Of a stretch of 64,000 bases of DNA, positions 1-64,000 are shown piece after piece. The DNA lies in the NCBI RefSeq assembly GCF_900112675.1, contig NZ_FOMQ01000001.1:124001-188000 (forward strand), given 5' to 3'. A model generated the notes under the pieces. It did not search any database and had not been told where the DNA came from. It worked only from the letters and a program-made list of their open reading frames with translations. This DNA comes from Paracidovorax konjaci (GTDB lineage Bacteria > Pseudomonadota > Gammaproteobacteria > Burkholderiales > Burkholderiaceae_C). The position numbers were made by a program, and so were the translations under genes. How positions within the stretch are numbered: position 1 is the stretch's first letter; every line of letters begins with the position of its first letter.

Positions 1-560
1 TGCTGCAGAACGCGTTCGCCAACAGCTCGTCGAGCCTGATCCAGAGCAAGATCATGGGCAACCTCGTGTTCGTGCTGCTCGCCCCGCTGTCGCACTGGGC
101 CTGGTTCTTCGCGTACGTGGGCTCGTCCGCGCTGCGCGGGCTGGTGGTGGGGCTGGGCGTGTTCATCGCCACGCTGGGCTTCGCGCGGCCCGAGTTCGCC
201 GCGCCGCTGTGGATCGCCGCGTTCGCGCTGCTGGGCGCGGCGCTGCTGGCCACGCTGGGGCTCATCGCGGGGCTCTGGGCCGACAAGTTCGACCAGATGG
301 CGGCCTTCCAGAATTTCATCATCGTGCCCATGACGTTCCTCTCGGGCGTGTTCTATTCCATCCAGTCGCTGCCGCCGTTCTGGCAGACCGTGAGCCACCT
401 GAACCCGTTCTTCTACATGATCGACGGCTTCCGCTATGGCTTCTTCGGGCAGAGCGATACCTCTCCGTGGCTGAGCCTGGCCATCGTGGGCGGTGCCTGG
501 CTGGCCGTGAGCGCGCTGGCGGTGCATCTGCTGCGCACGGGCTACAAGATCCGCCATTGA
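1..560 (+). CDS. ABC-2 type transporter permease, 3' part
   Basis: The reading frame is open from base 3 and the start lies upstream of the window. The visible 185 residues hold several hydrophobic segments and the typical C-terminal portion of a YadH/NodJ-like ABC-2 permease, including a conserved loop with 'FLSGVFYS' followed by 'LPPFWQ' and 'NPFFYMIDGFRYGF'. It would form the membrane channel of an inner-membrane exporter with an ATPase encoded upstream. The same permease-bolA-murA order is common in Burkholderiales; the substrate cannot be told from sequence, although lipid-asymmetry or polysaccharide export is often proposed for this family. Confidence 0.85.
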   Translation, partial: LQNAFANSSSSLIQSKIMGNLVFVLLAPLSHWAWFFAYVGSSALRGLVVGLGVFIATLGFARPEFAAPLWIAAFALLGAALLATLGLIAGLWADKFDQMAAFQNFIIVPMTFLSGVFYSIQSLPPFWQTVSHLNPFFYMIDGFRYGFFGQSDTSPWLSLAIVGGAWLAVSALAVHLLRTGYKIRH

Positions 561-651
561 GCGGGCGGCCGGCAGGCCGTACGCCCCGCGCGGGCGGCGG
601 GCCTGCCCATCCCGATCCCGACCCTTCCCCCATTTCCTGCAAAGGCTCCCG

Positions 652-900
652 ATGAACGCAGACCAACTCAAAGAACTGATCCGTGCGGGCCTGCCCTGCG
701 AACATCTGCAGCTCGAAGGCGACGGACGCCACTGGTACGCGACCATCGTGTCGGCCGAGTTCGAGGGCAAGCGCGCGATCCAGCGCCACCAGCGCGTGTA
801 CGCCACGCTCGGCAGCCGCATGCAGACCGACGAGGTGCATGCGCTGTCGATGAAGACCTACACCCCCGCCGAGTGGGCCGCGCTGCCCCGGGAAGACTGA
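652..900 (+). CDS. BolA/IbaG family protein
   Basis: This 82-residue protein is the usual length for the short BolA-like IbaG (YrbA) branch. It has the class II KH-like core with 'FEGKRAIQRHQRVYA' in the middle and a 'DEVHALSMKTYTP' C-terminal segment containing the conserved His. Family members bind monothiol glutaredoxins and Fe-S clusters and affect the envelope or acid stress response. It sits 91 bp after the ABC permease and 101 bp before murA, the same context as ibaG-murA in many proteobacteria. The start at 652 is supported by length and family alignment. Confidence 0.85.
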   Translation: MNADQLKELIRAGLPCEHLQLEGDGRHWYATIVSAEFEGKRAIQRHQRVYATLGSRMQTDEVHALSMKTYTPAEWAALPRED

Positions 901-914
901 ATCCCGCGGCGACC

Positions 915-974
915 GATTTGCTCATATTTTGATAGCAAACTATTCAATGGATACGGCGGCATAAGCCTCCATTC
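915..974 (+). repeat. Dispersed two-hairpin repeat, copy 1
   Basis: The first part is a short inverted repeat (TTTGCTCAT then ATAGCAAA). The second part is a CAATGGATACGGCGGCAT block ending in GCCTCC. The same architecture recurs at 9361, 31142, 39711, 46710 and 52008. This copy fills most of the bolA-murA gap, so any murA promoter must overlap it. Confidence 0.75.
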
Positions 975-1001
975 ACCAGAAATACAAGGCCAATCCAAGC
1001 C

Positions 1002-2311
<1,310 letters not shown>

Positions 2312-2315
<4 letters not shown>

Positions 2316-2974
2316 CGACCAACGACGACGTGATCACACTGGCCCTCTCCAAGGGCCGCATCTTCGAAGAAACCCTGCCGCTGCTGGCGGCCGCCGGCAT
2401 CGAGGTGCTGGAAGACCCCGAGAAATCGCGCAAGCTGATCCTGCCCACCAACCGGCCGGACGTGCGCGTGGTGCTGGTGCGCGCGAGCGACGTGCCGACC
2501 TACGTGCAGTACGGCGGCGCCGATGTCGGGGTGACGGGCAAGGACACGCTCATCGAGCACGGCGGCCAGGGCCTCTACCAGCCGCTGGACCTCCGCATCG
2601 CACAGTGCCGCGTGAGCGTGGCCGTGCGCAACGATTTCGACTACGCCAGGGCGGTGAAGCGGGGATCGCGGCTGAACATCGCCACCAAATACACCAGCAT
2701 CGCGCGCGAATTCTTCGCGAACAAGGGCGTGCACGTGGACATGATCAAGCTCTACGGCAGCATGGAACTGGCCCCGCTCACCGGGCTGGCCGATGCCATC
2801 GTGGACCTGGTCTCCACGGGCAACACGCTGCGCGCCAACGGCCTGGTGGAGGTGGAACGCATCATGGATATCAGTTCCCATCTGGTCGTGAACCAGGCCG
2901 CGCTCAAGCTCAAGCGCGAGCGGCTGCGCCGGATCATCGATGCCTTCGAGCGCGCGACGGGCCAGAAAAGCTGA
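2312..2974 (+). CDS. hisG: ATP phosphoribosyltransferase, short form
   Basis: HisG condenses ATP and PRPP, the first and feedback-controlled step of histidine synthesis. At 220 residues this is the short form, which lacks the C-terminal regulatory domain and needs HisZ for activity; no hisZ is present in the window. Recognisable blocks are '[16 protein letters not shown]', '[11 protein letters not shown]' and the PRPP-binding '[14 protein letters not shown]'. The ATG was chosen because it overlaps the murA stop and gives the normal N-terminus. A short exported-protein gene, not hisD, follows. Confidence 0.96.
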
Positions 2975-3072
2975 AATCCACCGTACGGATGAGTTTTCTT
3001 TGAAATAAGCGTCAAAATGCGACGCCCGGGAATTGTTTCCGGTTGCATCAATTGTTTCAAATCGGAGGCTCC

Positions 3073-3426
3073 ATGTTCAAAAAATTCCTGCTGCTCGGCA
3101 GCCTTTTCCTGGGTGGTGCCGCATTGGCCGCGGACGCGGACTTCACGCTGGTCAACCGCACGGGTTACGCGCTCAACGAAGTGTTCATCTCGCCGACGAA
3201 AATGGACAAGTGGGGCGTGGACCGCCTGGGCAGCAGCCAGCTGGTCAACGGCGCCTCCCGCAAGTTCAAGTTCGGCGATACCAAGCACTGCGTCCAGGAC
3301 ATCAAGGTGGTGTTCACGGACGATGGCTCGGAAGTCGAGTGGGAGGGCTTCAACCTCTGCGAACTCGACAAGATCACCCTGAAGTACAACCGCAAGACGC
3401 GCGAAGTGTCGGCAGAGACCGAATAA
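3073..3426 (+). CDS. Small exported protein of unknown function
   Basis: I do not recognise the family with confidence. The 117-residue product has a clear Sec signal peptide: MFKKF, a hydrophobic LLLGSLFLGG stretch, then a probable AxA cleavage site near residue 20. The mature part reads like a small beta-rich periplasmic domain ('FTLVNRTGYALNEVFISP', two Cys at about residues 76 and 98 that could pair). The ATG at 3073 has a GGAGG ribosome site at 3064-3068; an upstream in-frame ATG at 3043 lacks one and would bury the signal peptide. The gene lies between hisG and hisD and is followed by a strong hairpin. Confidence 0.75.
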   Translation: MFKKFLLLGSLFLGGAALAADADFTLVNRTGYALNEVFISPTKMDKWGVDRLGSSQLVNGASRKFKFGDTKHCVQDIKVVFTDDGSEVEWEGFNLCELDKITLKYNRKTREVSAETE

Positions 3427-3505
3427 GAGCGGCTCGCGGAACCCCCGTGGCCTGGTGGCCGCGCCGGGTTCCGCCAGCCGCTCCGCAGGCGGTCTGCTGT
3501 TTTTT
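3427..3505 (+). terminator. Long hairpin and terminator-like element before hisD
   Basis: An 18-bp inverted repeat with a single central mismatch pairs 3427-3444 with 3466-3483. It is followed by a small GCAG...CTGC stem (3485-3497) and a run of six T at 3500-3505. The hisD ATG is only 15 bases further on, so the element either ends the exported-protein transcript or acts as an attenuator in front of hisD. Confidence 0.65.
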
Positions 3506-3519
3506 GCCCCGAGAGATTT

Positions 3520-4833
3520 ATGAAAGCCACGCCTGTCCGCCTGCATACCGAAAATGCCGATTTCGAGGCCGCGTTCCGGGAGCGCCTGCACTGGTCCGCC
3601 GAAACCGATGCCGCCATCGAACAGCGCGTGGCCGACATCCTTGCCGACGTGCAGGCGCGCGGCGATGCGGCCGTGCTGGAGTACACGGAGCGTTTCGACG
3701 GCCTGCCCGCGGACTCCGTCGCGGCGCTGGAGCTTTCGCAGGCCGAGCTGAAGGCCGCCTTCGATGCCCTGCCGCCGGCGCAGCGCGAGGCGCTCGAAGC
3801 CGCTGCGCACCGGGTGCGCAGGTACCACGAGGCGCAGAAGAAGGCGAGCGGCGAGAGCTGGAGCTACCGCGACGAGGACGGCACGCTGCTCGGGCAGAAG
3901 GTAACGCCCCTCGACCGCGTGGGCATCTACGTGCCGGGCGGCAAGGCGGCCTACCCGTCGAGCGTGCTCATGAACGCCATTCCGGCGCATGTGGCCGGCG
4001 TGCAGGACATCGTCATGGTCGTGCCCACGCCGCGCGGCGAGAAGAACCCGCTCGTGCTGGCGGCGGCCTACGTGGCCGGCGTGAGCCGGGCCTTCACCCT
4101 CGGCGGCGCGCAGGCCGTGGCCGCGCTGGCCTACGGCACCGCCACGGTGCCGAAGGTGGACAAGATCACCGGGCCGGGCAATGCCTATGTGGCCAGCGCC
4201 AAGAAGCGCGTGTTCGGCACCGTGGGCATCGACATGATCGCCGGCCCGAGCGAGATCCTCGTGCTGGCCGACGGCACCACGCCGCCCGACTGGGTGGCCA
4301 TGGACCTCTTCAGCCAGGCCGAGCACGACGAGCTGGCCCAGTCCATCCTGCTGTGCCCCGATGCGGCCTACCTCGACGCCGTGCAGCGCGAGATCGACCG
4401 GCTGCTGCCCACGATGCCGCGCGCGGAAATCATCGCCAGGAGCCTCAACGGCCGCGGCGCGCTGATCCTCACGCGGGACATGGAAGAAGCCTGCGCGATC
4501 AGCAACCGCATCGCGCCGGAACACCTGGAGGTCTCGAGCCGCGACCCGCACCGCTGGGAGCCGCTGCTGCGCCACGCGGGCGCGATCTTCCTGGGCGCCT
4601 ACACCAGCGAAAGCCTGGGCGACTACTGCGCCGGCCCCAACCACGTGCTGCCCACCAGCGGCACGGCGCGCTTCTCGTCGCCGCTGGGCGTCTACGACTT
4701 CCAGAAGCGCAGCAGCCTCATCGAGGTGAGCGAGCAGGGCGCGCAGACGCTGGGCGCCATCGCCAGCGTGCTGGCGCACGGCGAGGGCCTGCAGGCGCAT
4801 GCACGCGCGGCCGAGATGCGCCTGAAGGGCTGA
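3520..4833 (+). CDS. hisD: Histidinol dehydrogenase
   Basis: HisD carries out the last two steps of histidine synthesis, NAD-dependent oxidation of histidinol to histidine, with a bound zinc. The 437-residue length is normal. The sequence shows '[21 protein letters not shown]', the '[13 protein letters not shown]' and '[12 protein letters not shown]' nucleotide-binding blocks, '[15 protein letters not shown]', '[10 protein letters not shown]' with the zinc-ligand Gln-His pair, and a late 'APEHLEV' His. It is separated from hisC by about 2.8 kb of genes not related to histidine. Confidence 0.97.
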
Positions 4834-4878
4834 CGGCCGCTTCACGCGCCCTCATGCGGCGCCTGCCGCTTGAGCCGT

Positions 4879-5229
4879 TCAGGCGGCCAAGCCGCTCGCG
4901 GCGCCCGGCACCGGCGTGACAGCGCGACGCCCGCCGCGCTCCAGCACCCAGCGCAGGCGCAAGGGCTGCGGCCCATCGGCACCCGCGTAGAGGCGCGCGG
5001 GGCCTGCCAGCACGAGCCGCTGGCCCGCACCCAGGAACACATCGTCGCCGCAGCCGTGGCGGGTGATCCAGGCGCGGCCCGAGAGCACTTCGAGCACGGC
5101 GCACCGGCCGCGCGGGCAGGGCAGGGCGCGTACGGGCTCGCCGGCATGCAGGGTGAGGGTGGCGCACGCCTCGGTGGCAGGCACGGCGCGCGGCAGGCGC
5201 GAGGGGGCAGGGGCGGAAGTAAGTGTCAT
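4879..5229 (-). CDS. DUF2917 family protein
   Basis: This 116-residue protein fits the DUF2917 family: a compact beta-rich, cupin-like module with 'VLEVLSGRAWITRHG', 'DDVFLGAGQRLVL' and a C-terminal 'LRLRWVLERG' strand. No enzyme activity is known for the family. It is transcribed away from a MocR-type regulator across a 153-bp gap, an arrangement often seen in Burkholderiales, so the regulator may control it. The ATG at 5229 was chosen because upstream in-frame sequence is the antisense shadow of the regulator gene. Confidence 0.7.
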   Translation of the reverse strand: MTLTSAPAPSRLPRAVPATEACATLTLHAGEPVRALPCPRGRCAVLEVLSGRAWITRHGCGDDVFLGAGQRLVLAGPARLYAGADGPQPLRLRWVLERGGRRAVTPVPGAASGLAA

Positions 5230-5382
5230 GGCACCCACTGTCCGCAAAAGCCCGCCCGCGCGACAGCCGCAGCACCGCGCCACCCGGGGCCGTACAGATG
5301 CACGCCCCGCGGCGTCTGTATTGCCTGCCTTGGCGGCCATCTGTAGCGATGCGCGAAGGCGAGGGCGATACAGAATGGCCGG

Positions 5383-6855
5383 GTGCTCGACATCGATTCC
5401 ACGCCCCTGTACCTCCAGATCGCCGCCCAGATGGCGGAGCTGATCCGCAACGGCACCCTCGCGCGCGGTGCGCGCATGCCCTCGGTGCGGGAGCTGGCGC
5501 GCCAGCGCGGCGTGGCACAGAGCACGGTGGTGCAGGCCTACCACTGGCTGGAGGACGCGCGCCTCGTCTCGGCCCGGCCGCGCTCGGGCTACTTCGTCGC
5601 TCCGCGGCCCGTGGCGATGCCCGAGCCCTCCGTCTCCCGCGGGTTGCGCCGGCCGCGCGACGTGTCGGTGGACTGGCTCGGCCAGCGCATTCTCGGCACG
5701 CCGCACCCGGCCGACGTGGTCTCGTTCAGCAGCGGCACGCCGGGGCCCGACCTGCTCGACGTGGACCGCGTGCGCCGTGCCCTGGCGCGTTCCGTGCAGC
5801 GCCACCGCGAACTGCTGTGCGTGTACCCGTCGTCCGACGGGCACGAGGAGGCGCGCCGCGCCATCGCGCGCTACTGCGTGAGCCTGGGCTGCAGCCTCGA
5901 CCCGGAGCGCATCCTGGTCACCGGCGGCTGCATGGACAGCATCAGCCTGTGCCTGCGGGCGGTGACACGGCCGGGCGACGTGGTCGCACTGGAATCGCCC
6001 ACGCACTTCTCGTTCCTCGAAGTGCTGCAGGGCCTGCATTTGAAAGCCCTCGAGATCCCCACCCATCCGCGCCACGGCCTCTCCCTGGACGCGCTGCAGC
6101 TCGCGCTGGAGACCCAGTCCGTGAAGGCGCTGCTGGTGGTGCCCACGCTCAGCAATCCCCTGGGCTCCTGCATGCCGCAGGCCGAGCGCCGGCGCCTGGT
6201 GCAACTGGCGGCGCGGCATGGCCTGGCCGTGATCGAAGATGCGATCTACAACGACCTCGCCGAGCAGGAGGAGCACCGGCGTACCGTGAAGTCGCACGAC
6301 ACCGCGGGCCACGTGATGCTCTGCAATTCGTTCTCCAAGACCCTGGCGCCCGGGCTGCGCCTGGGCTGGGTGGAGGCGGGCCGCTGGACCGAGCCGCTGC
6401 GGCGCATCAAGGACCTGCAGGCCGGCGGGCAGTCGCCGGTGCTGGAGCTGGCGCTGGCCGACCTGATCCTGCAGGCCGGCCACGCCGCCGCCATGCGCCA
6501 GCTGCGCGCGGCGGTGGCGGCGCGCATGGACGAAGTCCGGCACGTCATCGCCCAGGCCTTTCCCGCGGGCACGCGCGTGAGCGACCCACCCGGCGGTCTG
6601 CTGTTGTGGCTGGAACTGCCGCGCGGGCTCGACACCCTGCAGCTCCACCAGTCGTGCCTGCGCGAACGCATCCTCGTGCCGCCCGGCACGGTTTTCGGCA
6701 CCGGCGGGCGCTTCCGCAACTGCCTGCGGATCGGCGTGGGGGGCGACTGGACGCCCGCCCATGTCGCTGCGTTGCGCCGCGTGGGGGCGATTGCCTGCGC
6801 GATGGCGGCCTGTGTCGCGAAAGGCCCCGGCATGCCCGCCGGATCCGAGGTTTGA
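5383..6855 (+). CDS. MocR/PdxR-type GntR regulator with aminotransferase-like domain
   Basis: The 490-residue product has an N-terminal GntR winged helix (about residues 5-75, 'LYLQIAAQMAELIRNGTLARGARMPSVRELA', 'STVVQAYHWLE') joined to a fold-type I aminotransferase domain. The PLP lysine is in 'CNSFSKTLAPGLRLGW', with 'VPTLSNPLGS' and 'IEDAIYNDL' as further PLP-fold landmarks. MocR proteins are PLP-responsive transcription factors. The start is GTG at 5383, since no in-frame ATG lies nearby. It probably controls itself and the divergent DUF2917 gene. The stop codon touches the palindrome preceding the vapB-like gene. Confidence 0.88.
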   Translation: MLDIDSTPLYLQIAAQMAELIRNGTLARGARMPSVRELARQRGVAQSTVVQAYHWLEDARLVSARPRSGYFVAPRPVAMPEPSVSRGLRRPRDVSVDWLGQRILGTPHPADVVSFSSGTPGPDLLDVDRVRRALARSVQRHRELLCVYPSSDGHEEARRAIARYCVSLGCSLDPERILVTGGCMDSISLCLRAVTRPGDVVALESPTHFSFLEVLQGLHLKALEIPTHPRHGLSLDALQLALETQSVKALLVVPTLSNPLGSCMPQAERRRLVQLAARHGLAVIEDAIYNDLAEQEEHRRTVKSHDTAGHVMLCNSFSKTLAPGLRLGWVEAGRWTEPLRRIKDLQAGGQSPVLELALADLILQAGHAAAMRQLRAAVAARMDEVRHVIAQAFPAGTRVSDPPGGLLLWLELPRGLDTLQLHQSCLRERILVPPGTVFGTGGRFRNCLRIGVGGDWTPAHVAALRRVGAIACAMAACVAKGPGMPAGSEV

Positions 6856-6899
6856 AAATCCCACGAAGTTCGTGATGCACGAAGTTCGTGGGGATTTTC
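6854..6899 (+). promoter_or_regulatory. Nested palindrome before the toxin-antitoxin pair
   Basis: Two identical 13-mers CACGAAGTTCGTG (6862-6874 and 6878-6890), each a near-perfect palindrome, are separated by ATG. They are enclosed by GAAAATCC and GGATTTTC, so the whole block is also one large inverted repeat with a one-base bulge. It lies 16 bases before the antitoxin GTG. Duplicated palindromic operators of this kind are typical of ribbon-helix-helix antitoxin autoregulation. It could also fold as a terminator hairpin for the MocR gene, but no T-run longer than four follows. Confidence 0.7.
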
Positions 6900-6915
6900 G
6901 GCTACCATCACTGCC

Positions 6916-7155
6916 GTGAAAAACGTCACCATCACCATGGACGACGCCGTGGCCGAATGGGTCCGCGTCGAGGCCGCGAAGCGCGGCAGCAGCGTCTCGC
7001 GCCTGCTGGGCGAATGGCTGGCCGAGAAAATGCGCCAGGAAGACGCCTATGCCCAGGCCATGCGCGAGGCGCTGGGCTTCGAATCGTGGGGTGCGTCGTC
7101 GCAGCCCTACCTCGCACGCCCCGAACTGCTGGATCGCGAGGGCCCGCCCGCATGA
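6916..7155 (+). CDS. VapB-like ribbon-helix-helix antitoxin
   Basis: The 79-residue protein begins with a short strand 'KNVTITMDD', then two helices ('AVAEWVRVEAAKRGSSVSRLLGEWLAEKM'). This is the ribbon-helix-helix DNA-binding pattern of CopG/Arc-type antitoxins, followed by a toxin-binding tail. The start is GTG at 6916, which keeps the DNA-binding beta strand; no clear Shine-Dalgarno is visible, so the mRNA may be nearly leaderless. Its stop overlaps the PIN toxin ATG by 4 bp. The palindrome at 6854-6899 is its likely operator. Confidence 0.78.
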   Translation: MKNVTITMDDAVAEWVRVEAAKRGSSVSRLLGEWLAEKMRQEDAYAQAMREALGFESWGASSQPYLARPELLDREGPPA

Positions 7156-7610
7156 GCGCCGATTCCGCACCGCTGTTCGTCGATACCGGCTTATTGCTCT
7201 CCAGCGTGGACGACCGCGACCCCGCGCGCCAGGCGCGCGCGCGGGAGTGGCTCGCGATGTGCTGGCAGACGCGCCGCGGCCGCATCAGTTCGCAGGTGCT
7301 CAACGAGCTGTACCACAACGCCGTGGCCTGCTTTCCCGGGCCGCAGACGCTGCACCTGGTGCGCGCGCAGGTGCGCCGCCTGCGCGTGTGGCAGCCCCCG
7401 CACCTGGATGCCTACACCGTCGATGGCGCCTGGGACCTGCAGGACCGCTACGGCCTGGGCTACTGGGACGCGCTCATCCTGGCCTCCGCGCACCAGCAGG
7501 GCTGCCGCCACGTGCTGGGTGACGTGCTGCCGCACGGCCGGCGCTACGACGCCGTGCTGGCCGTCAACCCGTTTCTCCTGGCTCCCCACGAACTGGAATC
7601 GCTCGCATGA
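7152..7610 (+). CDS. VapC-like PIN-domain toxin
   Basis: The 152-residue PIN protein keeps the four acidic positions expected for a metal-dependent RNase: Asp11 ('LFVDTGLLL'), Glu52 ('[11 protein letters not shown]'), Asp106 ('[11 protein letters not shown]') and Asp124 ('VLGDVLPHG'). VapC toxins usually cleave tRNA or rRNA and are held by the cognate antitoxin. The start overlaps the antitoxin stop (ATGA), and its own stop overlaps the hisC ATG (ATGA at 7607-7610). The toxin is thus wired translationally into the histidine operon. Confidence 0.82.
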
Positions 7611-8719
7611 CCGACACCCTCGCTTCCGCGCTCGAACGCATCCGCCCCGACGTCCGCGCCATGCACGCCTACGCGGTGCAGCCTTCGACCGGCGTGCTCA
7701 AGATGGACGCGATGGAGAACCCGTTCCCGTTGCCGGACGCATTGCAGGAGGCGCTGGGCCGGCGGCTCGGCGGCCTGGCGCTCAACCGCTACCCCGGCGC
7801 ACGCACGAACGACCTGCGCGACGCCATCGCCGCCCACATCAAAGCGCCGGACGGCAGCGCCCTGGTGCTGGGCAACGGCTCGGACGAACTCATCACGCTG
7901 CTGGCGCTGGCCTGCGCGCGCCCCGGCACGGGCGAGCGCGCCACCATGCTGGCGCCGCTGCCCGGCTTCGTGATGTACCCGATGAGTGCGCAGCTGCAGG
8001 GGCTGGATTTCGCCGGCGTGCCGCTCACGCCCGATTTCGAGCTGGACGAGCCCGCCATGCTCGCGGCCGTGGCCGCGCACCGGCCCGCCCTTACCTACCT
8101 GGCCTACCCCAACAACCCCACGGCCACCCTCTGGGACGAAGGCGCGGTGCAGCGCATCATCGACGCGGTGGGCGCGCAGGGCGGCATCGTCGTGATGGAC
8201 GAGGCCTACCAGCCCTTCGCGAGCCGCACCTGGCTCGATCGCATGCGCGCCGAGCCCGCACGCAATGCGCACGTGCTGCTCATGCGCACGCTGAGCAAGT
8301 TCGGCCTGGCGGGCGTGCGCCTGGGCTACCTCGTGGGCCCGGCCGCGCTGGTGAACGAGATCGAGAAGGTGCGCCCACCCTACAACGTGAGCGTGCTCAA
8401 CTGCGAGGCGGCGCTCTTCGCGCTGGAGCACGCGGAGGTGTTCGCCGCCCAGGCCGCCGAACTGCGCGCCGCGCGCACCCAGCTCGTGGCCGACCTGCGT
8501 GCGCTGCCCGGCGTCGTGCGCGTGTGGGACAGCGAGGCCAACATGGTGCTCTTGCGCGTGCCCGACGCGGCCCGCGCCTTCGAAGGCATGAAGGCCCGCA
8601 AGGTTCTCGTCAAGAACGTTTCTACAATGCATCCCTTGCTGGCCAACTGCCTGCGCCTCACGGTGGGCCGCACGGCCGACAACGCCCAGATGCTCGGCGC
8701 ACTCCAGGCTTCCCTATGA
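7607..8719 (+). CDS. hisC: Histidinol-phosphate aminotransferase
   Basis: HisC is a PLP enzyme converting imidazole-acetol phosphate and glutamate to histidinol phosphate. The 370 residues include '[12 protein letters not shown]', 'LALNRYPGA', 'LGNGSDELI', '[12 protein letters not shown]', '[10 protein letters not shown]' and the PLP-lysine segment '[16 protein letters not shown]'. Both ends overlap neighbours by ATGA (vapC-like before, hisB after), so translation is probably coupled throughout. Confidence 0.96.
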
Positions 8720-9354
8720 CCTCCTCCGCACTCGTTCCCTCCACCCCCCCCGAGGGGCCCGATGCCGACCGCATCGCCGAAGTCGCACGCAACACCGCGG
8801 AGACCCGCATCCGCGTGCGCGTGAACCTCGACGGCACGGGCGCGGCGCGCCTCGCCTCCGGCATCGGTTTCTTCGACCACATGCTCGACCAGATCGCGCG
8901 GCACGGCCTCATCGACCTGGACATCGAATGCGAGGGCGACCTGCACATCGACGGCCACCACACCGTGGAAGACGTCGGCATCACCCTCGGCCAGGCCTTC
9001 GCGCGCGCCGTGGGCGACAAGAAGGGCATCCGCCGCTACGGGCACGCCTACGTGCCGCTCGACGAGGCGCTGTCGCGCGTGGTGGTCGATTTCTCGGGCC
9101 GCCCGGGGCTGCACATGGACGTGAAGTTCACGGCCGGCAGCATCGGCCAGCTCGACACGCAACTGGTCTACGAGTTCTTCCAGGGCTTCGTCAACCACGC
9201 GGGCGCCACGCTGCACATCGACAACCTCAAGGGCTTCAACGCCCACCACCAGTGCGAGACGATCTTCAAGGCGTTCGCGCGCGCGCTGCGGGCCGCGCTG
9301 GAACGCGATCCGCGCGCGGCCGGCGTCATTCCGTCCACCAAGGGATCCCTGTAG
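8716..9354 (+). CDS. hisB: Imidazoleglycerol-phosphate dehydratase
   Basis: This is the monofunctional HisB (212 residues, no phosphatase domain), which dehydrates imidazole glycerol phosphate using a di-manganese centre. The signature blocks are '[16 protein letters not shown]', '[11 protein letters not shown]' and '[17 protein letters not shown]', with the metal-binding His and Glu residues. The 'NLDGTG' start region is typical; about 20 residues before it are variable. The histidinol-phosphate phosphatase must be encoded elsewhere. A dispersed repeat follows and separates it from hisH. Confidence 0.96.
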
Positions 9355-9360
9355 AAATCC

Positions 9361-9425
9361 AAGCAAAAAAGGCTCCATGCCGGCGTCTTTATTGAATTTG
9401 TTGCTATGAATATTGAAGCAAAGAC
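9361..9425 (-). repeat. Dispersed two-hairpin repeat, copy 2
   Basis: Read on the minus strand this matches the family: TTTGCTTCAATATTC, then ATAGCAAC, ATTCAATAAAG, and GCCGGCATGGAGCC. It occupies the whole hisB-hisH gap and runs over the hisH start, so the ATG at 9406 and the next codons come from the repeat arm. Confidence 0.7.
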
Positions 9426-10074
9426 CGTCGCGGTGGTGGATTACGGCATGGGCAACCTGCGCTCGGTCTCCCAGGCCGTGCAGGCCGCTGCCGAGGGCAG
9501 CGGCTGGACCGTCGCCGTGACCTCCCGCCCCGAGGACGTGCGCGCCGCGCAGCGCATCGTGCTGCCCGGCCAGGGCGCCATGCCGGACTGCATGCGCGAG
9601 CTGCGCGAATCGGGCCTGCAGGAATCCGTGCTGGAAGCGGCGGCGTCCAAGCCGCTCTTCGGCGTGTGCGTGGGCATGCAGATGCTGCTGGACCACAGCG
9701 CCGAGGGCGACACCCGCGGCCTGGGCCTGATCCCGGGCGATGTGGTGCGCTTCGACCTGGCCGGCCGCCTGCAGCCCGACGGCAGCCGATACAAGGTGCC
9801 GCAGATGGGCTGGAACCGCGTGCGCCAGGTGCCGCATGCCGGCGCCGTGCATCCCGTGTGGGCCGGCGTGCCGGAAGAAAGCTACTTCTATTTCGTGCAC
9901 AGTTTCCATGCCCTGCCGCGCGATGCCGCGCACACTGCAGGGGAAACCGATTACGGCGGGCGCTTTGCATCGGCCATCGCGCGCGATAATATTTTTGCGA
10001 CGCAATTCCATCCTGAGAAAAGTTCCGGCCAGGGCCTCGCGCTGTACCGCAACTTCCTTCACTGGAACCCTTGA
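9406..10074 (+). CDS. hisH: Imidazole glycerol phosphate synthase, glutamine amidotransferase subunit
   Basis: HisH hydrolyses glutamine and feeds ammonia to HisF. The 222 residues contain the class I amidotransferase triad: Cys in '[10 protein letters not shown]', His and Glu in '[13 protein letters not shown]'. '[17 protein letters not shown]' is the normal start of the fold. The ATG at 9406 gives six to seven extra residues (MNIEAKT) that are encoded by dispersed repeat copy 2, and there is no obvious Shine-Dalgarno before it. The next in-frame candidates are internal GTG codons at about 9430-9436 inside the first strand, so 9406 is preferred. Confidence 0.93.
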
Positions 10075-10140
10075 TCCCCTTCACCCCCGGCGGCCGCGTC
10101 GCGCCCGCCACGGTATTCCTTCACCCTCTCGCTCCTCATC

Positions 10141-10887
10141 ATGCTGCTCATCCCCGCCATCGACCTCAAGGACGGACACTGCGTGCGCCTCAAGCAAGGT
10201 GACATGGATCAATCCACCACCTTCGGCGAAGACCCCGCAGCCATGGCGCGCAAATGGGTGGATGCCGGCGCGCGCCGGCTGCACCTCGTGGACCTGAACG
10301 GCGCCTTCGCCGGCACGCCCAAGAACTACACCGCCATCAAGGCCATCCTGAAGGAAGTGGGCAGCGACCTGCCCGTGCAGCTCGGCGGCGGCATCCGCGA
10401 CCTCGACACCATCGAAAAATACATCGACGGCGGCCTGCGCTACGTGATCATCGGCACGGCCGCCGTGAAGAACCCGGGCTTCCTCAAGGACGCCTGCAGC
10501 GCCTTCGGCGGCCACATCATCGTGGGCCTGGACGCGAAGGACGGCAAGGTCGCCACGGACGGCTGGAGCAAGCTCACCGGGCACGAGGTCGTCGATCTGG
10601 CCAAGAAGTTCGAGGACTGGGGCGTCGAGTCCATCATCTACACCGACATCGGCCGCGACGGCATGTTGTCGGGCATCAACATCGATGCCACGGTGAAGCT
10701 GGCGCAGGCCCTCACGATCCCCGTCATCGCCTCGGGCGGGCTGGCCGGCATGGCCGACATCGAGCAGCTCTGCGCGGTGGAGGGCGAGGGCGTCGAAGGC
10801 GTGATCTGCGGCCGGGCGATCTACTCGGGCGATCTCGATTTCGCGGCGGCGCAGAGCCGCGCGGACGCGCTGGGCGGCGCGGCCTGA
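10141..10887 (+). CDS. hisA: Phosphoribosylformimino-5-aminoimidazole carboxamide ribotide isomerase
   Basis: HisA is a (beta/alpha)8 barrel isomerase acting before HisF/HisH. The 248-residue sequence has '[20 protein letters not shown]' with the catalytic Asp, '[14 protein letters not shown]', '[14 protein letters not shown]' with the second catalytic Asp, and '[13 protein letters not shown]'. In many relatives hisF follows directly. Here the next his gene is 19.4 kb away, beyond the pel locus. Confidence 0.96.
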
Positions 10888-11040
10888 CACCGGGCTGGGC
10901 CTGCCGGAAGGTCCTGCAACGCCGCTGAGCGGGTTCCCAGGCCGGCTGCCACGCGCTTGGCGCAGAGGATGCGGGCAGAGGTCCTGTGCCTCCCTGCCCG
11001 TCGCCCCCCGTTCCCCGTTCCCCGTTTCCCTGTCTGTCGT

Positions 11041-12246
11041 TCAGCAGCCGGTCGGCGTGCGCCCCTGGTTCACAGCCGCCACGGTCTGCAGCAGGGCCGT
11101 CCAGTACGACGGCAGCGAGGACCACGGGTTGCCGATGTCGCGCACGGGGTCGTATTCGAGATCGGTCATGTACACCGGGCCGGCGTTGTAGAGCGCCGTC
11201 GCGGCGGACTGCACGGCCTTCTGCATGTCGGAGCAGGTGGCGGTGTTGTGCACCAGCGAACTCAGGCGGCTGTTGGCCACGTTGTAGAGCCAGGGCGTGG
11301 TGCGTGGGTCGTACGTAGCGTAGGTGCTGTTGCGGCCCTCGAAGGAGACGAGCACGTCGGCCACGTCCGCATAGCCGGCTGCGGGCACCATGCCGGGGTT
11401 GCCGATCACGCGCAGGCTGGTGTCCCTGGCCTTGATGTAGGCGTAGATCTCGCGGTAGAAGTCCAGGCGGGAGGTTTCCGACGCCATCTCGTCGAGGAAG
11501 ATGCCGCTGACCGTGGCACGCCCGTAGGTGGCGAAGTAGGCGTCGATGTTGGCCTTGATCGAGGCGATCGAGCGCGATCCGGTGCCGTAGCCGGTGTAGA
11601 CGTATCCCACCACCTTGCCGCCCGCGCCGGTGAACTGGTTGAGCGCGCTGACGTAACTGGCCTCCGCCGCGTCGAACTCTCCGTTGTCGGGGTTCAGGAT
11701 GGCGGTGACCGATACGCCGGGATTGGCCGCCGCGCCGCTGGCCATGCGGGCCCATTCGGTGCCCGAGGACGGGTGGAAATACGCCGGCACCAGCACCTCC
11801 AGCGCGGCCGGGGCCGGGCGCAGGTAGATGACGCGGGTGGCCGTCGCCGTGGCGGTGGCCGACTGCGCGGTGACCGACACCGAGGCGCTCAGCTGCTGGC
11901 GGCCCGTGGCATTGCCCGTGAGCGTGACCGTCGCCACGCCGGCGCGCGTGGTGCCCGTGGCGGTGAAGGTGCCGGGCGAAGCCGCGAAGCTGACGGACGT
12001 GCCGTCCGCCGCGGCTGCGCCGTTCACGGTGACCTGGGCACTCACGGCCAGCGCAGCGCCCGCGTTGAATACGGCCTCGGCTTCCGGCCCGGTGAAGGAG
12101 ACGGCGACGCTGGTGGTCGTCGGCGTGGTCGGGGTGGTGGGCGTGGAGCCGTCCGTGGTGCCGCCGCCCCCTCCGCCGCCGCATGCGGCAATCAGTGCGG
12201 CCAGGGACAGGCTGCACCAGCGGGCGATGTGTCGGGTTCGGGACAT
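11041..12246 (-). CDS. Spherulin-4 family (GH135-like) lipoprotein, copy 1
   Basis: The 401-residue protein has a lipoprotein signal (lipobox 'LIAAC', Cys22), a Gly/Thr/Pro-rich tether, an Ig-like beta domain at about 45-140 and a spherulin-4-type TIM-barrel domain at about 147-395 ('LEVLVPAYFHPS', 'AILNPDNGEF', 'VVGYVYTGYG'). In fungal Sph3 (GH135) the catalytic residues are an adjacent Asp-Glu and a later Glu. Here the matching positions appear to be Asp252-Glu253 ('GIFLDEM') and Glu303 ('SFEGRN'). It lies 143 bp after its paralogue at the end of the pel operon. The prediction is an envelope-anchored hydrolase of alpha-1,4-galactosamine polymer. Family placement is fairly firm; the substrate is inferred. 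Confidence 0.75.
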   Translation of the reverse strand: MSRTRHIARWCSLSLAALIAACGGGGGGGTTDGSTPTTPTTPTTTSVAVSFTGPEAEAVFNAGAALAVSAQVTVNGAAAADGTSVSFAASPGTFTATGTTRAGVATVTLTGNATGRQQLSASVSVTAQSATATATATRVIYLRPAPAALEVLVPAYFHPSSGTEWARMASGAAANPGVSVTAILNPDNGEFDAAEASYVSALNQFTGAGGKVVGYVYTGYGTGSRSIASIKANIDAYFATYGRATVSGIFLDEMASETSRLDFYREIYAYIKARDTSLRVIGNPGMVPAAGYADVADVLVSFEGRNSTYATYDPRTTPWLYNVANSRLSSLVHNTATCSDMQKAVQSAATALYNAGPVYMTDLEYDPVRDIGNPWSSLPSYWTALLQTVAAVNQGRTPTGC

Positions 12247-12389
12247 GGCAGGTTCCTCGGAGGAGGGGTTGTGTGGGAAAGCCGCGATTGTCTTCGCGCC
12301 GCCGCAGAGAAAGGCGCTTTCGCGCCCGCCGGCTCTGTAAAGTTTAGACACATTTGGCCCGCCCGGCATGGCGGAGGCTGCGGGGCGGC

Positions 12390-13598
12390 TCAGCAGGCGG
12401 GCAGGTCGGCGCCGCGGTTCACGGCGTCGACGGTGCCGAGGAAGCGCAGCCAGTAGCCCGGCAGGGTGTCCCAGGGGTCGCCCTCGCCGGTGTCGGGATT
12501 GAAGCTGTCGTCCGTCACGTAGAGAGAGCCCGTGTTGTAGCGCGCCGTGGCGGCGGTGCGCACGGCCTGCTGCATGGTGGCGCAGTCGGGCGCGTTGTGC
12601 AGCAGGGCGCTCTGCCGGGTGTTGGCCGTGCGGTAGAGCCAGCCGCCGCTGGCGCGCGGGTCGTAGCTGTCGAACTCCTTTGCGCGGTTCTCGAAGTTCA
12701 CCAGGGTGTCGGCCGCGTCCAGGTAGGCGGCATTGGAGAGGGTGCCCGGGTTGCCCACCACGCGCAGGCTGGCGTCCTTGCCCTTGATGTAGCCGTACAG
12801 GTCGCGGTAGTAGGCCAGCCGCTTGGCCTCGGTGGACATCTCGTCGATGAAGATGCCGCTGATCAGCCCGCGGCCGTAGAGGCTCAGGTAGCTGTCGATG
12901 TTGCGTTTCACGGTGCTGGCCGAGCGCGACCCGTAGCGCGTGTAGACATAACCCAGGAGCTTGCCGCCTGACTGCACGAACGTGGTGGCGGCCGCGGTGA
13001 ATTCGGGGTTCGCGCGGGTGAACACGCCATTGTTGGGGTTCAGGATGGCGGTGACCGCCACCGAAGGGTAGGCCCGCGTGCCGGCGCTCAGCGCACCCCA
13101 GGGCGAATCGCTGGAGGGGTAGAAATAGGCGGGCACCAGCACTTCGAGCGGTGCGGGCGCGGGCCGCGCATAGAGCGTGCGCGAGGCGCTGGCCGCCACG
13201 CCTGCCACCCCTTCGACCGAAACCGAGGCCGCGAGCGCCTGCGGCCCGGGCGTGGTGGCCATGAACGTGGCCGAGGCCGTGCCGCCGCCGACGGTGGCGG
13301 CCGTGGGTGCGAAGCTGCCCGAGCCGGCCGAGAACACGACCGCCGCCCCATCGGGAAGCGATGGCACCGCCACCGACACGGCAAGGGCGGTGCCGAGGTC
13401 GAATACGTCGCCCTCCGCCGGGGCCGTGAATGCCAAGGCCGGCGCGGCGGCGGCCTGGGCGTCTGCGGCGGCCTTGGCGGCAGGGCCTGCGTCTGCGGGG
13501 CCGGAGCCCCCGCCGCCGCAGCCGGCCAGCAGCCAGAGGGCGGAAAGGGCGCAGCACTGCAACGCGCGGCGCATCGATGGGTGAATCGTCTGGTCCAT
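12390..13598 (-). CDS. Spherulin-4 family (GH135-like) lipoprotein, copy 2
   Basis: A 402-residue paralogue of the next gene with the same layout: lipobox 'LLAGC' (Cys27), Ala-rich tether, Ig-like domain (about 52-145) and spherulin-4 barrel (about 150-398). The putative catalytic set falls at the same positions: Asp252-Glu253 ('GIFIDEM') and Glu303 ('NFENRA'). The start at 13598 has a strong GGGGAGGGG ribosome site. It begins 51 bp after pelG on the same strand, so it is most likely co-transcribed with pel. The two copies differ mainly in the tether, the Ig-like part and the final 40 residues, so they may cut different forms of the polymer. Confidence 0.75.
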   Translation of the reverse strand: MDQTIHPSMRRALQCCALSALWLLAGCGGGGSGPADAGPAAKAAADAQAAAAPALAFTAPAEGDVFDLGTALAVSVAVPSLPDGAAVVFSAGSGSFAPTAATVGGGTASATFMATTPGPQALAASVSVEGVAGVAASASRTLYARPAPAPLEVLVPAYFYPSSDSPWGALSAGTRAYPSVAVTAILNPNNGVFTRANPEFTAAATTFVQSGGKLLGYVYTRYGSRSASTVKRNIDSYLSLYGRGLISGIFIDEMSTEAKRLAYYRDLYGYIKGKDASLRVVGNPGTLSNAAYLDAADTLVNFENRAKEFDSYDPRASGGWLYRTANTRQSALLHNAPDCATMQQAVRTAATARYNTGSLYVTDDSFNPDTGEGDPWDTLPGYWLRFLGTVDAVNRGADLPAC

Positions 13599-13649
13599 GG
13601 GCCCCTCCCCGGTAGTCGCTCTGGTGGGGCCATTGTGGCGCGGCGCCGG

Positions 13650-15023
13650 CTACTGCAGCATGAAAGTTTCGTATTCGAGCCGGTTCAATTGGCGCGACAA
13701 CAGGTACATGCCGGTGCACAGCGTGAGCAGCGTGGCCACCGCGAATCCGTAGCCGTACAGCGCCGCACCCGTGTGCAGCGTGAAGCCCGTCAGCAGCACG
13801 TTGAGCACCACGAACTGCACGCACAGCAGCAGCACGATCCGGCGCTGGTCCAGGTAGAAGAACACGTTCAGGATGGCCATGAGGCCCACCTGCAGGCCGG
13901 CGCCGATCACCTGCACGTGCAGCAGCGGCAGATAGAGGCGGGAAATGCCCAGCCCGCTCAGGATGGTGGGCCCGGCGACGAACGTGATCAGCACGGCCAG
14001 GGTCTGGATCTTCGCGATCTCGCCCAGCCCCTGCTGGATCGAATAGACCATTTCATCGCGCATCGCCTCGATGTATTCGAGCGATCCGCCGCTGCGCACG
14101 GCGTCGTAGAACTTGTCGTAGTACTCGACGAAGTCGGTCTCGATGCGGACCAGGAACACCGCCATCCCGGGAATGATGGACAGGTAGGCCAGGAACACCG
14201 GCAGGTCGTAGATCAGCGAGGCGCGCAGCCCCCCGATGATGGGCTCCGACGTGGGCGGGAAGTACCAGAACATGAACTTGTCCACCCAGATGCCGAAGTT
14301 GTATAGGAACCCGATCGCCACCAGGGACGGGTAGAGCAGCTTCGCATCGGCGAAATCGAAGGCGATGATCCGGCCGCGCGGGTTGAACTCCCGCACCACC
14401 AGCAGCCACATGCCGGCCAGCAGCAGGTAATTGCCCAGCACGAACCCCGCGAGCAGGCCCTCCAGGCCCCAGGGGCGCATCAGCAGCGAGCTGACCACGA
14501 TGACCCCGTACGAGATGCCGAAAAGCGCCACGATGGCCTTGTAGCGCTTCATGCCCGAGAGCAGCACCGTGAGCACCCACACATCGCACATGAGCGTGAA
14601 GCCCGCCAGCATCAGCATGCGGTAGACCAGCCCCAGTTGGGGCAGCAGGAAGAAGAGCGCCAGCGATCCGAGACCCGCCGCGACGACGGTGGTGACCAGC
14701 ATCAGCCCGTGCAGGTTCGGCAGGATCGCGTCTTTGCGTTTCTCGAAGAGCCGGTCCGACACGAAGCGCGTGAACGCCAGCTGCACGAGGCCCGTGAGGA
14801 TGAGGCTCCCGGCCACCATGTAGGTGACCGAGGTCTGGAACTGCGTGACCAGCACGCCCGGCACCACCACGCTCGCGCTGAAGATACCGATGAGCAGGAT
14901 GCCCACGATCGAAAACACCCAGGGCCCCGAGCCGATCACGCCGGCGTAGGCGTAGGCCTGCACGAGGCCCACCAGGGTGTTCTTGCGCAGCATGCGCCGC
15001 AGCTCGAATCCAATGCCGGCCAT
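13650..15023 (-). CDS. pelG: Pel polysaccharide inner-membrane transporter PelG
   Basis: PelG is the MATE/Wzx-like integral membrane protein that works with PelD, PelE and PelF to synthesise and export Pel across the inner membrane. The 457-residue protein begins 'MAGIGFELRRMLRKNT', typical of PelG, and has about 12 hydrophobic segments. A cytosolic stretch 'RIETDFVEYYDKFYDAV' lies between segments. The start overlaps the pelF stop by one base (TGATG). The last gene of the canonical set, it is followed 51 bp later by the spherulin-4 genes. Confidence 0.95.
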   Translation of the reverse strand: MAGIGFELRRMLRKNTLVGLVQAYAYAGVIGSGPWVFSIVGILLIGIFSASVVVPGVLVTQFQTSVTYMVAGSLILTGLVQLAFTRFVSDRLFEKRKDAILPNLHGLMLVTTVVAAGLGSLALFFLLPQLGLVYRMLMLAGFTLMCDVWVLTVLLSGMKRYKAIVALFGISYGVIVVSSLLMRPWGLEGLLAGFVLGNYLLLAGMWLLVVREFNPRGRIIAFDFADAKLLYPSLVAIGFLYNFGIWVDKFMFWYFPPTSEPIIGGLRASLIYDLPVFLAYLSIIPGMAVFLVRIETDFVEYYDKFYDAVRSGGSLEYIEAMRDEMVYSIQQGLGEIAKIQTLAVLITFVAGPTILSGLGISRLYLPLLHVQVIGAGLQVGLMAILNVFFYLDQRRIVLLLCVQFVVLNVLLTGFTLHTGAALYGYGFAVATLLTLCTGMYLLSRQLNRLEYETFMLQ

Positions 15024-16561
15024 CAGCGGGGGCCCTCCGTCTGCTGGAACGCGTGTTCGTACACGCGGCGGTAGCGGTCGAACATGAGCGTGTCGGTGTA
15101 ATAGCGCTCCACGCGCGCCACGGCGGCGCGGCTGGCGTCCTGCCAGGCGGCCGCGTCGTTGATGAGCGAGAGCGAGGCGTCCGCGAGCTGCTGCGGGTCG
15201 GCGATGGGCACCACCTTGCCGGAGGCGCCGAGCGCGCGGTCTTCTTCGTCCAGCCCTTCGATGAGCTGTCGGCACGAGCCCACGTCGGTCGAGACGGCCG
15301 GCACGCCCGCTGCATAGCCTTCCAGCAGCACGAGCGGCAGGGCCTCGCTGATCGACGAGAGGATGATGAGGCCGATGCGCGGCATGAGGTCTTCCACTTT
15401 CTGGAAGCCGAGGAAGCGCACGTTGTTCTCCAGGCCCAGGCTGCGCACGAGGTTCTCGCATTCCTGCGCGTAGGCCGGGTCTTCCTCGGTGGGGCCGGCG
15501 ATCCAACCCTCGGCATCGGGGCGCTGGTTCACCACGCGGCGCATCGCGCGGATGAAGGTCTTGATGTCCTTGATGGGCACCACCCGGCCGATCAGGCAGA
15601 GGATGGGCGGCACCTCGGCGGGCCGTTGCGCGCGCAGCGGCGCGAAGCGCGCGAGCTTGATGCCGTTGGGGATGTTGAAGGTGCGCTCGGCCGGCGCGCC
15701 ATCGGCCACCTGCCGCAGCCGGTTGGCCTCGTAGAGCGCGATGATCGGGTCCGCGGCCGCATAGCAGTAGTAGCCCAGCCACTCGAAGAACTGGATCCAC
15801 ATCTGCCGGAAGTACGACAGCTCGGTGGGGTCGCGCTGGAAGATGTTGCGGTTGTCGCGGATCCACTCGCTCTTGAACAGGTCGATCTTGCGTTCCTTCG
15901 TGTAGATGCCGTGCTCCGAGAGGATGAGCGGCACGCTGCGCATCTGCTGCACCAGCCCGCCCAGGTAGCCGGCATAGCCGGTGGAGGCGCAGTGCACCAT
16001 GCGCACGCGCAGCATGCTCTTGGCGACGCGCGCGAGCATCCAGAGCGGCTGGTACATGATGCGCACGGTCCAGAAGTAGTCCACGAACGACGGATCGGTG
16101 CAGTGCTCGCGGTAGCTCTGGCAGATGATCTCCCACGCCCGCTCGCTGTAGAGGAAATCCTCCAGCGGCAGGCGCCCGCCGGGCTGCATCTCCAGGCTGA
16201 TCCGCTGGAAGGCCGCGATGGCCTCGGGGCTGCGGTTGCCGATGCGGAATGAATCGACCAGCGTGCGCACCATCTCGAGCGCCGCGCGGTCACCCTTGCG
16301 CCGCGCAGGCATCGACCGCACGCCGAGGTGGCCGTAGAGGTAGTGCTCCTCGAAATGCACCACGTTGGGCGGCAGCTCGTACTTGAAGCCCGAATAGTCC
16401 TCGCGCCGGCTGCCCAGGAAGATGATGGCGAAGCGGTATTCGGGGTAGGCGCGGATGACCTGGTTGATCCAGCTCGACACGCCGCCGCTCACGTAGGGGA
16501 ACGTGCCTTCGAGCAGCAGAGCGATGTCGGCTTCCTGGGCCTGCGGACGGGCGTCGCTCAT
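15023..16561 (-). CDS. pelF: Pel glycosyltransferase PelF (GT4)
   Basis: PelF is the cytosolic glycosyltransferase thought to polymerise UDP-GalNAc (and possibly UDP-GlcNAc) into Pel. The 512-residue product shows the GT4 start 'EGTFPYVSGGVSSWINQ', 'LSEHGIYTKERKID' in the acceptor domain, 'IGRVVPIKDIKTFIRAM' at the linker to the donor domain, and the EX7E motif in 'SEALPLVLLEG'. The ATG at 16561 was chosen because it overlaps the pelE stop (ATGA) and gives the normal N-terminus. Confidence 0.95.
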   Translation of the reverse strand: MSDARPQAQEADIALLLEGTFPYVSGGVSSWINQVIRAYPEYRFAIIFLGSRREDYSGFKYELPPNVVHFEEHYLYGHLGVRSMPARRKGDRAALEMVRTLVDSFRIGNRSPEAIAAFQRISLEMQPGGRLPLEDFLYSERAWEIICQSYREHCTDPSFVDYFWTVRIMYQPLWMLARVAKSMLRVRMVHCASTGYAGYLGGLVQQMRSVPLILSEHGIYTKERKIDLFKSEWIRDNRNIFQRDPTELSYFRQMWIQFFEWLGYYCYAAADPIIALYEANRLRQVADGAPAERTFNIPNGIKLARFAPLRAQRPAEVPPILCLIGRVVPIKDIKTFIRAMRRVVNQRPDAEGWIAGPTEEDPAYAQECENLVRSLGLENNVRFLGFQKVEDLMPRIGLIILSSISEALPLVLLEGYAAGVPAVSTDVGSCRQLIEGLDEEDRALGASGKVVPIADPQQLADASLSLINDAAAWQDASRAAVARVERYYTDTLMFDRYRRVYEHAFQQTEGPR

Positions 16562-17571
16562 CGGGCGTTCCAGTAGTCGAGCACCGGGCGCAGGCGTGGC
16601 AGGGCACGCCATTGGCCCAGCTCCTGCAGCAGCGCGCGCGCCTGCTCGAAGTCCTTGCGCTCGAAGCACAGTTCGGCCTGGTAGGGCAGCACGCGCGTGG
16701 CCGGCAGGCCCAGCTGGCGTGCGCGGGCATAGGCTTCGCCGGCTTCGGCGATCTGGCCCTGGGCATGCAGCAGGCGGCCGCGGCGCAGGTTGAGCTGCGC
16801 GTTGCCGGGCTCGTGCCCCAGCACCCTCTCGCAGTAGCGCAGCGATTCATGGATGGCGTGGGTGCGCAGATCGCCTTGCACGAGTTCCTGGTAGACCAGC
16901 TCCCAGTAGAGGTCGGAGAGCCGGTGGGCGGACTCCAGCGTCCGGGGGCCGGGCGTGGTGCCTTCTTCGGCCTCGGCACGGCGCAGCGCATCCAGCTCGC
17001 TGTCGATGGTACGGTTGATGCGTTTTTCCAGCGTGTCGAGCATGCCGTAGGCCAGCAGCCGCAGGTCTTCGCTCGGGTCGCTCAGCACGCTGCGCAGCAG
17101 CGGCGACGCGATGCGGCCCGACACGTGCTGCAGCGCCACCATGGCGCGCATGCGGGTCTGCATGGGGGCCTGGGCGTTGCCCAGGAAGGACCGCAGGCCG
17201 GCCTGGCGGAAGCTGGCCTGCATGCGCTGGTGCAGGTCGAATTCCGGCAGCTGCAGCGACTCGAAATCGTCCTGCCCCGTGGGCGATCGGTAGAGGCGCA
17301 GCACCACCACGGCCACCCCCACGCCCACGAAGCCGACGATGGGAACGGCATAGCTGAAGGCGGCCATGAGCCCCAGGATCGGCAGGCGCGGACGGGCCTG
17401 CTCGCCCGACAGCAGCGGCAGCAGGCACAGCGACAGCATCGCGCAGGCCAGCAGGTGCGCGAGCAGGTAGCTGGCCAGCGCGGCATCCGAGCGCCCCTGC
17501 AGCAGCACGGGCCCGCTCCACGCGCTGATTTCGAGCAGCAGTGCCGAGATGCCGAACTTCAGGTTAAGCAT
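16558..17571 (-). CDS. pelE: Pel inner-membrane protein PelE
   Basis: PelE is a membrane protein with cytosolic TPR-like helices that joins PelD and PelG in the inner-membrane synthase complex. The 337 residues hold two N-terminal membrane hairpin segments (about 25-60 and 65-95), then a helical cytosolic part with repeats in the final third ('LNLRRGRLLHAQGQIAEAGEAYARA'). Identity rests mainly on position between pelD and pelF together with this topology. The gene overlaps pelD by 8 bp and pelF by 4 bp. Confidence 0.9.
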   Translation of the reverse strand: MLNLKFGISALLLEISAWSGPVLLQGRSDAALASYLLAHLLACAMLSLCLLPLLSGEQARPRLPILGLMAAFSYAVPIVGFVGVGVAVVVLRLYRSPTGQDDFESLQLPEFDLHQRMQASFRQAGLRSFLGNAQAPMQTRMRAMVALQHVSGRIASPLLRSVLSDPSEDLRLLAYGMLDTLEKRINRTIDSELDALRRAEAEEGTTPGPRTLESAHRLSDLYWELVYQELVQGDLRTHAIHESLRYCERVLGHEPGNAQLNLRRGRLLHAQGQIAEAGEAYARARQLGLPATRVLPYQAELCFERKDFEQARALLQELGQWRALPRLRPVLDYWNAR

Positions 17572-18982
17572 GGGCGATCCTGTGCAGTTGCTCCAGCACC
17601 GCGAGCGGCGCGCCTTCGAGCGGCACCACGTGCGGGAAGATGCCGGATTCCGCCAGCGGCTGGCCGCTCTTTTGCTGCGACCAGTTCTCCAGCCGGTTGA
17701 TGTAGCCCTCGGCCGTGGCGAGGTCGCCCAGCGGCATGAGCAGCGCCAGCACCTGGCGCTCGGCGCCGGCGATCAGCCAGCTTTCGTCGAGTTCGCGCTT
17801 CAGGCGCTCGATCTGCGCGGGCAGGCCGCGTTCGATCGCGCGCGGCAGGAATTCCAGCGCCACGACGATGCTCGGCACGCGGGTGGTGTCGCGCATATGC
17901 GAGAGGCGCTGCACTTCGAAGGCGAAGTCCGCCGGACAGTCGGCGATCCGCTCCACGATGGGGCGTGCCAGGGTCTGCATCGCCAGGCCGTCGGTGTAGT
18001 AGCCGAGCAGCAGGTTGATGGTCTGCAGGTTCTCGTCCTGCAGCGAGAAGAACGGCATGTCTTCGATGACCAGCAGGCCGTAGATCTCGCCGCCCAGGTC
18101 CAGCAGCGGCGCGACGGCGAGGTAGCGGGTCTGCTGCCGGTGTTCGAGCAACTGGCTGATGTGGCAGAGCTTGCGCGTCTCCAGCGCCTGCACCACCAGC
18201 GGGTCGCGCGTGTCGAGCAGTTCGGTGTTGCTGCCGATGCGCGCCACCGGTTCTGCCTGCACCTCGTCCTCGGTGGCGGCATGCAGCGCGGCCGACTCGA
18301 GCTGGCAGTACTGCGCCAGCAGGCGCAGCAGCGTCTGGGCGCCCTGGACGGGGTCGTGTTCCTGGCCGCCCACGCTCTGCAGCGTCGCGAGCGCGTCGCG
18401 CATCGACATGGGCCGGCCGATCAGTTCCTGCTCCAGCCGGTCGTGGGACAGGCGCAGCAGGTAGTACTGGCGGACCAGATGTTCGAGCCGCTGGTCCAGG
18501 TAGAGCTGCACGCTCTCGGCGCGCCGCGTGCGCGCCTGCCAGAGGCTGGAGAACTCGCCCACGAGCAGCACGAGGATCAGCCCTCCCAGGAAGAAGAGCT
18601 GCGGAAAGCGGTCGTAGTGCCCGAAGTTGATCAGCAGCCAGCCGGCCAGCAGCACGACGGCGCCGCCCAGCCCGGCCAGCGGGCCATACCGCAGCGCCAC
18701 GATCACGGGCGCCAGCCATGCCCACGGGAAATCGCCTTCGCTCCACAGCGGATCCTGCGGGTGCAGCAGCACGCCGAGCGCGAGCGCGATGCCCGGCAGC
18801 AGCAGCGTCTCCAGCAGCATGATGGCCGGGCGCGTGTCGGTGGCTGCGAGCTTGCCGAGCAGATGCTCGGGCAGAGGACGCAGGCTTTTCTTGCCCGTGG
18901 CCTGGGGGGCGCCGGCCGGCGCCGCACCGACCGCGCGGCGGCGGGGGGAGGAGGACGAGGGGGAGGAAGTCTCCGGAGGCAT
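17564..18982 (-). CDS. pelD: c-di-GMP receptor PelD
   Basis: PelD is the inner-membrane c-di-GMP sensor that switches on Pel synthesis after transcription. From the ATG at 18982 it has 472 residues: a variable N-terminus, four clustered membrane segments (about 55-145), a short coiled region, a GAF domain (about 200-335) and a degenerate GGDEF domain to the end with no GGDEF motif. An RxxD sequence ('ERIADCP', about residues 345-348) is a candidate for the inhibitory-site motif that binds c-di-GMP in Pseudomonas PelD, but I could not align it securely. An alternative GTG start at 19000 would overlap pelC by 11 bp. Confidence 0.92.
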   Translation of the reverse strand: MPPETSSPSSSSPRRRAVGAAPAGAPQATGKKSLRPLPEHLLGKLAATDTRPAIMLLETLLLPGIALALGVLLHPQDPLWSEGDFPWAWLAPVIVALRYGPLAGLGGAVVLLAGWLLINFGHYDRFPQLFFLGGLILVLLVGEFSSLWQARTRRAESVQLYLDQRLEHLVRQYYLLRLSHDRLEQELIGRPMSMRDALATLQSVGGQEHDPVQGAQTLLRLLAQYCQLESAALHAATEDEVQAEPVARIGSNTELLDTRDPLVVQALETRKLCHISQLLEHRQQTRYLAVAPLLDLGGEIYGLLVIEDMPFFSLQDENLQTINLLLGYYTDGLAMQTLARPIVERIADCPADFAFEVQRLSHMRDTTRVPSIVVALEFLPRAIERGLPAQIERLKRELDESWLIAGAERQVLALLMPLGDLATAEGYINRLENWSQQKSGQPLAESGIFPHVVPLEGAPLAVLEQLHRIAHA

Positions 18983-18989
18983 GGCTGCG

Positions 18990-19544
18990 TCAGCGTGCAC
19001 CGGACAGGCCGGAATCCAGCAGATTGCGGATCAGCTTCTGCGCCACGCCCGAGAGCGACTCGCGGCTCCAGCCGCTCTTGCCGCCCGCGCCGCTCCAGAG
19101 GGTGTCGCCGGTGGCGACATCGATGATCTGCAGGGTCACGCCCGCGGCGGGTTCGCCGTCCACGCCGACCTTGTAGCGCCATTCGTCCACCGCACCGGTC
19201 AGCGCGTACTTGGCCTGCTGCTCGCGTGCCCAGGCCAGCACCTCGTCCTGGCGCTTGGCATCGCCCGCGTCGAACAGGGCCTCCTGCTGCGTGCTCGTGG
19301 GGTAGCGCTGCACGCGGCCCACGCCGCGGGCCTGCAGCAGGGCCAGCGTGATGGCTTCCGCGCGGTTGCCGGCCAGCGGCGTTTCGGTGTGGTTGGCGAA
19401 GGGCAGCACCACCCAGGTGGCATTGCGCTCCAGCGGCGGCGGCGTGCCGCGGTCGATGGTGGAGCACGCCGCGAGCATCACCAGGATCAGGCCTCCGGCT
19501 GCGCAGGTGCGCAGGCGTTGCAGCAGGGTGCGTGGATGTTGCAT
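18990..19544 (-). CDS. pelC: Pel outer-membrane lipoprotein PelC
   Basis: PelC forms a dodecameric lipoprotein ring under the outer membrane that guides the cationic polymer to PelB. The 184-residue protein has a lipobox ('MLAACS') and then a compact alpha/beta domain with 'WVVLPFANHTETPLAG', 'YALTGAVDEWRY' and 'LQIIDVATGDTLWSG', matching the family. The ATG at 19544 has a GAGAGGA ribosome site; the longer open frame upstream is the antisense of pelB. It is 43 bp after pelB. Confidence 0.92.
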   Translation of the reverse strand: MQHPRTLLQRLRTCAAGGLILVMLAACSTIDRGTPPPLERNATWVVLPFANHTETPLAGNRAEAITLALLQARGVGRVQRYPTSTQQEALFDAGDAKRQDEVLAWAREQQAKYALTGAVDEWRYKVGVDGEPAAGVTLQIIDVATGDTLWSGAGGKSGWSRESLSGVAQKLIRNLLDSGLSGAR

Positions 19545-19587
19545 GGGGGAGTCCTCTCTTCTTTGAAAAAACGGTTCGGTGTTCGGA

Positions 19588-22500
19588 TCAGAAATGCAGC
19601 CGGTAGCTGAAGAGCAGGCTGCGGGTGATGCCCTGCTGCAATTGCAGGCCGGATTTTCCGGTGCCCCAGGTGAGGCCCAGGTGGTCGCTGCCGAGCACGC
19701 TGCCGGCAACCCCCACGCGCAGCTCGTAGCCGGGCCCCAGCAGGCTGTGCCAGGTGCGGCTCACGCTGGCGTAGGGCCGCAGCCCCCGCGTGTACTCTTC
19801 CTCGTAGCGCATGTTGGTCGAGACCTGCAGCCCGTAGTAGCTGAAGCTGTCCGGGATGAAATAGTCCGGCCCCGGGATGAGGCCGGGCAGCAGGTAGCGG
19901 CGGTACTCCTGGTCGCGCGGCGAGAGCGCCGCCAGGTCGTTGCGCGAGAAGTCGTGGTGCGACCAGAACGCGCCGAATTCCAGCAGCGGCGCCTCCTGGC
20001 GGTAGGTGTGGGTATAGCTCAGCGTCGTGTGCCGCCCGCTGCCGAGGTCCGCGCCGGTCTGCAGGCGGTAGCGCTCGGCCGCGTACTCGACCATGAAGCG
20101 GTCCTGGCGCGTGGCCTGGTAGCGCAGGCTCGCGCCTGCGCGCTGCTTCATGCCCGCGATGCGCAGGGCCAGGCTTTCCTGGCTCGGCAGCTGCATGCCC
20201 AGTTCCATGCGCAGCGACAGGCGGTTGTCGATGCGCTGCTCGTGCTCGATCTGCACGGGCGTGTAGACCTGGAAGCTCACGCGGCGGCCGGCGCGCAACG
20301 TGGTTTCGCCGTCCGGATGGCGCCAGTGCAGGCGCGCGTCGAACACGCTTTCGTCGGGCGGATTCACCACGGTCAGCGGGTTGGACGACGTGCGGCGGAT
20401 GCTCGCGAAGTCCATGTCGAGCGCGAGCCGCGGGCTGAAGGCGATATGGAAGCGGCTGGCGCCCTCGTTCTCGTCCATGCCGCCCAGTTGCTGCAGCTTC
20501 ACGTAGCCGCCCGCGTGGTCGCTGAAGGCCAGCAGGCTTTCGGTGAGCTGCAGCTGCAGGGGTTCGTCCTCGCGCTGCTCGCCCTGCGCCTCGAAGGCCG
20601 CGCTCTGCGCCAGGCGCACATCGTCCACGGCACGCGCCGCATTGACGCGGTCGTAGCGCGGCAGACGCTCGTCGAACTCCTGCAGCAGTTGGCCGGTCGC
20701 GGCCTTGTCGTCCTCGGCCAGGGCCACGGTGATCTCCGCCCAGAGGGGGCGATTGGTGCGCTTGCCCTGGGCCTTGGCGTACTGGTGCCAGAGGAAGCCG
20801 CGCTCGGCCGTGTATTCGCCCGCGTCCTGGAGCCAGCCGATGGCGGTTTCCGCCGCGGCGTTGGACATGCGGTCGCGGTCGTCGGTGTCCAGTCGCAGCA
20901 ATTCACGCAGCACATCCAGTGCCGGATCGCCCGGCCGCTGCGTGAGCATGAGGCGCGCCCGCGCGATGCGGCGCGTGGTGTCCAGTCCCTCCTCGGTGAG
21001 CCAGCGCGCGCGGGCCTGCTGCGGGGTCAGCCGCTTGCCGGCCTCGCCCTGCCGCGCTGCACGCCATTCCCGCGAGAGCAGTTCCCGGCGCAGGCGCCAG
21101 GACCGGTCGACCTGCTGGTTCTGGTCCAGTGCATCGGCATAGTTCATGAGCCACAGGAAATCGTCCTGGTGCCGTGCGATGCGCGGAGTGAGGTAGCGCT
21201 CCAGCGCCACCTGCGGCAACGACAGCGCCTGGTAGGCGCCGGCCAGCGCATCGTGCACGTCTTCGTCGCGCGCCCACTGCCGCTCCTGTGTGGCGAGCAG
21301 CGTGCGCAGCGACACGGCATCGTTGCTGTCGATGAACAGCCAGATCAGCGCCTGCCGCATCTCGGACGAGTCGGGGCTGGCGCGCAGGCCGGCCTCGTAG
21401 TAGCGCCGCGCCTGCGCGAGGTCGCCCTGGTTCTGGTAGTAGCCGCCGGCCAGCCGCAGGAACTCGGGGATCGCCTGCAGACCGGCCATCGAGCGCTTGC
21501 TGGCTTGCGGGCTGGCGTCGATCTTGCGCAGCAAGGCCCCCATGGCGGCCCATTGGTTGCGGCTGGAATACACCGACAGCGCGTCCACGAGATAGCGCGG
21601 GTCGTCGAACTTCTCCCAGGCCAGCGCCGACACCTGGGCGGCTTCGAGCGGCTGGTCCACCATCAGCAGCCGGATCAGCGCGTCGTAGTCCGAGCGGTCG
21701 TGGTCCTGCGCGCGCACCAGCGCGCGGTAGGCCTTGACGGCAAGCGCCTGCCGCTGCCGGCTTTCGGCCAATTGGCCGGTCAGCCGCCAGAAATCCATCG
21801 CCGCCGCCTCCGTGGGCGCCTGGCGGCGCTGCGCGTCCTCCAGCCACTGCAGGCCTTCGTCCGGGCGGTCGTGCGTGAGGGCCAGCACGGCGGCGCGCAT
21901 CGCGCGCTCGGGCGTGAGCTGCTGCGGATCGGCCAGCAGCCGGCGCCAGGTGTCCAGCGCCAGCGTGGGCTGGCCGGCGCGCTCGGCCAACTGGGCCAGC
22001 AGTTCCACTGCGGCTGGGATCTTGCCGTGCTGCCGCAGGTAATCGATGGCGGGCTGCGGCTCACCGATGCGCTCGTAGGCCGCCACCAACTGCTGGATCA
22101 GCGGGAAGTCGTCGGGCCGCTGCCGCAGCTGGAAGCGGATGGCCTGCACCAGCGCCGTGTCGTCGAACTGCCCGGGCGCGATGCGCAGCACGGCCTGCCA
22201 GGCGGCATCCTTTTGCGTGCGCTGGGCGATGAACAGCCAGCTCTGCAGCGCGGTGCCCGGCCGCCGCGACCACTCCGACACCTGGGCGAGCCGCTCGCGC
22301 CAGGCCAGGTCGTCGGGCCGGGCCTGCACGGCGGCATGGGCGATGAGCCACGCGTCGTCGAGCTTGCGGTTCTCCAGGAAGACTTCGTAGGCCAGCGTAT
22401 AGATCTTCTCGTCGTAGGGCAGCAGGTGCGCGGGGATGGGCACGGGCGGTGCTGCTGCGGCCGGCGGGGCCGCTGCGGGCGCCGGCGCGGACGGTGCCGC

Positions 22501-23625
22501 GGAAGCGGGCGCCGCAGGTGCGGGACCGGCCATGTGCCACTGCCGCCATGCGCCTTCGGTCGATGCGTCGGCACCCGGCAATGCGGGGGGGCGCAGCCAG
22601 TGCGCTCCGTCGTCGTAGCGTGCCGCGGGTTCGGGGGACGGAGCCGGCGGTGGCGCGCCGTGCCAGGCCATGGGGCGCAGCATCGCGCCCACGGGCGGCA
22701 CGAGGGCCGCCAGCGCCGTGGAGCCCGCATCCTGCCACTGGTGCAGCCACGAAATGCGCAGGAGCTGGCGCACATAGCGGTCCGCCACCGCGGGCTTGCC
22801 GGCGGCGCGCGCCAGCTGGGTGATCATGAGCAGGATGTCGGGATCCCGGGCGAGCGGGCCGATCTCGCGCTCGGCCATCTCCAGCGCGGCCACCGGCCGG
22901 TTGCCCGATTGCAGCGTGCGCACGGCCGAGAGGTAGAACTCCTTGGCCTTGCCGGGCTCCGGCGTGACCTTGCGCGCGAGCAGGTAGAGCTCGGCGCTGC
23001 CGGCGTAGTCGCCCTGGCCGAGGGCTTCCTTGGCGGCGCGCTCGTAGAGCAGTGCGGCCTCGCGCGGGTCGGTGGCTTCCTCGGCCATCTTGCGGCTCAG
23101 GGCGGCGCCGAGCACCCGGTCCTGCAGCTCGGCGGCGCGGCGGGTCAGCACCAGGCGGCGCTCCAGCGGCCAGGGCTCGGCGGACAGCGCACGCAGTTGC
23201 CGCAGCAGGTCTTCGCGCATGGCCTTGCGGTAGGTGCCTTCGCGCTCGGGCGTGCGCTGGTATTCGGTGTATGACAGTTCCCAGAGCGCCCAGAGCGCAT
23301 CGCGGTGGATCTGCGGGTCGGGCGAATCCAGCGCGGGCTGCAGCGTGGCGCGCGCGTCGGCCATCTGGCCCACGGCGATCTGCCGCTGTGCCAGCAGCAG
23401 CCGCAGCCGCGGGTTGTCGGGGTCGCTGCGCAGCAGGTTGTGCAGGTAGGCCACGGACAGTGCCGAATTCTCCGTTTCCGCCAGGCGCCGCTCCAGATCC
23501 TGGCGCGGATAGAGCAGCCACAGCCCGCCGCCCACCATGCCGGCAAGCAGCGTGATCAGCCAGGGCGGCGCCAGGACGGGCCGTTCAGCGGCCTGGGCAC
23601 TGGAGCTGGATTTGCGCAGCAGCAT
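19588..23625 (-). CDS. pelB: Pel outer-membrane porin and TPR scaffold PelB
   Basis: PelB exports Pel through a C-terminal outer-membrane beta-barrel and binds PelA through periplasmic TPRs. The 1345-residue protein has an N-terminal membrane anchor (about 22-40), a long series of TPR-like helices (about 45-950), and a barrel ending in 'LLFSYRLHF' with the terminal Phe typical of BAM substrates. An Ala/Pro-rich linker near residues 365-400 splits the TPR region. It is longer than Pseudomonas aeruginosa PelB (about 1190 residues), mostly in that linker and the TPRs. Its 5' end overlaps pelA by 41 bp. Confidence 0.95.
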   Translation of the reverse strand: MLLRKSSSSAQAAERPVLAPPWLITLLAGMVGGGLWLLYPRQDLERRLAETENSALSVAYLHNLLRSDPDNPRLRLLLAQRQIAVGQMADARATLQPALDSPDPQIHRDALWALWELSYTEYQRTPEREGTYRKAMREDLLRQLRALSAEPWPLERRLVLTRRAAELQDRVLGAALSRKMAEEATDPREAALLYERAAKEALGQGDYAGSAELYLLARKVTPEPGKAKEFYLSAVRTLQSGNRPVAALEMAEREIGPLARDPDILLMITQLARAAGKPAVADRYVRQLLRISWLHQWQDAGSTALAALVPPVGAMLRPMAWHGAPPPAPSPEPAARYDDGAHWLRPPALPGADASTEGAWRQWHMAGPAPAAPASAAPSAPAPAAAPPAAAAPPVPIPAHLLPYDEKIYTLAYEVFLENRKLDDAWLIAHAAVQARPDDLAWRERLAQVSEWSRRPGTALQSWLFIAQRTQKDAAWQAVLRIAPGQFDDTALVQAIRFQLRQRPDDFPLIQQLVAAYERIGEPQPAIDYLRQHGKIPAAVELLAQLAERAGQPTLALDTWRRLLADPQQLTPERAMRAAVLALTHDRPDEGLQWLEDAQRRQAPTEAAAMDFWRLTGQLAESRQRQALAVKAYRALVRAQDHDRSDYDALIRLLMVDQPLEAAQVSALAWEKFDDPRYLVDALSVYSSRNQWAAMGALLRKIDASPQASKRSMAGLQAIPEFLRLAGGYYQNQGDLAQARRYYEAGLRASPDSSEMRQALIWLFIDSNDAVSLRTLLATQERQWARDEDVHDALAGAYQALSLPQVALERYLTPRIARHQDDFLWLMNYADALDQNQQVDRSWRLRRELLSREWRAARQGEAGKRLTPQQARARWLTEEGLDTTRRIARARLMLTQRPGDPALDVLRELLRLDTDDRDRMSNAAAETAIGWLQDAGEYTAERGFLWHQYAKAQGKRTNRPLWAEITVALAEDDKAATGQLLQEFDERLPRYDRVNAARAVDDVRLAQSAAFEAQGEQREDEPLQLQLTESLLAFSDHAGGYVKLQQLGGMDENEGASRFHIAFSPRLALDMDFASIRRTSSNPLTVVNPPDESVFDARLHWRHPDGETTLRAGRRVSFQVYTPVQIEHEQRIDNRLSLRMELGMQLPSQESLALRIAGMKQRAGASLRYQATRQDRFMVEYAAERYRLQTGADLGSGRHTTLSYTHTYRQEAPLLEFGAFWSHHDFSRNDLAALSPRDQEYRRYLLPGLIPGPDYFIPDSFSYYGLQVSTNMRYEEEYTRGLRPYASVSRTWHSLLGPGYELRVGVAGSVLGSDHLGLTWGTGKSGLQLQQGITRSLLFSYRLHF

Positions 23626-26455
23626 GGGTCAGACGGTAGGCAAGGACATCCGCGCCACCCGCGGCGGCGGCGGGCTGGCGTTCGGGGGCGAGCACGCGCT
23701 GGTCGGCGCGCACCTGGCAGCCGCGCGCATTCGCGAGGCTGAAGGCGATGGGGGCGTGGCCCTGCAGGCGGAAATCGGTGCGCGTACCGTCGGCCGTGGC
23801 GCTCCAGTCCGCAATGCGGGCGTTGGCTTCGAAAAGGTAGGGCGCGGGCTTGGTCGCCGGCGCGGGGGCGGAGGCCGGCGGCGCGCCCTCGGCCGCCGGG
23901 GGCGACGATGGCTCGGCCGTGCGCAGCCAGGCGGAGCCGCCCGTCAGGTGCACGTAGACCCCGCCCTCTCCGCTGCCGCGGTAGCCCGCCACGCCCTGGC
24001 TCGCCGCCACCTGGGGGGTGCCGAGCGCGGACGGCAGGCGCAGCGTGCGCAGTTCGCCGTCGCCGCGCACCCGCCAGCCACCGCCGTCGCGCGCGATGGC
24101 GATGGTGTGGAAGTCGCGCACCTTGCGGATGTATTCCGAGGCGAACACCGGGTGCAGCGGCTGCGCCACGGCCCAGTCGTACACCTTGCGCAATGCGTTC
24201 AGGCCGGCGCGCTTGCTGGTCGAGTACACGTGGTAGTAGATGTCCACGGCCTTGATGCGGCGGGGCTTCTCGGTCATCTCGAAGCTCTGCAGCACCTGCT
24301 CGAACCCGTAGTAGGGGCCGCGCCAGAGGTTGGTGTAGATGTTCTCGTTGGTGATGGGCGCATACACCTGGAGATAGCCGTTCTTCTGGATGCCGTGCGC
24401 GCCGATCGCCGTGAGCGAGGGGTTGGTGCGGGTGATGGACGTGTCGCCGCCGTTCATGTTGAGCAGTCCCGCGCGCTCGGTGATCTCCAGCGCCTCGGCA
24501 CTGGGGGCCGTGTCGCCCGACCACAGCAGGATCTTCACGCGCTTGTCGGGCGGCGCGAGGCGGCTGTTGATGTATTCGGTGGAACCCACGATCTCGCGCC
24601 GCAGGTCCATCGTGTAGCCCGGCACGTCCAGGCTCATCGCTGCCTCGGAGTTGTCGCTGAAGAGGCCATGGCGCACGCTGCGGTCCCAGAGGAAGGGGTG
24701 CGAATAGGTGTGGCTCGCCATCTCCACGTGCGGCAGGCGGAACATGCGCCGGGCGATGTCCTCCATCTCCGCGCTGGTGTCCGGGTGCAGGCCGTGGGGC
24801 GCCACTTCGGCTTCGATGACCGACATGGTCTGGGGCACCTGGGGGTATTTCTCGAAGATCTCCTTGAGCAGCACCTGGCCCGCATTGGGGCTGCCCGCGA
24901 GTTCCGCGCGGGAGGGGAAGCCGTCGCCGTCCACGTGCGAGAACAGCAGGCGGCGGCCGTTCTCGGTGGTGACGTCGGGCATGGGCAGCGGCTGCAGCCG
25001 CAGCGACTGCGTGAGGAAGGCGAAGGGGTCCACCATCCAGCGCGCGTAGTCGGTGCCGGGCACTTCCGTCACCACGAAGGGGTCGGTCACGAAGCCGCCC
25101 CAGGGCAGGATCGCGCCGCCGATGTAAGAGCCCCCGCGCGCATCGCGGTGCTCGATCAGCGCCCGGGCCGGCTGCTGCACGGGGGCGCCGTTGCGCAGCA
25201 CCCATTCGAAGCGCGACCCGCTCGAAGGCTGCACCGCCAGCTCGAAGCCCATCATCGGGTCCTGCGTGGCCACCTGCTGCTCGCCGCGCGGCGGGCTCGC
25301 GTTGCCCTTGATGCCCAGCGCGTCGTTGAACTGGCGGTCCAGCGCGAACCCGAAGTTGCCCATCACGGCGACCGGGGTGCGCTCGGCGAGCCGTGCCAGC
25401 ATCCATTGGCTCACGGTGCGCGTGCGCGCCTCGGGCAGGAAGCCCGAGAACCAGGTCACGATGCCGGCGTAGCGGTCCTGCAGGATGCCCTCGGGCAGCG
25501 GGTTGCGCACGTCGGCGTAGTCCACCACGTAGCCCATGTGGTTGAGCGGCATCTGCAGGAACCGGTGGGCCGACGAATAGTTGAGCGCCGGCGATTCGCC
25601 ACCGTAGTACACGATGAGCACGCGGCGGGGCGCCAGCTCGACCGTGCCCACGCCCACGGTGCGCACGTGGCCGTCGGTCACCCACGGGATGATGCCCAGC
25701 GCCTTGATGCGCTCGGCCGTGGCACGGGAGAGCTCCCGGTCGGTGGGCGGCACGTAGTCGATGGCCATCACCGGCAGGCCGTCGCGCTCGCGGATCGTGC
25801 GCAACTGGCCGAGCAGCCATTCGCGGTCGGCAGCCTTCACCTCCTCGTAGCGGCGGGTGCCGGCATTCCAGCCGCGGAACAGCGATTCGGCGGCCACCAT
25901 CTGGACCTTGTCCTTCACGCGCGGCACGATCTCGAAGCCGCGGTTCAGGATGAGCCGGATGCCCGGATACCGCTGGTGCAGCGTCTCGATCACGCGCACC
26001 AGCCCCTGCTGCTGGGCGGCCTCGTCGAACTGCTTGGCCAGGCGGTAGGAATCCAGCGTGTCGAGGAAGAAGCCGCGGTAGCCGCGCTCCCAGAGCGGGC
26101 CCACGACGCGCGTGGCAAAGAACTCGGGCCAATCCGCGGGGGTCTGGTCGACCACCTCGGAGTTCCAGGCGCCGTTGCGGGCCATCTTCCAGGCGTCGGG
26201 AATGTCGCGGAAATAGGCGCGGGAAGACTGCACCTCGGCCACCGACACATAGGCGTAGAGCGCACTGCCGGTCTTGGCGAAGGCCTGGGGGTCATAGCCG
26301 TGGTCGGGCTCCACGACCACGATGTCGAAAACCTTCAGCTCGGCCAGCGGTGCCGAGGGGCCGTAATGCAGGGCCACGGCTGGCAGGCCAGCCCATGCGG
26401 CCGCGCACAGCTGCAGGCAAAGGCAAAAAAACAACGATCTTAGGCGTCTGGGCAC
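23585..26455 (-). CDS. pelA: Pel hydrolase and deacetylase PelA
   Basis: PelA is the periplasmic modification enzyme of the Pel system. The 956 residues start with a signal peptide (about 1-22), then a glycoside hydrolase TIM barrel (about 25-290; 'FDIVVVEPDHGYDP', 'GFFLDTLDS', and Glu190 in 'VAAESLFRGW' as candidate acid). A reductase-like middle domain (about 275-440) precedes a carbohydrate esterase region where Asp509 ('SHVDGDGF'), His582 and His586 ('ASHTYSHPF') match the deacetylase metal site. A C-terminal beta domain follows, with a Pro/Ala linker near 850-870. First gene of the operon, it is preceded by a structured leader. Confidence 0.95.
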   Translation of the reverse strand: MPRRLRSLFFCLCLQLCAAAWAGLPAVALHYGPSAPLAELKVFDIVVVEPDHGYDPQAFAKTGSALYAYVSVAEVQSSRAYFRDIPDAWKMARNGAWNSEVVDQTPADWPEFFATRVVGPLWERGYRGFFLDTLDSYRLAKQFDEAAQQQGLVRVIETLHQRYPGIRLILNRGFEIVPRVKDKVQMVAAESLFRGWNAGTRRYEEVKAADREWLLGQLRTIRERDGLPVMAIDYVPPTDRELSRATAERIKALGIIPWVTDGHVRTVGVGTVELAPRRVLIVYYGGESPALNYSSAHRFLQMPLNHMGYVVDYADVRNPLPEGILQDRYAGIVTWFSGFLPEARTRTVSQWMLARLAERTPVAVMGNFGFALDRQFNDALGIKGNASPPRGEQQVATQDPMMGFELAVQPSSGSRFEWVLRNGAPVQQPARALIEHRDARGGSYIGGAILPWGGFVTDPFVVTEVPGTDYARWMVDPFAFLTQSLRLQPLPMPDVTTENGRRLLFSHVDGDGFPSRAELAGSPNAGQVLLKEIFEKYPQVPQTMSVIEAEVAPHGLHPDTSAEMEDIARRMFRLPHVEMASHTYSHPFLWDRSVRHGLFSDNSEAAMSLDVPGYTMDLRREIVGSTEYINSRLAPPDKRVKILLWSGDTAPSAEALEITERAGLLNMNGGDTSITRTNPSLTAIGAHGIQKNGYLQVYAPITNENIYTNLWRGPYYGFEQVLQSFEMTEKPRRIKAVDIYYHVYSTSKRAGLNALRKVYDWAVAQPLHPVFASEYIRKVRDFHTIAIARDGGGWRVRGDGELRTLRLPSALGTPQVAASQGVAGYRGSGEGGVYVHLTGGSAWLRTAEPSSPPAAEGAPPASAPAPATKPAPYLFEANARIADWSATADGTRTDFRLQGHAPIAFSLANARGCQVRADQRVLAPERQPAAAAGGADVLAYRLTHAAAQIQLQCPGR

Positions 26456-26580
26456 GAGCTCTGGTTTTATGGTGAAAACGTCTAAGGGTTTCCCTGGAGG
26501 CCAGGGAAACGTGGTGCCTTCGTTCGGCCCCCTTCAGGGGCGGAAGGCTCCCTCCAATGGGAGACATCGTGTCCCGATCA
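26456..26580 (-). promoter_or_regulatory. Structured pelA leader with several hairpins
   Basis: Upstream of pelA are three nested or consecutive inverted repeats. GTTTCCCTGG/CCAGGGAAAC is a perfect 10-bp stem with a 3-base loop (26488-26510). GCCTTC/GAAGGC encloses CCCC/GGGG (26516-26548), and TCCC/GGGA lies at 26549-26562. Together they would fold the pelA 5' untranslated RNA. I tried to match it to c-di-GMP-I (GEMM) and glycine riboswitch consensus and it did not fit. It is presumably regulatory, by an unknown mechanism. Confidence 0.55.
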
Positions 26581-26780
26581 ACGACACAATGAACATTTCA
26601 TAGAAAAAAACAATCTGCTACATAGTTTCGATATTGCCCGATTCTGTCGCACTTTCATGGCGATGGGATTCTTGGTGCAGCATCTGGACAGTGGGCTTTC
26701 CGCCCCGCGGGAATCCAGCGGCCCACAATGCCGCTGGTACGCAGGCCATCTTCGGCCGGATTCACCAGGGAGTTCAGCGC
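26581..26780. other. Divergent pelA / epimerase promoter region
   Basis: With the leader this makes a 325-bp gap. The segment 26581-26640 is strongly AT-rich, unlike its surroundings, and probably holds both promoters. On the plus strand TTTCAT and TACATA are 17 bp apart (about 26596-26624) as a candidate -35/-10 for the epimerase gene. No open frame on either strand looks coding. Confidence 0.45.
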
Positions 26781-27797
26781 GTGATACTCGTCACAGGCGG
26801 TGCCGGCTTCATCGGCTCACACACTTGCGTGGCACTGGCCGAGGCCGGGCTGCCGTTCCTCATACTCGACAACTTCTGCAACAGCCGCCGCTCGGTGCTG
26901 GAGCGGGTCGGGCGCATCACCGGCCGCGTTCCGGACCTGATCGAAGGCGACGTGCGCGACGAAACGCTGCTGGCCCGGATCTTCGCGGAGCACCGTGTCG
27001 ATGCCGTGATCCATTTCGCGGCCCTCAAATCGGTGGGCGAATCGGTGCGCGAGCCGTTGGCGTATTACGACAACAACGTGGCCGGCACGGTGGCGCTGCT
27101 GCGCGCGATGCGCAAGGCCGACGTGCGCACCCTGGTGTTCTCCTCGTCGGCCACGGTCTACGGCGAGCCGGCCTCGCTGCCGATCCGCGAGGATTTCCCG
27201 CTGTCGGCCACCAATCCCTACGGGCAGAGCAAGCTCATGATGGAGCAGGTGCTGGCCGACGTGGATGCCTCCGAGCCCGGCCGCTGGCGCATCGCCCGGT
27301 TGCGCTACTTCAACCCCGTGGGTGCGCACGAGAGCGGGCTCATCGGCGAGGACCCGCAGGACATTCCCAACAACCTGCTGCCCTACGTGGCCCAGGTGGC
27401 CGTGGGGCTGCGCGAGCGGCTGAGCGTGTACGGCGGCGACTACCCCACGCCGGACGGCACGGGTGTGCGCGACTACATCCATGTCTGCGACCTGGCCGAC
27501 GGCCATGTGGCGGCGCTGCGCTACCTGCGCGAGCACCCCGGCCTGCTGACGGTGAACCTGGGCACGGGCCGGCCCGTGTCGGTGCTGGAGATGGTGCGCG
27601 GATTCGAGGCCGCGAGCGGGCGGCCCGTGCCCTACCAGGTGGTCGCCCGCCGGCCGGGCGACGTGGCCGCCTGCTGGGCCGACCCGGGGCTGTCCGAGCG
27701 CCTGCTCGGCTGGAAGGCCCGCCATGGGCTGGACCGCATGTGCGCCGATGCATGGCGCTGGCAGGACGGGGTGGCGCGCAGCCTGCTGGCCGGCTGA
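26781..27797 (+). CDS. GalE-type UDP-hexose 4-epimerase, probably UDP-GlcNAc/GalNAc (PelX-like)
   Basis: This 338-residue extended SDR has the NAD motif 'GGAGFIG' at residues 6-12 and the catalytic Ser123 and Tyr147-x-x-x-Lys151 ('NPYGQSK'). The length equals E. coli GalE. At the position of E. coli Tyr299 ('PAYWAD'), which blocks N-acetyl sugars, it has Cys298 ('AACWAD'), as in the human enzyme that also takes UDP-GlcNAc/GalNAc. Lying divergent to pelA, it probably supplies UDP-GalNAc for Pel, as PelX does in other bacteria. The start is GTG at 26781 with a GGGAG site 8 bases before; the open frame upstream lacks family similarity. Function in Pel is inferred from location and residue 298. 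Confidence 0.88.
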   Translation: MILVTGGAGFIGSHTCVALAEAGLPFLILDNFCNSRRSVLERVGRITGRVPDLIEGDVRDETLLARIFAEHRVDAVIHFAALKSVGESVREPLAYYDNNVAGTVALLRAMRKADVRTLVFSSSATVYGEPASLPIREDFPLSATNPYGQSKLMMEQVLADVDASEPGRWRIARLRYFNPVGAHESGLIGEDPQDIPNNLLPYVAQVAVGLRERLSVYGGDYPTPDGTGVRDYIHVCDLADGHVAALRYLREHPGLLTVNLGTGRPVSVLEMVRGFEAASGRPVPYQVVARRPGDVAACWADPGLSERLLGWKARHGLDRMCADAWRWQDGVARSLLAG

Positions 27798-27866
27798 CGG
27801 CCACGGGGGAAGGAAGAGTCGGGGCGGCCCTGCGCTCGGGGCGCCCCGCGGAAGAGGGCCGGGCCC

Positions 27867-29201
27867 TCAGGTGGCCGGACGCGGGATGGCTTCGCCCGGG
27901 AGATGGCCCGGTGCCGTGGCGGCGTCGGGCTGGGTGTCCAGCGTGGCGGCATGGATGGCGGCTTCCTCTTCGGAGAGCAGCGCGCCTTCCCACTTCGCCA
28001 CCACGGCGGCGGCGATCGAGTTGCCGACGGCGTTGGTGGCCGAGCGGCCCATGTCGAGGAAGGTGTCCACGCCCAGGATCAGCAGCAGGCCTGCTTCGGG
28101 AATGTGGAACTGGTTCAGCGTGGCGGCGATGACCACGAGCGAGGCGCGCGGCACGCCGGCCATGCCCTTGGAGGTGAGCATCAGGATCAGCAGCATGGTG
28201 ACCTGCGTCTCGAGCGGCAGATGGATGCCGTAGGCCTGCGCGATGAACAGCGTGGCGAACGTGCAGTAGATCATCGAGCCGTCGAGGTTGAACGAATAGC
28301 CCAGCGGCATCACGAAGCTGGACACCCGGCGCTTCACGCCGAAACGGTCCAGCGCGTCGAGCAGCTTGGGATAGGCCGCTTCCGAGCTGGCGGTGGCGAA
28401 CGACAGCAGGAAGGCTTCGCGGATGTTGCGCAGCAGCTTGAACACCCGGCCGCGCAGGGCCATGAAGCCGGCCGCGATCAGCAGCGACCAGAGGATCAGC
28501 AGGCCCAGGTAGAACTGGCCCATGAAGACCGCGAACTTGAGCAGGATGCCCAGGCCGTTGGTGGCCACCGTGGCGGCCATGGCGGCGAACACGGCCGGCG
28601 GCGCGAAGCGCATCACGTAGCCGGTGATCTTCAGCATGGCGTGCGAGAGCTCTTCCACGCAGCGCACCAGCGTGCGGGCCTTGTCGCCCAGGCTGGCGAG
28701 CGCGATGCCGAAGAACATCGAGAACACCACGATCTGCAGGATCTCGTTGTTGGACATGGCTTCGGCGAACGACCGGGGCACCAGGTGGTTGATGAACTCC
28801 TTGAGCGTGAACTTGCCCGTGGCGAGCTGCGTGGCCTGGTGGGTCTCCGGCAGCGGCAGGCCGAGGTTGGCGCCCGGCTGCAGCACGTTGGCCAGGATCA
28901 GGCCCAGCGCCAGCGAGATCAGCGAGGCCGTGAGGAACCAGGCCATCGCCTTGACGAACACGCGGCCCACCGAGGAGGCGTCGCCCATGTGCGCGATGCC
29001 GACCACCAGGGTGGAGAACACCAGCGGCGCGATCAGCATCTTGATGAGCCGCAGGAAGATGTCGGAAATGATCGAGATGTATCCTGCCACCCCCGCCTTG
29101 TCTGCGACGTGGGTGTTGATCAGGTATCCGACGAAGATGCCGAGCAGCATCGCGATGAGGATGCTGACGGTGGGTGGTAGCTTTCTTTTGTTCTCAGGCA
29201 T
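27867..29201 (-). CDS. Dicarboxylate/cation symporter (DctA/GltP family)
   Basis: A 444-residue DAACS-family carrier with about eight membrane segments and two re-entrant loops. Recognisable motifs are 'RLIKMLIAPLVFSTLVVGI', 'FATASSEAAYPKLLDAL' with the serine-rich hairpin, 'GYSFNLDGSMIY' and 'GVDTFLDMGRSATNAVGN' with the substrate and cation-binding Asp and Asn residues. It probably takes up C4-dicarboxylates or glutamate with protons or sodium. The start at 29201 gives 'MPENKRKLPPT', normal for the family. There is no adjacent two-component sensor. Confidence 0.9.
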   Translation of the reverse strand: MPENKRKLPPTVSILIAMLLGIFVGYLINTHVADKAGVAGYISIISDIFLRLIKMLIAPLVFSTLVVGIAHMGDASSVGRVFVKAMAWFLTASLISLALGLILANVLQPGANLGLPLPETHQATQLATGKFTLKEFINHLVPRSFAEAMSNNEILQIVVFSMFFGIALASLGDKARTLVRCVEELSHAMLKITGYVMRFAPPAVFAAMAATVATNGLGILLKFAVFMGQFYLGLLILWSLLIAAGFMALRGRVFKLLRNIREAFLLSFATASSEAAYPKLLDALDRFGVKRRVSSFVMPLGYSFNLDGSMIYCTFATLFIAQAYGIHLPLETQVTMLLILMLTSKGMAGVPRASLVVIAATLNQFHIPEAGLLLILGVDTFLDMGRSATNAVGNSIAAAVVAKWEGALLSEEEAAIHAATLDTQPDAATAPGHLPGEAIPRPAT

Positions 29202-29353
29202 GGTGCAAGGCAGAAATGGGCAATGGATCCCCCGGCGCTCTCCTTGCGCCGTTTCAGGGTGGCGCATTGTCGTTCAATCCCTGCCGCGTTCCAGGGCCTT
29301 GCCGCGCCGCTTTTGAGGCACCGCAAGGCGGCCCGACTCCTACAATCCAGCAC

Positions 29354-30226
29354 ATGTCCGACCCCGCCATGAACGTTTCCGAAGCCCTGTCCCAGCCGTT
29401 TCCGGACATGCCCGCGGTCCGGTTGCAAACCGCCCGCGGAGAGGCCGCCACCGTGGCGCTCCAGGGGGCGCAGGTGCTTTCCTGGACCACCGCCGACGGC
29501 ACGGAGCGGCTCTTTTTGAGCCCCCGATCGGCCCGCGACGGACACACCGCGATCCGCGGCGGCGTGCCCGTCTGCTGCCCCCAATTCAACCAGCGCGGCC
29601 CGCTTCCCAAGCATGGATTCATGCGAAATTTGCCTTGGAAATTGGTGTCCGAGTCTTCGGGCGGTCACGAAGCCCGCGCCGTCCTGGCGCTGGACGACGG
29701 CGAGGCCACGCGCGCGCTCTGGCCGCACGCCTTCGGCGCCCGCCTGCAGGTCGATCTCGCGCCCGATGCGCTGCGGCTGACGCTCTCCCTGCGCAACCGC
29801 GGCGACGCGCCGTGGTCGTTCACCGGTGCGCTGCACACCTATCTGCGGGTGCAGGGCATCGCACGGGCGCAGGTGGATGGCCTGCAGGGCCGCGCGCGCT
29901 GGGACGCCGTGGCCGACCGCCGCGAAGTGCAGCAGGGCCCGGTGCGGTTCGACGGCGAATACGACAGCGTGTTCTCCGTGCCCGACGCATCGCAGCCGCT
30001 GCGCGTGGAGACGGGGCAGGGCGCGCTCGCGATCACGCAGAGCACCTCCTTTGCGGATACCGTCGTCTGGAACCCCGGCGCCGCGCTCTGCGCCCGCCTG
30101 GCCGACATGCCCGAGGACGGCTTCCAGCACATGCTGTGCGTGGAGGCGGCCTGCGTGCATGCGCCCGTGGAAGTCGCCCCTGGCGCCGAATGGACCGGCT
30201 GGCAGCACCTCCAGGCGCTGCACTGA
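29354..30226 (+). CDS. D-hexose-6-phosphate mutarotase (aldose 1-epimerase superfamily)
   Basis: The 290-residue protein fits the YeaD-like mutarotase family: '[16 protein letters not shown]', '[31 protein letters not shown]' (catalytic His region) and '[10 protein letters not shown]' with the second His, then '[16 protein letters not shown]' near the end. It interconverts alpha and beta anomers of glucose-6-phosphate-like sugars in the cytoplasm. In the pel to hisF segment it may serve sugar-nucleotide supply, but that is only positional. An alternative ATG is at 29369. Confidence 0.85.
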
Positions 30227-30257
30227 CCGGCCGGGGCCTGCGCACCGCGGGCCTCCG

Positions 30258-30308
30258 CTCCCTTTCTTCCTTTCCTCTTCTTCGTTTTTTCTTTTTCTTC
30301 TTCTTTTG
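30258..30308 (+). other. Polypyrimidine tract before hisF
   Basis: About 50 bases are almost only C and T on the plus strand (a single G at about 30282), ending in TTTTGCAGG. It lies directly ahead of the hisF ribosome site (GCAGGAACC) and start at 30321. Such a run is out of character with the surrounding sequence. It may be a single-stranded, protein-binding leader or an H-DNA-prone mirror tract. Confidence 0.7.
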
Positions 30309-30320
30309 CAGGAACCGCCC

Positions 30321-31121
<801 letters not shown>

Positions 31122-31141
31122 GTGCCGTATCCACGGGGTTT

Positions 31142-31206
31142 GGAATGAAAACGGCTCCATGCCGCCGTTTTCATTCAATAGTTTGCTATTAAAGATATAG
31201 CAATTG
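31142..31206 (-). repeat. Dispersed two-hairpin repeat, copy 3
   Basis: The best-preserved copy. A perfect 13-bp stem GAATGAAAACGGC (31143-31155) pairs with GCCGTTTTCATTC (31164-31176) around TCCATGCC. A second stem TTGCTAT (31183-31189) pairs with ATAGCAA (31197-31203). It fills the hisF-hisI gap, and hisI starts 25 bases later. Confidence 0.8.
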
Positions 31207-31230
31207 GCGTGTCATCAAGGGGGTGGACAA

Positions 31231-31638
31231 ATGGCGGAGAATGCGGCGATGAATTGGCTCGACGAAGTGAAATGGGATGCGCAGGGCCTCGTGCCCGTGA
31301 TCGCGCAGGAGGCGGCCACCGGCGACGTGCTGATGTTCGCTTGGATGGACCGCGAGGCGCTCGGCAAGACGGCCGAACTCGGGCGCGCGGTGTACTTCAG
31401 CCGCTCGCGCAACCGGCTGTGGTTCAAGGGCGAGGAATCCGGCCACGTGCAGACCGTGCACGAGATCCGCCTCGACTGCGACAACGACGTGGTGCTGCTC
31501 AAGGTGACCCAGCTCGGGCACGAGCCCGGCATCGCCTGCCACACCGGCCGCCACAGCTGCTTCTTCAGCGTGCTGAAAAACGGCGCCTGGCAGGCCGTCG
31601 ATCCGGTCTTGAAAGACCCCGAGTCCATCTACAAGTGA
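31231..31638 (+). CDS. hisI: Phosphoribosyl-AMP cyclohydrolase
   Basis: HisI opens the adenine ring of phosphoribosyl-AMP, a zinc-dependent step. The 135 residues show '[13 protein letters not shown]', '[17 protein letters not shown]' and the metal-binding set '[13 protein letters not shown]' and '[11 protein letters not shown]'. This is the monofunctional form. The start at 31231 follows a good AAGGGGGTGG site; an ATG at 31249 is the alternative. HisE follows 5 bp after the stop. Confidence 0.96.
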
Positions 31639-31643
31639 CAGCG

Positions 31644-32078
31644 ATGACGAACCCCTGCGCACCGGCCGCCGCCGGCACCTCCCTCGCTGCCGCTCCCGCG
31701 GGCAGCGACGCGCTCGCGCGGCTCGCCGCCGTGATCGAGAGCCGCAAGCCCGCCCACGGCGGCGATGCCCAGAAGAGCTACGTCGCGCGCCTGCTGCACA
31801 AGGGCCCGGACGCCTTCCTGAAAAAGATCGGCGAAGAGGCGACCGAAGTTGTCATGGCCGCCAAGGACGTGGACCACGGCGCCGACCCGTCCAAGCTGGT
31901 CTATGAGATCGCCGACCTCTGGTTCCATTCGATGATCGCGCTCGCGCACTATGGCCTCGCGCCCGCCGACGTGGTGGCCGAGCTGGAGCGCCGCGAAGGC
32001 ACGAGCGGCATCGAAGAAAAAGCGCTGCGCAAGTCCGTGCAGCGCGCCGCCGACGAACAAGGAGGCCCGTCGCCATGA
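31644..32078 (+). CDS. hisE: Phosphoribosyl-ATP pyrophosphatase
   Basis: HisE hydrolyses phosphoribosyl-ATP to phosphoribosyl-AMP. It belongs to the all-alpha NTP pyrophosphatase fold with an EExxE type site: '[17 protein letters not shown]' and '[13 protein letters not shown]'. Of 144 residues, the first 20 or so are an Ala-rich extension and the last 15 a tail. Its stop overlaps the next gene by 4 bp. Confidence 0.95.
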
Positions 32079-32464
32079 ACCCCAACGACATCACCGACAT
32101 CGAAACCAGCGAGCGCGCCGAGTCGCTCAAGACCGTCGGCTGGGTGAGCTACATCCTGCACCTCATCGTCGCCGTGGGTGCCGTCATCCCGGGCGCGCAG
32201 CCGGGCGCGGCGCTGCTCGTCATCGCGCTGGTGCTCGACCTCGTGAAGAAGGGCGACGCCGACGGCACGTGGCAGGCGTCGCATTTCTCGTGGCGCATCC
32301 GCACGGTGATCTGGGCCGGCGTGCTCTACCTCGTCACCGCGCCGCTGTGGCTGCTGTTCCTCATCCCCGGCTGGATCGCCTGGGCGCTGATCTCCATCTG
32401 GTTCCTCTACCGCATCGTGCGCGGCATGGTGTCGATGAACAAGGGCCAGGCCATCGATGTCTGA
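32075..32464 (+). CDS. Small inner-membrane protein, DUF4870-like
   Basis: A 129-residue protein with three hydrophobic segments (about 25-45, 48-60 and 80-118) and charged loops, resembling the DUF4870/YjgN-like small membrane proteins that follow hisE in many betaproteobacteria. No function is known. The start overlaps the hisE stop (ATGA), and the stop overlaps the patatin gene by 8 bp, so it is inside the operon. Confidence 0.75.
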
Positions 32465-33497
32465 GCACGCGGCCCCGGCGCCGGGATCGGTGCCGCTGAA
32501 CCTCGCCCTGCAGGGCGGGGGATCGCACGGCGCGCTCACCTGGGGCGTGCTCGACGCGCTGCTGGAAGACGGCCGTTTCCGCTTCGAGGGCATCAGCGGC
32601 ACCAGTGCCGGCGCGATGAACGCCGTCGCCCTGGCCCATGGCTTCGCGCAGGCCCACCACCAGCATGCCGCCGGCCTGCACGGCGAGGCGCTGCACCAGC
32701 GCGGCTGCGAGATGGCGCGCGAATCGCTCACGCGGCTCTGGGAAGGCGTGGGCGCCATGGGCAGCCTGCTGTGGGGCGTGCCCCTTGCCTCCACGCCGCT
32801 CATGGGCATGGTGTCGCAGTGGTTGTCGCCCTACCAGACCAACCCGCTGGGCATCAACCCGCTGCGCCGCCTGCTGGAGCGCGAGGTCGATTTCGACGTG
32901 CTGAGCGCCACGCACGGGCCGCGCGTGTTCGTCTGCGCCACCAACGTGCGCACGGGCCGCGGCGAGATCTTCTCCGGCAAGCGCCTGAGCGCCGACGCCG
33001 TCATGGCGTCCGCCTGCCTGCCGCTGCTCTTCAAGGCCGTGCAGATCGAAGGCGAGCACTACTGGGACGGTGGCTACTCGGGCAACCCCGCGCTGCACCC
33101 GCTCATCTACAAGACGCGCTGCGCCGACATCCTGCTCGTGCAGATCAACCCCATCGAGCACCCCGAGCTGCCCGACAGCGCCACCGACATCATGGAGCGC
33201 ATGAACGAGGTCACCTTCAACGCCAGCCTGCTGGCCGAGATGCGCGCCATCGACTTCGTGCGGCGCCTGCTGGCCGAGGGCAAGCTCGATGCCGAGCGCT
33301 ACAAGAGCGTGCGCATGCACCGCATCGACGGCGGCTCGGTGCTGGCCGCCTTCGGCGCGTCGAGCAAGATGCGCGCGGACCTGGCCTTCGTGCGCCAGCT
33401 CTTCGCGCTCGGGCGCACCGCGGGGCAGGAATGGATCGCCCGCCACCACGGCGACGTGGGGGTGCGCCCCAGCGTGAACATCGCTGACAATGCCTGA
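32457..33497 (+). CDS. Patatin-like phospholipase
   Basis: The 346-residue protein has the patatin Ser-Asp dyad: the oxyanion loop 'LQGGGSHGA' (residues 18-26), nucleophile Ser50 in 'GTSAGAMNAV', and Asp204 in 'YWDGGYSGNP'. Such enzymes hydrolyse acyl esters of lipids in the cytoplasm or at the inner membrane. It has no signal peptide and no T6SS-related neighbours, so it is more likely a housekeeping RssA-like enzyme than an effector. Confidence 0.9.
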   Translation: MSEHAAPAPGSVPLNLALQGGGSHGALTWGVLDALLEDGRFRFEGISGTSAGAMNAVALAHGFAQAHHQHAAGLHGEALHQRGCEMARESLTRLWEGVGAMGSLLWGVPLASTPLMGMVSQWLSPYQTNPLGINPLRRLLEREVDFDVLSATHGPRVFVCATNVRTGRGEIFSGKRLSADAVMASACLPLLFKAVQIEGEHYWDGGYSGNPALHPLIYKTRCADILLVQINPIEHPELPDSATDIMERMNEVTFNASLLAEMRAIDFVRRLLAEGKLDAERYKSVRMHRIDGGSVLAAFGASSKMRADLAFVRQLFALGRTAGQEWIARHHGDVGVRPSVNIADNA

Positions 33498-33545
33498 CCC
33501 CGGCCGGCGGCCACCCGCCGGCCCGCTCCACCCACGCACCCCACC

Positions 33546-33902
33546 ATGCACGATCCCGACTGCCTCTTCTGCAAGATCATCGCCGGCCAGATCCCCTCGC
33601 GGAAGGTGTACGAAGACGACGAGGTCTTCGCCTTCCACGATATCCATCCCGGCGCTCCGGTCCACTTCCTCATGGTGCCCAAGGAACATGTGCACTCCAT
33701 GGCCGGCCTGACCGACGCCCACGCAGGCCTGCTCGGCCGCATGATGGTGCTGGCCCCCCGGCTGGCGGCGGAGCAGGGCTGCAACCCGTACCCCGACGGC
33801 GGCTTCCGCATCGTGGTGAACACCGGCGCCGAGGGCGGGCAGGAAGTGCACCATCTGCACCTGCACGTCATGGGCGGGCCCCGCCCCTGGCTGAAGGGAT
33901 GA
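33546..33902 (+). CDS. HIT family nucleotide-binding protein (HinT-like)
   Basis: The 118-residue product is a standard HinT-type histidine triad protein: 'CLFCKIIAGQIPSRKVYEDD' with a Cys pair at the start and 'EVHHLHLHVMGG' as the catalytic triad. HinT proteins hydrolyse purine nucleoside phosphoramidates such as lysyl-AMP. The order his-HIT-tatABC is conserved in Burkholderiales. Confidence 0.93.
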   Translation: MHDPDCLFCKIIAGQIPSRKVYEDDEVFAFHDIHPGAPVHFLMVPKEHVHSMAGLTDAHAGLLGRMMVLAPRLAAEQGCNPYPDGGFRIVVNTGAEGGQEVHHLHLHVMGGPRPWLKG

Positions 33903-34007
33903 GCATCCCCCTGGGCGGCTGCGCCGCTTCCCGGCCCGGGTCAGGGATATGAAACTTCCGCGCCATGCGCGGGGTCTAGAATGGACCGTATTCGTTAGGA
34001 GATTTCC

Positions 34008-34271
34008 ATGGGTTCCTTTTCCATCTGGCACTGGCTGATCGTGCTGCTCATCGTCGTGATGGTCTTCGGCACGAAGAAGCTCAAGAACATGGGCTCCGAC
34101 CTGGGCGGTGCCGTCAAGGGCTTCAAGGACGGCATGAAGGACGGCAGCACCCCCGACGGCGTGCCACCCTCCACCACCACGGCCACGCCGCCGGCCGGCC
34201 AGGTCACCAACCATTCGGCCCACGCCGCCGACAAGGCCACCATCGACGTCGAGGCCAAGCAGAAGGGCTGA
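34008..34271 (+). CDS. tatA: Twin-arginine translocase subunit TatA
   Basis: TatA forms the pore-like oligomer of the folded-protein exporter. In 87 residues it has one membrane helix ('[15 protein letters not shown]'), the Phe-Gly hinge and an amphipathic helix ('[20 protein letters not shown]'). A polar Thr/Pro/Ala-rich tail follows. An AGGAG ribosome site sits before the ATG. Confidence 0.96.
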
Positions 34272-34343
34272 TCGCCCGATCCACGGCCCGCGCCGCGCCC
34301 TTTCGTCGAACCGACCGCTCCTTCCCCTCCCGCTCAGCTCCCC

Positions 34344-34835
34344 ATGATCGACATCGGCCTGTCCAAGATGGCGCTCATCGGCGCCGTGGCGCTCATCGTC
34401 ATCGGCCCCGAGAAACTGCCCCGCGTGGCCCGCACCGTGGGCACCCTGCTGGGCAAGGCCCAGCGCTACGTGGCCGACGTGAAGTCCGAGGTCAACCGTT
34501 CCATGGAACTGGACGAGCTGCGCAAGATGAAGGACACGGTGGAGGGCGCCGCGCGCGACGTGCACCAGAGCATCCACACCCACGCCAGCGATTTCCAGAA
34601 GGACTGGGACAACGGCCTCGCCGGTCCGGGCGGCGCCACCACCGGCGATGCCTCCGCCGCCGATGCGGCTATGTCCTATTCCCAGATCGTTCCCACCTAC
34701 AAACACCCCGGCAAGAACTGGCGCCTCAAGCGCAGCGCCACCCCGCAGTGGTTCAAGGCCCGTGCCGGCGTGCGCACCAAAGCCCAGTCGGGCGCGGCGC
34801 GCGTGGCGCGCTTCCGCCCCCGCAAGCTCTATTGA
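34344..34835 (+). CDS. tatB: Twin-arginine translocase subunit TatB
   Basis: TatB, with TatC, recognises twin-arginine signals. The 163 residues begin with a membrane helix and '[15 protein letters not shown]', the family mark, then a long amphipathic helix ('[15 protein letters not shown]'). The rest is a basic, disordered tail ending in an Arg-rich segment. Confidence 0.94.
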
Positions 34836-34900
34836 TGCCGATGGGCCGCTGACGGCGCTGGCCTCTCCGATCGGCCTCGCGGGAACGCACACTCTCCACC

Positions 34901-35695
34901 ATGCCAGACACCCCCTCCCACGAAGACGAACTCGCCGGCACCGAGCAACCGTTCGTCGCGCACCTCATGGAGCTGCGCGACCGCCTCATCAAGGCCGTGA
35001 TCGCCATCGGCATCGCCGCCGCCGCGCTCTTCTTCTACCCGGGGCCGGGCCACCTCTACGACCTGCTGGCCGCCCCGCTCGTGGCGCACCTGCCGGCCGG
35101 CGCCACGCTGATCGCCACCTCGGTGATCTCGCCCTTCATGGTGCCGCTCAAGATCCTGCTGATGTCGGCCTTCCTGGTCGCGCTGCCCGTGGTGCTCTAT
35201 CAGGTCTGGGCCTTCGTCGCGCCGGGCCTCTACTCGCACGAGAAAAAGCTCGTGCTGCCCCTGGTGGTGTCGAGCACGCTGCTCTTCTTCTTCGGCGTCG
35301 CCTTCTGCTACTTCTTCGTGTTCGGGCAGGTGTTCAGCTTCATCCAAAGCTTCGCGCCCAAGAGCATCACCGCCGCGCCGGACATCGAGGCCTACCTGAG
35401 CTTCGTGCTCACCATGTTCCTCGCCTTCGGCCTCTCGTTCGAGGTGCCCATCGTCGTCGTCGTGCTCGCGCGCATGGGCATCGTCAGCGTGGACAAGCTC
35501 AAGGGCTTCCGCGGCTACTTCATCGTGATCGCTTTCATCATCGCCGCCGTGGTCACCCCGCCCGACGTGGTGTCGCAACTGGCGCTTGCCGTCCCGATGT
35601 GCCTGCTCTACGAACTGGGCATCTGGGCCGCGCAACTGTTCATCCGGCACACGCAGGCGCCGGAGGATGCGGATGCGCAGAAGCCGGCGGCCTGA
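34901..35695 (+). CDS. tatC: Twin-arginine translocase subunit TatC
   Basis: TatC is the six-helix core of the Tat translocase. The 264 residues contain 'FVAHLMELRDRLIKAV' (signal-binding Glu), the 'FVAPGLYSHEKKLVLP' loop, 'FGLSFEVPIVVVVLARMG' with the conserved Glu, and 'YFIVIAFIIAAVVTPPDVVSQ'. After it the conserved operon context breaks and an accessory islet begins. Confidence 0.97.
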   Translation: MPDTPSHEDELAGTEQPFVAHLMELRDRLIKAVIAIGIAAAALFFYPGPGHLYDLLAAPLVAHLPAGATLIATSVISPFMVPLKILLMSAFLVALPVVLYQVWAFVAPGLYSHEKKLVLPLVVSSTLLFFFGVAFCYFFVFGQVFSFIQSFAPKSITAAPDIEAYLSFVLTMFLAFGLSFEVPIVVVVLARMGIVSVDKLKGFRGYFIVIAFIIAAVVTPPDVVSQLALAVPMCLLYELGIWAAQLFIRHTQAPEDADAQKPAA

Positions 35696-35709
35696 TCGAT
35701 GAGCGGGCC

Positions 35710-35744
35710 GGCTGCTGCTGCTGTTGTTGCTGCTACTGCTGCCG
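35710..35744 (+). repeat. Imperfect GCT/GTT trinucleotide tract
   Basis: About eleven triplets of the GCT/GTT/ACT type run in succession, 15 bp after the tatC stop. It lies in the gap between tatC and the frameshifted gene and could vary in length by slippage. No coding role is apparent. Confidence 0.6.
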
Positions 35745-35801
35745 CGGCGGGCTGTCCCTCCACCCCCTGACATCACGCGGCTGCAGCGCCACGCCCTGCC
35801 C

Positions 35802-36271
35802 ATGGCACCGCAGACCCACCACCTCACCCTGCTCGCGGACTACCACCAGTTCTACCTGCAGGACGAGGCCGCCGAGGGGACTTGTCCAGCGCCTGGAGCG
35901 ATGCTGCGGTGCACCGCATGCTGGCCGTGGCGCCGGGTGTCGTGGGCTTCGGTACGGCGCGCAACCTGCGGGTGCCGGTGATGCTGGAACTGCTCGATGC
36001 AGAGCCGCAGACCGATCTGGACCGGTTCGACCATGTGGTGGAGGCGTCGCTGGTCGTGAAGACCGGGCCGCTGGTGGTGGCGGGCTGCACCGACTATTTC
36101 CCGGAGGCGGCGCGGTTCGCGGTGGCACCGGGGACGTACCGGGTGCGGTTGTCGGCAGCGGGGCTGGATTCGCTGTCGGAGGATGGGTTGGAGGGGGAGG
36201 ACCGGTACCTTGTGCAGGTGTGGCCAGGGTTGGGTGGCGAACTGGTGGTATTGAAGCAGTATTCAGTGTGA
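35802..36271 (+). pseudogene. Frameshifted conserved gene after tatC
   Basis: The first 26 residues (from 'MAPQTHHLTLLADYHQFYLQD') lie in one frame and the remaining 130 or so ('LSSAWSDAAVHRMLAVAPG' onward, 'VVAGCTDYFP', 'APGTYRVRLSAAGL', 'VQVWPG') lie in the -1 frame. The switch falls at a run of four G (35876-35879); one more G, or a -1 slip there, would restore 'EAAEGDLSSAW'. The joined product would be about 156 residues and matches a hypothetical family I recall from related bacteria. It is either a recent pseudogene, a sequencing error, or a site of frameshifting. Confidence 0.65.
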
Positions 36272-36529
36272 CTGGGGTTTGCCGGGGCTGAAGTCGGCTT
36301 GCATTCCAAATTGCCTCTCTAGGCTGATTGCGGACACTCAGCCGAGACGACCAGATGACGGCTCTGCGCCCGAAGCGGACTTTCGGCCGTTCCAACCCTC
36401 TGACGTAAAGCAGTCGTTCACCGTCTGAGCTTAGTCGAGTGTCTTGGTTCGAGCACTGTCGGAAAGGCAGACTTGGTCGGCTATACGGCCACTTGCTGCA
36501 GAATTGCAGGACAAGGAGGAGAGCTTGAG

Positions 36530-38221
36530 ATGATAAAAGCGAGACTGGAGTCTCTTGAGTTTGTGGGCGGCGTGACTGTCCCTCTCAACGCAGACAGCGT
36601 GGTAGTGATCGTTGGCCCGAATAACTCTGGGAAGAGCGCGGTTCTGGCGGCAGTGCGAACCAGGCTCGCCAGCCTGGAGACTGCTCCTTCTTCTTTGGTG
36701 CGGTTTTCCGTTCTTCGGGAGACATCTATTGATGACATCCTTAGCGCGCTATCAAGCTTTAAGGACGCGCACGGAGTCTTCAGAATTCCCGGTGCTACGG
36801 TTTTTGAGCACCAACTCAAGGCTTGGTGGACCGGCGGTGACGAAGTCGTTGGTCCTTATCTAACTTCGCAGATTCTCTGCGACTTAAATACAAGGTCGCG
36901 GCTGGCCGACTGTGACCCCGCACCCGCTTTTGAATCAAGAAATCCAGGGACAGCTTCGCATCCATTTCAACGGATGTACAGCGACGACCGGCTTGAAAAA
37001 AAGGCCTCAGACATATTTCGGGCGGCCTTCAAGCGCGACCTACTGATTCACCGGGCCGCCAGCAACTCCATTCCGGCGTACGTGGGCGAGCGCCCGAAGG
37101 TGAACAAGGAAGCAGAGGAGGATCGTCTCTCTAGAAGTTACATCGATAAGGTTGAGGCCCTGGATCGTCTTGAAACACAAGGCGATGGCGTCAGGAGCTT
37201 CGCATCAATTGTCGGACGCGTCATTACAGAGAGTCGCCCTATTCAGCTTATTGACGAACCCGAGGCGTTTCTCCCACCTCCGTTGGCTCAACTCATCGCC
37301 AGAAGCATACTGAATGATTCAGGAAGCCGTCAAACGCTGATTGCGACGCACAGCAGTGACGTCTTGCGCGGTCTCCTCTCAGGTGGATTAGACCGTGTCA
37401 GCGTCGTTCGCCTGACCCGGCCGGCGTCTGGGGCGCAGTCCAACTATCTCGAGGCCGACCAAGTTTCTGACCTCTGGCGCGACCCGATCCTCCGCTTCAG
37501 CAATGTCCTTGACGGCCTTTTCCACGAAGGGGTCATCCTTACCGAGGCGGACGCTGACTGTCGTTTCTACCAAGCGCTGGCGTTCGAAAGCATCCCTGAA
37601 TCAGAGCGGCCATCAATTCACTACACCTACAGCGGTGGCAAGGACCGACTTCCGGTAGTTATCAAGGCGCTGGTTTCGCTCAAGGTGCCTGTAGTCACTA
37701 TCGCTGACTTCGACCTGCTGAATAATGATCAACCACTTAGGCGAATCGTCGAAGCTCACGGTGGTTTTTGGGCGGATGTAGTTGAGGATTGGAGCGCGAT
37801 TAAAAAGGCGGTAGAGGAGAGTAGTGCTTTCACCGACGGCGCCCGCTTCCGCAAGGAAGTTATTACGCTTCTTGACAGCTATGGCGATGAGTTGGCAGTT
37901 CCAAAAAAGACTCTGAAGGATATCGAGAGGTTGTCGAGACGCGCATCGCCCTGGGACAACGCGAAGGGCAGTGGCCTGTCTGTCATCCCAACTGGTGAGG
38001 CGACGGTTAGGGCGAACAAACTCCTCGCTAAACTCAAGGAGCTCGGCATATTTGTCGCGCCCAGCGGAGAAATGGAAGGCTTCTGTCGGAGCATCGGCGG
38101 CCACGGTCCGCGCTGGGTCGCTCAGGTCATCAAAGACAAGGATCTTGGTACCGATGAAGAGCTGGCGCCAGCTCGAGCCTTCATACAAGACGTGAACCGT
38201 TATCTGCTTGGTAAGAGCTGA
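36530..38221 (+). CDS. OLD-family AAA ATPase with TOPRIM nuclease domain
   Basis: The 563-residue protein joins an ABC-type ATPase to a TOPRIM domain. Walker A is 'GPNNSGKS' (29-36), Walker B 'LIDEPEAF' (Asp242-Glu243) and the switch His is at 274 ('LIATHSSD'). The TOPRIM part has Glu339 ('ILTEADAD'), Asp393/Asp395 ('IADFDLL') and the late acidic 'GEMEGF' (514-518). OLD proteins are metal-dependent nucleases, several of which act in phage defence (P2 Old, Gabija GajA, PARIS). No UvrD-like gajB is present, so it would be a stand-alone (class 1) type. An AAGGAGGA site at 36513-36520 fixes the start. The base composition is clearly less GC-rich than the flanks, suggesting transfer. Confidence 0.85.
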   Translation: MIKARLESLEFVGGVTVPLNADSVVVIVGPNNSGKSAVLAAVRTRLASLETAPSSLVRFSVLRETSIDDILSALSSFKDAHGVFRIPGATVFEHQLKAWWTGGDEVVGPYLTSQILCDLNTRSRLADCDPAPAFESRNPGTASHPFQRMYSDDRLEKKASDIFRAAFKRDLLIHRAASNSIPAYVGERPKVNKEAEEDRLSRSYIDKVEALDRLETQGDGVRSFASIVGRVITESRPIQLIDEPEAFLPPPLAQLIARSILNDSGSRQTLIATHSSDVLRGLLSGGLDRVSVVRLTRPASGAQSNYLEADQVSDLWRDPILRFSNVLDGLFHEGVILTEADADCRFYQALAFESIPESERPSIHYTYSGGKDRLPVVIKALVSLKVPVVTIADFDLLNNDQPLRRIVEAHGGFWADVVEDWSAIKKAVEESSAFTDGARFRKEVITLLDSYGDELAVPKKTLKDIERLSRRASPWDNAKGSGLSVIPTGEATVRANKLLAKLKELGIFVAPSGEMEGFCRSIGGHGPRWVAQVIKDKDLGTDEELAPARAFIQDVNRYLLGKS

Positions 38222-38329
38222 CTCGCGTGTCGTTGGTAGGCGCATGTATGGGCTTGAGCACGACCGGGCGCACTTCCGAGTGCACCTTGGCGGGGGCTCG
38301 GGGGAAGCTGTCCGTGCTATCAAGCTGCC

Positions 38330-38515
38330 CTAAGACCAGTCGCCTCTCGGCGCCTCATCAGGGCTATTAATCCAGAAGGTAACCCCCCGAGCCGGGTGCT
38401 TGTCGTGGACCAGTGCGTGGGCCGCACTCTCAGAGGTTGCACGAGCGACACCAGCAAGTACCTCGGACACGTGATTCGAAAGGTCAAACTGGACCGCACT
38501 TTCTGTTCGATCCAT
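38330..38515 (-). CDS. Short hypothetical ORF, possibly a gene remnant
   Basis: A 61-residue reading frame ('MDRTESAVQFDLSNHVSEVL', '...GVTFWINSPDEAPRGDWS') with protein-like composition but no family I recognise. The same frame is open for eight more codons upstream before a TGA. A second frame upstream (about 38540-38640) also reads coding-like ('VTGPKCVLVSIRVGKSPP'), so a frameshift near 38540 in a once longer gene is possible. Confidence 0.3.
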   Translation of the reverse strand: MDRTESAVQFDLSNHVSEVLAGVARATSESAAHALVHDKHPARGVTFWINSPDEAPRGDWS

Positions 38516-38646
38516 CGCGAGTAGCCGAACAATGTCGGGTCATTCGGTGGACTCTTTCCAACCCGAATAGAAACCAAAACGCACTTTGGACCGGTCACGT
38601 GCTGATAGCGGTAATAGACCGAGCGCTGGATGCGTGTATGTCCATT

Positions 38647-38970
38647 TCAGTTGGCGGTTGCGAATGACAGGTTCTGGCCAAACGGGGCGTTAGGCCGACG
38701 CTGCCACACACAAGCATCTTCCGTGCTGCTTCGCGTGGCGATGAAGCCTTCTTGGAGGTCTGCAAGTTCGGCAAGGGCCGGGTCGCTTTCGACCATGCCG
38801 CCGAGACCGACGACTAGCACGTTCGCTTCTAAACGCGCAGTTCCGTCGAGAAATTGCCAGCCACCATCATCTTCGTCATGTGAGAAATAGAGGACGGGGC
38901 GATTGCCAGACACCACGCTAGCCACGGTGATGACAGCGAGACTCTTTGGCTGTGCAAAACTCCAATTCAT
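38647..38970 (-). CDS. Small DUF2185/Imm33-like protein
   Basis: The 107-residue protein shows 'VLYFSHDEDDGGWQFLDG' followed by 'VESDPALAELADLQEGF', a pattern like DUF2185/Imm33 proteins that often serve as immunity proteins in toxin loci. No toxin gene is visible beside it. The OLD-type gene is about 430 bp away on the other strand. Family assignment is from motif memory and moderately sure; the function is unknown. Confidence 0.6.
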   Translation of the reverse strand: MNWSFAQPKSLAVITVASVVSGNRPVLYFSHDEDDGGWQFLDGTARLEANVLVVGLGGMVESDPALAELADLQEGFIATRSSTEDACVWQRRPNAPFGQNLSFATAN

Positions 38971-39002
38971 AGTTTTGGCATCTGCTTGTGGCCGAACTGA
39001 CT

Positions 39003-39422
39003 TCAGTTGTTCCTCCGAGATGCAGCAATTTCGAGCAGTCTCTCCTTGTTTGCAATGAGTTTTGCTTCACAACGGTCGATAGCCGTCATCCATGTTCGAA
39101 ACTTCAGCTTGATATCTTGTTCTTTATCGCGACCTGCCTCCTCTAGGAAACGGCTTGTCGCCGCGTCGGCTCCGACCTTCGCGAGCTCTTGCGACGTGAG
39201 CAGGGCAGCACTTCCATTGAAAATGAGCGCCTTCCGCTGCCACCCTGCGCGAGCGTTGGCCTGTTCGGCGGTCGCTGGAGTCGGAATGTTGGTCGAGATA
39301 TATGTGGCGATCACGGTGCAATAGGAAAGCTCAGCGGCTAAAACTTCTTCGGCTGACTGCGCACGCGCTTGAACACACAGAGCGAGGCCGAAAACAGCTA
39401 GTCCGAGTTGGCATACGCGCAT
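39003..39422 (-). CDS. Small exported hypothetical protein
   Basis: From the ATG at 39422 this is 139 residues with a signal peptide ('MRVCQLGLAVFGLALCVQARAQ', cleavage after AxA near residue 22), then a mostly helical mature part with two Cys ('LSYCTVIATYIS' and 'IDRCEAKL') that could pair. I do not recognise a family. The AAGGAGA before it is some 15 bases from the ATG and 7 from a TTG at 39431, so the true start may be the TTG. Codon use is AT-richer than in the core genes. Confidence 0.6.
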   Translation of the reverse strand: MRVCQLGLAVFGLALCVQARAQSAEEVLAAELSYCTVIATYISTNIPTPATAEQANARAGWQRKALIFNGSAALLTSQELAKVGADAATSRFLEEAGRDKEQDIKLKFRTWMTAIDRCEAKLIANKERLLEIAASRRNN

Positions 39423-39710
39423 AAACAGCAAGAAGCTTCTCCTTGAATGAAATTCACTTTCGGCCAATTGCGCTGCAGAGCGATGGCAAATCCTGGGCGA
39501 CAAGACTCTGTGTCAGCTTTAAGGCTCACGTTTGGCATCTCCGCGGGTGACCGCTACTGGCCGGTCGCCGCCCTAGAACCCAATGCCTTGACCGGCCGCA
39601 ATCGCTGCAAATCAGCCTTCCGGAGTGGCCTCTGCCATCAGCCGGACGTATCTGCCCGAGCTTGTCCTAAAGCCCCAAACCGCCCTCGCAATGCTGACAT
39701 TCAACCGCCT

Positions 39711-39764
39711 GTTTGCTATTAAATACATAGCAAAAAACTGAATGATCACTACCGCATGGTGCCG
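39711..39764 (+). repeat. Dispersed two-hairpin repeat, copy 4 (decayed)
   Basis: The first stem is well kept: TTTGCTAT then ATAGCAAA around TAAATAC. The second half (TGAATGATCACTACCGCATGGTGCCG) can be aligned with the family but carries several changes, and its second stem is lost. It marks the right edge of the accessory islet. Confidence 0.65.
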
Positions 39765-39867
39765 AAAACACTCGGTATCGATTCCGTGGCAGAAGCAGCG
39801 TTCAGTCCAGCTTCCAGGGCGCTTTCATCCCAGGCGGAACCCTTCGCATCACCCTCCACAGCAAACT

Positions 39868-39896
39868 CGCGCCACCCCGCGCCACCCCGCGCCACC
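39868..39896 (+). repeat. Three tandem copies of a 10-mer
   Basis: The decamer CGCGCCACCC is repeated almost three times (the last copy ends CCACCG). It lies just after the stop of the DegS-like gene on its downstream side. Confidence 0.65.
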
Positions 39897-39912
39897 GTAA
39901 GCCCAAACCCCC

Positions 39913-41061
<1,149 letters not shown>

Positions 41062-41461
41062 GGTGGCAACGGGAGAGATCGGGAAGGGCCCACATTGTCG
41101 CCACTTTGCGCGGCCGTGGCCGTGGGAGGGCACGCCGGCCTGCGGACCGGCGCCGCGTGCGCATGCGCGGCCGCCGGGCCATCCCCCCACGCCGCACCAG
41201 GGGCCTTTCCCCGCATGCCGTGCCCGGTGCTCCGGGAAAACCCTAAAATCGTGACCGACTGCAACCCGCCGGTCCCCGCGCCGGCCCCGTCTCCCACCGC
41301 GCGACCGCACCACCCCCGTGGCCGCGCCTCCAGCCCGCGCTCCACCCGCACGCCTTGCTGAATCCCCGGGACGGTGGCCGCCAGACGCCCGTCGGCCCCG
41401 CACCGCCCTGGCGTGCGGGCGCCACCGGGCCGATGCCTCCCGTGATCTTCCGGACCCTGCC
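41062..41461. other. Divergent promoter region, protease / transporter
   Basis: Four hundred bases between two divergent genes. It is GC-rich without family-like open frames. CCCTAAAATCGTGAC at about 41240-41254 could hold a -10 (TAAAAT) for the transporter, but no good -35 is seen. Nothing else is recognisable. Confidence 0.4.
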
Positions 41462-42793
41462 ATGACCTCCTCCTCCCCCGCCGCCGCGCCCGTGGACGCC
41501 GCCGCGCAGCCCCACCGACCGCTCACCCGCCGCGATTACCAGACGCTGGGCCTGTCCGCGCTGGGCGGCACGCTCGAGTTCTACGACTTCGTCATCTACG
41601 TCTTCTTCGCCACGGTGGTGGGCGGGCTGTTCTTCCCGCCCGACATGCCCGACTGGCTGCGCCAGCTGCAGACCTTCGGCATCTTCGCGGCGGGCTACCT
41701 GGCGCGCCCGATCGGCGGCATCGTGATCGCGCACTTCGGCGACAAGCTGGGCCGCAAGCGCATGTTCAGCCTGTCGATCTTCCTCATGGCCGTGCCCACG
41801 CTGGTGATCGGCCTGCTGCCCACCTACGCCAGCATCGGCGTGGCGGCGCCGCTGCTGCTGCTGGCGATGCGCGTGCTGCAGGGCGCGGCCATCGGCGGCG
41901 AGATGCCGGGCGCCTGGGTGTTCGTGGCCGAGCACGTACCCAGGAACCGCTACGGCCTGGGCGTGGGCACGCTCACGGCCGGCATCACCGGCGGCATCCT
42001 GCTGGGCTCGCTCGTGGCCATCGCCATCAACCGCAGCTACACGCCGGCCGAGGTGCAGGGCTTCGCGTGGCGCATTCCGTTCATCCTGGGCGGCGTGTTC
42101 GGCCTGGTGTCGGTGTACCTGCGCCGCTTCCTGCACGAGACGCCGGTGTTCCAGGAGCTGGCCGCGCGCCGCGCCGTCGCCAACGAGATGCCGCTCAAGA
42201 CCATCCTGCGCGACCACAAGGGCGCGATGCTGCTCGTGGCGCTGATGACCTGGGTGCTCTCCACCGCGGTGGTGGTGGTGGTGCTCATCACGCCGTCGTA
42301 CCTGCAGAAGGCCTTCCACATCCCCGCCACGCTGGCGCTGGAGGCCAATGCCGTGGCCACGCTCACGCTGACCATCGGCTGCGTGGTGGCGGGCTGGGCC
42401 AACGACCGGTTCGGCACGCGCGCGGTGATGCTCGTGGGCTGGGGCGGCCTGTTCGCCACGTCGTACCTGTTCTACCTGGGCCTGCCCGGCACGCCGGAGA
42501 CGCTGGTGCGCAACTACGCGCTGATCGGCTTCTTCGTGGGTTCGATCGCGCTGCTGCCCATCGTGGGCGTGCGCGCCTTCCCGCCGGAAGTGCGCTTCTC
42601 GGGGCTTTCGTTCTCCTACAACATGGCCTATGCGGTGTTCGGCGGCATCACGCCGATCCTCATCACCGTGTGGCAGCAGCACGACCTGCTGGCGCCCGCG
42701 CACTACGTGGCGGCCATGGGCCTGCTGGGCTTCGCGCTGGGTTTCGTGCCGCTGGCCTCGCGCGGCTGGCAGCCGGGCGCCGCGCGGGCCTGA
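41462..42793 (+). CDS. MFS transporter, metabolite:H+ symporter type
   Basis: The 443-residue protein has 12 membrane segments and the MHS/ProP-type marks 'GGTLEFYDFVIYVFFA' in helix 1, 'ARPIGGIVIAHFGDKLGRKRMF' between helices 2 and 3, and 'RVLQGAAIGGEMPGAWVFVAEHVP' in helices 4 and 5. Relatives carry organic acids or osmolytes with protons. The substrate is unknown. The start is the ATG at 41462. Confidence 0.88.
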   Translation: MTSSSPAAAPVDAAAQPHRPLTRRDYQTLGLSALGGTLEFYDFVIYVFFATVVGGLFFPPDMPDWLRQLQTFGIFAAGYLARPIGGIVIAHFGDKLGRKRMFSLSIFLMAVPTLVIGLLPTYASIGVAAPLLLLAMRVLQGAAIGGEMPGAWVFVAEHVPRNRYGLGVGTLTAGITGGILLGSLVAIAINRSYTPAEVQGFAWRIPFILGGVFGLVSVYLRRFLHETPVFQELAARRAVANEMPLKTILRDHKGAMLLVALMTWVLSTAVVVVVLITPSYLQKAFHIPATLALEANAVATLTLTIGCVVAGWANDRFGTRAVMLVGWGGLFATSYLFYLGLPGTPETLVRNYALIGFFVGSIALLPIVGVRAFPPEVRFSGLSFSYNMAYAVFGGITPILITVWQQHDLLAPAHYVAAMGLLGFALGFVPLASRGWQPGAARA

Positions 42794-42833
42794 CCGCCGG
42801 GGCGCGGCCGGCCTGCCGCCGCGTCCCGCGCCT

Positions 42834-44087
42834 TCAGGTGGGCGAGAGGCCGTGCATCGCCTCGGCCCATTCCTTCTGGATCAGCTGCTTGAAGTCGCGG
42901 TAGGTCCAGTCCGAGTCGGGCCGGAAATGCTCGACGCGCTGCTCCTTGTCGTCGATGTAGTCGAAGAACTCGTAGTGCTGGCGGTCCTTGTTCGCGTACC
43001 GGTAGCACTGGATGGTGGCGCAGAAGTCGCCACCCGCGCGCGGCGACGGGTTGCTGAGCCGGTGGATCTGGTAGTACTGCGGCGTGAGGAAGGTCACGTC
43101 GCCCGCGTGCGCGAGCATGTGGCCCCACGAGGTCTCGTCCTGCGGGCTCAGCGTGCCGAACCACTCGATCAGGATCTGGCCGTGCAGCACCTTGATGATG
43201 GCGTTGGCCTGCCCGTGGTCGTGGATGGGCGAGTGGCTGCCCGCGGGCCACACCTCCAGCACGTAGGGCTGGCCGGGCGAGTCGCCCAGGTTGCCGTCCA
43301 GCGTGATGCGCAGGTAGCTGAAGCCGCCTTCGCCGCCGGCTTTCTCCTTGAGCTTCTCGAAGCACATCTTCCCGGGTGTGACGATCGAATACTGGATGGC
43401 CTGCGCGAATTCCGGGAAGTCCGGCGATGCGAGCCGGATGTTCGGCCCCGCCACGTTGGCGTAGAGCAGCTGGCATTCCTTGGGCAGGTTCTGCGCCACG
43501 CTGACGGTGTTCTGCGCGATGAGGTCGAGCGTGATGTCCTCGGGCCGGACCACGCGCGGGGCCGGGTCGAGGTTGACCGGGATGGGCCGCAGCACGAGGT
43601 GCGGATGGTCGCCCGCGCCGCGCACCTCCACGTGCCCCAGCGTGGGAGCCAGCTGGCCGAGCCCGAGCGGGTCCGACGTTTCCGGGAACGCGTACTCGAA
43701 CTGCATCAGGTGCAGCGGCATCTCGCCCTTGCCGTAGCGCAGGCGCCGGTTGTTGCTGTCCAGGCTCAGCCAGTACGACTGGTTGGTGTGGGCCTGCAGC
43801 AGGGCCTTGGGGGCGATGCTGCGGGCCAGTTCGTAGCGCTCGCCGTTCTTCTCGACCCAGAGCACGGCGCTGGTGGCATCCACGGTCAGGCCGCAGGCGC
43901 CGGCCGGCGCCTGGCCCGGCCGGGCCGGCCGCAGCGCGATGGTGAGCGAGCGCGCGCTCGCGTCGGCGGGCAGGCGCACGGAGGCGGTGCCCTGGCCCGT
44001 GATGCGGAAGTCGCCCTGGGCGGCATCCTTGGAGACGAGGTGGAGCTTGATCGGCGTGGCGGTGGTGGCGGGCTGTGCGGAGGGCAT
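42834..44087 (-). CDS. Cysteine-dioxygenase-like cupin with long N-terminal extension
   Basis: The 417-residue protein has a C-terminal half (about 200-417) that looks like cysteine dioxygenase: iron ligands His289 and His291 in 'SPIHDHGQANAIIKVLHG' and His342 in 'QIHRLSNPS', with an Arg260 strand ('YLRITL') where CDO binds the carboxylate. CDO itself is about 200 residues. The first 180 residues here are an extra beta-rich domain ('NQSYWLSLDSNNRRLRYGKGE'), possibly of the FAMeT/DUF3421-like lectin type. It may oxidise a thiol such as cysteine or a bound derivative. The start at 44087 was chosen because sequence before it lacks coding character. Confidence 0.7.
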   Translation of the reverse strand: MPSAQPATTATPIKLHLVSKDAAQGDFRITGQGTASVRLPADASARSLTIALRPARPGQAPAGACGLTVDATSAVLWVEKNGERYELARSIAPKALLQAHTNQSYWLSLDSNNRRLRYGKGEMPLHLMQFEYAFPETSDPLGLGQLAPTLGHVEVRGAGDHPHLVLRPIPVNLDPAPRVVRPEDITLDLIAQNTVSVAQNLPKECQLLYANVAGPNIRLASPDFPEFAQAIQYSIVTPGKMCFEKLKEKAGGEGGFSYLRITLDGNLGDSPGQPYVLEVWPAGSHSPIHDHGQANAIIKVLHGQILIEWFGTLSPQDETSWGHMLAHAGDVTFLTPQYYQIHRLSNPSPRAGGDFCATIQCYRYANKDRQHYEFFDYIDDKEQRVEHFRPDSDWTYRDFKQLIQKEWAEAMHGLSPT

Positions 44088-44342
44088 GGCGTGGCGGGTG
44101 AAGGTTGAATGAATGGGCTGCGCAAGCGAGGCGATGGGCGCGGGCGGCGCACGCTGCAGGCAGCGGCAGGCGAGGCGTGGCCGGCCCGAAGGGCGTCGGC
44201 GGTGTTGGTGGTGGCGATCCCTCCTGTCGCGGCGCCGCCTGGCCGGCGGTCTGCGCGCGTGTGGTTTTTGTTCTGGCTTCGGGGCCGGAGTGGCCTGCGG
44301 GCGGCGCGCCTGCCTGGCGCGCGCCCTGCCACAATTCCGTGC

Positions 44343-45152
44343 ATGACGGCCTCTGTTGTACCTTCTTCCATCGACGACTCCACCCCCGGGGTTTCCCGGG
44401 ACGACCTGCTCGCGGCGTTCGACGGCCTGCTGCAGCCCGCGCGCTTCAAGGACTACGGCCCCAACGGCCTGCAGGTGGAGGGCAGGCCCCGCATCCGCCG
44501 CATCGTGAGCGGCGTGACGGCCAGCCGCGCGCTGATCGACGCGGCCATCGGTGCTGGCGCCGACGCGCTGTTCGTGCACCACGGCCTGTTCTGGCGCGGG
44601 CAGGACGGCCGCGTGACGGGCTGGATGAAGCAGCGGCTGCAGCGCCTGCTGGCGCACGACATCAACCTCATCGCCTACCACCTGCCGCTCGACGCGCACC
44701 CCGAGTGGGGCAACAACGCGCAACTGGGCCGCGTGCTCGGCTTCGCTCCGGCCGACGTGCGCTTCGGCGAGCAGGACCTGGGCTTCAGCGCCTCTGCCGA
44801 CATCGCCGACGCGGGCGCGCTCGCCGCGCGGGTGGAAGCGGCGCTGGGCCGGCCGGTGACGCTGGTGGTGCCCGAAGAGGGCGCCGGCGCGGCGCGTCCG
44901 ATCCGCCGCGTGGCCTGGTGCACGGGCGGCGCGCAGGGCTTCTTCGAGGGCGCCATCGCGGCCGGGGCCGATGCCTTCATCACGGGCGAGATCTCCGAGC
45001 CGCAGGCGCACCTGGCGCGCGAGACCGGCGTGGCCTTCATCGCCGCCGGCCACCACGCCACCGAGCGCTACGGCGCCCCGGCGGCGGCGGCGCACGTGGC
45101 GGCCGCGCTGGGCGTGGAGCACCGCTTCATCGAGATCGACAACCCGGCCTGA
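44343..45152 (+). CDS. NIF3-like dinuclear metal centre protein
   Basis: The 269-residue protein is of the NIF3/YbgI family, a toroidal hexamer with a di-metal site. Metal ligands appear in 'DALFVHHGLFWRG', 'LIAYHLPLDAHPEWG' and, near the end, 'FIAAGHHATERYG'. 'DYGPNGLQVEG' is the family start. Related YbgI may be a GTP cyclohydrolase-like hydrolase, but the role is not settled. It is divergent from the CDO-like gene across 255 bp. Confidence 0.92.
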   Translation: MTASVVPSSIDDSTPGVSRDDLLAAFDGLLQPARFKDYGPNGLQVEGRPRIRRIVSGVTASRALIDAAIGAGADALFVHHGLFWRGQDGRVTGWMKQRLQRLLAHDINLIAYHLPLDAHPEWGNNAQLGRVLGFAPADVRFGEQDLGFSASADIADAGALAARVEAALGRPVTLVVPEEGAGAARPIRRVAWCTGGAQGFFEGAIAAGADAFITGEISEPQAHLARETGVAFIAAGHHATERYGAPAAAAHVAAALGVEHRFIEIDNPA

Positions 45153-45377
45153 TTCCAGCGGCACGGCCGCGCCGGGCAGAGCGGGCCGCCAGGTCAATCG
45201 CCTGCCACCCGATAGCCCCGGCAGAGCCACCAGATCGTCCGGATGCCAGCCCGCAGATCCAGCAGAAGCCGTTACCCGCAGTCACCAAAGATCCGTGACT
45301 TTTCTCTTCCCTTTCCGCTTTTCCCTTCAGAATCCGGTCCCGTAAAAACGAGAAGACCCAAGCGGGGGGAGAGGCCA

Positions 45378-46259
45378 GTGAACGATATCGTCCATGTGGA
45401 CAGGGAGCGCACGCGCGCGGAACTCGAAAAGAAACTGCCGCCCAAGACCCGGCGCTTCCAGCTCGATGACATTCCGGGCGTGATGCGCTCGCGCCTGGGG
45501 TGGCCGGTGGCGGCGGCGTTGATGGAGCGGTGGTTCAGGGGTGCGGGGTTTGCAATCACTCTGCCGATCAAACTCAGCGCGCCATCCCAAGAACTCCACC
45601 AGTTGCCCAGCTCGCAACTGGAAGAAAACACGGTCACCATGGCATGGGCATTGGGCTTTGCCCGGGTGCGGACTGCGGTGTCGATGTTGCAAGCGCAATG
45701 GAACAGCCCTGCCGGAATAGAGTTGCTACAACGGAAGGCCGCACGGCAAACATTGGGGCAGACCCGTCCCTGGCGTTTCGGCAACCTGAACCATCCTGCC
45801 AAAGTCTTGGACAACACCTGCCAGGTAAATTTCCTGGACGTAGGCCGGTTCGGCGACCCCATGGACGATTTCTACGGCGCCATGGGCGAGTCCACGCTCA
45901 AGATCGCGGTGTCGGGCATCGTGACGCCCAAGGGGCGCGGCAAGGCCTCCATAGCCATTGATGAACTGGCCTTCTACCTGCGCGATTCCTATGACTTCAA
46001 CGACGATTCCTTTCTATCGCAGCCGCTGGGTTTCTGGGGGCCGCAAGGCGTGGAGCGCATCCCCCGGTCCGCCCTGGACATCCCCATCAATGAGCAGTGG
46101 ATGTATGCCGATGCCGGCGAGGCAAGCCACCAGAGCTATCTGGTGCAGAACAAACATTTCAGGCAATGGCGTGCGCTGCATGGCCGAGGCGGGGACTTCA
46201 TGGTCGTCTCCGACGTGCACCGCGTGCGCCTTGCTTTTCCGATCCAACTGGAGTGGTGA
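45378..46259 (+). CDS. DUF6402 family protein
   Basis: The 293-residue product resembles the DUF6402 family, found in Burkholderiales near T6SS and polymorphic-toxin genes. Blocks such as 'DDIPGVMRSRLGWPVAAALMERWF', 'VDVGRFG...DDFYGAMGESTLKIAVSG' (split in the sequence) and 'YLVQNKHFRQWRALHGRGGDF' near the C-terminus support this. The start is GTG at 45378, with GGGGGAGAGG just before. No VgrG, PAAR or Rhs gene is nearby. The stop overlaps the next gene (TGATG). Identity is moderately sure; role unknown. Confidence 0.65.
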   Translation: MNDIVHVDRERTRAELEKKLPPKTRRFQLDDIPGVMRSRLGWPVAAALMERWFRGAGFAITLPIKLSAPSQELHQLPSSQLEENTVTMAWALGFARVRTAVSMLQAQWNSPAGIELLQRKAARQTLGQTRPWRFGNLNHPAKVLDNTCQVNFLDVGRFGDPMDDFYGAMGESTLKIAVSGIVTPKGRGKASIAIDELAFYLRDSYDFNDDSFLSQPLGFWGPQGVERIPRSALDIPINEQWMYADAGEASHQSYLVQNKHFRQWRALHGRGGDFMVVSDVHRVRLAFPIQLEW

Positions 46260-46666
46260 TGAAACTGTCCGATGTCAAAAACGTGCCCTGCATCGTCTGG
46301 TGCCTGGCATTGAATGCCTGCGCGGTGCTGGGCTGGTACGCAAGCACGCCAACGCTCTTCAACAGCTACAACAGCCCCCACTACGTCTATCGTTTGGAGC
46401 TCTACCACGCCTCTTTGTGGCAGCGCATCGTGCATCACGACCAGAAGGCCCCGTTCATCGTCCGCCTGCACCGGGTTGACCCCAAGGAACTACTGGGAGA
46501 AAGCCAAGTGGTCGATCTTTGGAGTGGAATCGATATCGAATGGCAACTCGACCCGCCCGTGGAAGCCAACAAAGTCTATGTGGGCAGGGATGTCATCTTT
46601 AAGAACATCCCACCGGAATGCACGGAAGCGGCACAGATACCGGGCTGCCCCAATACCAAGCCCTGA
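46259..46666 (+). CDS. Single-pass membrane protein coupled to DUF6402
   Basis: A 135-residue protein with one membrane helix (about 9-28, 'VPCIVWCLALNACAVLGWY') and a C-terminal periplasmic part with a Cys pair near the end ('PPECTEAAQIPGCPN'). I do not recognise the family. It overlaps the DUF6402 gene (TGATG) and is probably its partner, for example an immunity or anchoring protein. Less GC-rich than its neighbours. Confidence 0.65.
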   Translation: MKLSDVKNVPCIVWCLALNACAVLGWYASTPTLFNSYNSPHYVYRLELYHASLWQRIVHHDQKAPFIVRLHRVDPKELLGESQVVDLWSGIDIEWQLDPPVEANKVYVGRDVIFKNIPPECTEAAQIPGCPNTKP

Positions 46667-46709
46667 AGATGGCCGAAGATTGGATGCGCTCGTCCTGGGC
46701 AGGCCGCCC

Positions 46710-46771
46710 ATTTGCTATTGAATTAATAGCAAACTATTGAATGGATCCGGCGGCATGGAGGCGAAAACACT
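46710..46771 (+). repeat. Dispersed two-hairpin repeat, copy 5
   Basis: TTTGCTATTGAATTAATAGC followed by AAACTATTGAATGGATCCGG and CGGCATGGAG is close to the family consensus. It lies between the convergent DUF6402 pair and VWA gene, and reaches the stop codon of the latter at 46770. Confidence 0.78.
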
Positions 46772-47843
46772 ACATGACCCTCCCGAACCACCAGACCGAG
46801 AGGATTGCCGCCAGCACCATGCAGGCCGCACCCGCCAGCGCCAGCAGCGCGGAGATCTCGGTTTCCTTCTTCTCCACCGTGAGGCGCGAGCTGAGGGTTT
46901 CGTAGACCTTCTTCAGGTCGGCCGCGGTGGCCGCGTGGAAGTACTCGGCGTTGGTGCGCAATGCCACGGCTTTCAGCGTGTCTTCGTCCAGGCGCACGCG
47001 CATCGACCAGCCCTCGAAGCCGATGGTCTCGCCCGCCACGGTGCCCACGCCCACGGTGTAGACGCGCACGCCGCGGTCGGCGGCCCACTGCGCGGCCTCC
47101 AGCGGGTCCACGCCCGTGGTGCGCTGGCCGTCGGTGAGCATGATGATCGCGGCCGAGGTGTAGGAGCCCGGCGCGACGGGCGCGGGGCGCGGCGCCGTTC
47201 CGCTCTGGCCGTTGCCGCGCTGCTGCAGGCTGCGCCCGACCTCGTCGATGGACTGCGAGCGCGCCATCGCCTGCCGGCCGCCGAGCGCGGAGATGTCGAT
47301 GCCCGCATCGGGGAACAGCGTGGCCAGCGAGAGCAGGATGCCGTTGCCCGTGGCCGTGCCGCGCTGCAGCTGGAAGCTGTCGATGGCCTTGGTGAGGTCT
47401 TCGTGGCTCTGCGTGGGCAACTGCGCGAGCTGCGCGCTGCCCGCGAAGGCCACGATGCCCACGCGCACGTGGCGCGGCAGGTCGGCGATGAAGGCCTTGG
47501 CGGCGTTCTGCGCGGCGGTGAGGCGGTCGGGCAGCACGTCGGCCGCGCGCATGCTGCCGGACACGTCCATGGCCAGCATGATGGTCTGCTGCTGCGAGGG
47601 CAGCGAGAGCACGGCCAGCGGCCGCGCCGCCGCGACGAGCAGCGCCGCGAGCCCCAGCAGGAAGAGCAGCGGCGGTACGTGGCGGCGCCAGCGCGACCGC
47701 GCGCCCAGCGCCTCGCGCACGAGCCCCAGGCCCGGGTAGTGCAGCGCGACAGCCTTGCGGCGGCGCAGCAGCCAGGCGTAGAGCAGCACGAGCACCGGCA
47801 GCGCGAGCAGCAGCCAGAGGAAGGTGGGCCAGAGAAAGACCAT
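46770..47843 (-). CDS. VWA-domain membrane protein (BatA-like)
   Basis: The 357-residue protein has two N-terminal membrane helices (about 6-25 and 55-75), a von Willebrand A domain with a complete MIDAS ('AMDVSGSMRAADV', later 'MLTDGQRTTG'), and a C-terminal membrane helix. It forms, with the DUF58 and MoxR genes upstream, a classic MoxR-VWA operon, thought to act as a chaperone or metal-insertion system in the envelope. The start at 47843 is the only one placing the helix at the N-terminus. Confidence 0.9.
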   Translation of the reverse strand: MVFLWPTFLWLLLALPVLVLLYAWLLRRRKAVALHYPGLGLVREALGARSRWRRHVPPLLFLLGLAALLVAAARPLAVLSLPSQQQTIMLAMDVSGSMRAADVLPDRLTAAQNAAKAFIADLPRHVRVGIVAFAGSAQLAQLPTQSHEDLTKAIDSFQLQRGTATGNGILLSLATLFPDAGIDISALGGRQAMARSQSIDEVGRSLQQRGNGQSGTAPRPAPVAPGSYTSAAIIMLTDGQRTTGVDPLEAAQWAADRGVRVYTVGVGTVAGETIGFEGWSMRVRLDEDTLKAVALRTNAEYFHAATAADLKKVYETLSSRLTVEKKETEISALLALAGAACMVLAAILSVWWFGRVM

Positions 47844-47905
47844 GGTGGCGGCTCCTTCGTTCGTTGCGCGGTGTTTCGGGGCGGGGCGAGGGCGAGGCAG
47901 CGGCC

Positions 47906-48881
47906 TCAGGCCGGCACCGCCGTGCGCGGCGGCGGGGCGATGGGCGCGCGGCGGCGCGCGCGCACGGCCTGGCCGCGCAGCTCCATGAAGCGCACCATCG
48001 CGTCCAGCAGATCGTCGTCGGTGGCCAGCTCCAGCGTGTCGGCGCCCGCGCGCGCGAGCGCCGTGCGCAGGGCCGCCTCGCGGTCGGCGGCGAGCCGCGC
48101 GAAGCGGTGGCGGAAGGCGCGGTCGCGCGTGTCCACGGTGAGCTGTTCGCCGGTCTCGGGGTCGCGCAGGTGCAGGAGGCCCACGTCCGGCAGCGCCAGC
48201 TCCAGCGGGTCGAGCAGCCGCACGGCGACCACGTCGTGGCGCTGCGCGAGATGGGCGAGCGGCTTCTCCCAGCCCGGCGCGCTCAGGAAGTCGGAGACGA
48301 CGAACACGGCCGAGCGCCGCCGCACGGTGGCCACGGCGGACTCCAGCAGCCGGTGCAGCTCGGTGGCGCCGGGCGGCCGGGCCGGGGCCTGCGCGGGCGG
48401 CGCGAGCGCGTCGATCAGCCGCAGCACGTGCGTGCGGCCCGAGCGCGGCGGCAGCATGGCGTCGCGGTGGCCGCCGAAGAGCATCGCGCCCACGCGGTTG
48501 CCGTGGCGCGTGAGCAGCCGCGCGAGCACCGCGACGAAGCCCGTGAGCTGGTCGCGCTTGGCCTGCCCCGGCGGGCCGAAGTCCACCGAGGGGCTCAGGT
48601 CCAGCAGGAACCAGGCGCCCATCTCGCGGTCTTCGGAATACACGCGCACGTGCGGTGTGCCGAGCCGCGCGGTGACGTTCCAGTCGATGTGGCGCACGTC
48701 GTCGTGCGCCTGGTATTCGCGCAGGTCCGACAGGTCCAGGCCCGCGCCGCGCATCAGCGTGCGGTAGTCGCCCTGCAGCAGGCCGTCGAGGCGGCGCACC
48801 ACCGTCCATTCGAGCCGGCGCAGCAGGCGCTCGGCCGAGCCCGTGCCGGGCAGGGGCGTGGCGGGCCGGGCGGCGGTGGGC

Positions 48882-48904
<23 letters not shown>
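47906..48904 (-). CDS. DUF58 domain protein of the MoxR operon
   Basis: A 332-residue DUF58 (VWA-like) protein with the family motif 'LREYQAHDDVRHIDWNVTARLG' and a degenerate MIDAS strand 'WFLLDLSPSVDFG'. Cytosolic DUF58 proteins pair with MoxR ATPases. The start overlaps the MoxR stop by 23 bp. About 30 residues of Pro/Ala at each end vary in the family. Confidence 0.88.
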
Positions 48905-49919
<1,015 letters not shown>

Positions 49920-49971
49920 GGGGGCTCCTGGCGTGGGGGGCGTCGGTGGGGGGGCGGCGGGCATCGCCGTG

Positions 49972-50931
49972 TCAGAACGGCGGCATACCGGCGGCCTGCG
50001 CCGCGTTCTCGATGGGCACCGCGAAGCCGATGCCGATGAAGGTGCGCGCGGGCGTGGGGTTGAGGATGGCGGTGACGATGCCCACCACCTCGCCGTCGAG
50101 CGTGATGAGCGGGCCGCCCGAATTGCCGGGATTGGCCGCGGCGTCGAACTGGATCAGGTTGCGCATCTCCTGCTTGCCCTGCGGTGAATCGAACTCGCGC
50201 TGCAGCCCTGAGATGACGCCCGAGGACACCGACGGCCCGATGCCGAACGGGAAGCCGATGGCCACCACGCCGTCGCCCGGCTGCAGGCCCTGCGTGGAGC
50301 GCAGCGGCGCGGCCTGCAGGTCGTCGGGCACCTTGTGGGCCTGCAGCACGGCGAGGTCGTTGGCGGGCTGCGCGCCGGTGAGCGAGGCATCGCTCTCGGA
50401 GCCGTCGGCGAAGGTGACCTGGATGCGCGAGGCGCCGCGCACCACGTGCAGGTTGGTGAGGATCACGCCCTTGTCGACGATCACGAGGCCCGTGCCCACG
50501 CCGCGCTCTTCCTCCTTGCCCTTCTTCGTGCGGGCGAAGCCCTCCACGCGCACGACCGACGGCGCCACGGCCGCGGCCGCACGCGCCGCGGCGGAGGGCA
50601 GGGGCTGCGTCTGCAGCGTGTGCAGCACCGCCGCGTCGATGTCCTTTTGCGTGAGGCGCGGCGGCACGCCCTGCGACTGCCGCCAGCCCCACCAGAGGCT
50701 GGCCGCGAGCATCAGCACGAGCAGGGCGATGGCGGCCTGCAGCGGCCGGTGGCTGCGCACGGCAGGCGAGGCCGCTGCGGGGGAGGAGGGGGCCGTGCCC
50801 GCGGCCTGCGCGGCCGTGGCGGAGGCCGGCGGTGCCGGCACGGGTGGGAGCGCGGCGGCCCCGGGCGCATGCGCTGCGGCAGCCGCTGGGCGGGCGCGGT
50901 GGCTGGGGCTGTAGCGGGCAGGCCTGGGCAT
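49972..50931 (-). CDS. S1C-type membrane serine protease without PDZ
   Basis: The 319-residue protein has a Pro/Ala-rich cytosolic part (1-60), a membrane helix (about 64-82), and a trypsin-like domain with His162 ('LTNLHVVRG'), Asp192 ('ANDLAVLQ') and Ser271 ('NPGNSGGPL'). The sequence ends just after the protease fold, with no PDZ domain, unlike the DegS-like protein at 39913. It stands 52 bp upstream of the MoxR gene and may be part of that operon. Confidence 0.85.
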   Translation of the reverse strand: MPRPARYSPSHRARPAAAAAHAPGAAALPPVPAPPASATAAQAAGTAPSSPAAASPAVRSHRPLQAAIALLVLMLAASLWWGWRQSQGVPPRLTQKDIDAAVLHTLQTQPLPSAAARAAAAVAPSVVRVEGFARTKKGKEEERGVGTGLVIVDKGVILTNLHVVRGASRIQVTFADGSESDASLTGAQPANDLAVLQAHKVPDDLQAAPLRSTQGLQPGDGVVAIGFPFGIGPSVSSGVISGLQREFDSPQGKQEMRNLIQFDAAANPGNSGGPLITLDGEVVGIVTAILNPTPARTFIGIGFAVPIENAAQAAGMPPF

Positions 50932-51102
50932 GCGGTCACCTCGGGGCGTGGGGTGGCGGCCCGTGCGCCAAGGGAGCGGAACGGCGCGGCCGCGGATCTG
51001 TCCACGGTAGCACGGAACGTGCGCGCGCGCATGTCACAGGCGGTATCCGCGCAGGGGTTTGGTCCCACGCGCCTGCGCACCGGCTTGGGGCATCATCGCC
51101 GC

Positions 51103-52014
51103 ATGCCCGAACCCCTCGCCGCTCCCCCGCCCGACGCTGCTGCTGCTGCAGCAGCAGCCGGGCCGTGGATCGATACGCACTGCCACCTCGACGAGTTCGA
51201 GGCCCATGCCGGCCGCGACCACCAGGACCGCGTGCGGGCCGACGCCGCGGCGGTGGGCGTGGCGCACTGCGTGGTGCCGGCCGTCGAGCGGGGCAACTTC
51301 GACACCGTGCGCGCGCTCGCGCACCGCCATGGCGACAGCTATGCGCTCGGCATCCACCCGCTCTTCACGGGCCGCGCTGAGGATGGCGACCTCGATGCGC
51401 TCGCGCAGGCGCTGGAGCGGCATGCGCAGGATGCGCGGCTGGTGGCCGTGGGCGAGATCGGGCTCGACTATTTCGTGCCGGGGCTCGACCCGGCGCGGCA
51501 GGAGCATTTCTACCGCGAGCAACTGCGCCTCGCGCGGCACTGGAAGCTGCCGGTGATCCTGCACACGCGGCGCTCGGTGGACAAGGTGCTCAAGGGCGTG
51601 CGCGACCTGGGGGCCGTGGGCGGCATCGCCCATGCGTTCAACGGCAGCCTGCAGCAGGCCAAAGCCTTCATCGACCTGGGGTTCAAGCTCGGCTTCGGCG
51701 GCGCGGCGACCTTCGACCGCGCGCTGCAGTTGCGCCGTTTCGCGGCCGAGCTGCCGCTGGACGCCATCGTGCTGGAGACCGATGCGCCCGACATTCCGCC
51801 GCACTGGCTCTACGTCACGGCCGCCGAGCGCGAGGCCGGCGCCCCGCCCGCGCGCAACACGCCGGGCGAGCTGCCGCGCATCGCGCAGGTGGTGGCCCGG
51901 CTGCGCGGCATGGCGGTGGAGGACCTGGGGCGCGCCGCGCACGCGAACTCGCTGGCCGCACTGCCGCGCCTGGCGGGGCTGGTGCCCTTGCCCGGCCGGG
52001 ACGGTTCAGCATGA
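51103..52014 (+). CDS. TatD-family metal-dependent hydrolase
   Basis: A 303-residue amidohydrolase-fold protein with the TatD metal set: 'WIDTHCHLDEFE', 'AVGEIGLDYFV', 'VILHTRRS', 'GIAHAFNGS' and 'VLETDAPDIPP'. TatD-type enzymes are DNases or D-aminoacyl-tRNA-like hydrolases in the cytoplasm. An Ala/Pro-rich 20-residue lead precedes the fold. The stop lies inside dispersed repeat copy 6. Confidence 0.9.
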   Translation: MPEPLAAPPPDAAAAAAAAGPWIDTHCHLDEFEAHAGRDHQDRVRADAAAVGVAHCVVPAVERGNFDTVRALAHRHGDSYALGIHPLFTGRAEDGDLDALAQALERHAQDARLVAVGEIGLDYFVPGLDPARQEHFYREQLRLARHWKLPVILHTRRSVDKVLKGVRDLGAVGGIAHAFNGSLQQAKAFIDLGFKLGFGGAATFDRALQLRRFAAELPLDAIVLETDAPDIPPHWLYVTAAEREAGAPPARNTPGELPRIAQVVARLRGMAVEDLGRAAHANSLAALPRLAGLVPLPGRDGSA

Positions 52015-52072
52015 AACAGGCTCCATGCCGCCGTATCCATTGAAGAGATTGCTACGATATTGATAGTGAGGC
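52008..52072 (-). repeat. Dispersed two-hairpin repeat, copy 6
   Basis: On the minus strand: CTATCAATATCGTAGCAATC, then TTCAATGGATACGGCGGCAT and GGAGCCTG. The first stem is weakened by changes. It overlaps the end of the tatD-like gene and fills most of the gap to the glycosylase gene. Confidence 0.72.
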
Positions 52073-52111
52073 GCTGCGCGCCGCGCGCCTCCTGTTTTCC
52101 TCCCGCTTCGC

Positions 52112-52693
52112 ATGCCATCCTCCGCCGACATGACCCCTGACGCTCCCGGCACCGCCGCACCCGCCCGCCTCGTCGGGCTGGCGCCGCTCGTCTCGGAGCG
52201 CACGGTGGTGCTGGTGCTGGGCAGCTTTCCCGGCGCGGCCTCGCTGCGCGCGGGGCAGTACTACGGGCACCCGCAGAACCACTTCTGGCCCATCCTGCAG
52301 GCACTTTGGCCGCAGCACGCGCTGCCCGGCCGGGACCGCTATGCCGAGCGCTGCGCCTGGCTGCTGGCGCGCGGCCTGGGGCTGTGGGACGTGTACGCCG
52401 CCTGCGAGCGCGAGGGCAGCCTGGACACCAGCATCCGCAACGCGGCCGTGAACGATTTCGCGGCATTGCGCGAGCGCTGCCCGCGCCTGTCGGCCATCGC
52501 CCACAATGGCGGCGAAAGCTTCAAGCATGCGCTCGCCGTGCGCACCGCGCTGGACCTGCCCGCCGGGCTGGAGGACGGCCCCGTGCCCTCACTGCGCCTG
52601 CCCTCCACCAGCCCCGCGAACGCCTCGTGGAGCTTCGAGCGCAAGCGTGCCGCCTGGGCCGCGGCCTTCGCCCCCTTTGGATTGATGGACTGA
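52112..52693 (+). CDS. DNA-deoxyinosine glycosylase (UDG superfamily)
   Basis: The 193-residue protein has the family start 'LGSFPGAASLRAGQYYGHPQNHFWP' (catalytic region of the hypoxanthine-DNA glycosylase branch) and a late 'LRLPSTSPAN' loop for base and backbone contact. It would remove deaminated adenine from DNA. A second ATG at 52130 is possible. It is one base before the methyltransferase gene. Confidence 0.85.
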   Translation: MPSSADMTPDAPGTAAPARLVGLAPLVSERTVVLVLGSFPGAASLRAGQYYGHPQNHFWPILQALWPQHALPGRDRYAERCAWLLARGLGLWDVYAACEREGSLDTSIRNAAVNDFAALRERCPRLSAIAHNGGESFKHALAVRTALDLPAGLEDGPVPSLRLPSTSPANASWSFERKRAAWAAAFAPFGLMD

Positions 52694-53458
52694 ATGACCA
52701 CCCGCAAGAAAGCCGCAGCCGCCGAGCTGCCCGAAGTCAGCGTTTCCGATGACGGCGACGTGCGCCACCTGCACCTGGGCACGCCCTGGATCCAGGGCTC
52801 CATGCGCATCGGGGAGCCGTTCGAGATCGAACTGGAATACGTGCAGCGCATGATGGCGTGGCTGCTCTTCGTGGAGCCGGCCAGCGTGGGCAAGCGCCAC
52901 GCCATGCAATTGGGGCTGGGCGCCGGCGCCATCACCAAGTTCTGCCACAAGAAGCTGCGCATGTGCTGCACGGCCATCGAACTGAATCCGCAGGTGCATG
53001 CCGTGTGCCGCGCCTGGTTCAAGCTGCCGCCCGACGGGCCGAAGCTGCGCGTGGTGCTGGCCGATGCCGCCCAGGAGATCCGCAAGCCCGAGTGGCACGG
53101 CACCGTGGATGCGCTGGCCGTCGATCTCTACGACCACGAGGCCGCAGCGCCGGTGCTCGACAGCGCCGAGTTCTATGCCGACTGCCGCGCGCTGCTGACC
53201 GAGGACGGCGCGATGACCGTCAACCTCTTCGGCCGCTCGTCCAGCTACGAGCGCAGCCTGGCGCGCATGGCCGAGGCCTTCGGGCCCGATGCGCTCTGGG
53301 CCTTCAAGCCCACGCGCGAGGGCAACACCGTGGTGCTGGCCCAGCGCACCCCCCAGCGGCCCCGCCGCGCCGACCTGCTGGCCCGCGCCGACGCCGTGCA
53401 GGCCCGCTGGGACCTGCCCGCGGCCAAGTGGCCGCGTGTCTTCAAGCCTGTCGATTGA
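52694..53458 (+). CDS. Spermidine-synthase-like methyltransferase fold protein
   Basis: A 254-residue protein with the Rossmann core of spermidine synthases ('MQLGLGAGAITKFCHKKL', 'CTAIELNPQVHAVCRAWF', 'VVLADAAQEI', 'ALAVDLYDHEA'). The spermidine synthase active-site tail is not evident, so it may be a polyamine-synthase homologue of other function. It is directly after the glycosylase and 17 bp before the GspE-type ATPase. Confidence 0.75.
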   Translation: MTTRKKAAAAELPEVSVSDDGDVRHLHLGTPWIQGSMRIGEPFEIELEYVQRMMAWLLFVEPASVGKRHAMQLGLGAGAITKFCHKKLRMCCTAIELNPQVHAVCRAWFKLPPDGPKLRVVLADAAQEIRKPEWHGTVDALAVDLYDHEAAAPVLDSAEFYADCRALLTEDGAMTVNLFGRSSSYERSLARMAEAFGPDALWAFKPTREGNTVVLAQRTPQRPRRADLLARADAVQARWDLPAAKWPRVFKPVD

Positions 53459-53475
53459 GAAGAGAAAGCCCATCC

Positions 53476-55350
53476 ATGAGCCGCAGCCTTCCCCCTTCCC
53501 GAGACGGTGCCGGGGCCGCGGCGCCGGAGCCGCCCGCGGGCGTGCAGCCCCTGCAGGCCGCGCGCGGCCCCGCCGGCCCGCTCGACTGGCGCCGCATCGT
53601 CGACTGGCTGCGCAGCGACGGCGTCATCTCCGCCGAAGAGGCCGAGCGCACCGTCAACCGTTGCTCGCAGGCCGAGAGCCGGCAGCACCCGCTGGTGCGC
53701 CTGGCCAGCGTGGCCATGGCGCGCGCCAGCGACGGCAAGCCGCTCGATCTGGAGAGCCTCACCGAATACCTCGCCGGCCGCTGCGGCCTGGCCTACCTGC
53801 GCATCGACCCGCTCAAGGTGGACGTGGGGCGCGTGGCCGAGACCATGAGCGCCAGCTACGCCGAGCGCCACAAGGTGCTGCCCGTGCAGGTCACGCCCAA
53901 GGAAGTGGTGGTGGCCACGGCCGAACCCTTCATCGACGACTGGGTGGCCGAGGTGGAGCGCCAGGCGCGCCGCGCGGTGCGCCGCGTGGTGGCCAATCCG
54001 CAGGACATCCACCGCTACACGGCGGAGTTTTTCGCGCTGGCCAAGTCGGTGCGCGCCGCGCAGAAGGCGGGCGGGGCCAGCGCGGGCAGCAGCTTCGAGC
54101 AGCTCGTGGAGCTGGGCCGTAGCAACAAGCAGCTCGACGCCAACGACCAGGGCGTGGTCAAGGTGGTGGACTGGCTCTGGCAGTACGCCTTCGACCAGCG
54201 CGCGAGCGACATCCACCTGGAGCCGCGCCGCGAGCAGGGCGTGATCCGCTTTCGCATCGACGGCGTGCTGCACCCGGTCTACCAGATGCCCATGGGCGTG
54301 CTGAACGCCATGGTCTCGCGCGTGAAGCTGCTGGGCCGCATGGACGTGGTGGAGAAGCGCCGCCCGCAGGACGGCCGCATCAAGACCCGCAACCCGCGCG
54401 GCGACGAGGTCGAAATGCGCCTCTCCACGCTGCCCACCGCCTTCGGCGAGAAGATGGTGATGCGGATCTTCGACCCCGACAACGCGGTGAAGGACCTCGA
54501 CGCGCTGGGCTTCACGCCGCACGACGCGCAGCGCTGGGAAAAGCTCGTGCGGCGCCCGCACGGCATCATCCTCGTGACCGGGCCCACGGGCTCGGGCAAG
54601 ACCACCACGCTCTACTCCACGCTCAAGCGCGTGGCCACCGAGGAGGTGAACGTGAGCACGGTGGAGGACCCGATCGAGATGATCGAGCCCAGCTTCAACC
54701 AGACGCAGGTGCAGCCGCAGCTCGACTTCAGCTTTGCGGAAGGCCTGCGCGCGCTGATGCGGCAGGACCCGGACATCCTCATGGTGGGCGAGATCCGCGA
54801 CCTGCAGACGGCGGAGATGGCCGTGCAGGCCGCGCTCACCGGCCACCTCGTGTTCTCGACGCTGCACACCAACGACGCCCCCTCGGCGGTCAGCCGGCTC
54901 ATGGAACTGGGCGTGCCGCCCTACCTCATCAACGCCACGCTGCTGGGCGTGCTCGCGCAGCGCCTGGTGCGCACGCTGTGCCGGCAGTGCCGCCAGCGCG
55001 ACGAGGCCGCCGACATCGAGCGGCTGGCCGAAGTGGTGCGGCCCTGGAAGATCACCGGCGGCTACCAGCCCTACAAGCCCGTGGGCTGCGTGGACTGCCG
55101 CATGACGGGTTTCCACGGCCGCATGGGGCTCTACGAGCTGCTCACCATGAGCGAGGCCCTGAAGGACCGCATCAACCAGTCGCCCTCCATCGACGCGCTG
55201 CGCCGGCAGGCCGTGCAGGACGGCATGCGCCCGCTGCGCCTGGCGGGCGCGCTGCGCGTGGCCGAGGGCGTGACTACGCTCGAAGAAATCATCACCGCCA
55301 CACCGCCGCTCGAGTCACGTGACCGGCCGGCGCCGGCGGCCCCGGTCTGA
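53476..55350 (+). CDS. GspE/PilB-type secretion ATPase, orphan
   Basis: The 624-residue ATPase has an N-terminal GspE-N-like domain, then the motor: 'ASDIHLEPR', Walker A 'GPTGSGKTTTLYSTL', 'EDPIEMIEPSFNQTQV' (Asp box), Walker B 'DPDILMVGEIRD', and the four-Cys zinc motif 'CRQC...CVDC'. Such ATPases drive type II secretion or type IV pili. No gspF, pilC or pseudopilin genes are adjacent, so it works with a machine encoded elsewhere. Confidence 0.9.
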   Translation: MSRSLPPSRDGAGAAAPEPPAGVQPLQAARGPAGPLDWRRIVDWLRSDGVISAEEAERTVNRCSQAESRQHPLVRLASVAMARASDGKPLDLESLTEYLAGRCGLAYLRIDPLKVDVGRVAETMSASYAERHKVLPVQVTPKEVVVATAEPFIDDWVAEVERQARRAVRRVVANPQDIHRYTAEFFALAKSVRAAQKAGGASAGSSFEQLVELGRSNKQLDANDQGVVKVVDWLWQYAFDQRASDIHLEPRREQGVIRFRIDGVLHPVYQMPMGVLNAMVSRVKLLGRMDVVEKRRPQDGRIKTRNPRGDEVEMRLSTLPTAFGEKMVMRIFDPDNAVKDLDALGFTPHDAQRWEKLVRRPHGIILVTGPTGSGKTTTLYSTLKRVATEEVNVSTVEDPIEMIEPSFNQTQVQPQLDFSFAEGLRALMRQDPDILMVGEIRDLQTAEMAVQAALTGHLVFSTLHTNDAPSAVSRLMELGVPPYLINATLLGVLAQRLVRTLCRQCRQRDEAADIERLAEVVRPWKITGGYQPYKPVGCVDCRMTGFHGRMGLYELLTMSEALKDRINQSPSIDALRRQAVQDGMRPLRLAGALRVAEGVTTLEEIITATPPLESRDRPAPAAPV

Positions 55351-55369
55351 CCGCTGCGTTCCGGCCCGC

Positions 55370-55403
55370 GAAAACCCCCGTTTTCACGGCCTGCCGGGGG
55401 CAG
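55370..55403 (+). terminator. Hairpins after the secretion ATPase gene
   Basis: GAAAAC/GTTTTC (55370-55385, loop CCCC) and CTGCC/GGCAG (55391-55403) are two small stems in succession 20 bp after the stop. No T-run follows, so an intrinsic terminator is uncertain; tctB starts about 100 bp later. Confidence 0.35.
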
Positions 55404-55510
55404 AGGGCACCTTGCGGTTTTCCCTAGGTCATGGATAGGTGGTATCCACATCGCCTTCCCGAGGGCGTGATTGCACAATCGCCCGTCAACTTCGTGTAAG
55501 GAGTGGTTTC

Positions 55511-55999
55511 GTGAAAATCAAGAGCCAGAAAGATTTCTTTTCAGGCCTCATGTTCATGGGGGTGGGAGTCGCCTTTGCGGTCGGCGCCACCAACTACAAC
55601 ATCGGTAACGGTGCCCGCATGGGCCCGGGCTATTTCCCTTTGATCCTCGGCGTCCTGCTCGCCGTCCTGGGCGGTGCGATCACGTTCTACGCCACGGTGG
55701 TGGAGAACGCCAGTGGCGACAAGATCGGCAAGTGGGCGTGGAAGCAGCTCTTCTTCATCCTGGCATCGAACTTCGCGTTCGGCGTGCTGCTGGCGGGCCT
55801 GCCGAGCCTCGGCGTGCCGGCCATGGGCCTGGTGGTCGCCATCTACGCGCTGGTGTTCATCGCCAGCCTGGCGGGCGACACGTTCAATGCCAAGGAAGTG
55901 TTCATCCTCGCCACCATCCTCGCGGTGGGCAGCTATGTGGCTTTCGTGTGGGCGCTGAAGCTGCAGTTCCCTGTGTGGCCCAGTTTCATTTCGGGTTAA
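55511..55999 (+). CDS. tctB: TctB-family tripartite tricarboxylate transporter subunit
   Basis: TctB is the small membrane subunit of TTT carriers, which take up tricarboxylates or other acids with a TctC binding protein. The 162 residues have four membrane segments and the 'GTNYNIGNGARMGPGYFP'-like first loop (here 'ATNYNIGNGARMGPGYFP'). The start is GTG at 55511 with AAGGAG 8 bases before. tctA follows 18 bp later; no tctC is adjacent. Confidence 0.88.
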   Translation: MKIKSQKDFFSGLMFMGVGVAFAVGATNYNIGNGARMGPGYFPLILGVLLAVLGGAITFYATVVENASGDKIGKWAWKQLFFILASNFAFGVLLAGLPSLGVPAMGLVVAIYALVFIASLAGDTFNAKEVFILATILAVGSYVAFVWALKLQFPVWPSFISG

Positions 56000-56017
56000 G
56001 CAGAGGCATCGAACACC

Positions 56018-57529
56018 ATGGAATTGTTTGACAACCTGGCGACCGGCTTCGGCGTCGCCTTCACCTTCCAGAACCTCATCTACTGCCTGATCGGCTGTAT
56101 CCTGGGGACCCTCATCGGCGTGCTGCCCGGCATCGGCCCCGTGGCCACCATCGCCATGCTGCTGCCGGCCACCTATGCGCTGCCCCCGGTGGCCGCGCTC
56201 ATCATGCTGGCGGGCATCTACTACGGCGCGCAGTACGGTGGCTCGACCACCGCCATCCTGGTGAACCTGCCGGGCGAGTCATCCTCGGTGGTGACCGTGA
56301 TCGACGGCTACCAGATGGCGCGCAAGGGCCGGGCGGGGCCGGCGCTGGCGGCAGCCGGGCTGGGCTCGTTCTTCGCAGGTTGCGTGGGCACGCTGATCCT
56401 GGCGGCCTTCGCGCCCCCGCTGACCGAAGTGGCCTTCAAGTTCGGCCCTGCCGAGTACCTGTCGCTGATGGTGCTGGGCCTGATCGGCGCCGTGGTGCTG
56501 GCTTCGGGCTCCCTGCTCAAGGCCGTGGCCATGATCGTGCTGGGCCTGCTGCTCGGCCTGGTCGGTACCGACGTGAACTCGGGCGTGGCCCGCTACAGCT
56601 TCGACATCCCCGAACTGACCGACGGCATCAACTTCGTCGTGATCGCCATGGGTGTGTTCGGCTACGGTGAAATCATCGCCAACCTGTCCAAGCCCGAAGA
56701 CGACCGCGAGGTGTTCACGGCCAAGGTGCAGGGCCTGTTCCCCACCAAGGAAGACTTCAAGCGCATGATCCCCGCCGTGCTCCGCGGCACGTCGCTCGGC
56801 GCCGCGCTCGGTATCCTGCCCGGTGGCGGCGCGCTGCTGGCGGCCTTCGCGGCCTACACGATCGAGAAGAAGACCAAGCTGAAGCCGGGCGAAGTGCCCT
56901 TCGGCAAGGGCAACATCCGCGGCGTGGCGGCTCCCGAGTCGGCCAACAACGCCGGTGCGCAGACCTCCTTCATCCCGCTGCTGACGCTGGGCATTCCGCC
57001 CAACGCCGTGATGGCACTGATGGTGGGCGCCATGACGATCCACAACATCCAGCCCGGCCCGCAGGTGATGACCAGCAACCCCGAGCTGTTCTGGGGCCTG
57101 ATCGCCTCGATGTGGATCGGCAACGCGATGCTGATCATCCTGAACCTGCCGCTGATCGGCATGTGGATCAAGCTGCTCACCGTGCCCTACCGCTGGCTGT
57201 TCCCTTCCATCGTGCTGTTCTGCGCGGTGGGCGTGTACGGCACCAACAACAACACGTTCGACGTGTGGCTGGTCGGCATCTTCGGCTTCGTGGGCTACGT
57301 GTTCCACAAGCTGGGCACCGAACCCGCACCGCTGCTGCTGGGCTTCATCCTGGGGCCGATGATGGAAGAGAACCTGCGCCGTGCGCTGCTGCTGTCGCGC
57401 GGCGACTGGAGCGTGTTCGTCACGCGTCCGATCTCCGCCGGCCTGCTGGTGGCCGCCCTGCTGCTGCTGATCGTCGTGCTGCTGCCGGCCGTGAGCAAGA
57501 AGCGCGAAGAGGCCTTCGTCGAGGACTGA
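56018..57529 (+). CDS. tctA: TctA-family tripartite tricarboxylate transporter subunit
   Basis: The large TTT membrane subunit, 503 residues with about 12 membrane segments. Signature blocks are 'GVLPGIGPVATIAMLLP', 'IYYGAQYGGSTTAILVNLPGE', 'GILPGGGALLAAFAAYTIEK' and 'GVAAPESANNAGAQTSFIPLLTLGIPPNAVMAL'-type loops (split in sequence). The substrate is set by the unlinked TctC. An intrinsic terminator follows at 57580. Confidence 0.95.
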   Translation: MELFDNLATGFGVAFTFQNLIYCLIGCILGTLIGVLPGIGPVATIAMLLPATYALPPVAALIMLAGIYYGAQYGGSTTAILVNLPGESSSVVTVIDGYQMARKGRAGPALAAAGLGSFFAGCVGTLILAAFAPPLTEVAFKFGPAEYLSLMVLGLIGAVVLASGSLLKAVAMIVLGLLLGLVGTDVNSGVARYSFDIPELTDGINFVVIAMGVFGYGEIIANLSKPEDDREVFTAKVQGLFPTKEDFKRMIPAVLRGTSLGAALGILPGGGALLAAFAAYTIEKKTKLKPGEVPFGKGNIRGVAAPESANNAGAQTSFIPLLTLGIPPNAVMALMVGAMTIHNIQPGPQVMTSNPELFWGLIASMWIGNAMLIILNLPLIGMWIKLLTVPYRWLFPSIVLFCAVGVYGTNNNTFDVWLVGIFGFVGYVFHKLGTEPAPLLLGFILGPMMEENLRRALLLSRGDWSVFVTRPISAGLLVAALLLLIVVLLPAVSKKREEAFVED

Positions 57530-57579
57530 CGGCACGCCACGGAGGGGAGGCCGACGGGCTTCCCTGCCAGTTACGCAGC

Positions 57580-57606
57580 AAAAGGGCGCCCCAAGGGCGC
57601 CCTTTT
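57580..57606 (+). terminator. Intrinsic terminator after tctA
   Basis: AAAGGGCGCCC pairs with GGGCGCCCTTT around a 3-4 base loop, followed by TTTTGCTTT. It lies 51 bp after the tctA stop. Confidence 0.85.
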
Positions 57607-57775
57607 GCTTTGCCATGGGCAGTCGGTGCCAGCCCGCGACCGCGCGGGGCCGCGCAGTTGGGGCTCTAGTGGACAAGGCGGCTATATGGAACGTGGGTGC
57701 CGGCCTGGGATGCCGGCGGCCCCTGATAGCCCGCTCTCCACACGTGAGCCTCGGAAGTGCCTGCTGCGGCAGGGT

Positions 57776-58597
57776 TCACTGCGTGGAGATTCCCGGTGCG
57801 CGGCTGCCGGGTTCTTCGGTCGTTGGCTCGCCAGCCGATCGGGGTGGGTGCGTGGCGATCGAGTCCTGCGGAATGGTGCAACGGGGCGGCTTGCGTGGCA
57901 CGTTCGGACGCGGTGCCGGCGTGGCCCGGGGCGGCGTTGGCGTGCACTGCACGAAAACCTGGACAGGGCCGACCGATGCCGCAGCCGGGGAGCCCGCTGC
58001 GGCGCCGGTCGGCGTCGCGGGGGGCGAGTCCTTGGGCCGTAGCAGGGCTCGGAGAATTTGCTGGGCGGCATCTTCAGTAATGCGGATGCCGGCCTCCGCG
58101 AATTTCTTCGTCAGTTCAGCCGTACTGGAAACGACAGCCGTGCTGCCTCCGAACAATGTGTCCATCAGTTTGATGAACACCTCTGGCGGCACGGTCGGCA
58201 GGCCGTCTCGTTCAGGGTGCTTTTCATGGGGCGCAGCACCCGGGCTGGCCGGGGCCACGAGGATCACGGGCGCTGGCAGGGGAGTTGGCGGGGATCCCCT
58301 TTCCATTGAGCGCTGCATGAGCGTTGACAGTGCTTGGCTATGTGCTGGCGCCGACACCTGTGCCAACTCTCGGTGCACCTTTGAAAAAACCAATGCACCA
58401 AACATTGCCAGGACCGCAAACCCGAAGACGACGAGAACCCAAAACCTTTTGGCTGCCTGTCTGCGGGTGTATGAGCGTTCGTTCTCCTGCCATTTCCTGT
58501 CGTAGTTGGCCTGCTCCCACTGCAGCTCGCGCTGTGCCGCGGATTGGCGGTCCTGCTCACCGGGATGGTTTGAACCGTGTGGCTGCATCTCGTTCAT
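57776..58597 (-). CDS. Hypothetical membrane-anchored protein
   Basis: A 273-residue protein with a charged N-terminal segment ('RQSAAQRELQWEQANYDRKWQENER'-type helix), one membrane helix (about 52-72, 'FWVLVVFGFAVLAMFGALVF') and a C-terminal part rich in Pro, Ala and Thr with a small helical core ('AELTKKFAEAGIRITEDAAQQIL'). I do not recognise it. It is 13 bp after the next gene on the same strand, so the two are likely one operon. Less GC-rich than the core genes. Confidence 0.6.
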   Translation of the reverse strand: MNEMQPHGSNHPGEQDRQSAAQRELQWEQANYDRKWQENERSYTRRQAAKRFWVLVVFGFAVLAMFGALVFSKVHRELAQVSAPAHSQALSTLMQRSMERGSPPTPLPAPVILVAPASPGAAPHEKHPERDGLPTVPPEVFIKLMDTLFGGSTAVVSSTAELTKKFAEAGIRITEDAAQQILRALLRPKDSPPATPTGAAAGSPAAASVGPVQVFVQCTPTPPRATPAPRPNVPRKPPRCTIPQDSIATHPPRSAGEPTTEEPGSRAPGISTQ

Positions 58598-58610
58598 CGT
58601 TTTTCGCCTC

Positions 58611-59153
58611 TCAATCCAATACCCGGATCAGGCCGTAGACGATCAGGCCCAGCCAGGTCGATCCAAAAGCAATGACCAGATAAAACATGGACAGCGTCAC
58701 GGAGGGCTTGGACATGATCTGTTCGTCGATCGCTCGCTCGATACCGACATGCCGGTTGGCCTGCAAGCTCTCGCGTACCTCGTTCCGAATGGCGCGCCAG
58801 TCGGCGGAGAAAAGCGGGATCTCGCTCGCGTACAGATTGTTTTCGCGAAGCTCTCTCTCGACCCGCCGCAGGCAGTCTTCCCAACGCTCCTGCCAATACT
58901 TGCTGCCCAAGGCCACTCGATACCAGAGGAGGCAAACGACGCTGCCAAGGATGGCCGTCGGTACCTGCAGAGGGCTTTCTTTCATGTTGAAAAAGCCCAC
59001 GGCCAGTCCGGAGTTGAGGACGAGAAAATAATTACACCGCTGCCAAAAGAGATTGATCTCCAGATTGCGGGTGTCCAGTGCGATCTCGTAGAGCTTTGCT
59101 GCACTGATGGTTTCTTTTTCCGGTGCGACAGCACCGGTATGTACGTTCGTCAC
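58611..59153 (-). CDS. RipA-like small membrane protein
   Basis: From the GTG at 59153 it has 180 residues: a helix 'KLYEIALDTRNLEINLFWQR', two membrane segments (about 38-75), a soluble helical part ('WQERWEDCLRRVERELREN') and a C-terminal membrane helix. This resembles the proteins annotated as RipA-family octameric membrane proteins, but that link is from memory only. It is transcribed with the preceding hypothetical gene and divergent from the EamA gene. Confidence 0.55.
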   Translation of the reverse strand: MTNVHTGAVAPEKETISAAKLYEIALDTRNLEINLFWQRCNYFLVLNSGLAVGFFNMKESPLQVPTAILGSVVCLLWYRVALGSKYWQERWEDCLRRVERELRENNLYASEIPLFSADWRAIRNEVRESLQANRHVGIERAIDEQIMSKPSVTLSMFYLVIAFGSTWLGLIVYGLIRVLD

Positions 59154-59351
59154 GTGTTTTCCCCCTCTTCTTATGTGGGGCGGATTATGGCAAGCCGACG
59201 CTGCGACGGGATGGGGCGCCACGCACAGGCTTGGCCGGGGGGCGGGGCGCCATCGCGGATGGCGGTGCCTGTGTTCCCGGAAGTGGAGACCCCGGGGCTG
59301 CGCTGCGTGCGACACTGCCGAATCCCCACCGACCTTTCTGCGTCCTGTTCC

Positions 59352-60284
59352 GTGCCTCACGACTCTGCAGTTTCCTCCTCCCGCAAAATCACCACCGGCC
59401 TGACCTTCGCCCTCGTGGGTGCCATCGCCTTCAGCGGCAAGGCCATCATCGTCAAGCTGGCCTACCGCTACGGCGTGGACGCGGTCACGCTGCTCATGTA
59501 CCGCATGCTCTTCGCCCTGCCGATCTTCGCGGCCATGGGCTGGTGGGCCAGCCGGGGCAAGGCGCCCCTGTCGCGGCGCGACTGGGCGGGCGTGGTGGGG
59601 CTGGGGGTCACGGGCTATTACCTCGCGAGCTTCCTCGACTTCGCCGGCCTGGCCTACATCAGCGCCAGCCTGGAACGGCTCATCCTCTACCTCAACCCCA
59701 CGCTGGTGGTACTGCTCGGCTGGGCGCTCTACGGGCGCGGCATCCGCTGGGGCCAGGTGCTGGGCATGGCGATCAGCTACTGCGGCGTGGTGCTGGTGTT
59801 CGGCCACGAGGCCAGCCTGCAGGGCCCGGACGTGGCCTGGGGCGTGCTGCTGGTGTTCCTCTCGGCCGCGAGCTATGCGGTCTATCTGGTGTACAGCGGC
59901 GAGATGGTGAAGCGCATCGGATCGATGCGGCTGGTCGGGCTGGCCACCACCGTGGCCTGCGTCTGCTGCATCGTGCAGTTCGCGCTGCTGCGCCCGCTCT
60001 CTGCGGCCGTAGTGGCGCCGGAGGTGCTGTGGCTGTCCGTGCTCAATGCGGTGCTGTGCACGGCCGTGCCGGTGCTGCTGGTGATGATGGCGATCGAGCG
60101 CATCGGCGCGGGGCTGGCCGCGCAGACCGGCATGGTCGGCCCGCTGTCGACCATCCTCATGGGGGTGTGGCTGCTGGACGAGGCGTTCACGCTCTGGGTG
60201 GCCGCCGGAACGGCCCTGGTGATCGCGGGCATCTTCGTGTTCACCCGCATGGCGGCGCGGCGCCCGGTGCCCGGGAAGCCGTGA
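59352..60284 (+). CDS. EamA/DMT-family transporter
   Basis: The 310-residue protein has ten membrane helices in two EamA halves ('FALVGAIAFSGKAIIVKLAYRYG', 'YISASLERLILYLNPTLVVLLG', and 'IERIGAGLAAQTGMVGPLSTILMG' in the second half). Such carriers export amino acids or other metabolites. The start is GTG at 59352. It stands alone with no regulator beside it. Confidence 0.88.
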   Translation: MPHDSAVSSSRKITTGLTFALVGAIAFSGKAIIVKLAYRYGVDAVTLLMYRMLFALPIFAAMGWWASRGKAPLSRRDWAGVVGLGVTGYYLASFLDFAGLAYISASLERLILYLNPTLVVLLGWALYGRGIRWGQVLGMAISYCGVVLVFGHEASLQGPDVAWGVLLVFLSAASYAVYLVYSGEMVKRIGSMRLVGLATTVACVCCIVQFALLRPLSAAVVAPEVLWLSVLNAVLCTAVPVLLVMMAIERIGAGLAAQTGMVGPLSTILMGVWLLDEAFTLWVAAGTALVIAGIFVFTRMAARRPVPGKP

Positions 60285-60534
60285 ACGGGCCCGCCGGCCC
60301 GTGCCCCCGCAGAGGCGCGCGCCGAACGGCATGCGTTCGCCGGGGCTGCCGCACGGCGCCGCGGGCCCGCGCTGATACCCCTGCCAGCACGCGCGCTCGC
60401 CGCCCTTCGTACCATCAGGGGTCGGGCACGGGGCCGGGCGCGCGACGGCTGCGCCGCGGCCCCGCGCTCTCACCGTCATTTCTTCTCCCACACCACTTCG
60501 GGGCCGCATGGCGCGGCCCGAAAGGACAAGCACT

Positions 60535-61365
60535 ATGGATCTCGGAATCTCCGGCAAATGGGCACTGGTCAGCGGCGCGAGCAAGGGGCTGGGCTACGGC
60601 TGCGCCGAAGCGCTCGTGCGCGAGGGCGTGAACGTGGTCATCAATGCGCGCAACCCCGAAGACCTGCGGCTGGCGGCCGCGCGGCTGGCTTCGGCGGGCG
60701 CAGAGATCACGGCCGCCGCAGGCCAGAAGGGGCCTCCGCCGCAGGTGGTCGCCGTGGCGGCGGACATCACCACGCCCGAGGGGCGCGAAGCGGCTTTTTC
60801 GGCGCCGGGCGGGCCGGGCCGCGATTTCGACATCGTGGTCACCAACGCCGGCGGACCGCCGCCCGGCGACTTCCGCGACTGGGACCGCGATGCCTGGATC
60901 CGCGCGGTGGATGCCAACATGCTCACGCCGATCGAGCTGATCAAGGCCACGGTGGACGGCATGGCCGCGCGCGGCTTCGGGCGCATCGTCAACATCACCT
61001 CCAGCGCGGTGAAGGCGCCCATCGACATCCTCGGCCTCTCCAACGGCGCGCGCAGCGGCCTCACGGGCTTCGTGGCCGGTGCCGCGCGCAGCGGCATCGC
61101 CGCGCAGGGCGTGACCATCAACAACCTGCTGCCGGGCAAGTTCGACACCGACCGGCTGGCCGGCAACATCCAGGCCGCGATGAAGAAGTCGGGCAAGAGC
61201 GAGGACGAAGTGCGCCGCGTCCAGCAGGCCGCGATCCCCGCCGGCCGCTACGGCACGGCGCAGGAGTTCGGCGCGGTCTGTGCCTTCCTCTGCAGCGTGC
61301 AGGCCGGCTACATGACGGGGCAGAACGTGCTGACCGACGGCGGGGCCTACGCGGGAACGTTCTGA
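60535..61365 (+). CDS. SDR family protein lacking the Tyr-Lys catalytic pair
   Basis: The 276-residue protein has the SDR cofactor motif 'SGASKGLG' (13-20) and 'TNAGG', a normal 'NITSSAVKAP' serine region (Ser156), and the C-terminal 'TGQNVLTDGGAYAG'. Where the YxxxK motif should be it reads 'GLSNGARSG': Leu168 and Ala172 replace Tyr and Lys, with Arg173 next to it. It belongs to the atypical branch with Asn/Arg there. It may still bind NAD(P) but use another mechanism or be non-catalytic. Confidence 0.85.
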   Translation: MDLGISGKWALVSGASKGLGYGCAEALVREGVNVVINARNPEDLRLAAARLASAGAEITAAAGQKGPPPQVVAVAADITTPEGREAAFSAPGGPGRDFDIVVTNAGGPPPGDFRDWDRDAWIRAVDANMLTPIELIKATVDGMAARGFGRIVNITSSAVKAPIDILGLSNGARSGLTGFVAGAARSGIAAQGVTINNLLPGKFDTDRLAGNIQAAMKKSGKSEDEVRRVQQAAIPAGRYGTAQEFGAVCAFLCSVQAGYMTGQNVLTDGGAYAGTF

Positions 61366-61644
61366 TCCGGCGCACTCCGGTGCAGCTCCTGCCCGGGCAG
61401 CGGCGCCCATGTCCGGCAGCCTCCGGTGTCAGAACCGCCCCGCCAGCCGCACCAGCAGGCGCGCCAGTGCCAGCCGGGCCGCTACGGTCCGCCAAACCCT
61501 GCGGTCCGAGAGCCAGAAGCGTCAACGAGCCGATGGACAGCGCCGCCAGCAGTACCGGGAAGCGGATGCCTTTCTCGATGTGTGCCATGGTTCGGAGTGA
61601 TGGGCTGCTGCCGAACACCTACGAAGCCACCCGGCGCACGCTGT

Positions 61645-61923
61645 CGTCTGGATCATGCGCTGCAGGAGGTGCGGCTGGCGTCCCACGCCGAAGTCACCGA
61701 GGCGCAGACCCGGTTGCTCGCGGAAGTGCTGCCGGGGGTGGACCGTGCTGAGCTGCGGCTGGTCAGCCGCGTCGTGGTGGAGATGATCCATGCCGCCGTC
61801 GAAATGCTGTTCGACGAGGCGATGGATGCGAAAGCGGTGGCGCGCATCGTGGCCGGCATGCTGGCCAGTCAGCTGGAACGCTCGATCCCTGCGGTGCCCC
61901 CCGGCAATCAGCCCGCCCGCTGA
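61645..61923 (+). pseudogene. Remnant of a TetR-type regulator C-terminus
   Basis: About 90 codons ('LDHALQEVRLASHAEV', 'LRLVSRVVVEMIHAAVEMLFD', 'VARIVAGMLASQLERS') read like the ligand-binding end of a TetR regulator. No helix-turn-helix is found in any frame upstream before the SDR stop at 61365. It ends 13 bp from the ureD stop on the opposite strand. This is a truncated gene or a degenerate fragment. Confidence 0.5.
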
Positions 61924-61936
61924 GGCGAGCGGCCGC

Positions 61937-62767
61937 CTACATTGCCCAGATCCGCGGCTGCCGTGGCGACAGGCCCCAGAGGTGCTGGCGCCAGGTGCCC
62001 CACACCTGCCGCAGCAGTTCCATCGCGGGCTCCACCACCGGGGCCAGCACGCGCACGGCGACCACCTGCGGGTGCGGGCTGGTCGCGCCTGCCGTGGAAC
62101 GCAGCGCGTGCGCGTCGATCGCGGCGCGTGCCGCATCCAGGGCCGTTTCGCGCCGTTCGCGTGGGAGGGCCTCTCCCGCCACGAAGAAGACCGATGCCAT
62201 GCAGCGGTGCCCGGCGAGGCCGAGCCGGCCGTCCATCAGCAGGGAGTCGGCCGCGTCGATGGTGCCGCGCTCCAGCCAGATGCCCGGCACCTCGATGTGC
62301 TGCGTGAAGCGGCCGGCCGCGAAGGGCTGCCCGGAGTGCGGCAGGCCCAGCGCGGTCACGTCCCAGGCGATGCATTCGGCGCCGGGCGCTGGCGCGAGCG
62401 TGAGACGGTTCTCGGCCTGGCAGGCGCTGTAGCACAGCGCTTCGAGCGGCAGCCATTCGAGGCGGCCGCCGGCCTCGACCACCGCGTGGGCGCGCTGCAG
62501 GGCCGGGGCACCGGTGGATCGGTAGAAGCGCGTGGCGCCCGGCGTGGTGACGAGGCCATGGGCCCCGGCTGCGACGGTGGTGGCGATGTCCAGCGTGTCG
62601 CCCCCCACCAGGCCGCCCGGCGGGTGCACGAGCACGTTGTGGCAGATGCCGTCGCCCTCCGGATAGAGGCTCTGCAGGATGCGCAGCGGCCCGTCGTGGT
62701 GGAAGCGGGCCACGGTGCGCGGGCCTTCCCGCCGGTAGTCCAGTTGCAGGCGGGCGTGCCAGGTCAT
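61937..62767 (-). CDS. ureD: Urease accessory protein UreD
   Basis: UreD (UreH) is the scaffold for nickel insertion into urease with UreF and UreG. The 276-residue protein has the family blocks 'GPLRILQSLYPEG', 'HPPGGLVGGD', 'TTPGATRFYRS', 'WLPLEALCYSACQAENRL' and 'CIAWDVTALGLPHSG'. It is full-length. No ureA, ureB or ureC follows: the next bases are the TetR remnant and the opposite-strand SDR. Upstream is a nucleoside deaminase. Confidence 0.93.
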   Translation of the reverse strand: MTWHARLQLDYRREGPRTVARFHHDGPLRILQSLYPEGDGICHNVLVHPPGGLVGGDTLDIATTVAAGAHGLVTTPGATRFYRSTGAPALQRAHAVVEAGGRLEWLPLEALCYSACQAENRLTLAPAPGAECIAWDVTALGLPHSGQPFAAGRFTQHIEVPGIWLERGTIDAADSLLMDGRLGLAGHRCMASVFFVAGEALPRERRETALDAARAAIDAHALRSTAGATSPHPQVVAVRVLAPVVEPAMELLRQVWGTWRQHLWGLSPRQPRIWAM

Positions 62768-62872
62768 CGGTCGTGGTTGTCTTGCGGTCGTTGCGTGGGG
62801 TGGAGCGAGCGTCGCATGATAGCCGCGGCCCGCGGCCCGCGGGGCCGCGGGGCTGGACTGCGGGCACGCGCG

Positions 62873-63382
62873 TCAGGACTTCCAGGCGCCCTCGTGCGAT
62901 GCGGAGGCTTCGGCGACCAGGGCCGGGCCGATGCATTCGATCGGGTGCGGCGAGGCATCGAAGACGTCGCGGCAGGAGAGTTCCGCATCGCGTTGGTCCT
63001 GCCGCTCGCCGCGGAAGCCGCGCAGGCGCACCGCGTCGATGCCGTACACCACGCGTCCGATGTTGGCCCAGAAAATCGCGCCCGCGCACATCACGCAGGG
63101 CTCGCCCGACGAGTACAGCGTGGCGCGGGCCAGCACCTCGCGCGCATACCGGGGACTCGCCATGCGGATGGCGGAGGTTTCCGCATGCGCCGTGCAATCG
63201 CCGGTCTCCGCGTTGGCGTTCCAGGCCTCCGCCAGCACCGTGCCGTCGCCGCCGACGATCACCGCGCCGAATGGGCGGTTGCCGCGCGCACGCGCCTTGT
63301 CCGCCAGGGCGATGGCCTGCCGCAGGTAGTGGCCGTCGCGATCGTCCAGCGGCGTTTCTTCTGGCAGGGCCATGGCGCTCAT
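62873..63382 (-). CDS. Nucleoside/guanine deaminase-type cytidine deaminase fold protein
   Basis: The 169-residue enzyme has the zinc motif 'CTAHAETSAI' and 'SGEPCVMCAGAIFWANIGRVVYG', typical of guanine deaminase/TadA-like deaminases. The length and the 'RPFGAVIVGGDG' start favour a guanine or small-nucleoside deaminase rather than TadA. Its ATG overlaps the stop of the binding-protein gene (ATGA), and with ureD it suggests purine nitrogen salvage to ammonia. Confidence 0.85.
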   Translation of the reverse strand: MSAMALPEETPLDDRDGHYLRQAIALADKARARGNRPFGAVIVGGDGTVLAEAWNANAETGDCTAHAETSAIRMASPRYAREVLARATLYSSGEPCVMCAGAIFWANIGRVVYGIDAVRLRGFRGERQDQRDAELSCRDVFDASPHPIECIGPALVAEASASHEGAWKS

Positions 63383-64000
63383 GCGGCGCCTTTCGTGGCC
63401 GCAGGCAGGAAGCCCGGGTTGAAGACGCGCTCGGGCGCCGGCTTCGCGGCCAGCCGGAATACGTCGGCCACTTCGTCGATCTGCCGCTCCAGCACGGCGG
63501 GCTGCACGCGGCCCAGGGCCTGGGCCGGCAGGTCGGGCGGCGCCAGGTACTGCCGGGTGATGGACCAGCGCTCGCGCTCCACGTCCAGGTTGAGGATGGG
63601 CTCGCGCGACTTGATGGCGGCCAATGCCGCCTCGGGACTGGCGAGTGTCTCGCGCAGTGCCCGCTGGCTGGCGCGCAGGAAGCCGCGCGCCGCTTCGGGC
63701 TTTTCCTGCAGCAGCCGGCCGGCGACGAGGGCGTTGCCGTACAGGTGCAGCCCGGCCTTTCCGTACTCGAGCACGGCAAGATCCCTGGGCGGCATGCGCG
63801 CGAAGAGAGAGACCGCGGAGTCGTGGAAGTAGGTGGCGGCATCGACGTCGCCGCGCACCATCACGTTGTCTCGGGCGCTGAAGTCCGTAGTCACCCATTC
63901 GAAGAGGTCGGGGCCGGTCTTGAGCGCGCGCGCCACCATGGGCCAGCAGCGGCGGGTGGATTCCACCGCCGCCGCGGCCACGCGCTTGCCCTTGAGCGAA
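63379..64000 (-). CDS. NMT1/THI5-like ABC substrate-binding protein, C-terminal part
   Basis: The frame is open to the window edge, so the start is missing. The 206 visible residues read like a SsuA/THI5 binding protein ('SLKGKRVAAAAVESTRRCW', 'FFEWVTTDF'-like 'LFEWVTTDF', 'DAATYFHDSAVSLFARM', 'EPILNLDVERERWSIT'). It would be the periplasmic binding subunit of an importer for a pyrimidine, purine or related compound. It overlaps the deaminase gene by 4 bp. Confidence 0.78.
   Translation of the reverse strand, partial: SLKGKRVAAAAVESTRRCWPMVARALKTGPDLFEWVTTDFSARDNVMVRGDVDAATYFHDSAVSLFARMPPRDLAVLEYGKAGLHLYGNALVAGRLLQEKPEAARGFLRASQRALRETLASPEAALAAIKSREPILNLDVERERWSITRQYLAPPDLPAQALGRVQPAVLERQIDEVADVFRLAAKPAPERVFNPGFLPAATKGAA

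Follow-up and report, generated by a model that had tools for sequence, protein, structure and literature searches.

Pel, a biofilm polymer of wide distribution, is made in Gram-negative bacteria by a pathway whose built-in hydrolase forms a domain of PelA (PMC12022489). What role, then, might be played by two further putative hydrolases of a fungal type at the end of a complete pel operon? This question is raised by a 64,000-nucleotide stretch of the Paracidovorax konjaci genome (the window; contig NZ_FOMQ01000001.1, positions 124,001 to 188,000), in which pelG is followed by two genes that we call sphA and sphB (Table 1). All seven core genes pelABCDEFG are present, in order and on a single strand, with pelC and pelE named from their operon place and general profile matches, and the whole pel-sph block is flanked by the histidine-operon genes hisA and hisF (hisF assigned by eye).

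Table 1. Genes of the pel-sph locus, in window coordinates.
Gene	Position	Strand	Features
sphA	13598-12390	minus	402 aa; signal peptide and lipobox LLAGC-GGGG, beta-rich spacer about 56-145, GH135/Spherulin4 barrel 152-390, D252/E253/E303
sphB	12246-11041	minus	401 aa; sphA paralogue; lipobox LIAAC, beta-rich spacer about 47-143, barrel 150-389, D252/E253/E303
pelG	13650..15023	minus	start chosen at MAGIGF; PF16933, E 2.8e-157; last core gene
pelF, glycosyltransferase	15023..16561	minus	DUF3492 (PF11997) and glycosyltransferase group 1; start chosen
pelE	16558..17571	minus	TPR; name from operon place
pelD	17564..19000	minus	GAF and PelD_GGDEF (PF16963)
pelC	18990..19607	minus	name from operon place; LpoB-type match barely above cut-off; start provisional
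pelB	19588..23625	minus	TPR and outer-membrane barrel (PF24604)
pelA	23585..26455	minus	hydrolase domain and deacetylase; both motif sets align with solved PelA
galE-like NAD-dependent sugar epimerase	26634..27797	plus	profile match; divergent from pelA; start provisional

By ORF coordinates, sphA lies 51 bp past the end of pelG (13650) and sphB 143 bp past sphA. The sphB reading frame is open far upstream, but its lipoprotein start at 12246 is clear. Together with the lipoboxes, these coordinates bear out the original prediction that two paralogous lipoproteins follow pelG on the same strand. A scan for signals separating sphA from pelG found no promoter-like site and a single terminator-like site, on the opposite strand, against 0.9 expected by chance; with nothing above chance in the scan, a promoter or terminator splitting sphA from pelG was rejected. 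The spacing suggests that sphA and sphB are co-transcribed with pel, and given the 143 bp that precede it, sphB may have a promoter of its own.

SphA and SphB are members of the GH135/Spherulin4 family with the Sph3 barrel fold, as had been proposed on both counts. The PF12138 profile matched them at 163.6 and 164.6 bits (cut-off 30.2; E <1e-47) over positions 1-239 of 239, and they are the only PF12138 matches in the whole genome, with none in the control genomes (0/14). In sequence searches of the PDB, both proteins scored highest against the crystal structures of A. clavatus Sph3 (5c5g/5d6t; E 1.1e-16 and 1.1e-14). AlphaFold2 models of the two products reached a mean pLDDT of 86.5 and 87.8, with most of the barrel above 90, and when both were submitted to Foldseek the top matches were again 5c5g and 5d6t (E 9.9e-15 and 3.7e-14; target TM 0.78 and 0.80).

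The predicted active-site residues also stood where they had been placed. D252, E253, and E303 carry identical numbers in SphA and SphB, and in a sequence alignment D252/E253 and E303 align with the catalytic Asp-Glu and Glu of Sph3. In both models D252 closes the strand 246-252, E253 comes next, and E303 sits within the strand 298-305. Across a 32-sequence alignment that includes both window proteins, D252 and E303 never vary, while conservation at E253 is at least 90%. A hand count on the alignment puts the aligned Sph3 Asp and Glu 56 residues apart, which agrees with the Sph3 catalytic pair that we take to be Asp166/Glu222. In PMC12054363 the residues are given as Asp196/Glu222.

Both proteins begin with a signal peptide and a lipobox (LLAGC-G in SphA and LIAAC-G in SphB, found by eye and by pattern) that has Gly instead of Asp at +2 and is followed by a Gly-rich stretch. 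Judging from the lipobox, the lipid anchor most likely places them at the outer membrane. Between the lipobox and the barrel of about 250 residues, both models show a beta-rich spacer, about 90-100 residues long, that matched no Pfam profile and that we read as Ig-like. Within the Comamonadaceae clade described below, C339 is near-constant (56/59 linked rows), and another cysteine occupies the C terminus or a position close to it. The net charge of the barrel is too variable to bear on substrate, with a mean of -2.3 in linked rows and -9.4 in the others.

One explanation for an additional hydrolase would be that it replaces a degenerate PelA domain. This was rejected, as the motifs of the window's PelA align with those of the solved enzyme: residues 26-914 align with PelA of 9cgy (E 2e-188), the 5tcb hydrolase is matched at E 1.9e-48, and hydrolase and deacetylase motifs are both kept, so that both domains are apparently intact. 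Because the PelA hydrolase looks intact, a second hydrolase is not obviously needed. Our preferred reading, to which we give a probability of roughly 0.7, is that SphA and SphB are active hydrolases of a GalNAc polymer that serve the cell's own Pel.

If the two proteins serve Pel, their genes might be expected to keep company with pel elsewhere, and the neighborhood link anticipated in the original prediction was indeed recovered. Our family sample held 299 genomes from 141 genera, with PelG counted above the profile cut-off; sub-cut-off PelG matches were excluded, two here (G108 and G223) and four in the phylum sample. Spherulin4 was present in 36 genomes and PelG in 41, and 26 carried both, against about 5 by simple proportion (Fisher p 5e-19); at the genus level, the counts were 19, 22, and 12 of 141 (p 2e-7). 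Of the 41 PelG genomes, 15, including the window's, have a same-strand Spherulin4 gene as the immediate 3' neighbor of pelG. The two genes are separated by an assembly break in G141, Spherulin4 stays beside hisA with pelG about 16.5 kb off in G219 and G289, and pel adjoins hisA without sph in G128. Spherulin4 occurs in every one of the 19 genomes with a PelG sharing at least 68% identity with the window's, a group defined post hoc from the 37 of 41 PelG genomes that were compared (G164, G244, G049, and G032 were left out). Outside this group Spherulin4 occurs in 7 of 22 PelG genomes and is adjacent in none (4 of the 22 were not fetched), or in 4 of the 18 that were compared (PelG 46-58%). The fetched set does not include the Spherulin4 locus of either G187 or G024.

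Among 349 genomes of the phylum, Spherulin4 was found in 8, PelG above cut-off in 26, and both in 6, five of which belong to the window's own family. The 78 named loci, drawn from the best 80 of 119 relatives, are biased toward linked loci by the use of linked sequences as the query; in 28 of them Spherulin4 stands beside pelG and in 2 beside pelA, sph comes straight after pelG in Acidovorax temperans (L117), for instance, and the nearest to the window include Paracidovorax cattleyae, anthurii, citrulli, and oryzae. Twenty named Spherulin4 genomes, hand-chosen from this set, had PelG somewhere in 12 cases and lacked it in 8. Linked gene pairs share one strand in every case (59/59), the first Spherulin4 copy follows pelG by 45-311 bp on the same strand (measured match to match), and tandem copy pairs occur in 13/46 linked loci, some genomes being counted twice in all three figures. 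No close pel gene was seen in the fetched flanks (at most 10 kb) of the Methyloversatilis, Planctomycetota, and Verrucomicrobiota copies, where L143 has one weak PelA-like match about 5 kb off.

A different arrangement was seen in Zoogloea, where two genomes carry Spherulin4 about 270-370 bp upstream of pelA on the same strand (match to match). In Z. ramigera, Spherulin4 and pelA each lie at a contig end, which is consistent with the same order but is no proof of it. Of 101 genomes sampled from the Zoogloea family, 4 had Spherulin4 and 9 had PelG, and all 4 had both (p 3e-5), with the genes apart in 3 of these 4. The Zoogloea copies were placed outside the Comamonadaceae clade in our tree. In L172, sph-pelA is preceded at a distance of a few kb by hisA, hisF, and genes judged tat-like by eye, so a single ancient sph-pel association is possible, and the Zoogloea arrangement is not certain to be independent.

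Chance neighborhood of sph and pel was rejected by the family, phylum, named-locus, and Zoogloea-family surveys; the association is not a matter of chance. Spherulin4 is nevertheless not strictly tied to pel, as PelG is missing from 10 of the 36 family-sample genomes that carry Spherulin4. These ten genomes would suit an alternative in which the enzymes act on a foreign polymer, either fungal galactosaminogalactan or the Pel of a neighbor, and came to lie beside pel by positional chance at hisA. So would the loci of D. acidovorans and C. composti, in which sph is kept beside hisA with pelG about 17 kb distant, the similar loci of G219 and G289, and the faster divergence of Sph, which in 11 linked loci of other genera is 46-60% identical to the window's copies while PelG is 74-86% identical. 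Nonetheless, we consider this alternative unlikely in view of the close same-strand placement past pelG in both the named loci and the family sample, the full co-occurrence in the post hoc group of close-PelG genomes, and the position of Spherulin4 at pelA in Zoogloea.

Whether the proteins are still enzymes can be judged from the conservation of their active sites. A tree was built from 116 barrels, L147 (<200 residues) having been removed beforehand. All 48 pelG-side copies fall in one clade of 72 rows with support 100/100, alongside 8 hisA-side and 16 unlinked copies; since the pelG-side copies form one clade, they probably reflect one gain and are not independent cases. The catalytic trio is kept in 59/59 linked rows and 12/12 hisA-side rows, whereas 7/64 of the other rows deviate (some genomes counted twice). 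Two deviating rows have Gln for E253, and L147 is counted as deviating since its frame leaves the family before E303. In four unlinked paralogues (G225, G294, G085, and G226) the loss is clear, with D252 replaced by Gly in one and E253 by Gly in three that have also lost E303. The active site is thus retained beside pel and has decayed in some copies elsewhere.

This pattern bears on the possibility that SphA and SphB are non-catalytic lipoproteins that bind Pel and tether it to the cell. A lipid anchor, a spacer with a barrel, and two copies are what such a tether might look like, and likely pseudo-enzymes do occur in the Spherulin4 family (L070, L072, L073, and L074). Pseudo-enzyme status was rejected for the linked copies, however, as every one of their rows retains the full catalytic set and the four clear losses are all in unlinked paralogues, which leaves tethering a very improbable explanation.

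If SphA and SphB are active, their substrate and place of action may be considered next. The original prediction saw them as surface-anchored Pel hydrolases for trimming, release, or dispersal; in a release or dispersal role they would cut finished, partly deacetylated polymer outside the cell. The lipobox with Gly at +2 is in keeping with this, and in P. aeruginosa the secreted form of Pel is a product of PelA hydrolase activity (PMC9894940). PEP-CTERM tails in some relatives also suggest surface export: of 9 proteins scanned with PF07589, 2 passed the cut-off (L142 of Methyloversatilis and L150 of Nitrotoga), 4 fell below it, and 3 gave no match, and the Zoogloea copies have PEP-CTERM-like tails by eye, with PF07589 below cut-off in L163 and L172 and no match in L157. 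Fungal Sph3, on the other hand, degrades re-N-acetylated Pel but freed nothing from native P. aeruginosa Pel (PMC9135694) and left P. aeruginosa Pel biofilms intact (PMC9135694, PMC12345266), although its bacterial counterparts may behave otherwise. The dispersal reading is therefore doubtful, and a role on acetylated stretches or on less deacetylated Pel would fit better. Because dispersal and our preferred reading share the core claim of active hydrolases and differ in substrate and place, their probabilities do not sum to one.

What is published on the two hydrolase families gives some indication of the substrate. Sph3 is specific for poly-GalNAc (PMC9135694, PMC11356417), while the PelA hydrolase tolerates GalN (PMC9135694). 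A GalN-GalNAc repeat makes up most of native Pel, in which full acetylation was seen for about 18% of oligosaccharide ions (PMC9135694). Sph3 does break up S. intermedius aggregates, and the Pel of this species is rich in GalNAc (PMC12345266). Because Sph3 needs acetylation and PelA is apparently intact, the likeliest substrate of SphA and SphB would be acetylated polymer.

Under our preferred reading, SphA and SphB would belong to the Pel pathway as accessory enzymes, namely GH135 endo-alpha-1,4-N-acetylgalactosaminidases that carry a lipid anchor and are made together with the Pel machine. They would be exported by the Sec/Lol route and most likely anchored by their lipid at the outer membrane, where the spacer would keep the barrel off the membrane. 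There they may cut poly-GalNAc stretches left undeacetylated by PelA, which would limit chain length, free soluble polymer, and clear under-modified Pel, while the GalN-tolerant PelA hydrolase domain would act on the partly deacetylated chain in the periplasm. The activity, the placement at the outer membrane and on one or the other side of it, and the sharing of work with PelA are all inferred. Trimming or removing Pel missed by the deacetylase, or chain-length tuning if the host's Pel is less deacetylated, seems the likeliest task. More tentatively, the pair could act as an acetylation checkpoint, in which a poly-GalNAc-specific enzyme beyond PelA destroys unmodified Pel so that only cationic Pel stays on the cell; as in the fungal cluster, GH135 would then deal with acetylated polymer and a second hydrolase with deacetylated polymer.

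Several known systems resemble this locus in part. Aspergillus Sph3, the endo-alpha-1,4-N-acetylgalactosaminidase of the galactosaminogalactan cluster, shares with SphA and SphB the family, the fold, and the aligned catalytic residues, as well as a membrane anchor near the N terminus and a cluster with an epimerase, synthase, deacetylase, and second hydrolase; in A. fumigatus it is required for polymer synthesis (PMC11356417). Sph3 has a transmembrane helix, however, whereas SphA and SphB are lipoproteins with a spacer and occur as two copies of a putative enzyme in a pelABCDEFG operon. The hydrolase domain of P. aeruginosa PelA (5tcb, 9cgy) shares the pathway, the expected linkage, and a related barrel (PMC12054363), but it belongs to a separate family, GH166, is fused to a deacetylase, and is periplasmic; in the window's operon it coexists with the Sph pair, apparently intact. 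The characterized GH135 member named in PMC12054363 is fungal.

Gram-positive accessory hydrolases (PelAh of B. cereus, BCE_5582, and SIR_1591 of S. intermedius) are likewise pel-adjacent and act on the polymer (PMC7112168, PMC12345266), yet they are PelA-like or of the DUF4832 type and occur where PelA is without a hydrolase domain, which the window's PelA keeps. In actinobacterial agd3-type clusters, as here, a gene annotated as Spherulin-4 lies in a bacterial GalNAc-polymer cluster (PMC7229062), although those clusters were traced through the Agd3 (CE18) deacetylase and the window has the standard Gram-negative PelA-G machine. Gram-negative agd3 clusters hold pel outer-membrane genes, and a bacterial origin has been proposed for the fungal galactosaminogalactan cluster (PMC7229062). 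Spherulin-4 genes in bacterial agd3 clusters and hydrolases beside Gram-positive pel are thus already known. GH135 in a standard pelA-G operon is apparently new, as we found no report of GH135/Spherulin4 within such operons in the open-access literature searched, and the word "spherulin" is absent from the main text of the pel operon survey PMC7112194.

One or two lipid-anchored GH135 proteins at the end of the Pel operon in a group of soil and plant bacteria suggest a second trimming step in matrix building. If this is true, the pathway would gain a processing step through a fungal-type second hydrolase that is conserved at the operon end across a group of genera, and with two hydrolase families side by side in the same operon, the role of acetylation could be tested by comparison. 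The locus also offers candidate bacterial GH135 enzymes, and the parallel with the fungal galactosaminogalactan cluster would be strengthened. That parallel had been predicted as a match to the fungal gene set, and it holds at the level of function, with an epimerase, a synthase, a deacetylase, a GH135 enzyme, and a second hydrolase all represented. The pel-sph locus is functionally alike but is not itself a galactosaminogalactan cluster, since its synthase, deacetylase, and second hydrolase are of the Pel type (PelF and PelA). Most other fetched loci are too short to reach the epimerase, but in L036 and L051 it likewise adjoins pelA.

In the window, the histidine operon is interrupted between hisA and hisF (the latter named by eye), where the pel block lies together with the divergent epimerase gene, an SDF-type dicarboxylate transporter and an aldose-1-epimerase-like gene. 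Pel genes adjoining hisA were seen again in the fetched loci of related genera. A Zoogloea genome (L172) resembles the window in this pairing of his and pel genes: a few kb ahead of sph-pelA come hisA, hisF and, identified by eye, tat-like genes. The window's histidine operon also houses, between hisD-like and hisC-like genes (both identified by eye), a PIN-domain gene and one for a MocR-type regulator of the GntR/aminotransferase kind.

Judging from their residues, the Spherulin4 lipoproteins encoded away from pel in L070, L072, L073 and L074 are likely pseudo-enzymes. The genomes of L070 and L074 (G225 and G294) carry a second, pel-linked copy with the catalytic residues intact.

Features of the window and of loci from relatives (own coordinates)
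Feature	Locus	Coordinates
Region of the hisA-hisF interruption	window	10141-31121
SDF-type dicarboxylate transporter	window, hisA-hisF interval	27867-29267
Aldose-1-epimerase-like gene	window, hisA-hisF interval	29174-30226
MocR-type regulator, PIN-domain gene	window	5383-7610
his, tat-like, sph-pelA	L172	4886-11912
Unlinked Spherulin4 lipoprotein, catalytic residues lost	L070	9939-11123
Same	L072	9478-10677
Same	L073	9046-10188
Same	L074	9447-10604
PelA-like matches	L181	11345-14899
Spherulin4 protein	L143	9755-11011

In Nitrosomonas communis (L181), pelG is followed by two consecutive PelA-like matches, the first spanning the hydrolase part only; these are perhaps another extra hydrolase ending a pel locus. 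Among Spherulin4 proteins, that of a planctomycete (L143) has a dockerin match barely above the cut-off and a PEP-CTERM match below it; dockerin matches in L149 and L165 both fall below the cut-off.
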